From: a virus
Length of the DNA stretch: 37,402 bases
Reading direction: 5' to 3' (one strand)
Virus record (IMG/VR): IMGVR_UViG_3300042569_000074
Location: 1-37,402 of that record
Part shown: positions 1 to 37,402 of the stretch, piece after piece
Numbering within the stretch: the stretch's first letter is position 1
How the letters are laid out: every line of letters starts with the position of its first letter
Made by a program: the position numbers and the translations under genes
Notes under the pieces: model-generated
The model's input: the letters and a program-made list of their open reading frames with translations, nothing else
Told to the model about the DNA's origin: nothing
Database searches by the model: none

Positions 1-2
1 AG

Positions 3-2264
3 CTAAAGAAATTGCTTCCGGCAATATGCTTTAGCGGAACATTCAACAAGCGATCTGATGATGCAATCACTGAGCACAGTGGTCTAATATGTTTAGACTT
101 CGATGGCTACGAGCGTCAGAAGGATTTGCTAAACGACAAGGAGACATTTACAAAGAACAAGTATGTATACTCTGTCTTTATATCTCCATCAGGTAATGGC
201 CTAAAGGTATTGGTTAAGATACCTGCAGATGCTGAGAACCACACCAACTACTTCAATAGCTTAGAAAGATACTTCAACTCCCCATACTTCGACAAGACAT
301 CCAAAAACATTAGTCGTGTGTGCTACGAGTCATACGACCCGCTCATCTACATCAATGAGCATTCATCACTATGGGACAAGATTGAGGAACCTGAGTACAA
401 TGAGGTGGTCAAGCACAGAGATGCGCCAACCATTCCAATCACTGACGAGAACAAAATCGTTGACATCTTGGTCAAGTGGTGGATCAAGAAGTACCCAATG
501 GTTGAGGGTCAGCGTAATGCAAACGTATTTGTCTTGGCATCAGCGTTCAATGACTTCGGTGTCAACAAAAGCTTAGCGGCATACGTGCTCAACCAATACG
601 CCACACAAGACTTTGACATCGGTGAGATACAGCGCACTATTGACTCAGCATATGCACGAACGCAGAACTTCGGTACCAAGTACTACGAGGATGAGGAGCG
701 CATTAATCAGATACGAGCTAAGCTAAGACGTGGTGTATCGCGCAAAGAGATACGCAATCAGCTCAATGATACCAACCTTGATGGTGACGTCATTGAGTCA
801 GTGCTCAATAAAGTTGAGGAAGAGAATTCAAAGCAGACCTTTTGGACCAAGAACGAAAAGGGCGCTATTAAAATAGTACACATCCTGTTCAAGCAGTTCT
901 TGGAAGACAATGGGTTCTATAAGTACTGCCCTGAAGGTGGTAAGAACTATGTCTTTGTGAAGGTCACCAACAACCTCATTGACCATACATCAGAGAAAGA
1001 GATTAAGGACTTCGTGCTCAACCACCTCATTGAGTTGGATGACATGACAATCTACAACTACTTCGCTGACAACACACGGTTCTTTAAGGAAGAGTTCCTA
1101 TCGATGATCAATACCATTGACATCTACTTCATTGAGGATACCCGCAACGCATCATACCTATACTACCGCAACTGTGCCGTCAAGATATCTAAGGGCGAGA
1201 TTATGCCAATTGACTACTTAGACCTTGGCGGATATGTTTGGAAGGACCACATCATTGACCGCAACTATATTGGATGCGAGCTTGGTGTCTGTGACTTTAG
1301 AACATTCATCAGCAACATCTGTGGTAATGACGAGAGTCGTGTTGCATCAATGGAGAGTACAATTGGTTTTATGCTGCACGCATACAAGACTCGTGAGTAC
1401 TGCCCGGCAGTTATCTTAAACGATGAGGTCATTAGTGACAACCCTGAGGGTGGTACAGGCAAGGGTCTATTCATGAACGCACTTAGTCAGATGAAGAAGG
1501 TCGTCACCATTGACGGTAAGTCTTTTACATTTGAGCGTAGCTTCGCTTATCAGTTGGTATCAGCAGATACACAGATACTTGTGTTCGATGACGTCAAGAA
1601 ACACTTTGACTTCGAGCGCCTGTTCAGTGTAGTAACTGAGGGTCTAACGCTAGAGAAGAAGAACAAGGATGCAATCAAGATACCATTTGAGAAGTCACCT
1701 AAGATTGCCATTACTACCAACTATGCCATCAAGGGGAGTGGCAATTCATTTGCACGTCGCAAGTGGGAGTTAGAGCTTCATCAGTATTACTCGAAAGAGT
1801 TCACTCCTTTGGATGAATTCAAGAAGCTGATGTTCGGTGATTGGGGTGATGATGAGTGGTGTCAGTTCGACAACTACATGATAGGTTGCTTGCAGGGATA
1901 CCTCAACACAGGATTAGTTAAGAGCAAGTTTGTCAATCTCAATGTTCGTCAGCTATCAGCTGAGACCTGCCACGATTTTATTGAGTGGTGTGGGTTGGTT
2001 GACAATGCAGCACCAAACACATTGCTTGACCCGGGTAACCGAGTGTACAAGCAAGACCTATACAATGAGTTCATCTCTGAGTATCCTGACTACGGTCCTA
2101 AGTCACGCATGACAATTAGCCGTACACGTTTCTACAAGTGGCTTACAGCATATGCTATGTTCAAGGAAGGTGTGCCACCTGAAGAGGGTCGTGACCAACA
2201 AGGACGATGGATACGCATCAGACGTAAGCATGAACTTGAATACCAAGATACAATGCCATTCTAA
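3..2264 (+). CDS. Primase-helicase, BT4734/VirE-type (5' truncated)
   Basis: Replicative primase fused to a superfamily 3-type helicase, expected to prime and unwind phage DNA. The frame is open to the left edge, so the true start lies outside the window; the first in-frame start-like codon is a TTG at 12, which I do not trust. Counting from that TTG, an archaeo-eukaryotic-primase-like N-terminal domain shows an acidic pair (D29, D31 in LDFDGY) and the SPSGNGLK motif (58-65), as in BT4734/VirE N-terminal domains. A helical region at about 140-220 resembles PriCT. The C-terminal ATPase has a Walker A (GGTGKG, K484), Walker B (D526, D527), a sensor asparagine (N570) and a following arginine pair (SFARRKW). 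It overlaps the next start by one base (TAATG), so the two are probably translationally coupled. The family call is firm; the primase chemistry is inferred from motifs. Confidence 0.85.
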   Translation, partial: LKKLLPAICFSGTFNKRSDDAITEHSGLICLDFDGYERQKDLLNDKETFTKNKYVYSVFISPSGNGLKVLVKIPADAENHTNYFNSLERYFNSPYFDKTSKNISRVCYESYDPLIYINEHSSLWDKIEEPEYNEVVKHRDAPTIPITDENKIVDILVKWWIKKYPMVEGQRNANVFVLASAFNDFGVNKSLAAYVLNQYATQDFDIGEIQRTIDSAYARTQNFGTKYYEDEERINQIRAKLRRGVSRKEIRNQLNDTNLDGDVIESVLNKVEEENSKQTFWTKNEKGAIKIVHILFKQFLEDNGFYKYCPEGGKNYVFVKVTNNLIDHTSEKEIKDFVLNHLIELDDMTIYNYFADNTRFFKEEFLSMINTIDIYFIEDTRNASYLYYRNCAVKISKGEIMPIDYLDLGGYVWKDHIIDRNYIGCELGVCDFRTFISNICGNDESRVASMESTIGFMLHAYKTREYCPAVILNDEVISDNPEGGTGKGLFMNALSQMKKVVTIDGKSFTFERSFAYQLVSADTQILVFDDVKKHFDFERLFSVVTEGLTLEKKNKDAIKIPFEKSPKIAITTNYAIKGSGNSFARRKWELELHQYYSKEFTPLDEFKKLMFGDWGDDEWCQFDNYMIGCLQGYLNTGLVKSKFVNLNVRQLSAETCHDFIEWCGLVDNAAPNTLLDPGNRVYKQDLYNEFISEYPDYGPKSRMTISRTRFYKWLTAYAMFKEGVPPEEGRDQQGRWIRIRRKHELEYQDTMPF

Positions 2265-3751
2265 TGGCTATGGACTACAAGGGCTTGGATGTTATTGATC
2301 GCATCCCAAGCTACTCCAATGAAAAGATGTTGCAATATAGCGAGCAACTACACAAAGTGATGACCAAAAAAGTTCCTGTAAAAGTTGGCAGAGGTAAGTC
2401 TGCTCGCATTGAGTATGAGCTAAAGTACAAACACAATGGGCACATCATTGAGAAGATGGAGAACAGCATCAAATACTACAAACATTTATACGAAAACGAA
2501 ATGAGTAATACTATCGAACTAAGGCAGTACCAAAAGGACATTGTTGAGAAGGCGTGTGAGATTATCAGAGTAAACAAATTTGTTTACTTGGCAATGGAGG
2601 TTCGAACCGGCAAGACTCTTACAAGCCTGAGCATATGCGACAACTTAGAGAATGTGAGCAACGTGCTCTTCCTTACAAAGAAGAAAGCAATCAAGTCCAT
2701 TACTGATGATAGTGAGAAGATAGGAGGTGACTACAACCTCCACGTCATAAACTACGAGAGCATTCACAAACTACCTGACGTCAAGTGGGACGTAGTTGTT
2801 TTGGATGAGGCGCATGGCATGGGAGCATTCCCTAAGCCAAGTGGACGCGCATCAGCAGTCAAGAGTCTAATTGCTAAGAATGGCTCACGTGTAATACTTC
2901 TCTCAGGGACACCAACTCCTGAGTCATACTCGCAGATGTTCCATCAGGTATATGGCATACCAACAAACCCATTTAGAGCCTACAGCAACTTCTACAAGTT
3001 TGCTAAGGACTATGTGGATGTGAAGCAGCGCAAGATAAACGGCCTGATGATCAATGACTATTCAGCAGGGTACCAAACAATCATTGACAAGATGATACCA
3101 TACACCATACGGTTTTCGCAAAGTGATGCAGGATTTGTAGTCAAGACTACTGAGAAGATTATTGAGGTACCGGTTGACCCTAAGGTCAAGAGTATGATTT
3201 CAATTCTTAAGAAGAACTTAGTCGTTCAGGGTAAGGAAGAGGTCATACTTGGTGACACGTCTGTCAAGTTAATGAGTAAGTTGCATCAGATGTACAGTGG
3301 CACTGTTAAGTTCGAGAGTGGCAACAGCATGGTGCTTGCTGCAACTAAGGCTGAGTACATTGCTGACAACTTCAGCGACAAACGAGTTGGCATCTTCTAC
3401 AAGTTCAAGGAAGAGCTTGAGGCTATCAAGTCAGTGCTTGGTGACAATGTGGCCACAACACTTGAGGACTTTGACAATGACAAGTGTCAGCACATAGCGC
3501 TGCAGATTGTGTCAGGGCGTGAGGGGATATCTCTGAGGAGAGCTGACTGCTTGGTGTTCTATAACATTGACTTCAGTGCCACATCATATTGGCAGGCTCG
3601 TGATAGAATGACAACTAAAGACCGGGAGGAGAACCATATCTATTGGCTTTTCTCAGAAGGAGGCATTGAGCACCTTGTGTACAAGGCAGTATCCAAAAAG
3701 AAAGACTACACAGTATCACATTTTAAACGAGACATTTTAAATCAAGAGTAA
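2264..3751 (+). CDS. SF2 helicase / SNF2-like DNA-dependent ATPase
   Basis: A 495-aa DNA translocase or helicase probably acting at replication or recombination intermediates. Motif I is RTGKT (K117), motif II is DEAH (181-184), motif III is SGTP (214-217) and motif VI is QARDR (444-448), all in the expected order across two RecA-like lobes. The first ~80 residues are basic and helical with no domain I recognise. The start ATG overlaps the stop of the primase-helicase gene. The QARDR motif and general form resemble phage SNF2-family helicases more than RecQ or UvsW, but the exact subfamily cannot be fixed by eye. Its position between a primase-helicase and nuclease genes supports a DNA-replication role. 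Confidence 0.85.
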   Translation: MAMDYKGLDVIDRIPSYSNEKMLQYSEQLHKVMTKKVPVKVGRGKSARIEYELKYKHNGHIIEKMENSIKYYKHLYENEMSNTIELRQYQKDIVEKACEIIRVNKFVYLAMEVRTGKTLTSLSICDNLENVSNVLFLTKKKAIKSITDDSEKIGGDYNLHVINYESIHKLPDVKWDVVVLDEAHGMGAFPKPSGRASAVKSLIAKNGSRVILLSGTPTPESYSQMFHQVYGIPTNPFRAYSNFYKFAKDYVDVKQRKINGLMINDYSAGYQTIIDKMIPYTIRFSQSDAGFVVKTTEKIIEVPVDPKVKSMISILKKNLVVQGKEEVILGDTSVKLMSKLHQMYSGTVKFESGNSMVLAATKAEYIADNFSDKRVGIFYKFKEELEAIKSVLGDNVATTLEDFDNDKCQHIALQIVSGREGISLRRADCLVFYNIDFSATSYWQARDRMTTKDREENHIYWLFSEGGIEHLVYKAVSKKKDYTVSHFKRDILNQE

Positions 3752-3752
3752 T

Positions 3753-3962
3753 ATGACACCAAAAGAAAAAGCAAAAGAGTTAGTAAAAAAAATGGAACGA
3801 CCAATGGATGGCGTTTCTATTTTCAGGCTTGCGGCTAAAAAACTCGCATTGATTGCAGTTGATGAAATCATTTATGCCGATTGGTATATACCAACTTTCG
3901 AAGATTATAAAAAATGGACATCTTATTGGAAAGAAGTCAAACACGAAATCGAAACGATATGA
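3753..3962 (+). CDS. Small conserved phage protein, unknown function
   Basis: A 69-aa charged protein starting one base after the helicase stop codon. It opens with TPKEKAKELV and ends with a tryptophan-rich helix (YWKEVKHEIETI), a pattern I recognise from unannotated small proteins in Bacteroidetes phages (AKxxALIAVDEI core). No catalytic motif, membrane segment or cysteine pair is visible. Its codon use is more A+T-rich than the two large genes before it. Function is unknown; its place in the operon only hints at an accessory role in replication. Confidence 0.7.
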   Translation: MTPKEKAKELVKKMERPMDGVSIFRLAAKKLALIAVDEIIYADWYIPTFEDYKKWTSYWKEVKHEIETI

Positions 3963-3982
3963 AACATAATTTTAAATCAACA

Positions 3983-4001
3983 ATAAAGTTCATAACTTTA
4001 T
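3983..4001 (+). promoter_or_regulatory. Inverted repeat with near-consensus -7 box before the nuclease gene
   Basis: A perfect 8-bp inverted repeat (ATAAAGTT, 3-nt spacer CAT, AACTTTAT) lies in the only gap of this operon, 7 bases before the ATG at 4008. Its right arm includes TAACTTTA, one base off the Bacteroidetes -7 box TAnnTTTG. There is no T-run after it, so it is not a convincing terminator. It could be an operator, a weak internal promoter, or a hairpin that affects translation of the nuclease gene. Confidence 0.35.
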
Positions 4002-4007
4002 AGTTAT

Positions 4008-4247
4008 ATGACTGAACAGCAAATCCAATCTAAACTCATTAAAGAGCTTGAGGCTCAGGGGTATTACGTGATTAAGTTAATAAAAACAAACAAAAATGGG
4101 ATACCTGACCTGCTTGCAATACCAAAGAAGAGCGATGTTGAGTTCTATGAGGTAAAGACAAGCGTGGGTAAGGTGTCTGAGTTACAAAAGTATAGACATA
4201 AAGAATTAGAAGACCATGGGATCTACGTTGAGGTATACAGAGGGTAA
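4008..4247 (+). CDS. VRR-NUC domain nuclease
   Basis: A 79-aa stand-alone VRR-NUC protein, a PD-(D/E)XK-fold nuclease family typical of phages and also the nuclease domain of FAN1. The motif residues are visible: GIPDLL (D34), the E-x-K pair in YEVKT (E48, K50) and the following helix with LQKYRH (Q60). Family members cut branched or damaged DNA and act as Holliday-junction resolvases; here it would plausibly resolve replication intermediates or trim DNA before packaging. The length is that of the minimal domain, so it is probably complete. The next ORF overlaps its 3' end by 32 bases in another frame. Confidence 0.85.
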   Translation: MTEQQIQSKLIKELEAQGYYVIKLIKTNKNGIPDLLAIPKKSDVEFYEVKTSVGKVSELQKYRHKELEDHGIYVEVYRG

Positions 4248-4539
4248 GGCAGTGTTGTTTGACATTGATTACCCATTTCAAAAAAAAGTAAAAAAGTATT
4301 CTGAAGAGACAATAAAACAGATTGTCTTTCAGATTGTGGACAATGTAAATTCATTTCCAAAAGATAATGAGTACACTCAGGATGTTTACGGAGTAATAAA
4401 GGGTAAAGACCCTTTGTTCTTTATGATTGAATACCTGAACGAAGAAAATGAGATACCATTATTGGTAGACTTCTTGGAAGTTACAGTAGATGAATACTTA
4501 GATGCAATTAACGAAAACAAACACTTAAAAGAATTATGA
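4216..4539 (+). CDS. Small acidic protein, unknown function
   Basis: A 107-aa protein I do not recognise. The first ATG (4216) lies 32 bases inside the VRR-NUC gene; a GTG at 4252, just after that gene's stop, would give a protein shorter by 12 residues, and the sequence does not decide between them. The product has a basic stretch (FQKKVKKY) followed by alternating helix and acidic strands and ends in a charged helix. There are no cysteines or membrane segments. Its stop overlaps the next start as ATGA, so it is coupled to the DnaA-like gene. Confidence 0.65.
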   Translation: MGSTLRYTEGKAVLFDIDYPFQKKVKKYSEETIKQIVFQIVDNVNSFPKDNEYTQDVYGVIKGKDPLFFMIEYLNEENEIPLLVDFLEVTVDEYLDAINENKHLKEL

Positions 4540-5057
4540 CCAACGCAAGCTTTGAAACGACAAAAACACTTGAATTTGTATCTGACTTCTTAGGTTTTGA
4601 CTTAACTCAAAAGTGCAGAAAGAGATACATAGTCGAGGGACGAATGATGTATGCCAAGCTGATGAAGCGATATACAAATGTGTCTTTATCTGACATTGGA
4701 CGTGCAATTGGTAAAGATCATGCCACTGTTATTCATTATATTAATAACTTTGCGTATATAAAGAAATCTGACGATCACTTTTCCTCTAAGTTTGACATGA
4801 TGGCAGACACCTATGAAGAGTTTCGAGAGACATGGTTTGATGATGTAAAGTTTGATGACAAGAGAAAGATTAAAGTTCTTGAGTCGTCACTCAAAGAATT
4901 AGTAGAAAGAAAAAATGAATACGAACGATACTTCAACAAGATTAAACGCATTGACTCAATTATTCAGCTTATTGAACAGAGGACACCAAAGGGAGAAGAG
5001 GAGTACGTCGAATCAAAGATTAATAGAATGTTTAACTCCATAATATTTAACCCATAG
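4536..5057 (+). CDS. DnaA domain IV-like DNA-binding protein
   Basis: A 173-aa protein with a helix-turn-helix like the DnaA C-terminal domain. The segment at about 25-72 matches the family: a basic helix (KCRKRYIVEGR), an aliphatic helix (MMYAKLMKRY), then SLSDIGRAIGKDHATV (50-65), which aligns with the DnaA signature around the IGR...DH-TV residues that read DnaA boxes. The AAA+ ATPase of true DnaA is absent. Residues ~105-173 form a charged helix, probably a coiled coil. It could mark a phage origin, or compete with host DnaA; both are inference. The start overlaps the upstream stop (ATGA) and its stop directly abuts the next ATG. Confidence 0.75.
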   Translation: MTNASFETTKTLEFVSDFLGFDLTQKCRKRYIVEGRMMYAKLMKRYTNVSLSDIGRAIGKDHATVIHYINNFAYIKKSDDHFSSKFDMMADTYEEFRETWFDDVKFDDKRKIKVLESSLKELVERKNEYERYFNKIKRIDSIIQLIEQRTPKGEEEYVESKINRMFNSIIFNP

Positions 5058-5258
5058 ATGGCAAAAGGCAGCGGTATAGAGAGAGCTAAACTCATCCTTG
5101 TTTACATGGACCGTATACACGACTGCCTAGATGACATCTACGAAGCTCTAGTTGACCGTGAATACCAAAAGTTTAGAGACGAGGTAGAGTCAGCAATTGA
5201 GCATCTTGAGAATTTACTTGAGAAGAAAGATGACTTATTTCGAGACAGAAGAGGATAG
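5058..5258 (+). CDS. Small helical protein, unknown function
   Basis: A 66-aa, strongly helical, acidic protein beginning immediately after the stop of the DnaA-like gene. The sequence is two amphipathic helices (RAKLILVYMDRIHDCLDDIY and a Glu-rich second helix ending ENLLEKKDDLF), suggesting a small dimer or a partner subunit of a neighbour. The last 29 bases overlap the start of the nuclease-like gene. I do not recognise a family. Confidence 0.6.
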   Translation: MAKGSGIERAKLILVYMDRIHDCLDDIYEALVDREYQKFRDEVESAIEHLENLLEKKDDLFRDRRG

Positions 5259-5646
5259 ACTACGAGAGAAAAAAGCAATTGAACGCTTCGTATCTATCTT
5301 CGATGGCAAATACCAAAAGTTAGACGATTATGATATCGACTACAAAGTATTTGACAGTAAGGGAACTCTTATCTCATACGTTGAGGTAAAGGGTCGCAAG
5401 AAAAATATTGCCAATGCTTATCCGCTGCCGGTCGGCTGCAGGAAACTACTGAAGCTTATTGACAAGCGCCTAAATCCTGTGGTGATTTGGGCCTGCGATG
5501 ATGGCATCATCTATGGTGAGATAAAGAAACTCAAAGGTAAAGTCCTATTCAGCGGTAGGCCAAATAGATCAGGTGCAGTTAATGACGATGAACTAATGGC
5601 CTACTATGACAAGCAGAAAGCTTTCAAATATATCCGCTACGATTAG
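5230..5646 (+). CDS. PD-(D/E)XK-like nuclease
   Basis: A 138-aa protein with a restriction-endonuclease-like core: helix with E18, then D37 in YDIDYKVFD, a turn, and the E-V-K triad in YVEVKGR (E52, K54), followed by a strand (NPVVIWACDDGIIYGEI). This spacing fits a PD-(D/E)XK nuclease with a helix-strand-strand core. I chose the ATG at 5230 (MTYFETEEDRL) over the upstream ATG at 5197, because the 11 extra residues are unlike the rest and the shorter form overlaps the previous gene less. Substrate unknown; DNA end processing or host DNA degradation is plausible. The stop (5644-5646) overlaps the stop of the convergent giant gene. Confidence 0.65.
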   Translation: MTYFETEEDRLREKKAIERFVSIFDGKYQKLDDYDIDYKVFDSKGTLISYVEVKGRKKNIANAYPLPVGCRKLLKLIDKRLNPVVIWACDDGIIYGEIKKLKGKVLFSGRPNRSGAVNDDELMAYYDKQKAFKYIRYD

Positions 5647-8600
5647 TTTTCTTTTTCTTTGATAAACTCATCACCACCATTCTCCATCTCACTGATGTTT
5701 GATTTACCCATGGTACTCTTAATGAATCCAAGTTCATTGATAAGCTCATCGTAGTCAACACCTAACCTGTTAGCTGAGTTAATCAAATCCATTAGCTCCT
5801 TAGCTTTAGCAGCATACTTTTCATTAGCTCTTATCAAAGACTCTTCTGTTTTTTTATTTTGCTCCTGAATATCCTTTTTAGTAGCATTAGGGTCTTCTTC
5901 AATGTCAAGACTCTTGTAATACTCAGAGTTGTAAATCTTTCTGATATCTTTGAATGACTCATCAAACTCAGCAAGTTTATATCCAAACTGCTCCTTAACA
6001 TCTGACTTTCTTACTTTAAGACCTGTTGCATCTCCAAAAGCAATTTGACTTAGTGATTGTTCACTAGCAGCCGCTTTTCTTATTGACGTTATTGTTCCCG
6101 GCTCAACAACTTTATACACATAATCTAATATTTTATCTGCCTTCTGAGAAAACGAATCTTCTTCGTTATAGATTGGCTTTCCGAAGTCATTCTCATTTCC
6201 TTTCAATTGAATAGCAAGGTTGGTTAAGATATCCGGGCCTTGGAATTGACCAACTAATTCAAGTGTTGATTGCTTGAATGAGTCAAGTAAGTCATCTCCT
6301 TTTAAAAATGCATTGAGTGCTTTGTTGATACCACCGTGTGGATCAGATGCACTAAAGTCAATGTACTCAATCTGACCATCAGCTGCTTTTAATATGATAA
6401 GGTCAGAGTTCTGAGACCAAGGCGGTAAGAAACTTCTTACGTCCTTCTCTTTTTTCTTCTCATCATCATCATCAAATAAAGCACCAAGCGCACCTCCAAT
6501 ACCTGTTCCTGCTGCGTATCCTAAGTAAGATAGCATAGCTGTCTTAGCGGCAAGATAGGAAGACGCACCTGCAACTCTCCTTGCTCCAATTTTCTTGATT
6601 TTTTTATTCTTTGAACTAAGTTCATCTTTAGCTAAAGCAATTGTATTGTAAGCAGTACGATATGATTCAGCTTGGAATGATATGAACGATCCAATAAACA
6701 ATGGGAATCTTCTGAGTCTCTTGATACCCTCAGGTATTCTACTGTATGTTGGATATGTGTTCTTCACATTATTTGCTGCGATGTCAGATACCTCTTGCTT
6801 TTCTTTATCAGTCAATTGGTCTTTTGACTTGTTGTAAAGCGCATCAGCATATCTATTCATCTCAGTCTCATAGGCTGCAATTTTAAACATATCATCTTCA
6901 GCTTGATATGCATCTTCCATAGCAGATATGATTTTAGATGACCTTGATGATATTGCTTGTCTGATTTTACCCATCACTCCTTTGCGCTTCTTCATTGACA
7001 ATCTTCTTTCTAAGAAGCCATCCATGTCAGCATCCTTGAACATATCTCTAATCTCATTGATTCCCGCTCCCTGACGCATGATACCTGCCTTGATGTACTC
7101 ATCAATCTTGGCTTCTACCTCAGGCTTACTCATTGTCTTAAGGTCTTGTGCAACAACTTTTACTGCCTTACCAATCTCAATGAGACTGTGTCCGTTTACA
7201 GCAACAAATCCTAAATTAGAAAATATGTTCTTGGCATGAGTTGCGACAGATCCAATTGTCTTAAGCCACTTCACCAAACCCATTGCTTTGTAGTAAACCT
7301 TGATTGCTTGTTGAGCCCAATGATCTTCACCTTGTTTACCATTATATAAATCAAATGCCTCAGCAATCTCAGGAGTGGTCATAAGACCATTCAATGGTGA
7401 CATTGTATCACTTCCCTCAGAAGCAATCTCAGTGTCAAATCCTTTAGGTCTTTGCGAGTCATTCTTCTCAAAGAAGAACTTACCCATACCTGCCTCTTTG
7501 ACTTGCGTCAAGAACTGATGTCTTGCAACAAGACTTGAAATGTTTAACACTGTTCGTGCATAGTTCATTGCAGGGTCAGAATATTCACCCATAAGCATTC
7601 TAATCTGCTCAGGAATCTCTTTCCTTTCCTTTAATGTAGAAAGGTCCTTAGAGCCAAGCTTTGCCCCTTTAACCAAAGCTCCTGTCTCAGCGTCAGCAAA
7701 ATATTCATCAATCTTATTATCAACCAATATATCTAGCGCTTCATTAATAGTTGTTCCGGTACGAGCAGCTTCAGCTTTAGCCAATGAAATCATACCCGGT
7801 TCTGTTCTCAAGAAGTTCTTAGCAGCTTGAAGTTCTTGTTCTCCTACTTTCTGTCTGAAGTTTTTGTTATCAAAAATTTCATAAGACCTTGTGATGTAGG
7901 ATCCCATGTTCTCTCTAATGGCATCAGCCATATCTCCTTCAACAGCACCTGTTGTAATAAGCATTTCAGATAGTCTGTCAATGTGATTACGCATCTCATT
8001 AGCCAATGCTGCAAATCCTGCAGGAAGTTGGATTGACTTGTCACCTCTTAACGCTTTGTCGAAAGCTTTCAATAGAAGTTCTTTGTCACCGGTAAACTTA
8101 TCGAATAGGACACCAAACTTCTTAGCTGTCTTAGCAGCGCGATTCGCTTCAGCAGATATCTCACCCTCCATTTTTTCTTTGTAGGTAAACCCAATCTTTG
8201 GAAGCAATCCTTTAGATGTAAGGAACTTTTGCTTGAATCTTTTAGCACCATCAACAAATCTACCTACGAGTCCTTTGACTCCTGACTTCATAAATACCTT
8301 CTGCTCCTTGGTATAGTACTTAGATAGCGCTTCAGTCATCTCCTTATTGGTGAATCCTGCAGCCTTTCCTTCTTGTCTAATATCAGCATCAGTCTTTCCT
8401 GCCTTGATGCCATCATCAACAATTTTATCAGGACTTGTTGTCTTCTGTTTTCTTACAGCAAACTGACTTTTTTGTCTTTCTTTATATTCAGCAAACTGAC
8501 TTTGTTGTCTTTCTCTATATTGTTTTTCTAATTGTTCATTCCCATCAAAACTTGCTTTACCTCTAGCAACAGGTTTTAATTTACCTAAGTCTTTTATTTT

Positions 8601-11600
8601 ATTATTAAACCAAACTGCACTACCTATTGATTCAAGATCCCCTAAATCTTTTACATTTGAGTTTACAAAATAAGCGTTTCCTCCTATTTTCTTTAATTTT
8701 CCTAAATTCTCTATTTTAGTATTTTGAAAATCGACATTGCCTCCAATTAATTCAAGTTTGCCTAAACTTTTTAGATTTTTATTTGAAGATACGAAGAAAT
8801 TTTTACCTACTTCTGTAAGATTGCCTAAGTCTTCTATTGAAGATTCAAAAGCAATGTTTAAGGAACCTCCAACTTTTTTAAGATTACCTAATGTTTTTAA
8901 TTTAGTACTTTTACCTTCTGCAAGGAAATCACCACCTACAAATTCTAAATCTCCTAAATCTTCAACTTCTGAAAATTCAAGATCAATAGTCCCTCCAACT
9001 TTTTTAAGATTACCTAAAGTTGTAACTCTAGAGTCTTGAAAGTTAGCATCACCACCTACTTCTTTTAAATTACCTAAATCATCAACTCTTGAATCTCTTA
9101 ACCGAAGAGATCTACCTACAAACTCTAAGTTTCCTAATGAATATAAATTAGCTCTTCTAAAATCTGCAACTTCTCCAATTCTTTTTAAGTTACCTAAATC
9201 TGAAACTTTTGAATCTCTAAATTCAGCTCTTCCTCCAATTTCTTTTAAGCTTCCTAAATTTCTAATATTTGATTCTTTAAGTATTAAATTACCTCCAATT
9301 GATTCAATACTTTTTATTTCTTTTACTGATGAATCAGTGTTAAATTCAACACTACCTGAAATTGTTTTTACTTTTCCTCCATCAAAATTATCGTAAGCAA
9401 TAACATTACCAATTATAACTTGAACATTTTTTATTTGCTCATTTCTATCAATATCCCAAGATGAAAATGGATTCTGCTTAATTAAAAGTAATGTATCATC
9501 TTTAATATCAGCTTTACTATTTGCAACACCGAAAGAGAATTTTGCATCTTTAAATTTATCCTGTAGTGTTTGAACAAGACCATTCTCCCCATAGTCAACT
9601 GAGAATTTATCCTTGTCTTTAAGGATGTCAATATAATTCATGACATCGTCCATATTAAGAACTTTATTGTCAATCTTATCAGTAAGGTCTTTTACCTTGG
9701 TGTTGTAAGCAATTGAGTCCAACCACTTCTTACCGCTATCATTAGGTATCTTCTCCTTTAAGAATTTATCAGCAACCGGTAGCATATCAGCCTCAAGATC
9801 TTGCTTAGAAGAAGCATTACCTCTGACCTCAGCAACCTCATCGCCTTTCATTCTTACAGCAATTCTCGGATCAAAGTCGCCCTGCTGATTCTCTGTAACA
9901 TATACGTAAAAGTCACCATAACTCAATTGGGCTAGAGCATTTGTTTTTGTACACCAATAGGTGTTCTGAACTAACTGTGATAACTTATTAGCATTGTCTT
10001 GAAGTTCTTGATTACCAAGATTTTTTCCTCCGTCAAATTTAATCCACTTGCCATCTTTAGTAGATGAGAACTCAGCTGACTCGACAATGTTTGCTGAGTT
10101 ATCAGCTTGAATTTTCACATAGTCTTTTAGCAACTCATTACTATCGCTTACATAAAGCGTAGCTAATGTTCCTGCATCAAATGGAGTGAAGTTTCTTATA
10201 GTCTTGGCTGTTCTCTTTTGGTATCGATCTGACTTAAGATCATAATTGTTTGTCAATACAGCATCAAGTATTAAATACTTAAATGCAGGTGTATAATCAG
10301 ATTGACCTAAGTATCTCTCCCATTGGTTAGCTGTCTCCACCTGAGCTCTTCTATACTCATTAATAACATTGTCTCTTTCAGACCCCGGTTTTAAGGCTCT
10401 TTTTGCACGCTCAATCTGATCGTTAGAGTAGCCTTGATTAACCATAGTATCAATCTCATTTTGTATTGCTTGGTCAATTGCAGGGCTATCTTCTCTAAAG
10501 ATATAGTCTGTAGTATTCTTTACAAGACCATCAAACTCTTTTTGTATTCTCTCAAGGATTGACTTCTTGTCAAAATTAGTTCCCTGAAGACCAATCTGCT
10601 TGATAGCCTGTGCATCATACTTATTCTCAACGCCCGCTCTCGCATACTTAATAGCTTCTTGGTCCGTCAAGTTGATGAGACCTTTCTGTTTTCTTACAGC
10701 AGCATCACCCTCTTTCTGTTGGCCTACTTCACGAGCTTCAATCTCTTGACCCGTCTCAACCTTTCTTGATAAGGTGTTCATAAACTGAATAGCCTCACGG
10801 TCTGTCATTTCTTTGAGACCAATAGCTTTAGCTAATCTGTTTAAGAATCGAACGATAATGTTCTTGGATGCAGGCGGCAACTGTTTGTAGTTGTCTGCCA
10901 ATATAGCAAACAACTCAGATAACTTCTCTTCGTTCTTGATGTTCTCGTCATAGTTACTCTCAAATTCTTCTAAATAACTCATAAGCTCAGCAGTACCCTC
11001 AGCTTTCTTGAGTGACTTACGAACTGAGTTAATCATTGAACGAGTTAGTCTTTGTGCCTCAACATCTGTATTGACTCTTGATAATATCAAAGCATGGAAT
11101 ACCTCGTGAGGTACCGTTCTATTGGTTGCCTTCTCAAGGTTGATATGTATCTGACCTGTCTTACGATCATATAGACCACCTTCTGATAGTCTTCCGTCCA
11201 TATCTTTTGTTGCCTCAACAAATGCCTCAGGTGTTGCGTGAACAACAATCTTAACCTTTGGCAATACTTTAGCAATTGCCTTGGCAGCTCTTGTAATTTG
11301 TGCAACAACTTTCTCCTTTCCTACGTTACGTATTTTCGCTGCAGTAAAGTCATTCTGTGTAAGCACATTGTTTTGTTGAGTAAGATCATCCAATGTCTGC
11401 TCAACCTGTGGCACTTCCTGCACCTCAATGGTCTCAATCTTTGCAGTTGGAGCTGCTTGTACAGTAGGTTGTACAACTTCAGCTGCTTCTTGTGTAGTAG
11501 CTAACCCTGCATCTATTAACTGTTGCCCGGTAAATGTAAGCTTTAGTTTGGTTTTAGCATTCTTGCCTCTACCTACTTTGGTTTCTGATTTACCTGTTGG

Positions 11601-14594
11601 TTCAACTCCTTTGAGTTCAGCAGGGACATCATTTTCTGATTCATATTCAAATGAATATCCTTCTAATGGATTTACAGTTAACTTTTCAGAAGGTTGTACA
11701 ACTTCCGCAGCAGGTGCTTGCTGTTCTTCTTGAGTAGGAGTTAACTGATTTAAGAACTCAGTATAAGTACCTCCATCATTTTTTCTAGCTTCAGCATATG
11801 CTATTGGGTTAGCTTCAAGCTCAGCTGAAAGACCTTGCTTTTCTTCTTGCGTAACAGTATCTCCAAGATTGTTTATTGATTCCCTCTCCGTTTCAACAAA
11901 GCTATCTATAACGCTTTGCCTCTCTTCTTCACTGAGCTCTGTTTTAGCTTGCTCGACTTGAGTTTTTTCTCTGACAGTTTTTCCGGTAGTCCTTTGAGTT
12001 TCTGATTCGGGTACTCTTTCCTCCACTTCCGTGCCAACTCCGGCTCCTGACTGAACAGGAACCGCATCTGCGCCTTGCTCTTGAACGGCATAACTTAATC
12101 CTTTTAATTGTTCGTTAATCTCAGCGACTCTATCCTTTTGTTTTGCAACAAGGTTAGGGTCTTTATCTTTTATTTCTTTATCTAAACTTTCTCTTTCCAT
12201 CAATAACCCAAAGGCTTCCCTTTGAGCTCCGACTGAAAAGTTCGTTGGTATTTGTCTTAGTGCAGGATACGCTTCATTGATGGATTTTATTTCCTCATCA
12301 GCTTGTTCCCTTGTTATTTGATTATCCTCAACCTTTTTATTTATTGAAGATATAGCTCCCTCACGGGCATCATCATTTAATATGATATCTCTATATACAG
12401 CAAATCTATTATTTGAAACTTTGTTTGATATAGGTTCTACTACACCGACTGATGCTGTACTACCCATACCACCGGCTACAGCTCCAACAAGAAATGCATT
12501 ACCTGATTCTTTTAATAGCTGCCCTATACCTTCAGTAGTTGATAGGTCAGCAGCATCTTTAAAGAATTTATTCTGTACAATTTGATTGTATATTTCTTTG
12601 GATACAGTACCACCACCTTCTTCCTTGGCTTTGTCTAATTGGTTTGATTGGATGATTCTATTAGCTATATCCTTTTCTACTCCTTCAAAAATCTGCTGAG
12701 TAAACTCGGTACCACCCTCAACTATACCTGCACCTGTAATCTTAAGCATTCCATTAGCTACGCTCGCTGCAACACTTTTGTCAATTGCACTTTTAATTTC
12801 TAATAGCGAAGCGTTTTTTGGAAGAGAGCTAAATGTCTTTGACATGATATACTCAGAAAACATTCCGAGCGTTTTGTTTTTTGCAGCGCCTGTAGCGACT
12901 TTAGCTCCTAACTTCTCAAGAGCTCCAATGACTAGACCATAAGGTACAGACATTATTTTCTTTTCATTTTCGCTCAATGCATCAAATTGAGGACCTCTCA
13001 TTTGGTCTTCAAGTGCATTGTATGACATTGCAAAGAATCCTGCATTAGTTCCTGCGGTAGCAAGACCACCACCTACAGCTCCTAAGCTTTCTCCTATCGC
13101 AAAAGCGGCTTGTTCTATAACTCCTCTATCAGTTGACTTTGCATATTCTTCAGTAGTTCCCATACCAAATGCATCAGGAACACTTCTTAAAACTTGATTT
13201 GCTTTGTTTTTTACTGATTTCTGAATTTCATTTTTTATCTCATCATCACTGAATCCTAACTCTTTTAGCCTTTCATATTCACCCGGTGTAATTGCATCTG
13301 CAAGAGTTTTAGCATCTGTTACAGCTGCTGCTCCTGAAATACCAAAATCAATCAATGCCTGAGATACATCTGTCAATCCCTCTCCAACACCTCTAAGAAC
13401 AAGACCCGTAAGGCTACCTTGCTTCTCTCTTTCAGCAGCAGTAATGACATTGGCTTTTTCTAAATTATTTGTAAGCTTATCAATCTTTTCAGCTTTACGA
13501 ATGACGCTTGACATAATGTCTCTTCTTTGCGTCAAAGAATTACGTTCATTCTCAAGCTCTGATGATCTTGCATCAAAATCAGCCTTAGACATTTTACCGC
13601 CTTTTACATCCTGATTGAATTTAGCAACTTTTTGCTCGTATGATTTTAAGTCAGAATCATAAGTATCAGCCTTAGCTCTAGTCATTTCTCCATTAAGAAG
13701 TTGTCTTTCTCTTTCAAAATAACTATCTACATCCATTCCTTCTAGCAATGATGCTTTGAATTTATTTGGATTAGACCCAACTAATTCGACTAAGTCTTCT
13801 ACGCTTTGTGCATTTTCAAACTGTTCTCTTTCTGATTTCTTTACTAGATTGGTAGAGACAAAACTTTTTAATTCCTTGTCAGCATTAGGATCTGATAAGT
13901 CAATTGTTTCTTGGTTTAGAATAGTACTATTAATACCATCTCCTATTTTTGATGTGACTGTTAGTTGCCAACCTAATTTTTTAAATTCTAAATTTGTTCC
14001 TTCAAATTGCTTATTTAAAATATTGGCAGTTGTCTCCTCATCTAAATCTCTAAGTTTTTTTGAGGATGGAATTTCATTAATAGAAGAATAAGCCTCAAAT
14101 TCTTTTTTACCAAAGTCTTCAGCCATCATTTGCATGGCTTCTTTGTCACTCAATGTATCAAATTCTACACTTGGCTTTGTTTCCTTAGGTTGCTCAAATG
14201 TGCTTTCAACCTTTTGAGTTGTTGCCTTAGGTTTTTTCTGAATGTTTTGAACCTGATCTAAATAGTCTTCAGTTCTGACTTTCTTTTGAGAAATAGGCTC
14301 TTCAGTAACCCCCTCAAATCTTCGAGAAGAAGAACCCGATGTAGGTTTTTCCAATTTGGAAGCCGATACGGTAGACTCTTTTTTTTTTACAGGTTCTTGA
14401 TTGAAACCAAACTCAGGAAACAGCGAGTTTACTTTTTTATAATCGTAATTATTCTTCTCGGCAGTAGCAACATAGTCTTTCAATAATTGCTGATCGTATC
14501 CTTTTAATTCAGGGAATAATCCAAATGCCTTGTTCCAATTGTAATTATACTTCTGTGCAGTAGCAATGAAGTCTTTTAATAGCTGTTCATTCAT
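5643..14594 (-). CDS. Giant multidomain virion (ejected/polyvalent) protein with metallopeptidase and leucine-rich-like repeats
   Basis: About 2983 aa, last gene of the ejection-protein group. I use the ATG at 14594; a TTG at 14600 is also in frame. Domains: (1) two copies of a ~33-aa motif (QLLKDF.ATA.K.NY...FPE, ~3-70); (2) charged coiled coil (~150-380); (3) hydrophobic Gly/Ala-rich segments near 390-430, 490-525 and 697-722 that could insert into membrane; (4) low-complexity linker (~800-1080); (5) zinc metallopeptidase-like domain with HEVFH at 1163-1167 and a possible third ligand E1227; (6) a domain with WCT (C1548); (7) about 13 leucine-rich-like 20-aa repeats (~1740-2015); (8) a long helical region to the end with another hydrophobic segment (~2675-2705) followed by an Asp-rich stretch. 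The size, position and make-up fit a T7 gp16-like or 'polyvalent' protein delivered with DNA. Substrates are unknown. Confidence 0.8.
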   Translation of the reverse strand: MNEQLLKDFIATAQKYNYNWNKAFGLFPELKGYDQQLLKDYVATAEKNNYDYKKVNSLFPEFGFNQEPVKKKESTVSASKLEKPTSGSSSRRFEGVTEEPISQKKVRTEDYLDQVQNIQKKPKATTQKVESTFEQPKETKPSVEFDTLSDKEAMQMMAEDFGKKEFEAYSSINEIPSSKKLRDLDEETTANILNKQFEGTNLEFKKLGWQLTVTSKIGDGINSTILNQETIDLSDPNADKELKSFVSTNLVKKSEREQFENAQSVEDLVELVGSNPNKFKASLLEGMDVDSYFERERQLLNGEMTRAKADTYDSDLKSYEQKVAKFNQDVKGGKMSKADFDARSSELENERNSLTQRRDIMSSVIRKAEKIDKLTNNLEKANVITAAEREKQGSLTGLVLRGVGEGLTDVSQALIDFGISGAAAVTDAKTLADAITPGEYERLKELGFSDDEIKNEIQKSVKNKANQVLRSVPDAFGMGTTEEYAKSTDRGVIEQAAFAIGESLGAVGGGLATAGTNAGFFAMSYNALEDQMRGPQFDALSENEKKIMSVPYGLVIGALEKLGAKVATGAAKNKTLGMFSEYIMSKTFSSLPKNASLLEIKSAIDKSVAASVANGMLKITGAGIVEGGTEFTQQIFEGVEKDIANRIIQSNQLDKAKEEGGGTVSKEIYNQIVQNKFFKDAADLSTTEGIGQLLKESGNAFLVGAVAGGMGSTASVGVVEPISNKVSNNRFAVYRDIILNDDAREGAISSINKKVEDNQITREQADEEIKSINEAYPALRQIPTNFSVGAQREAFGLLMERESLDKEIKDKDPNLVAKQKDRVAEINEQLKGLSYAVQEQGADAVPVQSGAGVGTEVEERVPESETQRTTGKTVREKTQVEQAKTELSEEERQSVIDSFVETERESINNLGDTVTQEEKQGLSAELEANPIAYAEARKNDGGTYTEFLNQLTPTQEEQQAPAAEVVQPSEKLTVNPLEGYSFEYESENDVPAELKGVEPTGKSETKVGRGKNAKTKLKLTFTGQQLIDAGLATTQEAAEVVQPTVQAAPTAKIETIEVQEVPQVEQTLDDLTQQNNVLTQNDFTAAKIRNVGKEKVVAQITRAAKAIAKVLPKVKIVVHATPEAFVEATKDMDGRLSEGGLYDRKTGQIHINLEKATNRTVPHEVFHALILSRVNTDVEAQRLTRSMINSVRKSLKKAEGTAELMSYLEEFESNYDENIKNEEKLSELFAILADNYKQLPPASKNIIVRFLNRLAKAIGLKEMTDREAIQFMNTLSRKVETGQEIEAREVGQQKEGDAAVRKQKGLINLTDQEAIKYARAGVENKYDAQAIKQIGLQGTNFDKKSILERIQKEFDGLVKNTTDYIFREDSPAIDQAIQNEIDTMVNQGYSNDQIERAKRALKPGSERDNVINEYRRAQVETANQWERYLGQSDYTPAFKYLILDAVLTNNYDLKSDRYQKRTAKTIRNFTPFDAGTLATLYVSDSNELLKDYVKIQADNSANIVESAEFSSTKDGKWIKFDGGKNLGNQELQDNANKLSQLVQNTYWCTKTNALAQLSYGDFYVYVTENQQGDFDPRIAVRMKGDEVAEVRGNASSKQDLEADMLPVADKFLKEKIPNDSGKKWLDSIAYNTKVKDLTDKIDNKVLNMDDVMNYIDILKDKDKFSVDYGENGLVQTLQDKFKDAKFSFGVANSKADIKDDTLLLIKQNPFSSWDIDRNEQIKNVQVIIGNVIAYDNFDGGKVKTISGSVEFNTDSSVKEIKSIESIGGNLILKESNIRNLGSLKEIGGRAEFRDSKVSDLGNLKRIGEVADFRRANLYSLGNLEFVGRSLRLRDSRVDDLGNLKEVGGDANFQDSRVTTLGNLKKVGGTIDLEFSEVEDLGDLEFVGGDFLAEGKSTKLKTLGNLKKVGGSLNIAFESSIEDLGNLTEVGKNFFVSSNKNLKSLGKLELIGGNVDFQNTKIENLGKLKKIGGNAYFVNSNVKDLGDLESIGSAVWFNNKIKDLGKLKPVARGKASFDGNEQLEKQYRERQQSQFAEYKERQKSQFAVRKQKTTSPDKIVDDGIKAGKTDADIRQEGKAAGFTNKEMTEALSKYYTKEQKVFMKSGVKGLVGRFVDGAKRFKQKFLTSKGLLPKIGFTYKEKMEGEISAEANRAAKTAKKFGVLFDKFTGDKELLLKAFDKALRGDKSIQLPAGFAALANEMRNHIDRLSEMLITTGAVEGDMADAIRENMGSYITRSYEIFDNKNFRQKVGEQELQAAKNFLRTEPGMISLAKAEAARTGTTINEALDILVDNKIDEYFADAETGALVKGAKLGSKDLSTLKERKEIPEQIRMLMGEYSDPAMNYARTVLNISSLVARHQFLTQVKEAGMGKFFFEKNDSQRPKGFDTEIASEGSDTMSPLNGLMTTPEIAEAFDLYNGKQGEDHWAQQAIKVYYKAMGLVKWLKTIGSVATHAKNIFSNLGFVAVNGHSLIEIGKAVKVVAQDLKTMSKPEVEAKIDEYIKAGIMRQGAGINEIRDMFKDADMDGFLERRLSMKKRKGVMGKIRQAISSRSSKIISAMEDAYQAEDDMFKIAAYETEMNRYADALYNKSKDQLTDKEKQEVSDIAANNVKNTYPTYSRIPEGIKRLRRFPLFIGSFISFQAESYRTAYNTIALAKDELSSKNKKIKKIGARRVAGASSYLAAKTAMLSYLGYAAGTGIGGALGALFDDDDEKKKEKDVRSFLPPWSQNSDLIILKAADGQIEYIDFSASDPHGGINKALNAFLKGDDLLDSFKQSTLELVGQFQGPDILTNLAIQLKGNENDFGKPIYNEEDSFSQKADKILDYVYKVVEPGTITSIRKAAASEQSLSQIAFGDATGLKVRKSDVKEQFGYKLAEFDESFKDIRKIYNSEYYKSLDIEEDPNATKKDIQEQNKKTEESLIRANEKYAAKAKELMDLINSANRLGVDYDELINELGFIKSTMGKSNISEMENGGDEFIKEKEN
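8443..8460. repeat. 18-bp direct repeat, copy 1 (end of inserted module)
   Basis: ttctgttttcttacagca, identical to 10684-10701. Both copies are in the giant gene's frame and encode A-V-R-K-Q-K. They bracket the WCT-plus-repeat module. Confidence 0.85.
8457..8522. repeat. 33-bp tandem duplication, two copies
   Basis: Units at 8457-8489 and 8490-8522 match at 30 of 33 positions. In the giant protein they encode the repeated ERQQSQFAEYK / ERQKSQFAVRK linker directly after the leucine-rich-like repeats. Copy 1 overlaps the 18-bp direct repeat, so this linker seems prone to duplication. Confidence 0.85.
8536..9330. repeat. About 13 degenerate 60-bp repeats encoding leucine-rich-like units
   Basis: Period of ~20 codons. 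The consensus on the coding (-) strand is [D/N/S/T]-LG-[N/D/K]-L-K/E-x-[I/V]-GG-xxx-F/L-xx-S-x-[V/I]. It should form a solenoid. The DNA is visibly more A+T-rich than the flanking parts of the gene. Two central units carry 1-2 extra residues. Confidence 0.85.
10684..10701. repeat. 18-bp direct repeat, copy 2 (start of inserted module)
   Basis: ttctgttttcttacagca, identical to 8443-8460. It encodes the A-V-R-K-Q-K linker that precedes the WCT-containing domain of the giant protein. Confidence 0.85.
11906..12091 (-). CDS. Overprinted small basic protein inside the giant gene (candidate)
   Basis: A 61-aa ORF wholly inside the giant gene, same strand, different frame. It opens with MPFKSKAQMRFLFSQEPELA and continues with a W..EYPN..LKGLPEKL segment, which closely resembles a family of short basic phage and plasmid proteins (MPFKSKAQ-R-F-x-P-x-A...LPEKV) that I know as annotated stand-alone genes. 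Upstream, AAAAGGA sits 7 bases before the ATG, an unusually good ribosome-binding site for this phage. The overlapped giant-protein segment (~835-897) is low-complexity linker, so the alternative frame looks like the older, constrained one. Either it is still translated as an overlapping gene, or it is a remnant read through in another frame when the giant gene was built. Function is unknown for the family. Confidence 0.55.
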   Translation of the reverse strand: MPFKSKAQMRFLFSQEPELARKWRKEYPNQKLKGLPEKLSEKKLKSSKLKQSSVKKRGKAL

Positions 14595-14617
14595 ATGCAA
14601 ATATACTTATAATATTA

Positions 14618-16222
14618 CTAGCCCCCTCTAGGATTACCTCCGCTTTTAGCAGCTCCTCCGCCTGATGGTTTGGTGTTTGATGAAGATTGACCTGTTCTTT
14701 TTTCTCTCTCCTCATCAGTGTATGTTGAAGAGCTATATATCTTATCTTGGCTGAATGTTGAATCTGAAGGTAAATAAGCTCCAAATAATGTAAAGCCATG
14801 GATATTTTTAAATTGATCTTTACCTTCTTTGTAAACTTCTTGAGCTTGCTTTGGATCAATACCTGCTAAGTAAGAAGCTAAATCATCAGCATTTGTAACA
14901 GGCTTGAATTTATCAGGCTTTGTTTCATAATCAACATTACCTCCTGATGCCACATACATTACATTCTTACCGCCCTTATTATCAAAATGGAAGCTGTAGT
15001 CTGTAGTATTTAATGCACCTAAATTACCTGTTCTCATAGCATTGTTCGCCTTCTCGTAATAAGAAACTTTATCTGTCTTATTGCCATTACCATTGTTGTT
15101 GTTATTATTATAGTTAGGAGCGTATTGAATAGAAGGCTCTGCTTGAAGATCAGTCTTTGTCTGTTGGTCTACAGCATTACGTGTTTGTGAACGTAAGAAG
15201 TCAGTAGCTGCTTTTGTTTGTTCTTCATTAAACTTAGGACGAATCATTCCTGATCCATCATCCTCAAGTAAAATATATTTAGCATTAGTCTTTGCTAACT
15301 CAGCATCGAATGTAGGCTCATAAAAATCATTGGTTCCCGGAACCTTATCAACTGCGTCTGTCAATAAACCAAGTTGATTAAATGGATTGGCGAGTTCAGC
15401 CTTAATCATACCATTCTCCCATTCTTGATATGCAGTTAATGTTTTCTGATCCTCATCACTTAGTCTAGTTCTTAACGTAGGATCAGTCATCTCATCGATG
15501 CGAAGCATACGATACGCACCTTTTAACTTGGTGACGCTTGTTTTTAAAACATCTCCCAATGCCTCAACCTGACCATCAACAGCTGCGACATAGTTATACT
15601 TGTCGAGCTTGACATTCATTCTATTTCGTAATTGATTGACGCTCATATAGTTGTCAGGATTTTCATCCATCATCATAACTTCTTTCCCGTCATCTCCCTT
15701 TTTCTTTATCATCTTGGCAATACTCACCTGACCATTGGTCGGATTGATGTAAGCCTTGGTATTAGTGAAGTTGCTAAGACCTTCAATTTGTTCCATAAGC
15801 CAAGCCTCAGTCTCCTGTGATTTCCCGAGCTCATATCTCTCCATCATTTCCTTGGCTTTATCTTGGTATTCTTTTGATACCTCAAACATTTGCTTTGTGC
15901 TATCTCCCAAGTTCTGTCTCTGAACTGTATAGTCACGAACACTTAATCGACCGCTCTTGAGTAGTCTGTCCTGCATTAAGCGGGCTTGTGCTGCATCATT
16001 GGCAAAGTCTAATGTCCATTCATTGGCAGCTTTAAAGTCACCCGTAGGTGCATTGGCCAATGTCTCACCGTATTGGCGAGATGCCTCATCAATTGCAGCT
16101 TTCTTTTCTTCACGAATTGATGCCTCAGTGTTGAGCATATCCGTTACATTCTTCCCTACCTCAGCCCAATTAATTTGTGAGTCAGCACTGCGTTCCGCAA
16201 ACTTATAGTATGTCTTAGCCAT
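14618..16222 (-). CDS. Internal virion protein (ejection protein, gp15-like position)
   Basis: A 534-aa, mostly helical, charged protein without signal peptide or membrane segment. The N-terminal ~200 residues are rich in Ala, Glu and Lys; a poly-Asn/Gly stretch (NNNNNNGNGN) at about 375 separates a C-terminal part that ends in a Ser/Gly-rich tail. No enzymatic motif is visible. It sits between a small membrane-helix protein and the giant protein with 3-base and ~23-base gaps, matching the small-medium-large series of ejected proteins in T7 (gp14, gp15, gp16) and cargo proteins of crAss-like phages. The role is inferred from order and composition, not from recognised homology. Confidence 0.6.
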   Translation of the reverse strand: MAKTYYKFAERSADSQINWAEVGKNVTDMLNTEASIREEKKAAIDEASRQYGETLANAPTGDFKAANEWTLDFANDAAQARLMQDRLLKSGRLSVRDYTVQRQNLGDSTKQMFEVSKEYQDKAKEMMERYELGKSQETEAWLMEQIEGLSNFTNTKAYINPTNGQVSIAKMIKKKGDDGKEVMMMDENPDNYMSVNQLRNRMNVKLDKYNYVAAVDGQVEALGDVLKTSVTKLKGAYRMLRIDEMTDPTLRTRLSDEDQKTLTAYQEWENGMIKAELANPFNQLGLLTDAVDKVPGTNDFYEPTFDAELAKTNAKYILLEDDGSGMIRPKFNEEQTKAATDFLRSQTRNAVDQQTKTDLQAEPSIQYAPNYNNNNNNGNGNKTDKVSYYEKANNAMRTGNLGALNTTDYSFHFDNKGGKNVMYVASGGNVDYETKPDKFKPVTNADDLASYLAGIDPKQAQEVYKEGKDQFKNIHGFTLFGAYLPSDSTFSQDKIYSSSTYTDEEREKRTGQSSSNTKPSGGGAAKSGGNPRGG

Positions 16223-16225
16223 ATC

Positions 16226-17056
16226 TTAAAATCCGAATGGGTTAAATTGATTAGCTGATGCAGCTTCATTATATAATTGACCAAACTGCTTATTTCCAAA
16301 TAACATTTTATATTGGTCTTTTGTCAATGATTTTACAAATGCCTTATACTCAGGTTTTGATAATTGACTAATTGCATCAAGGTCTAAGTTTGTAAATCCT
16401 TCACCTGCTGTTCCTAATCCTTCAAAATTTACATTTCCAATTTTTTGAATTTGCTCAGGGCTTAATTCAAGTCCTGCAAAAGCAGCCTGTTCTGATTTTA
16501 CGTCAGTGCCATACAATGGCGCAAGCTTAGCTGCTTGACCAAGCATGCTTGTTACTCCTGCAATTGCTCCTTTAGCAGCCTGTGCAGCACGCTCTTCGTA
16601 CATTGCTGATGCAGTTTGTGCGCCCTCAGCTTCATCTAAAGCCAACTGTGTTTTAATATCTTTGAGTCTTGAGTCCTCAGCAGCTGACAGCTTCTCAAGA
16701 TCAGCCATCTCTTGTCCTTGGCGCGTTTGAATATCTCTAATTGCATCTGAGTAGCCGGCATATATTCTGCCTATGCTTCCCATACCTCGTTCGCTTTCAC
16801 GAGCAGCCTCAATTGATTGAGCGCCTACAGATGCCAATGCCTCACGTTCTATCTCGTATGGTTTCATTTGAACACCAAGTTGGTCGTAGACATTTACTTC
16901 TAAGAATTTATCAGCTTCTTGTCTGAATTTTAAAGCATCAGCGTCAGACTCCTTTTGGAGTTTTCTCATTTTGCGCATATCTCCAATTGAGAAGCCTGTG
17001 GTTAAGGCTGTTGATACAGCGCCACCTATTGCTGCTATTGCTGCGAATCCTAACAT
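16226..17056 (-). CDS. Internal virion protein with N-terminal membrane helix (gp14-like position)
   Basis: A 276-aa protein with a hydrophobic, small-residue N-terminus (MLGFAAIAAIGGAVSTALTT, residues 1-20), followed by a long charged helical region (30-140) and another Ala-rich apolar segment (~160-180). This layout is typical of the first, membrane-entering protein of podoviral ejection complexes (T7 gp14 type). It is the first gene after a TAnnTTTG box and heads a three-gene unit with the 534-aa and giant proteins. A specific family match is not claimed. Confidence 0.6.
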   Translation of the reverse strand: MLGFAAIAAIGGAVSTALTTGFSIGDMRKMRKLQKESDADALKFRQEADKFLEVNVYDQLGVQMKPYEIEREALASVGAQSIEAARESERGMGSIGRIYAGYSDAIRDIQTRQGQEMADLEKLSAAEDSRLKDIKTQLALDEAEGAQTASAMYEERAAQAAKGAIAGVTSMLGQAAKLAPLYGTDVKSEQAAFAGLELSPEQIQKIGNVNFEGLGTAGEGFTNLDLDAISQLSKPEYKAFVKSLTKDQYKMLFGNKQFGQLYNEAASANQFNPFGF

Positions 17057-17078
17057 TTCAATTATTTTTTATATTATA

Positions 17079-17086
17079 CAAAGATA
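17079..17086 (-). promoter_or_regulatory. Putative promoter -7 box (TATCTTTG) for ejection-protein genes
   Basis: TATCTTTG on the - strand matches the Bacteroidetes -7 element TAnnTTTG and lies in the 36-bp gap before the 276-aa gene, 22 bases from its ATG. No clear -33 TTTG is seen upstream. Confidence 0.55.
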
Positions 17087-17092
17087 AGTTTT

Positions 17093-17896
17093 TTAAGGGA
17101 AACTCTTCATAACGTCTGATTGAACAGCAAATAGCTCAACCTTATTGGTATTATCGTTCTCTAAAGTAAAGACACAATAGTGACCTAATACACCGTGTGA
17201 CTCAGCAACTGAGTTCTTGATGTATAGGAAGTATGCATTCTGAACAGGTGGAACAGAGCCTCCTGTAATAGTGGTATTAACTATAAAGTAGTTATCACCT
17301 GCAGGATAGTTCTGAACAATATTGGTAACCCTACCACACAAAATAGGAGTGTTGTAGTTTGGCCCAAGTGCATAGTATAGGTAGTCACCCACACTTGCAA
17401 TAGTCCCAATGGCTATCAATGGGTTTATAGAAAATGCAATCTTAGTTGATGCAGCAGGACCTGATACAGTTAAACTTCTACCAACACCATTAAGTGATCG
17501 TAAAGCATACTCATCCGTACCTGCAGGTATTGTTCCTGAGTTGCGAATGAATGCAAAGTACACTTGCTCTTTCTTCTCAAACCAATCCTTCTCAATGTAT
17601 CCACTGTTTTGGATATCCGTCTCAATTGGAAGAGCTTCCCAAGAATCATCACCCTGAAGTGCTAACGTTTTGAATAACAAATTTTCCAATGGTGCTTCAT
17701 TGAATACGCTAGTCATTCTTGAGTTATACTGAACGCCATAGAAATTGTTTCTAAGCGCATTTACATTATGTCGGTATAGGTTACCACCTTTAAACGTGTA
17801 AAAGTAATTGTTCATGCCAATCATCCAATCAGGTATGAATGAGTAGAACGATGGCCAACCTTCCGATGTTTCGCTGTATGTTAGTGTATATTCCAT
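17093..17896 (-). CDS. Tail-associated structural protein
   Basis: A 267-aa protein (start at ATG 17896, one base after the upstream stop; the longer form from 17929 would overlap that gene). The N-terminus contains GWPSFYSFIPDWMIGMNNYF and YTFKGGNLYRHN, a pattern I recognise from structural proteins of Bacteroidetes and aquatic phages. The rest is beta-rich, with no transmembrane helix or enzyme motif. It directly follows two larger tail proteins and precedes the ejection proteins, so it probably belongs to the tail tube or its tip. Exact role unknown. Confidence 0.65.
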   Translation of the reverse strand: MEYTLTYSETSEGWPSFYSFIPDWMIGMNNYFYTFKGGNLYRHNVNALRNNFYGVQYNSRMTSVFNEAPLENLLFKTLALQGDDSWEALPIETDIQNSGYIEKDWFEKKEQVYFAFIRNSGTIPAGTDEYALRSLNGVGRSLTVSGPAASTKIAFSINPLIAIGTIASVGDYLYYALGPNYNTPILCGRVTNIVQNYPAGDNYFIVNTTITGGSVPPVQNAYFLYIKNSVAESHGVLGHYCVFTLENDNTNKVELFAVQSDVMKSFP

Positions 17897-17897
17897 A

Positions 17898-19211
17898 TTA
17901 TGAATTGCAGTTACAATCAAAAAATTCAACTACTACGCCTCCGGGACTTCCGTTTATAGTGATGCTTTCTGAGCGAGCGCATATGTACTCAGTAGTATTT
18001 GCAGTTATTGTAAAGGTAGTAAATACACCTGCACAGTTTATATAAGCTCCTTGTTGAGATGATGAACTCATGTTATTTACCAAATAGAACGTACAAATAT
18101 CTGAGCAAGATTCTGCTGTAGATATTGCATCAACTGTTACATCAGGTGTATCATTGGTTTGGCCTACAACAGTAAATGTACAGCCCGTATAAGCCACCTC
18201 AGAAACAGTAACCAAATCACCTATTGTTAATGCAATGGATGATTCTGCAACAAAGTCTTCTTGTGTAGCACATCTTCTAATGATATAGTTTTCCCAATCA
18301 CAGTTGCCCATCTGAACGATGACACCATTTGATACTAAAAACCACTCATACCCTGATGGTAAAGATGATGGTGAATAGTAGTATCCATCAGATGCAGTAA
18401 CCTCTCCATTAGGGTCTAAGAAAATCCAATCGAATAAACCAAGTATTACTCCATTTCCATTTACAGGAGCACTATAATAAGTAATGCCTTTTTCATCACC
18501 ACATACAGCTGCTGAACTAATTCCAACTTGACTTGCTGAAATAGGCAATAGAGAAAAAGGACACGTTACAGATAAACCAAATCTTGCACCACATGGTGCT
18601 TCAACAGTGATATCCAATGATGATGGGTTAAGGCTCACCTTTGGTATAACCATAATACAGAGACCCGGTGGGTTAACTGTTAAGTTAAGTTGTGATGGTA
18701 ATGCACTTACACCGGATGTGGTACCATTGTATACGTATGCATTCGTGACATTATTCCAATCGTAGTTCCCAACGATAATACCTGTTGTTGAAATACCACA
18801 GTCATTATCTTCATCTCCCATATATACAGGAAGTCCTGCCGGAGCTGTCATATATCCGTAAATAGGTGAACTGAAGGAATTGTAAGTGATGCCATCGTAT
18901 ACGGCCTTAAATCCATTTGGATAGAATATAGGATTAAATTTTACAATTACCGCACCTGTATCTCCCGGATCACTTCCTAAATCAATTGTTGATAGATAAA
19001 CTCCCGTTTGATTTTTACTTTCATTTAAGCTTACTCCACAGTCTTCACCACATGATGGGCAAAACTTTGCAGGTCCTAATACACATGATGTCTGAACGCG
19101 CGTTATTGTTCCGTCTGAATATACACCATCAGCAGCGCATATACTAAGTGCTGCGTTAGTATATACTGCTGTGGCTAATGATAATGACGGTGCGTCTAAG
19201 TAGTATGGCAT
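17898..19211 (-). CDS. Cysteine-containing beta-rich tail protein
   Basis: A 437-aa beta-rich protein with about 20 cysteines, unusual for a phage structural protein. A cluster FCPSCGEDCG lies at about 50-59. Repeated segments built around ITY...GxxDW occur in the middle. The C-terminal ~65 residues, beginning CTFYLVNN and containing YINCAGVF, EYICA and FDCNCNS, are clearly related to the C-terminus of the 1536-aa tail protein encoded immediately upstream. The start is 11 bases after that gene. Most likely an exposed tail or adhesin-like protein; the function is inferred from position and fold type only. Confidence 0.6.
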   Translation of the reverse strand: MPYYLDAPSLSLATAVYTNAALSICAADGVYSDGTITRVQTSCVLGPAKFCPSCGEDCGVSLNESKNQTGVYLSTIDLGSDPGDTGAVIVKFNPIFYPNGFKAVYDGITYNSFSSPIYGYMTAPAGLPVYMGDEDNDCGISTTGIIVGNYDWNNVTNAYVYNGTTSGVSALPSQLNLTVNPPGLCIMVIPKVSLNPSSLDITVEAPCGARFGLSVTCPFSLLPISASQVGISSAAVCGDEKGITYYSAPVNGNGVILGLFDWIFLDPNGEVTASDGYYYSPSSLPSGYEWFLVSNGVIVQMGNCDWENYIIRRCATQEDFVAESSIALTIGDLVTVSEVAYTGCTFTVVGQTNDTPDVTVDAISTAESCSDICTFYLVNNMSSSSQQGAYINCAGVFTTFTITANTTEYICARSESITINGSPGGVVVEFFDCNCNS

Positions 19212-19222
19212 ATTAATTAATT

Positions 19223-22200
19223 TTATTCGCTACATCCGCATTCCTGCGATACTGTTATAATTACCCCTCCTGTTATTACTAATGGTGCTACTGATGCAAG
19301 ACCACATATAAATCGAGTTGTTCCCTCATTTATTGTTATTGTTTGAACTACTCCATTGCAATTAGTATATCTAACTGATGATGATCCCTCACCAACATTT
19401 TGGAGTGACCACTCACGACAAGGGCTATCACAAGGTTCGCATTCGCAGCATACGTAGTCAACATCAAGCGGGTCCTCAGACCAACAAAGTGGAACTTCGT
19501 GTACATTTCTGAAATCCCAAACTAAATACAAGTAGTCACCTGTAGTTCCTGCAGGAACGTCTGCATAGTAATATGTGCCACCACCGGCAGTTGTACCTAT
19601 TGATGATGCAGCAACTAATGCATTAATACCAACAGTGGTATTTGGGTACGTGGTATTAGTTCTTAAATATCTGAACTTGTCTTGAGTCGGGTCAAAGTTG
19701 TAATTTGCAAAAGCAAACTTATTTGATGCCATACGAACAGTGCTACCATTTGTTGGTATACTTGCTGATCCTTGAATACCAAGAACTGAGTTGTATCTTG
19801 ATACCACAGGGTTAGTGCCTGATGCAAAGATTACAAGTGAGCTTTGAAGTGAGCCTGTATAAGCTCCATCAGTATATCTCCACTGAGAATAGATACTCTG
19901 ACCTGCATCTGAGTTAGCTGTAAGCACAACCTCAACAACAGTAAGCTCATTAGCCGTAGGGCAATTTACCGTAACCTCGATTACGATAGCTCCTGTTGTG
20001 GTAATTTGTATCTCAACTGTATCTGCAGAATTGCTGTCCTTGTCAATGGTTAATGTTCCATCAACTGAAGTAGGACCTGTGGTATATGGTGTGCCATTGT
20101 AGTTAGCTGATATCTCAAAATCTACATCAACGCCAATGCTTGTCACATTGTATACGATGTCCACATCCCCAACAACTTCACCAACATTCACACAGTACTC
20201 AGTAATTCTCTCAGCATCTGTGACTGTAAACTCTTGAGTGATACCACATGATATGCACTCAGTTACAGTTGGTATAGGTTGTTCATTAGAACTTAATACG
20301 TACTCATCTAAGTACGGATCCCATGCTCCAAGTTTTTGGGTTCCAAAGTCAGTAGTAAATAAATCCCTAAACCAAGAACCCATGCCCATATCTGAGATGA
20401 CCTTTAATTGACCAAGGCCTGTCTCATTATCTTGTATGTTCAATACTGCACCACGCTTAACGTCAGTAAAGAATCGGTTCATACCCCATTGGATATAACT
20501 CTCAGGGTTAAATGAAATACCAAACTTCTCTACACGAGCTATCTGTGTACCCAATACTTCAGGTACAGAGGTGAGTGCACCACCTGCTCCTGCATCGGAT
20601 AATAAGTTCTTCTCAGCCAATACGTATGAAATCTTATCTTCTTGTAAAACAAGTACGTCAGTCTGACGTGCATCAAGAATATAGATAGGTCCAAATGAGC
20701 GCTCTAGCTGCTTAAAGTTAAGTAGACCAAGGTTGAACTCATTGAGTTTATTTACGTTGCTCTCATTGTTGTATATACCACTGTAGGTCATATCAGCATA
20801 TCTTCTGACAGCTTGGTAATCTTCCGCAGCAATAGTTGTGACGCGGTTTCCTAATGTGATATAGTTGCCAATGATTGAGTCTCGAATTTTGTAGCTCTCA
20901 ACACCATTACCAAAAGCGTAACAATTAAAGAAGCCTGTGTCAACTACAGCAGGAGAACCTGTTGAGAAGTTTTGGTTCATTATGTTACCCTGATGCTCGC
21001 CCTGTGCATTAATCGCAAACGATAGATTGTTCTCAAAGAAGACATCAGGCAAAGTATCTGCCGGCTCAGTTTCAAAAACAAATGTTGACTCAGCTCTAAA
21101 TATTTCAAATATTGCCTCAACACTTGAGTTTTTTAATCCACATGCTTCTGTTCCACTAATCATCAAACCCAAATAGTTGCTGACAGGGTCTCTATAAAAT
21201 TGGTAGTAATTTATACACTCATCAGTTGGAAGTACTGATAATGATGTTGCAAGAGTTGGTATAAATGTATTTTGAATAGCACAAGCACTTGGATTACTTA
21301 CGTAATCCGTACCATCATCAAGTACATTAGCCACATTATCACCAATAAACCAATTGTACATATTTGTGTAATTGGCTTGTGACACCATTTGTTTCTCTAG
21401 AGTATAAATCCTAGTCTCACAGTTATTACCACCGCCACCTTCTTTTCCTCTTTTGAATTTTATTGTGAACTTAATTATTGTACCTTGAGGTATATCATAA
21501 TCTATAAATAAAAATCCGGGGTTAGCAGGGTCGTCTAAGTTCATTTGATACAATAACTTAGGGAATTGGCCATTGCTTTTTACTTCAGTGAATACATTTC
21601 CTTGAGTAATAAAAGCATTCTCAGAAAATGCAGCATTGAAATCATTTGGCTTTATTTTGATATATACACCTGCAGGTATAGTAATATTTACACCTGTAAT
21701 AGAACTTGGTATAGTCAAGAAGTTTTTAGTCTGCGCTTCCTTTTCTAGGATTGTGGCATAAGCACAATTGTCAACGGGTCCTGAAGAATCTCTTTTTACA
21801 ATTAGCCTATCTCCTACATTTACTTTTCGAGTATTCTCTCCTTCCAATAAGAAATAAGCGTAATTTGTTTCAGGGTCAACAAAGAATATATTACTGTAGA
21901 TTGTCTCATATGTATCCCTATCTGCCTTAATGACAAACTTATATCGTGTAGCCCAATATGGGGCAATTTGTGCGTCAGGTATAGTAACGACTATTCTATT
22001 TTTAGTATTTGAATTTCCACATGGTACGTGCTCAGTATTTAATTGACTGACCAATGCAGTTGTTGATCTATTATAATCATCCATATATACAATACCAATC
22101 TCATAGTCACGATTGCTATGCAAACTTTGGTTTTGAGATATAGATTGAAATGAAGATTCAGCTGAGTTCACCTTCATGTACTCGTAAGCAGTATACGTAG

Positions 22201-23833
22201 GAGTTGTTGTATTATCTACGTATGCAACAGCAGGGAATTGAAATGAAACCACGTCACTACCGGCTGTGCCTATCGCTGATGTTAATAAGTTGGCTGTATT
22301 GATACCACTCGTATATTTAGCATAGGTATTCAAGTTCTGTGTCATTGCACAGTTAAACGCATCTGATAGCGTTGTACCTAAACACGCGTTTGGCATTGTC
22401 TGAACATTTGTTACTAGACCAACTGCCTCCTGAAAAGATACATCTGATACCATGTCAAACACAGAAGCAAATGTCGTCGGTAAATAATACGTAAACGACA
22501 CATCAACATTTGAGTTGGTTTGAGTAGGGAATGGTGTGCTTCCCGTGAATGCTGAGTGACTAAGTGAAAAATCGATTGTAATGGACGATCCTTCTGTCAA
22601 TGGTATTCCTGCTAGGTCAATATCTAAAACAGCGTCAGAAATAGTCTCAGCGCCATTTATGTTGTAATCACCATCAGCTAATGAGTTTGGTATTTCAGTA
22701 AGACCAATCGCCTCGCTAAATAATGTGGTGTAATACTCAAATCTTACCGCATTCCCAAATTTGTCTAGTAAGTCATACCCCTCTAAATAGTTCCCGTACA
22801 TTAGACGATTACCCATAATAGTCTGAGCCTTGGCCAACAATGGAACATTGTCATATAGCCTTAGTATCTCTGACTCAGGAAGAACTGTGAATATCTTGCT
22901 GTTTGTAAAGTTATAGGTGTAGTCAGTGTTGTCTATTAAACCAAGCTCATTCTTATCAAGCTTCTCAATAACTCTAATGATATTGCTCTCCATCTCTTTG
23001 AATAGCAAGTCAACACCAACAACCAATGGGCCGCCTGTGTTGTATGTAATCACAACAGAGTTGAATGAGTTGACCATACCGTTGTTCAAGAAGCTATCAT
23101 TGCTAAACTCAAATGGATCAGGAATAAACGCAGGCTCAGTAAATTGAGAGATTGCTGAATACTCATTGTTCTCATATCTGTAGCGATATGCAAAGCAAAT
23201 GAAGCGCTCAGTCAAGAAGTTCTCTTGACCCGGTACATTAGTCAACTGAATCTCAGGTGCCTCAACCGGTGGCTTCTTAATTACAAGCGTAGCCTCATTT
23301 GTGAATTGGTCTATGTTACCAATAGGATTTGCGTAGTTCTTTGTAACGTCAATTACGCGTGGCGCGTTGTAGTCGTCAGAGAAAAATAACAAGTCATCAA
23401 TCTTATTGACAGCCGTAATCACATACTTCTCATTGAAGTTTAGCGTGGTGTTCACACCATCACTATCATCAATACTAATGATGTGGTACGTTAGTATGTT
23501 GGTTAGTACATTTAACGATACAATCAAGTCAAGTTTTCCGGTTGCTCCAACAGGAAAGTTTGAGTCGTGCACAAACCAATAAATGGTCTCGTTAGCTCCA
23601 TCCTCAAACGCACCAATTGTGCGAGCATCTATGCTTAATGGCGTTCCATCAATGTAAACCAATGAGGTAATTTTTAAATTACCTTTTGTGTTTTCAATGG
23701 CACCAATCTCACTAAGTTCAGTTGAACCCATACGCACATTCAATGCGTCAATATATTGCCCATTGGGTATAAGTCGTTCATCAACGACCTTATTCATTTT
23801 ACCCGCAGTAAAGTTTCTTGTAATTTTTGTCAT
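19223..23833 (-). CDS. Large tail protein, muzzle/stabilization-like
   Basis: A 1536-aa beta-rich protein. The N-terminus (GKMNKVVDERLIPNGQYIDA, then GAIENTKGN) is the hallmark of a very large tail protein family of crAss-like and aquatic phages, thought to form the lower tail (muzzle/nozzle). Residues ~60-350 have repeated strand patterns with IYWFVHDSN and LLFFSDDYNAPRVI, suggesting a beta-propeller-like body. Near the C-terminus there are Ig-like stretches, a cysteine cluster (CCECEPCDSPC, ~1459-1470) and a terminal domain shared with the next gene. It begins one base after the stop of the ring protein gene. The family call comes from memory of the N-terminal motif; the muzzle role is inference. 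Confidence 0.7.
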   Translation of the reverse strand: MTKITRNFTAGKMNKVVDERLIPNGQYIDALNVRMGSTELSEIGAIENTKGNLKITSLVYIDGTPLSIDARTIGAFEDGANETIYWFVHDSNFPVGATGKLDLIVSLNVLTNILTYHIISIDDSDGVNTTLNFNEKYVITAVNKIDDLLFFSDDYNAPRVIDVTKNYANPIGNIDQFTNEATLVIKKPPVEAPEIQLTNVPGQENFLTERFICFAYRYRYENNEYSAISQFTEPAFIPDPFEFSNDSFLNNGMVNSFNSVVITYNTGGPLVVGVDLLFKEMESNIIRVIEKLDKNELGLIDNTDYTYNFTNSKIFTVLPESEILRLYDNVPLLAKAQTIMGNRLMYGNYLEGYDLLDKFGNAVRFEYYTTLFSEAIGLTEIPNSLADGDYNINGAETISDAVLDIDLAGIPLTEGSSITIDFSLSHSAFTGSTPFPTQTNSNVDVSFTYYLPTTFASVFDMVSDVSFQEAVGLVTNVQTMPNACLGTTLSDAFNCAMTQNLNTYAKYTSGINTANLLTSAIGTAGSDVVSFQFPAVAYVDNTTTPTYTAYEYMKVNSAESSFQSISQNQSLHSNRDYEIGIVYMDDYNRSTTALVSQLNTEHVPCGNSNTKNRIVVTIPDAQIAPYWATRYKFVIKADRDTYETIYSNIFFVDPETNYAYFLLEGENTRKVNVGDRLIVKRDSSGPVDNCAYATILEKEAQTKNFLTIPSSITGVNITIPAGVYIKIKPNDFNAAFSENAFITQGNVFTEVKSNGQFPKLLYQMNLDDPANPGFLFIDYDIPQGTIIKFTIKFKRGKEGGGGNNCETRIYTLEKQMVSQANYTNMYNWFIGDNVANVLDDGTDYVSNPSACAIQNTFIPTLATSLSVLPTDECINYYQFYRDPVSNYLGLMISGTEACGLKNSSVEAIFEIFRAESTFVFETEPADTLPDVFFENNLSFAINAQGEHQGNIMNQNFSTGSPAVVDTGFFNCYAFGNGVESYKIRDSIIGNYITLGNRVTTIAAEDYQAVRRYADMTYSGIYNNESNVNKLNEFNLGLLNFKQLERSFGPIYILDARQTDVLVLQEDKISYVLAEKNLLSDAGAGGALTSVPEVLGTQIARVEKFGISFNPESYIQWGMNRFFTDVKRGAVLNIQDNETGLGQLKVISDMGMGSWFRDLFTTDFGTQKLGAWDPYLDEYVLSSNEQPIPTVTECISCGITQEFTVTDAERITEYCVNVGEVVGDVDIVYNVTSIGVDVDFEISANYNGTPYTTGPTSVDGTLTIDKDSNSADTVEIQITTTGAIVIEVTVNCPTANELTVVEVVLTANSDAGQSIYSQWRYTDGAYTGSLQSSLVIFASGTNPVVSRYNSVLGIQGSASIPTNGSTVRMASNKFAFANYNFDPTQDKFRYLRTNTTYPNTTVGINALVAASSIGTTAGGGTYYYADVPAGTTGDYLYLVWDFRNVHEVPLCWSEDPLDVDYVCCECEPCDSPCREWSLQNVGEGSSSVRYTNCNGVVQTITINEGTTRFICGLASVAPLVITGGVIITVSQECGCSE

Positions 23834-23834
23834 G

Positions 23835-24758
23835 TTACTTTACCCACTTATGCTGACCACGTAAGTTCATTAACAAACGGCCCGGATGAATATTACTCAA
23901 TCTAATTTTTGCATTACGCAATAGAGATGACTTTTCTTTTCGTGCTCTCATTACTACATATTCTTGTACACCAAGCTTTGAGTTGAGTATCTCATATTGA
24001 ATATATGCGTACACATATTTCTCAAATAACTTGTTTACAGTCACTAAGCTGTCGTCACCATTCTCCATACCATCAGATACGTACTCAAGGATGACAGACT
24101 CTCCTGACATGTGCGAGCTAAAGTTAATAACTCCTGCCTTCTTATCAATGGTAAATGTTGGATTTCCGTTAGCTGTTTCTGTATTTAAACCATATCGGGT
24201 ACCAATACCTGCCTCAAAATACCAAGCCCCATCATAGTTCCAACCCTCCTGTCCATCAAATTGATTTCCCGGATTTAAGTAGATGCTCTTTTGTGTACCT
24301 GTAATACGGTCCCAATCAAGCTCAGAGAACTGTGGTTCAAGTGCATTTCCGTCTTGATCAAATAGAATCCTACAATCATTATCCTGTAGGTAAGCCTTTG
24401 CTGACTGAACTTGAATATTCTCAGTCATTGGTCTAATCCAACCGTCCTTATACAAAGATATGCGCACCCAATTGACGTAGTCAGAAGGTAAAACAAAACG
24501 AAGTTGATCACATATAGTGAGCTGAAGCACTTTAATTTCTTTAAATGCGTCATAGTTTAGCTCTTGGATAGCACGCTTTGCATGGAAGATTATCTTATAG
24601 CGCTCCTCATTGTTAACCAATGAATGATTACCTGTATACATCAACATAAAATTGTTGACGATATCATGTAGACTTACATACTGATAAGAGCCCCAATTGG
24701 CATCCTCAGGCGCATTACCGCCATTTTCGTAATATTGATACTGTGAAATATATGCCAT
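23835..24758 (-). CDS. Tail/ring connector protein (P22 gp4 / crAss stabilization-like)
   Basis: A 307-aa protein with an N-terminal helical part (HDIVNNFMLMYTGNHSLVNN...AKRAIQELNYDAFK), a strand-rich centre (LPSDYVNWVRISLYKDGWIRPM) and a C-terminal helical part with basic residues (MRARKEKSSLLRNAKIRLSN). This layout, with 'LPSDYVNW' in the middle, matches short-tail connector proteins that sit under the portal in P22-like and crAss-like phages. It lies between another ring protein and the large tail protein, as expected for the neck. Homology is judged by pattern, not search. Confidence 0.65.
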   Translation of the reverse strand: MAYISQYQYYENGGNAPEDANWGSYQYVSLHDIVNNFMLMYTGNHSLVNNEERYKIIFHAKRAIQELNYDAFKEIKVLQLTICDQLRFVLPSDYVNWVRISLYKDGWIRPMTENIQVQSAKAYLQDNDCRILFDQDGNALEPQFSELDWDRITGTQKSIYLNPGNQFDGQEGWNYDGAWYFEAGIGTRYGLNTETANGNPTFTIDKKAGVINFSSHMSGESVILEYVSDGMENGDDSLVTVNKLFEKYVYAYIQYEILNSKLGVQEYVVMRARKEKSSLLRNAKIRLSNIHPGRLLMNLRGQHKWVK

Positions 24759-24764
24759 GGTCTA

Positions 24765-25520
24765 TTATTGTTGTTGGCTAAATGCAGGGTTCTCAGACTG
24801 TTCTTGCTGAATAGCATACTGAGCAACTTGAATCTCTCTAATTGACATCCCGCAGTACTGAAGAATTTTCATTACCACTTTGTATTCATCTTCTCCCGGT
24901 AATTCAAAGTCTTGGTAGTCAGGTTGTGACGGGTCAAATGATGGTTCACCATTACTTATCAAGTTGATGTATGTCCACTTAGGATCTAAAGGTAACCTAA
25001 AGTATGAGCACTTTAATGATGACACTCCATTGATGGTGTCAGGGTATACACTGATAGTATCACCTTCAATAATATAAGATGGATACTTTGTGGTCGGTGC
25101 CGTAAGCATTGAGTCCAATAACATATACAAACGTGCGTTAGCAACCTTCTCAGCGTCCCCTAATCTTGTTGTGCCCGTTGGGTCAAAGCAAGTAAGTCTG
25201 CTAATCATATAGAAGTTGTATCCTGTTGTTACCAATGATGGTAAGTAGTATTTATTTGTTGAAGGCGTAACCTGTGTGAGCGTATCATTACGCAAGAAGC
25301 CCTCTAAGACTTCTGCAATAGGATTCTCGATATCAGCATACTCAGTGCCTGATAGCCTTGCATTCTCTGCATTTATAGTCTTATTATAGCTGCTGTAGTA
25401 CTCTTCGTAGATTTCCATCTGAGCCTGTTTTGCAAACAAGTTAAAGTCAGAAGGAGATATATAGCCGTAGTTGTTCTTGTTAAGAACTGACAATACGGTG
25501 TTTCTTACTGAGTTAATCAT
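24765..25520 (-). CDS. Virion ring/neck protein
   Basis: A 251-aa protein. Its N-terminus (VLNKNNYGYISPSDFNLFAK followed by AQMEIYEEYYSSYN) is a motif I recognise from a widespread structural protein of Bacteroidetes and aquatic phages (consensus LNKEQRGYLTP..FN..A..AQ..IFE). The middle is strand-rich, and the C-terminus is a helix with a Gln-rich tail. It is the first gene after an intrinsic terminator and a TAnnTTTG promoter and precedes the other connector. Together they probably form the rings between portal and tail. The exact role is inferred. Confidence 0.65.
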   Translation of the reverse strand: MINSVRNTVLSVLNKNNYGYISPSDFNLFAKQAQMEIYEEYYSSYNKTINAENARLSGTEYADIENPIAEVLEGFLRNDTLTQVTPSTNKYYLPSLVTTGYNFYMISRLTCFDPTGTTRLGDAEKVANARLYMLLDSMLTAPTTKYPSYIIEGDTISVYPDTINGVSSLKCSYFRLPLDPKWTYINLISNGEPSFDPSQPDYQDFELPGEDEYKVVMKILQYCGMSIREIQVAQYAIQQEQSENPAFSQQQ

Positions 25521-25535
25521 TGAAATATCTTTTCA

Positions 25536-25543
25536 CAAAGATA
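25536..25543 (-). promoter_or_regulatory. Putative promoter -7 box (TATCTTTG) for ring/tail genes
   Basis: TATCTTTG on the - strand lies 15 bases before the ATG of the 251-aa ring protein and directly behind the T-tract of the terminator at 25551-25577. Bacteroidetes TAnnTTTG form; no -33 box is evident because the terminator occupies that space. Confidence 0.6.
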
Positions 25544-25550
25544 CAAAAAA

Positions 25551-25577
25551 ATAAAGGTGCCACTAGGACACCTTTAT
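25551..25577 (-). terminator. Intrinsic terminator after the capsid-associated gene
   Basis: A perfect 9-bp stem ATAAAGGTG/CACCTTTAT with a 9-nt loop, followed on the - strand by a run of Ts (TTTTTTTG). It closes the scaffold-capsid transcript and abuts the promoter for the ring/tail genes. Confidence 0.8.
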
Positions 25578-25629
25578 CAAACAAACAAATGAGTAGAACT
25601 CTAAAACAACGTTACAAATATAACATTAT

Positions 25630-26388
25630 TTATGCATTCTCCAAATGGTGCTCTAACATTTTCAATGCTTCAACACCTTCATCAGTTTTAAGATACATAG
25701 CGACTAGCACATATGGGTCTTCACCGTAAGGTATATTGAGCATTTTCTTTTTGTTAGTAGGTGTATTATACCAAACTTCTTTGTTTCCACTTCGGAAACC
25801 AAGTAATCCCATGTCAAAGAATATATGAACTTGTGATTGTAAGTGTAGCATTGGATCTTCAAGTGCATTCAAGAAGTTAAGCGGGTAGTTACGTGCATAG
25901 ATAAGCACATCGCGCTTCATTTCTGCTGTGGTAACACGGCTTACATCTTTGTTGAATAATACTCGATATACTGTCTCAAGTTGCTCAATGCTTAACTCAC
26001 GAGCTCTGATTAATGCATCAACCTCAGTTGCCAAGAATTCAACTTCTTCTTGTGCATCACGCTCTTTATTTACTTCTTCAAATACGATACCATTCTGTGG
26101 ATGGTAATATAAAAACTCCTGTAAAACAGGATTGTTTTTAGGAACGTTTAAGAATCCGCTCTCAAAGATAATAGGTTGGATAAGTGGGTTTCCATCTTGC
26201 TCGTCCTCAAATGGGCTCTTTTGGTTTATTGCATAACGAAGAGGTCTGTTTTGATTGGTTTCCTCATCGTACCAAAGGAGTGCTGAGCGTTTTGTGTTTC
26301 TTGCTGATAGCATATAAGACAATGGTGCCTTATCATTTTTGAGTCTATAAACTCTGTCGGCAGCAGCCAACTTTACTTTTTTTGACAT
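25630..26388 (-). CDS. Capsid-associated conserved phage protein, unknown function
   Basis: A 252-aa protein encoded between the major capsid gene and the ring protein genes. Recognisable segments are RNTKRSALLWYDEE, LRYAINQKSPFEDEQDGN and NPVLQEFLYYHPQNG, a pattern I associate with an unnamed protein found beside capsid genes in aquatic phages. The N-terminal half is strand-rich, and the C-terminal half (~115-250) is helical and acidic. No enzyme motif, membrane segment or signal peptide. It is flanked by an intrinsic terminator on each side, so it is probably expressed by read-through of the capsid terminator. It could be a head-completion or decoration protein; this is inference. Confidence 0.6.
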   Translation of the reverse strand: MSKKVKLAAADRVYRLKNDKAPLSYMLSARNTKRSALLWYDEETNQNRPLRYAINQKSPFEDEQDGNPLIQPIIFESGFLNVPKNNPVLQEFLYYHPQNGIVFEEVNKERDAQEEVEFLATEVDALIRARELSIEQLETVYRVLFNKDVSRVTTAEMKRDVLIYARNYPLNFLNALEDPMLHLQSQVHIFFDMGLLGFRSGNKEVWYNTPTNKKKMLNIPYGEDPYVLVAMYLKTDEGVEALKMLEHHLENA

Positions 26389-26422
26389 AAGATATAATAT
26401 AATTAAAGTTTACAATAAAAAT

Positions 26423-26446
26423 AGAGAGGGACCGAAGCCCCTCTCA
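26423..26446 (-). terminator. Intrinsic terminator after the major capsid gene
   Basis: On the - strand: a GAGAGGG/CCCTCTC stem extended by a G-U pair and closed by a C(TTCG)G tetraloop, then TATTTTTATT. The stem starts 16 bases after the capsid stop codon. It is the strongest terminator in the window. Confidence 0.9.
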
Positions 26447-26461
26447 TATTTTGAGTGCTAA

Positions 26462-27907
26462 TTAGGCACCGTAACGGAACAAGAAGAAGTTGTTCGCGCC
26501 CAAGGTACAAAGTGCACGCTCAGACAAGAAGTTAACTTCCATTGCATCGAGGTCGCTAGTAGCAGCACCACCGGCAGAACCTGTGATCCAAGTTTTGTAA
26601 CGACGATCTTCAGTTTCAGACGCACGGTAACGAACGTGTAAGAACGGACGCTTAGCGTTTTTACCAAGGATTTGATCGTATACAGTTGTTGAACCTGCAG
26701 GAACAAGCATACCTGTGATTACGTTAGCAGTTGAAGCTCCTGTAGCAGATGCAGTCAAACCACCACGCATTGTTGGATCGTTGAGGTATTTCCAATCTGT
26801 TTTGTAGAAGTCATAACCACGACGGAATCCTGAGAAACCAAGGTTAAGGGCCATGTCACGGTCGTTGTCAAACAAACCATAAGATGTACCTGCAGCACCA
26901 TAGCTGTTTTGAGAAGCCAACATATCGTCGATGTCGAAAGAGAAATCACGATTAACGAACAATACGTTCTCTTCGATAGAACCTTGTTTGTCAAGACGAG
27001 AAATCATATCGTCGAAATCTTGCAATGATGTTGGGTTACCACCGCCCCATACGTTACCACGAGAGTTAACAACGTAGAAAGCACCTTCAGAACCTTTGTT
27101 ACCATAGATTGGGTTGACACCTGAGTTAGCAACACCTGAACCTGATTCAGCAGGAACAGCTTCTAACATTGCAGTTTCGAGGTAGTCTTCGAAACGGAGA
27201 CGAGTTTCGTGCTCAGACTTCAAATACCAAAGGTATCCGTTAGCACCATTCTCAGTAGTGATTTCAATCCAACCGATCTGAGCCATGTCAGAACCATTGA
27301 CAGCATACTTGTCTTTGATGATGATTGGGCTGTTAGAGAAGATTTCGTCTTCTGCTTCCAATGAACCAATCATACCTACAGTACCTTTCTTGAACTCAGA
27401 ACCATAAACAAATACGCTAAATTCGTTAGCTGTAGAAGCATTGGTAAAACCTGCAGTTTCGTAGAAAGCAACTGTAAATTGGTCAGTAGCTGTGTTAACA
27501 GCAGTAACGATTGCTTTGTTTTGGGAAGGACCCGCAACGTTAGGAGTAATCATTACAGTTTGACCTGCGCGGATAGCGATACCTGTTACGTTCAAGTCAT
27601 TCACTTGGAAGATAGCAGTGTTAGCATTTGTTGCAGTAGCTGTAGAAACAACTTTAGTGTACTTAGTGTGAAGACGACCTTGTTCTGCCCATTTGATTTG
27701 GTCAGAGATAGACGGCATCTCAGCACCTACCATACGAAGGAAAGATGCAACGGTACGGTTTCCGTAACGCTCAAATTCTTTCTCATATGTATCAGGTAAA
27801 TACTGATTCATGAAGTTAAATCCGTTTGACGGGATGTAGTTTGTTGACAAAGCTACCTGTTCAGCACTTGGCTGTAACTGATAACCGGGTGTAGATAAAA
27901 CAGACAT
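26462..27907 (-). CDS. Major capsid protein
   Basis: A 481-aa protein placed directly after the scaffold gene and before a strong terminator. The N-terminal region contains FMNQYLPDTYEKEFERYGNR; a strand-rich insertion with RAGQTVMI and VTAVNTATDQFTVAFY (~100-160) looks like a small beta-barrel inserted in the capsid fold; later come WIEITTENGANGYLWYLKSE and a C-terminal LSERALCTLGANNFFLF. It uses more G+C-rich, apparently selected codons than its neighbours, as expected for a highly expressed gene, and has an A-rich leader (AAAAAAGAAAAAAA) before the ATG. HK97 fold is assumed for tailed phages and not visible directly. Confidence 0.85.
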   Translation of the reverse strand: MSVLSTPGYQLQPSAEQVALSTNYIPSNGFNFMNQYLPDTYEKEFERYGNRTVASFLRMVGAEMPSISDQIKWAEQGRLHTKYTKVVSTATATNANTAIFQVNDLNVTGIAIRAGQTVMITPNVAGPSQNKAIVTAVNTATDQFTVAFYETAGFTNASTANEFSVFVYGSEFKKGTVGMIGSLEAEDEIFSNSPIIIKDKYAVNGSDMAQIGWIEITTENGANGYLWYLKSEHETRLRFEDYLETAMLEAVPAESGSGVANSGVNPIYGNKGSEGAFYVVNSRGNVWGGGNPTSLQDFDDMISRLDKQGSIEENVLFVNRDFSFDIDDMLASQNSYGAAGTSYGLFDNDRDMALNLGFSGFRRGYDFYKTDWKYLNDPTMRGGLTASATGASTANVITGMLVPAGSTTVYDQILGKNAKRPFLHVRYRASETEDRRYKTWITGSAGGAATSDLDAMEVNFLSERALCTLGANNFFLFRYGA

Positions 27908-27927
27908 TTTTTTTCTTTTTTAATAGT

Positions 27928-29010
27928 TTATATTCTTTTTGCACTTGTGATTTTCAATCCATTGCCTGAGCCCGGATTTACTTCTCGGATTTGCATTCCT
28001 CCTTTGGAGATTGTCTCAGGTGCTCTGCGCTCAGACATATTCACATTTTTTATTTTTTTAGTGACATTGTCTGTCGCATCGGCCTGACCTTGTTCGTAGA
28101 AGAACTTGGCAAACTTCTCAGGATTCATTGCGATCGCTAAAGCTCTATGGTATCCCGCAGCATCACTTACCATTCCGCTCTCATCCAAATACTTATTGAT
28201 AAAGTTTGTTGGAGTTGATTGGAGCTTCTTAAGCTCTGTTGCGTCACCGGGAGAGAAAACCACTTTCTTGTCGTCAATATTGAACTCAAAACCTTTGAAT
28301 TCTTGACTAAACACCTCATCAGTTTTCTTTAGGAACCAATCACGTTTGCGACCGTTTTCCTCCTCTAGGGTTTTAGCTTGTTGTATGTATTGTTTGTAGG
28401 CCTCGAATTCTTCTTTCTCTTCAGAAGCAATTGAACTTCCCCTTGACTCAAGAGGTTGTTTGTATTTCTCCTTTTCAGATGTGAAATAATCCTTGGCTTT
28501 AGCAATAGCCTTTTTCTTAGCAATCTTGACTTTCTTAACGTGAGATTCATCATCTAAATCTTCATCATAAGAAAACTCTTCCAACAGGGCATTAATGTCG
28601 TCCTCATCGAGACCAACCTCTGTAGCCATGAGGTATTGCTTCAGCATTTTATCAGGATTCATGGAATCAAAGTCTTCTTGCAATTTCAAGTAGTCTTGAA
28701 TACCACGTCCTGTTTCTTTCTTGTACTTTAAGAATGCCTCAACATCTTCAGGTAACGGTTCGTTTTCCTGACGTTGAGCCATCAACTCGTCAAACGAATT
28801 GATTTCCTTATTGTACCTTTTTCCCAAATATGAAAGAACGTCTTCTTCTTTTAGCTCAGGTGTCTCAATTGGCGGTGTCTCAATTGGAGGTGTTTCAATT
28901 GCAGGTGGATCGTTATTTAAACTCTCCTCATGCTTTTGTAATAATTCCTCTTCAATTTGAGCTGCGCTCTTTTCAACAATTCCTGTTACTTCTTTTACTT
29001 TAAATTCCAT
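27928..29010 (-). CDS. Capsid scaffold protein
   Basis: A 360-aa, highly charged, mostly helical protein located between portal and major capsid genes, the usual scaffold position. It starts with a Pro/Glu-rich flexible segment containing three copies of IETPP (~38-52), then long acidic and basic helices (~60-270), and a short basic C-terminus ending KRI, as in scaffolds that bind the inner capsid surface through a basic tail. It has no protease motif that I can see. Its start lies 15 bases after a TAnnTTTG box, so scaffold and capsid form a promoter-led two-gene unit. Confidence 0.75.
   Translation of the reverse strand: MEFKVKEVTGIVEKSAAQIEEELLQKHEESLNNDPPAIETPPIETPPIETPELKEEDVLSYLGKRYNKEINSFDELMAQRQENEPLPEDVEAFLKYKKETGRGIQDYLKLQEDFDSMNPDKMLKQYLMATEVGLDEDDINALLEEFSYDEDLDDESHVKKVKIAKKKAIAKAKDYFTSEKEKYKQPLESRGSSIASEEKEEFEAYKQYIQQAKTLEEENGRKRDWFLKKTDEVFSQEFKGFEFNIDDKKVVFSPGDATELKKLQSTPTNFINKYLDESGMVSDAAGYHRALAIAMNPEKFAKFFYEQGQADATDNVTKKIKNVNMSERRAPETISKGGMQIREVNPGSGNGLKITSAKRI
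28859..28903. repeat. 15-bp tandem repeat, three copies
   Basis: ggtgtctcaattggc and two close variants. On the coding strand it gives the PPIET repeats of the scaffold N-terminus. Small-scale slippage is likely. Confidence 0.85.
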
Positions 29011-29033
29011 TAGATTTAATTTTTACAAAGTTA
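29008..29033 (-). promoter_or_regulatory. Promoter -7 box and leader cassette before scaffold-capsid genes
   Basis: TAACTTTG (29026-29033, - strand) fits TAnnTTTG, followed by a leader TAAAAATTAAATCTA and the ATG. The whole 26-bp stretch is nearly identical (24/26) to the one at 35770-35795, so promoter and leader appear copied together. Confidence 0.6.
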
Positions 29034-29052
29034 TATATTATTTTTTATTGTT

Positions 29053-31488
29053 TTAACGTGGCTCAAATTCAGCCATGTCAAAGCCATCAAGGGAATCCTC
29101 ATTGGATTCAAAACTTATCGGTGGTAGGTTGTTCTTTCGCTGATCAATCAACTTAGATTGCTCTGAGTTTTGTTGACTAATACGTTTAGCTTTAGCGTCT
29201 TCTCTTTCTTTTTCTCTTTTATCCAAAGATTGAACATCCATTCCTTTGAGCTGCATTTGCATATCAAACTCAGTCTGCATTAATTGCTGCTTGAGTACGG
29301 CCTCATTCTTCATCTTCTCAATCTCAAAAGCCACCTCAGCTTGCTTAAGCTGCATTTTAGATTGTGTCTCAAGTTGGATTTTCTGCATAGAAGTTTGAGC
29401 AGCCATCTGTTGGATTTGAACTTGCTGCTGAGCTTGGATAGCCTGAGCCTGCATTGCACGCTGTTGCTCTTTCTCTTCTTTCTTAACTCGCTTGAGTTTT
29501 AAGAGTTGGTTAGCCAACTTGAGATTTTTAATTTCGCGTATATCAATTGCATCCTCAAGGTTAATATCACCTTTAGATAAAGCAATTTGAATATTTTGCT
29601 CAAGCTGCGCTTTCTCTTCTTCGTCGGGAGAGATGTCGATGAAAATTCCGAAGTCATATACGTATAGGTCTTTAATTTCATTTAAAATAGATACATTGTA
29701 TTTTCCAATCTTATTGGCAAAGTCATCTCTAAAGTCAGCATATTCTAAAATATCTGCAATTCTATACGTAAGTGCTTCAGCTATTGATTTGAACATATAT
29801 AGACTGCCGTCAAGAATGTGACGTGTAGCTGTGTTTGAGTTAAGCGCTGCAAGCTTCTGTACACCAATCAATGCACGAGGATCAGGGTCTGAACCATCAC
29901 GAGCCTCATTAAGACCTGTTACTGAACGTAACATATCCATATAGTGGTTGTAGTTTGCAATAAGCATTTGTGTCTTAGCAGCACCGGAGTTACTGTTTAA
30001 CTCTTGGATTGGAACACGAGCATTATTGAACTCACCATCTTGAGTATAACTACGTCCAATTACACTACCCGTTTGGAAGTATAGTCGGAGTGCATCCTCA
30101 GGATTGTAAGCTGCTCCTGTACCAAGGTCAACCTCATTGAGACCATCGGCATCGATGAACACACCATCAGGCACAACACGTGCAATTACTTGCTGAAGCT
30201 TCAAGTGCGTCAACTGAATCAAGTCAGCAAATGGTATCATTCGACGAACCATTGACTCAATAACACCTTTGTACATACGTGGCGCAACAGCTACGTAGTT
30301 TGGTAAAGCGTGCTGAGTAGCTGACTTTGGTCTAACCATATTTTCAGCCATCTCCCACTTAAGTAGGATATTGGTACCCATGACCATAATGCCATTATAC
30401 CAAACGTCAATTATCTTCTCGATTTTTTCAAAACGACCTTCTTCCATCATCTCCACAGGAGGATTGAAGTTTTCGTCTTTCTCAATTACTCTCGTATTTC
30501 CATTGTCAAGAATTTTCTTCTTGTATACAATTTTCTTAGTAGTCTTATAGTTAAAGTAAAGAAGAGTACACGTATCACGGTAAAAAACATTATTCTCATA
30601 GAACTGAGCTACATTGTAGTAGTCATACCAACTTTGGCTATATTTTGAAATTTGCTCCAAGTCCTCACGTGTGAGTGATTGGTCAATCTTGTAAAGCTCT
30701 GTAATTGAAAGCGTTCTGATTTCACCCCAATAGAAACAGTCTCTAAAGTATGGGTCTTCAGTGTAGCTGTACACAATGTTTGCAGGATCTACGTATGAGA
30801 TTTGAACACCTGCTCCCGGAAGGAACTCGTGTTTCTCTACAGCGATACCAATAGTCATTAGGTCGTAGTCACACTGCTTACGAATATTGTCATATCTGTT
30901 CTCATCAAGAATGGTATTGATAGCCTCCTCCTCTGCAATCTCAATGGCAGGTTTGTAGTTGAGGTTCATATACAATGATAGCTCTTCATCAGTGCTTGGG
31001 AGTTCATCAGGGTTCATCACAAATGGATCAACACCTGTTTGCTCTTGTATATTCATCAGAAGGTCTTTTGCAACCATCTGACTCTCAATCATATCTTGAT
31101 ACTTATTTCTTTTTGCCTGAGACATTCCATCCTGAGCATATGCCTTAACCTTGAATAAACGGTCAGACATTCCATTGACAACAATGTCAACAAACTTAGG
31201 AATGATTGGAACAGGTGTCCAATCAAGGTTGATATATGATAGGTCACCATCAACAGCAAGTTCATCCTTATATTTGGCAATAGGCTGCTCACCACGCGCA
31301 TATAAACGCAGTCTGTGAAAATCACGCCATTGGCTGTAGTATCTACATTGATTGCCATCTTTACGGAACCACTCATATTGTATAGCCTGTCCAACTTGGA
31401 GACCAAACTCATCGGTTGCCTTTTCTGCATCAGTTGCGAATTGACTCGGAAATGATGTAGATGATATGTTTACTATTACTTCTTTCAT
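29053..31488 (-). CDS. Portal protein
   Basis: An 811-aa portal, identified by its place between large terminase and scaffold, its length and its composition. The N-terminal ~600 residues mix helices and strands, with NLDWTPVPIIPKFVDIVVNG near 98 and SVTGLNEARDGSDPDPRALI around 520, a segment typical of portals of this group. Residues ~660-780 form a long Gln/Glu/Met-rich helix, like the C-terminal barrel that projects into the head in P22 and other podoviruses. The start codon overlaps the terminase stop (ATGA). It should form the dodecameric DNA channel at one capsid vertex. Confidence 0.85.
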   Translation of the reverse strand: MKEVIVNISSTSFPSQFATDAEKATDEFGLQVGQAIQYEWFRKDGNQCRYYSQWRDFHRLRLYARGEQPIAKYKDELAVDGDLSYINLDWTPVPIIPKFVDIVVNGMSDRLFKVKAYAQDGMSQAKRNKYQDMIESQMVAKDLLMNIQEQTGVDPFVMNPDELPSTDEELSLYMNLNYKPAIEIAEEEAINTILDENRYDNIRKQCDYDLMTIGIAVEKHEFLPGAGVQISYVDPANIVYSYTEDPYFRDCFYWGEIRTLSITELYKIDQSLTREDLEQISKYSQSWYDYYNVAQFYENNVFYRDTCTLLYFNYKTTKKIVYKKKILDNGNTRVIEKDENFNPPVEMMEEGRFEKIEKIIDVWYNGIMVMGTNILLKWEMAENMVRPKSATQHALPNYVAVAPRMYKGVIESMVRRMIPFADLIQLTHLKLQQVIARVVPDGVFIDADGLNEVDLGTGAAYNPEDALRLYFQTGSVIGRSYTQDGEFNNARVPIQELNSNSGAAKTQMLIANYNHYMDMLRSVTGLNEARDGSDPDPRALIGVQKLAALNSNTATRHILDGSLYMFKSIAEALTYRIADILEYADFRDDFANKIGKYNVSILNEIKDLYVYDFGIFIDISPDEEEKAQLEQNIQIALSKGDINLEDAIDIREIKNLKLANQLLKLKRVKKEEKEQQRAMQAQAIQAQQQVQIQQMAAQTSMQKIQLETQSKMQLKQAEVAFEIEKMKNEAVLKQQLMQTEFDMQMQLKGMDVQSLDKREKEREDAKAKRISQQNSEQSKLIDQRKNNLPPISFESNEDSLDGFDMAEFEPR

Positions 31489-33746
31489 GTATTCAAGGAG
31501 CTAATATTCCCTTTATTATTATATGTAGCAAATTTAATGCTTATTTTTGACTCTTTTACCTCAGGTTGATATAAGTGCTTCTGACAAGCCATAATAGCCA
31601 ATCCTGAGCTAATTGTCGCATCAAACATTGTACGATCGCTAATATCGAATTTAGCCCAATCCTCTAGTGTTTTGTTGAACGGCATAAAGCCCATCTCACC
31701 ATCTTCCTGAACACCGATGTACTTCTCGATGTAACTCTCAATGGCCGCAGCATGAGCCTGCTTGACATCTTCTGATGAGTTTGGTATACCACCTAGCTCA
31801 CGCTCTGTCTTAGACAACTTAGCGTACACTTTGTCAGGACGATTGATACAGAACCCACGGTATCCTCTGTTCTTAAAGTGATACAGCAAACGCGGTTTAT
31901 TGTTCTCAATCAAGATTGGCATACCATAAAACACACAGGCCATCAATACTTCCTCAAAGAATATCTCTGCAGTCTGTGGACGTGCAATGTATTCTAAGAA
32001 GAATTGATTTGTCGGAGCCTCGTCCATGTGGTATTTGGTTAGACCATGAAGAGCACCATTTGAACCACGTCCTACTACAACCCCTGAGATGTCATAGGAG
32101 TCACATCCAAAGGCACCAATGTGCTCATTACCGGGATATCTAACCCCATTCTTTGTATACACTTGGTTTTGCAAATGCTTTGTAGGAGCCCATGATATTA
32201 AGAACCTACCCCTTCGATCAGGGGTGAATATCACTTGGGTATCTTTGATGCCATCCTTCCAACTAAATGAACCTCTAGTGTAGTGATGCTCTTTAATCAA
32301 TGTATCATTAAAGTCAATCTGCTGATATATCTTGGTCAAGTTGAATAGAGCGGACTTACTCTCATCTCGGAATGCGTGAGACTCTGTCCTTGGAAACTGA
32401 CGATAGAATTCGTTAAGTGCGTCAGGGTCGTTCTTCAATGAGTCAACCTCTGCCTCCCAATAGTCAATGGCCCCATTAACAATCATATTCCCATCAACAC
32501 CCTTGATTGGCGCATTTGGTTTACGCAATACAGGCATGCCATAAAGATCAATGAAGCCTTCCATATTCCACTCCATCGGAATGAATAGACCATAAAGCCC
32601 TGACTTGGTTTGACCATTGGCATTTCGTGTAGACGGTTTAGAATCCTCATACAAGTCTTTGTAGTTCTGACCACCTTTGCTCAATGCATTTGATGTAGAA
32701 CCCATCATGCACTTACCGATAATCTTAGAACCCAAACGCAAACATGTTTTGGTTACTCGCCAATTGTTCAGAATGTTATTTGGCTTAGTCCATTTTGCAC
32801 TCTCATCATGCGCTAAGAACAATAGTTTCTCACCATCATAAGAGTTCTCATCTGTGTTCTTCCAATCTATTGTTGTGTCAAGGCCATCTACGCCATCCTC
32901 ATCAATCTCATGCATATTCTTTTTGGTGATCTTAGAAGCAGGAACGCGATATGCAAGCTCAGTCTTTGGCTTATCCATACCATCCATTACCGGCTTGAAG
33001 AAGAACGGTAAGTTGCTGTTGATAGGCACAACCTTATCGGTGAACATCTTCTTGGCATCGGAACCTGTCTTTGATAGGATACCAACCCTAGAGTCTTTTG
33101 CAAGAGTTGCAATGTTCACACATTCAGATGACGACATAAAGGAGAACCCGGAACGACGTATCTTTAAATACACCATTCCAAAACTTCTATAGTCAGCCTT
33201 ACAGGCCTCCCAATAGATAAAAAAGATACGGTTTGCTTCTCGGAAGTCAGGATATCCGACGTCAATCTTAGACCACTGAAGGTACATGTAGTGGGAACCC
33301 GTCATATATGTCGGAGTGCCGTTGTTCATAAACCAATGCCCCTGATCTCTGCGATCAAACTCTTTCTCTATGTAGTCAACGTATTGTGCTTTGAATTCTT
33401 TAGGCATCTCGTGCCATTGGAAGATTGACTGAATGCGACCCAACTGTTTTGGTATGTCAACACGCTCCCAATACTGCTCTGATGATTTTGAACTTCTGCT
33501 TGTGCAATTTGAAGGGACATCAGGAAGGGCTATATTCACTCCATTGATGTTGTATATATCACCTATCCTTCCTGTCTTTGATAAGATTACAACATCGTAT
33601 TGGTCATTATAACCATACTGCCAACTATGGTTTCGGTTCTTTTGATCTTTAACCCTCTTAGGTATGTAATCTTTGATAACGCTATATAAACTATTTAGCT
33701 CTTCGCTCTGCGAATCCCTGTTTAATGTCAATTTTTGGTGATTCAT
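31485..33746 (-). CDS. terL: Large terminase subunit (packaging ATPase-nuclease)
   Basis: A 753-aa packaging motor subunit. ATPase: a deviant Walker A (KIRRSGFS, 195-202) with F where the usual Lys stands, Walker B with LAHDES (D314, E315) and a coupling motif GSTSNA further on. Nuclease: RNase H-like acidic residues D549 (FGCDSYD), E614 (ILIENNK) and D709 (MFDATISS). It cuts and pumps concatemeric DNA into the procapsid through the portal. The protein is longer than most TerL proteins; the first ~130 residues are an N-terminal extension. It overlaps the upstream small gene by 56 bases and the portal start by 4. The call is secure from the ordered motifs and position. Confidence 0.9.
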   Translation of the reverse strand: MNHQKLTLNRDSQSEELNSLYSVIKDYIPKRVKDQKNRNHSWQYGYNDQYDVVILSKTGRIGDIYNINGVNIALPDVPSNCTSRSSKSSEQYWERVDIPKQLGRIQSIFQWHEMPKEFKAQYVDYIEKEFDRRDQGHWFMNNGTPTYMTGSHYMYLQWSKIDVGYPDFREANRIFFIYWEACKADYRSFGMVYLKIRRSGFSFMSSSECVNIATLAKDSRVGILSKTGSDAKKMFTDKVVPINSNLPFFFKPVMDGMDKPKTELAYRVPASKITKKNMHEIDEDGVDGLDTTIDWKNTDENSYDGEKLLFLAHDESAKWTKPNNILNNWRVTKTCLRLGSKIIGKCMMGSTSNALSKGGQNYKDLYEDSKPSTRNANGQTKSGLYGLFIPMEWNMEGFIDLYGMPVLRKPNAPIKGVDGNMIVNGAIDYWEAEVDSLKNDPDALNEFYRQFPRTESHAFRDESKSALFNLTKIYQQIDFNDTLIKEHHYTRGSFSWKDGIKDTQVIFTPDRRGRFLISWAPTKHLQNQVYTKNGVRYPGNEHIGAFGCDSYDISGVVVGRGSNGALHGLTKYHMDEAPTNQFFLEYIARPQTAEIFFEEVLMACVFYGMPILIENNKPRLLYHFKNRGYRGFCINRPDKVYAKLSKTERELGGIPNSSEDVKQAHAAAIESYIEKYIGVQEDGEMGFMPFNKTLEDWAKFDISDRTMFDATISSGLAIMACQKHLYQPEVKESKISIKFATYNNKGNISSLNT

Positions 33747-33975
33747 CTTTTACCTCCTCCAATATAGCCTTCTCGGCTTCGATTTTATTTAGAATTTCGA
33801 ATGCATCAAATATAGCTAATCGTTTTGATGCTGCAGCGTTCTTTAATTTGTCTACTGACAAGTCATCCTCAGGATCAGGTTTAATGATATCCTCTTTAGC
33901 AACCTTGATGAGTTGCTCAACAGCTCTGTATCCCGCCTCAATAATATTACGTCTTAAGTCTTTCTCTCTGCTCAT
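33691..33975 (-). CDS. Putative small terminase subunit
   Basis: A 94-aa helical protein directly upstream of terL, overlapping it by 56 bases, and starting within an ATGA overlap with the GroES-like gene. It is highly charged, with helices around 1-30 and 42-75 (KLKNAAASKRLAIFDAFEIL) and a basic C-terminus (FAERRAK). Small terminases bind DNA and regulate TerL and often sit exactly here. There is no clear helix-turn-helix, so the call rests on position and helical makeup. It could also be an unrelated accessory protein. Confidence 0.5.
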   Translation of the reverse strand: MSREKDLRRNIIEAGYRAVEQLIKVAKEDIIKPDPEDDLSVDKLKNAAASKRLAIFDAFEILNKIEAEKAILEEVKDESPKIDIKQGFAERRAK

Positions 33976-34535
33976 AATTTTACTGTGATTTGATGGTCAT
34001 ACATACGGTATAGCTTCTCATCATCTACGATGAACTCATACTCACTCTCAGGCTTAAAGCATACCTTGTCTCCGGCTTTTACTCCGGCCTTTATAAGCGC
34101 CTCGTTTGGATAGCGCATAATGCCCATCAACGGCTCTTCACTTAGTGGCTTATAGATGTATGAGTCTTCGGGTTTCACAGGTTCAATAAAGCAGTACTTG
34201 TCGTATGCCATCCAAGACTCTCCGTCATGGAACATATAGAATTGGTCAGGCTCGATAAAGAACAGGTCTTCCTTGAAGAAGCTCTTGCCGCTTTTACGGC
34301 GACCCTTCATGTCGTTGTAGAACTTGAATACGTTGTGATGCACAAGTAGCTTATGCCCGGGCTTGATAGGCCCTTCATAGCCTAGTGGTACCTCGACAAC
34401 CTCAGCCTCTCTATTTGAGAACCTATGGTCTTCCTCTGAGGTACTTATAATAAGGTCGATACCACCAATCTCCTTGGTGTTATTGTATCTCTTCCCCTTA
34501 AGCGGTTTAGTGATAAAGTAAAATGGTGATTGCAT
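33972..34535 (-). CDS. GroES-like co-chaperonin
   Basis: A 187-aa protein with a cpn10-like N-terminal part: KPLKG at the start, a loop NTKEIGGIDLIIST (about 19-32) that mirrors the GroES mobile loop (GGIVL, where the hydrophobic triplet docks on GroEL), then REAEVVEVP and IKPGHKLLVHHNVFKF, matching the GroES strands. The C-terminal third (KAGDKVCFKPESEYEFIVDD) looks like a second cpn10-type strand set. It is longer than GroES (~97 aa), as is T4 gp31. It would pair with the host GroEL to fold capsid or other large proteins. It sits in the packaging operon. The match is by eye, but the loop is convincing. Confidence 0.65.
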   Translation of the reverse strand: MQSPFYFITKPLKGKRYNNTKEIGGIDLIISTSEEDHRFSNREAEVVEVPLGYEGPIKPGHKLLVHHNVFKFYNDMKGRRKSGKSFFKEDLFFIEPDQFYMFHDGESWMAYDKYCFIEPVKPEDSYIYKPLSEEPLMGIMRYPNEALIKAGVKAGDKVCFKPESEYEFIVDDEKLYRMYDHQITVKL

Positions 34536-34762
34536 TAGATATTTATATTGTACTCAATGGCAACAGGAACGGTATTGTTGAATTCCTTCCAAAGAACAAT
34601 CTCGCTCTTATCATTGGTAATATAAATCTTAATTGACATCCTGTCATCATCATACTTAATGAGATGAATTTCTTGGGTATCACCTAAGACCTTCTGTCCT
34701 ACGATATAGTGCATTGCACCTCCCTTGTAGTCAGGTCCTACAGATATCTTTCTGATATACAT
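34535..34762 (-). CDS. Small conserved phage protein, unknown function
   Basis: A 75-aa beta-rich protein beginning MYIRKISVGPDYKGGAMHYI and ending LWKEFNNTVPVAIEYNI. I recognise this pattern as a conserved unannotated small protein of Bacteroidetes and aquatic phages. Start and stop overlap both neighbours by one base (TAATG), so it is translated with the fibre and co-chaperonin genes. No motif suggests a function. Confidence 0.65.
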   Translation of the reverse strand: MYIRKISVGPDYKGGAMHYIVGQKVLGDTQEIHLIKYDDDRMSIKIYITNDKSEIVLWKEFNNTVPVAIEYNINI

Positions 34763-35535
34763 TAACCAACTTTGTTTACAGTGAGAATGACAGATGGTGT
34801 CTCAGGATGAACACCTGATGCAGCTCCATAAAGAATGTCAATAGCAGTTGTACTAGTAGACCACATTAATTGAGCCTCAGCTCCTGCATCCATCTGAATG
34901 AAGAAGTTCCAAGCTGCAACTAATAGTCCTGCGTTAGCTTGAACAGACACAACTGTATTGGTAAAAGGTACATTTACCCCATTCTTTCTCAACCAAAAAT
35001 TCACCTGCTCTGCAGAACCTCCACTACCACGTCTTAGCTGCGCAGAAAATGCGATGTTATATACACCTTGATTACCTGCTTTGATAATGGTCTTATTTCC
35101 TAGTCCATCTAGAATAATAGAGAATCCACTCGTTGCAGTTAAGTCAGTTGAGCTCAACTTAATAGGATATGCAGTATTTGCAACTAAAGCAGTTTGTGTG
35201 GTTACGTCATAGAAGCTTCCATAGTAAGGAGTCAATGCGCTAAGTGATGCTGCTGTAGCATAAGTAGTTGAATCTACTGATCCGTCAGCCTTTAAGAACT
35301 GCGAAGATGTACCACCTGTCTTAATAAAAGAATTAGCAGTAATGCCATGAACGCCTAAATTAACAGGTCCTGTAGCTCCTGTGTAAGGAACAAGTAAACC
35401 TGATGATGCGCCAAGAGATAAAATTTGACCAATAGTGAAATTCTTAGTGGCATTCATGTCATTGACGTCAGTACCAATAAGTTTATCTCCTACGTTAGGA
35501 GTTGAATCATTTGCATAGCTACTAATCTTACTCAT
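34762..35535 (-). CDS. Trimeric fibre protein (head or tail fibre) with C-terminal jelly-roll
   Basis: A 257-aa fibre. The N-terminus (NVGDKLIGTDVNDMNATKNF) is an attachment segment common in Bacteroidetes phage fibres. The centre (VPYTGATGPVNLGVHGI and GGTSSQFLKADGSVDS) is a short trimeric shaft. The C-terminal ~140 residues have beta strands of the C1q/TNF-like jelly-roll type (e.g. NFWLRKNGVNVPFTNT), a fold frequent in receptor-binding tips. No chaperone or peptidase segment. It is short and lies in the packaging operon rather than with tail genes, so a head fibre, as in crAss-like phages, is as likely as a tail fibre. Receptor unknown. Confidence 0.7.
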   Translation of the reverse strand: MSKISSYANDSTPNVGDKLIGTDVNDMNATKNFTIGQILSLGASSGLLVPYTGATGPVNLGVHGITANSFIKTGGTSSQFLKADGSVDSTTYATAASLSALTPYYGSFYDVTTQTALVANTAYPIKLSSTDLTATSGFSIILDGLGNKTIIKAGNQGVYNIAFSAQLRRGSGGSAEQVNFWLRKNGVNVPFTNTVVSVQANAGLLVAAWNFFIQMDAGAEAQLMWSTSTTAIDILYGAASGVHPETPSVILTVNKVG

Positions 35536-35538
35536 CTC

Positions 35539-35772
35539 TTATTTTTTTGTGACCTCTCCGGTTTGGAGGTTGATTACAGCATCCTCACCGTATTTGTCCA
35601 TTAGACCTTTTTCGTGTTGCTGAAACTCTAGTCTTAGCATATCAATATGCTTTAATAGACCATGCTTCTGTAGCTCAACGTCAGCAAGCTGAATCTTTAG
35701 CTTGTTAAACTCGTTGTGCATTGCTTGAGTAGCCTCTAGCTCCTCCTTAGTTAAAAATTTTTCTATTTTCAT
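35539..35772 (-). CDS. Small coiled-coil protein, unknown function
   Basis: A 77-aa protein with one long heptad-patterned helix (~8-60, LTKEELEATQAMHNEFNKLK through LRLEFQQHEKGL) and a short tail DKYGEDAVINLQTGEV. The pattern is common among unannotated Bacteroidetes phage proteins, often beside fibre genes. It starts 15 bases after a strong promoter box and stops 3 bases before the fibre gene, so it leads the packaging operon. It may be a fibre partner or assembly factor; this is inference. Confidence 0.65.
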   Translation of the reverse strand: MKIEKFLTKEELEATQAMHNEFNKLKIQLADVELQKHGLLKHIDMLRLEFQQHEKGLMDKYGEDAVINLQTGEVTKK

Positions 35773-35795
35773 TGGATTTAATTTTTACAAAGATA
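35770..35795 (-). promoter_or_regulatory. Promoter -7 box and leader cassette before packaging operon
   Basis: TATCTTTG (35788-35795, - strand) matches TAnnTTTG and is followed by TAAAAATTAAATCCA and the ATG. It is almost the same sequence as the cassette at 29008-29033. No -33 TTTG is visible at the usual distance. Confidence 0.65.
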
Positions 35796-35802
35796 CAATT
35801 TA

Positions 35803-36675
35803 TTAGACAATTATTTTATATGAATCAATGCTCTTCTCAACTCGATCAACACCACCCTTCATTATTCTAATATTTTTTAGCCGTAAAATGCGACCACCAA
35901 TTGGTTTTGGAGGAGCACCTCTCTCAACGTGCCACCCATGATGCCCATCCTCATACTCCTCTTTGTAGGTGCCTGTAAGCATTAGATGAATTTGACGCTG
36001 CTTCATTTGATATCCTTTGGTTGGATGATGTTGAATCATATCTCTTACATCATTTCGAGATGCATTCTCGTGGATGTGACCCATAGTAAATACATCAAAG
36101 TCCTCATATAGCTCTAGTGCTCTAGTTAGATTTATTGCTCCCTTTGTAACAATTCCTCCACCACCTGATCCATGGAAATATTTTACTTTGTAAGTATTTA
36201 CTGATCTAGTACCAATCTTAAATACCAACCACCCGCCGTAGCCTCCAACCTGAACATTTGTTCCACACTTTAAATTAAGTAGGTCAACAAAACGCTGAAG
36301 GATATCTGTCTCCTGCCACTTGATAATTCCTGTCTCATGGTTACCATAACCAATAACAGTTAGTATTTCAGCATATGGAGACCACCACTCTACAGCAGTC
36401 TCAACGATTGAGTCAAGATACCTGAAGTTGTTGTGCTCAGGTCTAATGTCTGATTTGTTTCTACGATTATCTCCGCGACCCTGCATAAGGCAGAAGAAGT
36501 CACCATTTATCATGACAGGTATGTCATACTTCTTAAAATAATCTAAGTGACTTTTTAATACATCCCAATCGCACTTTGGATTGTCCCAATGGATGTCCGA
36601 TAACATTGCTATATGAAAGTCATCCGTAGGGGCGATTATCTCATGTAAATTTTTTGAGTGCTTGATTAATTGCAT
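35803..36675 (-). CDS. Calcineurin-like metallophosphoesterase
   Basis: A 290-aa enzyme of the calcineurin-like phosphoesterase superfamily. Metal-binding motifs appear in the standard order: D-x-H (D27, H29 in SDIHWD), GD (D59), GNHE (112-114), an H168 (YFHGSGG) and GHIH (199-202). The substrate is not evident: it could be a phosphodiester in DNA, as in Mre11/SbcD, or a nucleotide or phosphoprotein. No SbcC-like ATPase gene is nearby in the window. The start overlaps the spanin-like gene by 35 bases. It is transcribed with the lysis gene; its closeness to a lysis gene gives no clear role. Confidence 0.85.
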   Translation of the reverse strand: MQLIKHSKNLHEIIAPTDDFHIAMLSDIHWDNPKCDWDVLKSHLDYFKKYDIPVMINGDFFCLMQGRGDNRRNKSDIRPEHNNFRYLDSIVETAVEWWSPYAEILTVIGYGNHETGIIKWQETDILQRFVDLLNLKCGTNVQVGGYGGWLVFKIGTRSVNTYKVKYFHGSGGGGIVTKGAINLTRALELYEDFDVFTMGHIHENASRNDVRDMIQHHPTKGYQMKQRQIHLMLTGTYKEEYEDGHHGWHVERGAPPKPIGGRILRLKNIRIMKGGVDRVEKSIDSYKIIV

Positions 36676-37126
36676 ACCGTGTTATTAGGGTGATTATTAT
36701 TCCCGTCAGTAGACCAAACAGAAATAAGTTTGACTTTTTTTTCGTCTTTATCTTGACCTTGTTATCCTGTTTATTGATCTTCACAGCAGCATCTAAGCTA
36801 TCATCGTGCATTTTAATTTCAGCTTTCAAGCTGTCATCGTACACTTTTCGTATGTGCCTTAAGCTGTCATTAAACCTTCTGTTATCAAAACGAACTTTCC
36901 ACTTAGGGACGTACTGCGTCACTAACTTAGGCACTAGTGAATCTTTATAGGTAATAACGGGATAAGGCTTACCCTCAATCCACATAGTGTCCACAGTGGA
37001 TACCTTAAAGGTGTCCACATGGATAGTATGCATATAACCTTTTTTTACAGCTTTTTGATGCAGGCGCTCAGCACCACACGATAAAAGTAGGTGCAATGAC
37101 AGAATGATAAGTGCAAATCTTTTCAT
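36641..37126 (-). CDS. Unimolecular spanin candidate (lipoprotein with C-terminal membrane helix)
   Basis: A 161-aa protein. The N-terminus has a lipoprotein signal (MKRFALIILSLHLLLSCG) with a lipobox LLSC, so C17 would be acylated and anchored in the outer membrane. A second hydrophobic helix near the C-terminus (LFLFGLLTGIIITLI, ~134-148) would sit in the inner membrane. Between them lies a soluble region with repeated DSL motifs at 12-residue spacing (~86-112), helical and coiled-coil-like. One protein spanning both membranes is the layout of the u-spanin (phage T1 gp11), which fuses the membranes at lysis. It overlaps the stop of the preceding basic-protein gene (TAATG). No endolysin or holin is visible in the window. 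Confidence 0.65.
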   Translation of the reverse strand: MKRFALIILSLHLLLSCGAERLHQKAVKKGYMHTIHVDTFKVSTVDTMWIEGKPYPVITYKDSLVPKLVTQYVPKWKVRFDNRRFNDSLRHIRKVYDDSLKAEIKMHDDSLDAAVKINKQDNKVKIKTKKKSNLFLFGLLTGIIITLITRYAINQALKKFT

Positions 37127-37401
37127 TACTTGAAAAATGAGCGCTTCTTGTCAGCGCGGTTCTTTGATTGAGACTGCATACGTGTACGCGTGCGTGACTT
37201 ATGGGCTACGTCTTTTCCATCTCCGTTACCATAGGTGCCACGCTCTCGGTTCTCTTTGTTGAGTCCGGCACGATATTCCTTACGATCATCTGTAGAGTGG
37301 TATTCCTTGTCATACTTCTCCTTCTTGGCTCTTGCCTCAGGATTTGACTGATAGTACTTAGCACTCTTTGATGAACCCGTTTTAGTTCCCGCTAGTTTGT
37401 T
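37126..37401 (-). CDS. Small basic phage protein (N-terminus beyond window)
   Basis: The last 91 codons of an ORF open to the right edge; its start lies outside. It reads SSKSAKYYQSNPEARAKKEK, then DKEYHST..R..YRA.LNK and RGTYGNGDGKDVAH, ending KKRSFFK. I recognise this as a widespread unannotated basic protein of aquatic and Bacteroidetes phages. It is rich in Lys and Arg, so it may bind DNA or be packed in the virion, but no function is established. The stop overlaps the lipoprotein start (TAATG), so they are in one operon. Confidence 0.7.
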   Translation of the reverse strand, partial: NKLAGTKTGSSKSAKYYQSNPEARAKKEKYDKEYHSTDDRKEYRAGLNKENRERGTYGNGDGKDVAHKSRTRTRMQSQSKNRADKKRSFFK

Positions 37402-37402
37402 T

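Follow-up and report, generated by a model that had tools for sequence, protein, structure and literature searches.

The window analyzed here is a whole stretch of viral DNA of 37,402 nucleotides (positions 1 to 37,402 of record IMGVR_UViG_3300042569_000074). It raises the question of whether a short reading frame lying out of frame inside a giant gene is a functional overlapping gene, or a former gene through which the giant gene now reads. Both options had been put forward from the sequence alone, and the position, strand, length and frame claimed for the small ORF were reproduced:

5643 to 14600, minus strand: giant host gene, 2985 aa from a TTG, with its first ATG at codon 3
11906 to 12091 (stop codon counted), minus strand: nested small gene of 61 aa, ATG to stop, read in the +1 frame relative to the giant gene
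12095 to 12097, minus strand: TAA in the small frame, two codons upstream of the ATG, setting the start of the small ORF
12099 to 12105, minus strand: AAAAGGA, 7 bases upstream of the ATG, a possible ribosome-binding site

An earlier start of the small ORF is impossible because the in-frame TAA precedes the ATG. Across the overlap, codon position 3 of the small gene is codon position 1 of the giant gene. The small protein is short, rich in Lys and Arg and begins with MPFKS (MPFKSKAQ at the start); in nested copies the net charge per residue is +0.26 versus -0.21 for the host-frame segment. The overlapped part of the giant protein reads as a linker-like stretch, in agreement with the earlier description of plain linker, and residues 2224-2858 match the virion structural protein family phrog_22602. 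We conclude with considerable confidence that the ORF is a genuine phrog_1375 small gene, lying wholly within a giant virion-protein gene and in its +1 frame, and that it has changed host gene; its translation, its function, its greater age and the recombination that moves it are inferred.

Relatives of the small gene are encoded in at least 379 viral stretches, retrieved with peptide patterns, and a chance origin is excluded because such homologues exist. The suggestion that the 61-aa product is a recognizable phage protein is borne out by phrog_1375, a family listed with unknown function. The window ORF matches it weakly (E=0.012) and has no match in Pfam and NCBIfam searches, and 67 of 69 aligned members, nested and standalone, match at E<=0.1 (best 2.2e-7). 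Judged by these profile matches, the small gene is a genuine member of the family.

Nesting is directly observed well beyond the window. The ORF lies within a larger same-strand ORF at 145 of 174 loci, invariably in the same relative frame as in the window, and the other 29 comprise standalone copies, fusions and copies at contig ends. Distinct nested loci number 122, with 37 in giant genes and 85 in homologues of a scaffold-like gene that the window also encodes:

29053 to 31488, minus strand: portal gene (phrog_6547), the basis of the phage tree
27928 to 29010, minus strand: scaffold-like gene of 360 aa; no copy is nested in it in the window, and homologues in related phages carry one
26462 to 27907, minus strand: virion structural protein (phrog_13704), which comes after the scaffold-like gene

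The phrog_13704 protein is probably the major capsid protein, given its profile match and position. All 85 shorter hosts, against none of the 37 giant hosts, match the window scaffold-like protein at 30-39% and E<=4e-14. The small gene is not peculiar to one giant gene, with three mutually unrelated giant clusters and the scaffold-like gene all serving as hosts. Polyvalent giant phage proteins with LPD domains are a known concept; among the giant hosts, L027 has LPD23 and DarB-like family matches and L259 an LPD38 match, and no LPD match was found in the window giant or in L129. The other out-of-phase frame is free of stops in only 1 of 122 nested copies. The stop-free frame would be read as an acidic Glu/Gln-rich linker tolerated by the host protein, and the constancy of the relative frame is attributed to this tolerance and to the lack of a second stop-free frame. 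Nested copies preserve start, stop and open frame, and their length varies. When 31 records were searched for the small gene, 24 had a single match, one a weak second match and six none, although the sample is biased, as 24 of the 31 had been picked as carriers. Opposite-strand open frames of at least 150 codons span the ORF at 5 of 174 loci (L029, L060, L065, L127 and L155).

Copies in unrelated host genes share DNA, as comparison shows directly. Giant-hosted and scaffold-hosted copies are 85-87% identical in DNA for the KACYSQ type (5 comparisons) and 81-82% for the WMRINKP type (2 comparisons). The common DNA starts at the ATG or up to 25 bases upstream of it, and stops inside the ORF. As the shared DNA extends no further than the ORF and, at most, 25 bases ahead of it, the small gene must have changed host gene, and at the level of sequence comparison it has moved between giant and scaffold-like genes that are unrelated to each other. 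A longer likeness was considered and rejected: a protein search aligned the L161 scaffold-like protein with the G032 giant as far as residue 168, past the nested segment at residues 52-97, and with the G031 giant as far as residue 94. BLASTP confined the L161-G032 match to residues 43-93 and stretched the L161-G031 match to 119 through gaps. From the BLASTP limits about nine residues upstream of the ORF are also common, and the DNA match ends within the ORF.

Comparison of related phages places the small gene in different hosts. One phage whose giant is 37% identical to the C-terminal part of the window giant has the small gene not in that giant but within its scaffold-like gene. The sequence-only reading had held that relatives keeping the giant but losing the frame would refute it; such relatives were examined, and the giants of the distant relatives L086-L094 are without the ORF, one of these phages having the small gene in its scaffold-like gene and not in its giant. 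The giants of three scaffold-hosted phages have no detectable similarity to the window giant. No exact empty site is readable from the giant relatives L086-L094 or the scaffold alignment. Host switches appear few on the phage tree, because the portal tree requires only two; additional switches rest on a 44-column tree and the shared DNA. The portal tree kept 59 of 88 rows after thinning. Among 32 giant-hosted records searched, 16 had a portal match, and the fragments L245, L247 and L248 were excluded from the tree. No window-like portal was found in L027, L030, L035, L046, L057, L065, L126 and L127, which are hence off the portal tree.

Recombination would be the process moving the small gene between hosts, and in the window lineage the gene lies within a variable linker of its host. 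The window ORF is 83-84% identical in nucleotides to L001/L002 and 86% to L003, whereas identity across the upstream 900 bases is ~100% with L003 and 48-52% with L001/L002. Hypermutation behind the island of divergence between the window and L003/L006 is disfavoured and not excluded; recombination is preferred because the ORF is nearly equally close to L001/L002 and L003 and the upstream DNA is not. Tentatively, and with slightly less than even confidence, we suggest a portable nested gene, a small cassette passing among phages and landing in disordered linkers of unrelated late structural genes, in the single frame kept stop-free in nested copies, which gives a pair of basic and acidic products. 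The basic one might in addition bind the acidic segment encoded by the same DNA.

Of the two overlapping genes, the small one is probably older, because it stands alone beside head genes in other phages, although the direction is inferred without a rooted analysis. Four of eight standalone loci were tested, with a terminase nearby in 4/4, a portal or head-tail adaptor in 3/4, and a protease and major head protein in 1/4. Phage 023Pt_psg01 has the standalone gene between a connector gene and head genes. Neighbors in C75C1 and P-RSP2 are mostly hypothetical and uninformative on location among head genes. Standalone and differently hosted copies would argue against the nested gene being the younger one, with the caveat that the comparison is unrooted. 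In standalone copies the host-type frame is usually closed (16 of 18), and L136, one of the two open copies, sits at a contig end. A standalone gene could therefore not simply enter a host gene, and the first nesting required further changes or the extension of a host gene over its neighbor. Nesting in the scaffold-like gene might be a 5' extension over an adjacent standalone gene, with only the giant-gene location a move. The gene order of 023Pt_psg01 and the longer N-terminal linker of carrier scaffold-like proteins in the scaffold alignment are in line with such an extension, which we regard as possible but rather doubtful; it is compatible with a small gene that changed host and would alter the first step only.

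Selection on both frames is visible directly in the substitution counts. In giants, the ratio of substitutions at host position 3 to host position 1 is 67:166 inside the ORF versus 554:363 in the flanks (15 disjoint pairs, p=3.7e-18), and in scaffold hosts 140:329 versus 2387:1243 (39 pairs, p=8e-50). Substitutions inside the ORF favor third codon positions of the small gene, and the flank pattern is reversed. Counts omit the first 9 codons, which are conserved by the peptide search pattern; earlier counts had included them, and the recount left the result unchanged. Flanks differing by 45% or more were excluded. The Fisher tests assume independent sites, and the pairs are disjoint and not tree-checked. 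Silent T at codon position 3 of the small gene creating a host-frame stop occurs at 0 of 1260 sites in nested copies (0/461 and 0/799), and silent T at harmless sites at 227 of 1585 (62/447 and 165/1138); the same two counts in standalone copies are 70/210 and 114/294. This test is partly built in, as an open host frame defines a nested copy. By these counts the nested ORF is under purifying selection in its own frame, and the host frame is likewise maintained, in part by definition.

A relic, in which the giant reads through a former small gene that is no longer translated, would fit the intact host frame and the plain linker of the overlapped host peptide. We consider it very unlikely, as substitutions in nested copies gather at small-frame third positions and start, stop and open frame are preserved. 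The read-through idea of the sequence-only reading survives in that standalone copies make the small gene probably older, and fails in calling it former, since it is still selected. Its other option, a functional overlapping gene, is upheld by own-frame selection, host-frame stop avoidance and phrog_1375 membership, without expression data.

The most likely mode of translation, inferred from the start regions, is internal initiation at the ATG of the small gene itself, where the late mRNA would be rich in A and weakly folded. Across 122 starts, these regions have 57% A versus 39% in the host gene and fold at -3.5 kcal/mol versus -8.2 at other ATGs of the same frame, which are an imperfect control. 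The window start region folds at -6.0 kcal/mol and is weaker evidence than the average. The AAAAGGA noted earlier is present and carries little weight as an argument, as it is not conserved among nested relatives: when 96 distinct upstream stretches of 20 bases are compared, it is present in the window's own flank type and in L073 alone. In the first set of loci, SD-like runs of at least six occur at 8 of 23 distinct giant-host starts and 0 of 36 scaffold-host starts, and Shine-Dalgarno pairing was dropped as a general explanation because most giant-host and all scaffold-host starts lack such a run. Programmed frameshifting from the host gene, which the +1 location of the ORF would permit, deserves little credence: standalone copies begin at the same ATG, and many nested copies have a small-frame stop shortly before it, two codons away in the window, 0 to 9 codons away in most copies of one set of loci and up to ~40 in some copies.

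It is highly improbable that what is conserved is an RNA structure or a DNA site and not a protein; such a nucleic-acid element would fit a unit that is short and alike in DNA across different hosts, but substitutions track small-frame codon periodicity, standalone copies have the same ORF with the same ATG, and folding at start regions is weak, not strong. That the host-frame motif AVQEQ.. is conserved and the small ORF a by-product is barely credible, since, despite the similar host reading of the first codons between hosts, host codon position 3 is slow inside the ORF and fast outside, a pattern that already contradicts it, and standalone copies retain the small frame with the host-type frame open in 2 of 18.

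The function of the selected product remains conjectural. An AlphaFold2 model from a 69-row alignment (mean pLDDT 71, pTM 0.41) predicts helices at 6-15 and 17-26, with low confidence for a third helix at 41-51 and for the basic tail. Inferring function by fold was dropped: the only match in the PDB had E=6.6, and the best of 17 viral matches had E=0.12. An alignment-profile search of the PDB gave 17 sequences, mostly designed repeat proteins, with no stretch passing alone, and was deemed spurious. The product could help to assemble the head or be one of its internal proteins, a suggestion made with reserve in the absence of expression data and inferred from its scaffold-like and giant virion-protein hosts and from standalone copies near terminase, portal and capsid genes.

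In the literature searched, which left most subscription journals uncovered, we found neither this family reported as nested, nor one nested gene in several hosts, nor the peptide MPFKSKAQ. Elemo phages are not mentioned in PMC7077304. In the five elemo records viewed, nothing but the giant structural protein is annotated over the small ORF. Flavobacterium sp. BAL314 is given in these records as the bacterial host, which makes the question directly testable; the expected N-terminal peptide of the nested gene product is MPFKSKAQMKACYSQ.

The usual account of nested genes is that they arose as new genes within old ones and stayed at their place of origin. In contrast, the nested gene here is probably older, with homologues in different hosts of related phages in the same frame. 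The family offers a natural series for studying two proteins on one DNA, a single workable frame and genes missed by gene finders. For the lambda Rz/Rz1 spanins, embedded, overlapped and separated arrangements are described in PMC6139136, which also proposes that a separate gene might become embedded via duplication and deletion or via read-through. By analogy, this proposal may serve as a precedent for an older gene turning nested. Rz1 resembles the window's small gene in being wholly contained, in the +1 frame, in another gene of its phage. However, the Rz1 host is its functional partner (the i-spanin), whereas the hosts of the window family are mutually unrelated and homologous copies occur in different ones. 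By eye, the small protein lacks the Rz1 lipoprotein signal, having an MPFKSKAQ start, many Lys and no signal sequence, and it is encoded in a structural gene rather than a lysis cassette. In phiX174, gene E lies wholly inside gene D with two coding frames (PMC8227390). Overprinting, in the sense of that source, gives rise to a new gene in an old one, whereas in the window family the nested partner probably came first.

The window, a virus record of 37.4 kb, carries on its minus strand a phage head module of terminase, portal, a scaffold-like gene, a virion structural protein that is probably the capsid, further genes and a giant gene, whose only profile match is to a virion structural family. 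The three genes of interest are:

5643-14600, minus strand: giant virion-protein gene, 2985 aa
11906-12091, minus strand: small ORF nested in the giant gene, 61 aa
27928-29010, minus strand: scaffold-like gene, 360 aa, without a nested copy

The sequence-only reading had suggested overprinting of a small phage gene within the giant gene, and the ORF reads as described, in the giant's +1 frame. A TAA lying two codons upstream of the ATG fixes its start, and the gene is present as a single copy in the window. The nested ORF forms an island of divergence, with 86% identity to locus L003, 74% to L006 and in-frame length changes in the tail; over the 900 bases upstream, identity to both is about 100%. 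Elsewhere in the giant (about 8420-9110, minus strand, aa about 1830-2060), a run of ~20-residue repeats (LGNLKEVGG...) matches a Receptor L domain, short of the curated cut-off. Loci L084/L085 share 90.6% identity with the window over 11699-17899 and 95.6% over 3993-8462, with much of the giant between these stretches unaligned; on this basis the giant gene is a mosaic.

A viral-contig scan found at least 379 related stretches, of which 80 loci were kept. Two more scans with other family members added 92 loci, and the window plus a single Flavobacterium phage record brought the total to 174, including some near-copies. The conserved start of the protein is partly a product of the scans, which demand peptides such as MPFKSKAQ. 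The small ORF lies within a larger ORF on the same strand in 145/174 loci, in the identical relative frame in all 145. Distinct nested copies number 122, of which giants hold 37 and shorter genes 85. The remaining 29 loci are standalone copies, in-frame N-terminal fusions (L123-L125, L181) or contig ends (L049, probably L136). Of 12 loci from genome bins of bacteria and archaea, 6 are nested in that same frame and 6 are not. Stop codons of the distinct nested ORFs are TAG (64) or TAA (58) and never TGA, which ends 6/18 standalone copies and 5/28 window ORFs; no frame constraint explaining this absence was seen.

Substitution patterns show that the small frame is under selection. Host position 1 corresponds to position 3 of the small-gene codon. 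Among the window, L003 and L006, which form the closest trio, 8 differences fall within the 250 upstream giant codons (750 codon comparisons), and the first 38 nested codons hold 26, 10 and 4 differences at host positions 1, 2 and 3 in 114 comparisons; the nested part therefore evolves as the small gene. Substitutions were also counted in disjoint pairs, excluding the first nine codons and flanks with at least 45% difference. Changes inside the ORF favour third positions of the small frame. The ratio of host position 3 to position 1 changes in giants is 67:166 inside vs 554:363 in flanks (p=3.7e-18, 15 pairs); for scaffold-like hosts it is 140:329 vs 2387:1243 (p=8e-50, 39 pairs). The host frame is maintained as well. 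At silent sites where a host stop would arise, T was found in 0/461 and 0/799 cases in nested copies, compared to 62/447 and 165/1138 at other silent sites; the same counts in the 18 standalone copies are 70/210 and 114/294. The zero counts are partly a matter of definition, because an open host frame was the criterion for calling a copy nested.

The enclosing genes are of unrelated kinds. The window's scaffold-like protein is matched by every one of the 85 distinct shorter hosts (identity 30-39%, E 6e-63 to 4e-14). In nine carrier loci the gene order is that of the window, from terminase- and portal-sized genes to the scaffold-like gene and then a gene of about 465-490 aa. "Scaffold-like" is our reading from position and acidic composition, the gene's PHROG family having no function. 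None of the 37 distinct giants, which form three similarity clusters (26, 9 and 2), matches the scaffold-like protein. A giant of the second cluster (L027) has DarB-like and LPD23 profile matches, and L259, an additional nested host found in a genome bin, has an LPD38 match.

The small gene appears to have changed host gene, as judged from sequence relationships. Both host kinds contain two small-gene types. Type 1 copies in giants (L162, L164, L156) are 85-87% identical in DNA to scaffold-hosted copies (L161, L137, L150; five comparisons), and type 2 copies in giants (L206, L207) 81-82% to scaffold-hosted L199 (two comparisons). Every such match starts between 25 and 0 bases upstream of the ATG and stops within the ORF; the L161 and L162 proteins also have about nine residues preceding the ORF in common. 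In a portal tree of 59 rows (88 before thinning), the giant-hosted phages group together except for a single very divergent row, with two host changes in total. The small-protein tree, built on only 44 columns, calls for seven, and well-supported branches force at least four of these. The history of the small gene thus disagrees with that of the phages, as transfer would produce. A family-profile search of 31 records found one match in 24, a match plus a weak second in one further record (G008, E=7e-4), and none in six. As 24 of the records were picked as carriers, these counts speak to copy number and not to the rate at which the gene is retained. Six of the seven records fetched through the giant gene had no small-gene match; the seventh (L094) carries the small gene inside its scaffold-like gene, and its giant is 37% identical to the C-terminal part of the window's. 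The giant ORFs of three scaffold-hosted phages (G012, G014, G016) measure 2066, 2608 and at least 1994 aa; they contain no small gene and have no detectable similarity to the window giant.

The other out-of-phase frame is open in only 1/122 nested copies, which would account for the single relative frame in use. Net charge per residue is +0.26 in the Lys-rich small frame, -0.21 in the host-frame linker and -0.12 in the flanks, and the linker is net negative in 112/122 copies. Of the 18 standalone copies, 16 have a closed host-type frame, from which we infer that transfer between nested sites is easy and a first nesting harder. The latter would have needed further changes, or extension of the host gene over a neighbouring small gene. 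Translation would proceed by internal initiation, an inference from the start regions. Across the 122 nested starts, A content is 57% vs 39% in the host gene, and folding is -3.5 vs -8.2 kcal/mol at other ATGs of that frame (-6.0 kcal/mol at the window's own start). Shine-Dalgarno-like runs occur at 8/23 giant-host and 0/36 scaffold-host sites in the first set of loci.

The function of the product can only be inferred. Among small-gene members, 67/69 match phrog_1375 (function unknown), and the structural model, in which two short helices are confident, has no significant match in a structure search. Standalone L009, L020, L034 and L067 neighbour a terminase (4/4) and a portal or head-tail adaptor (3/4), L009 also a protease and a major head protein. 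In phage 023Pt_psg01 the small gene is annotated separately, between a connector gene and GroES and head genes; the neighbourhood was uninformative in two other named phages. Given the standalone neighbours and the scaffold-like and giant virion hosts, our tentative preference is for a small basic protein that acts in head assembly or lies inside the head, a role that may well prove wrong. The small protein also forms the N-terminus of fusions of 192 aa (L123-L125, 5001-5579) and 455 aa (L181, 5001-6368), which are a possible route to its function; searches gave no functional match for the larger proteins. An elemo phage (L219, MT497067.1; 3430-5243 and 10402-10944) has its own annotated GroES and GroEL, plus a further cpn10 near the head genes.

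In the literature searched, we found no example of a single gene family that is nested within several unrelated hosts. Nesting itself has long been known in phages. Gene E of phiX174 lies within D (PMC8227390) and lambda Rz1 is nested in the +1 frame of Rz (PMC6139136), the latter source also discussing ways in which a separate gene could become embedded.
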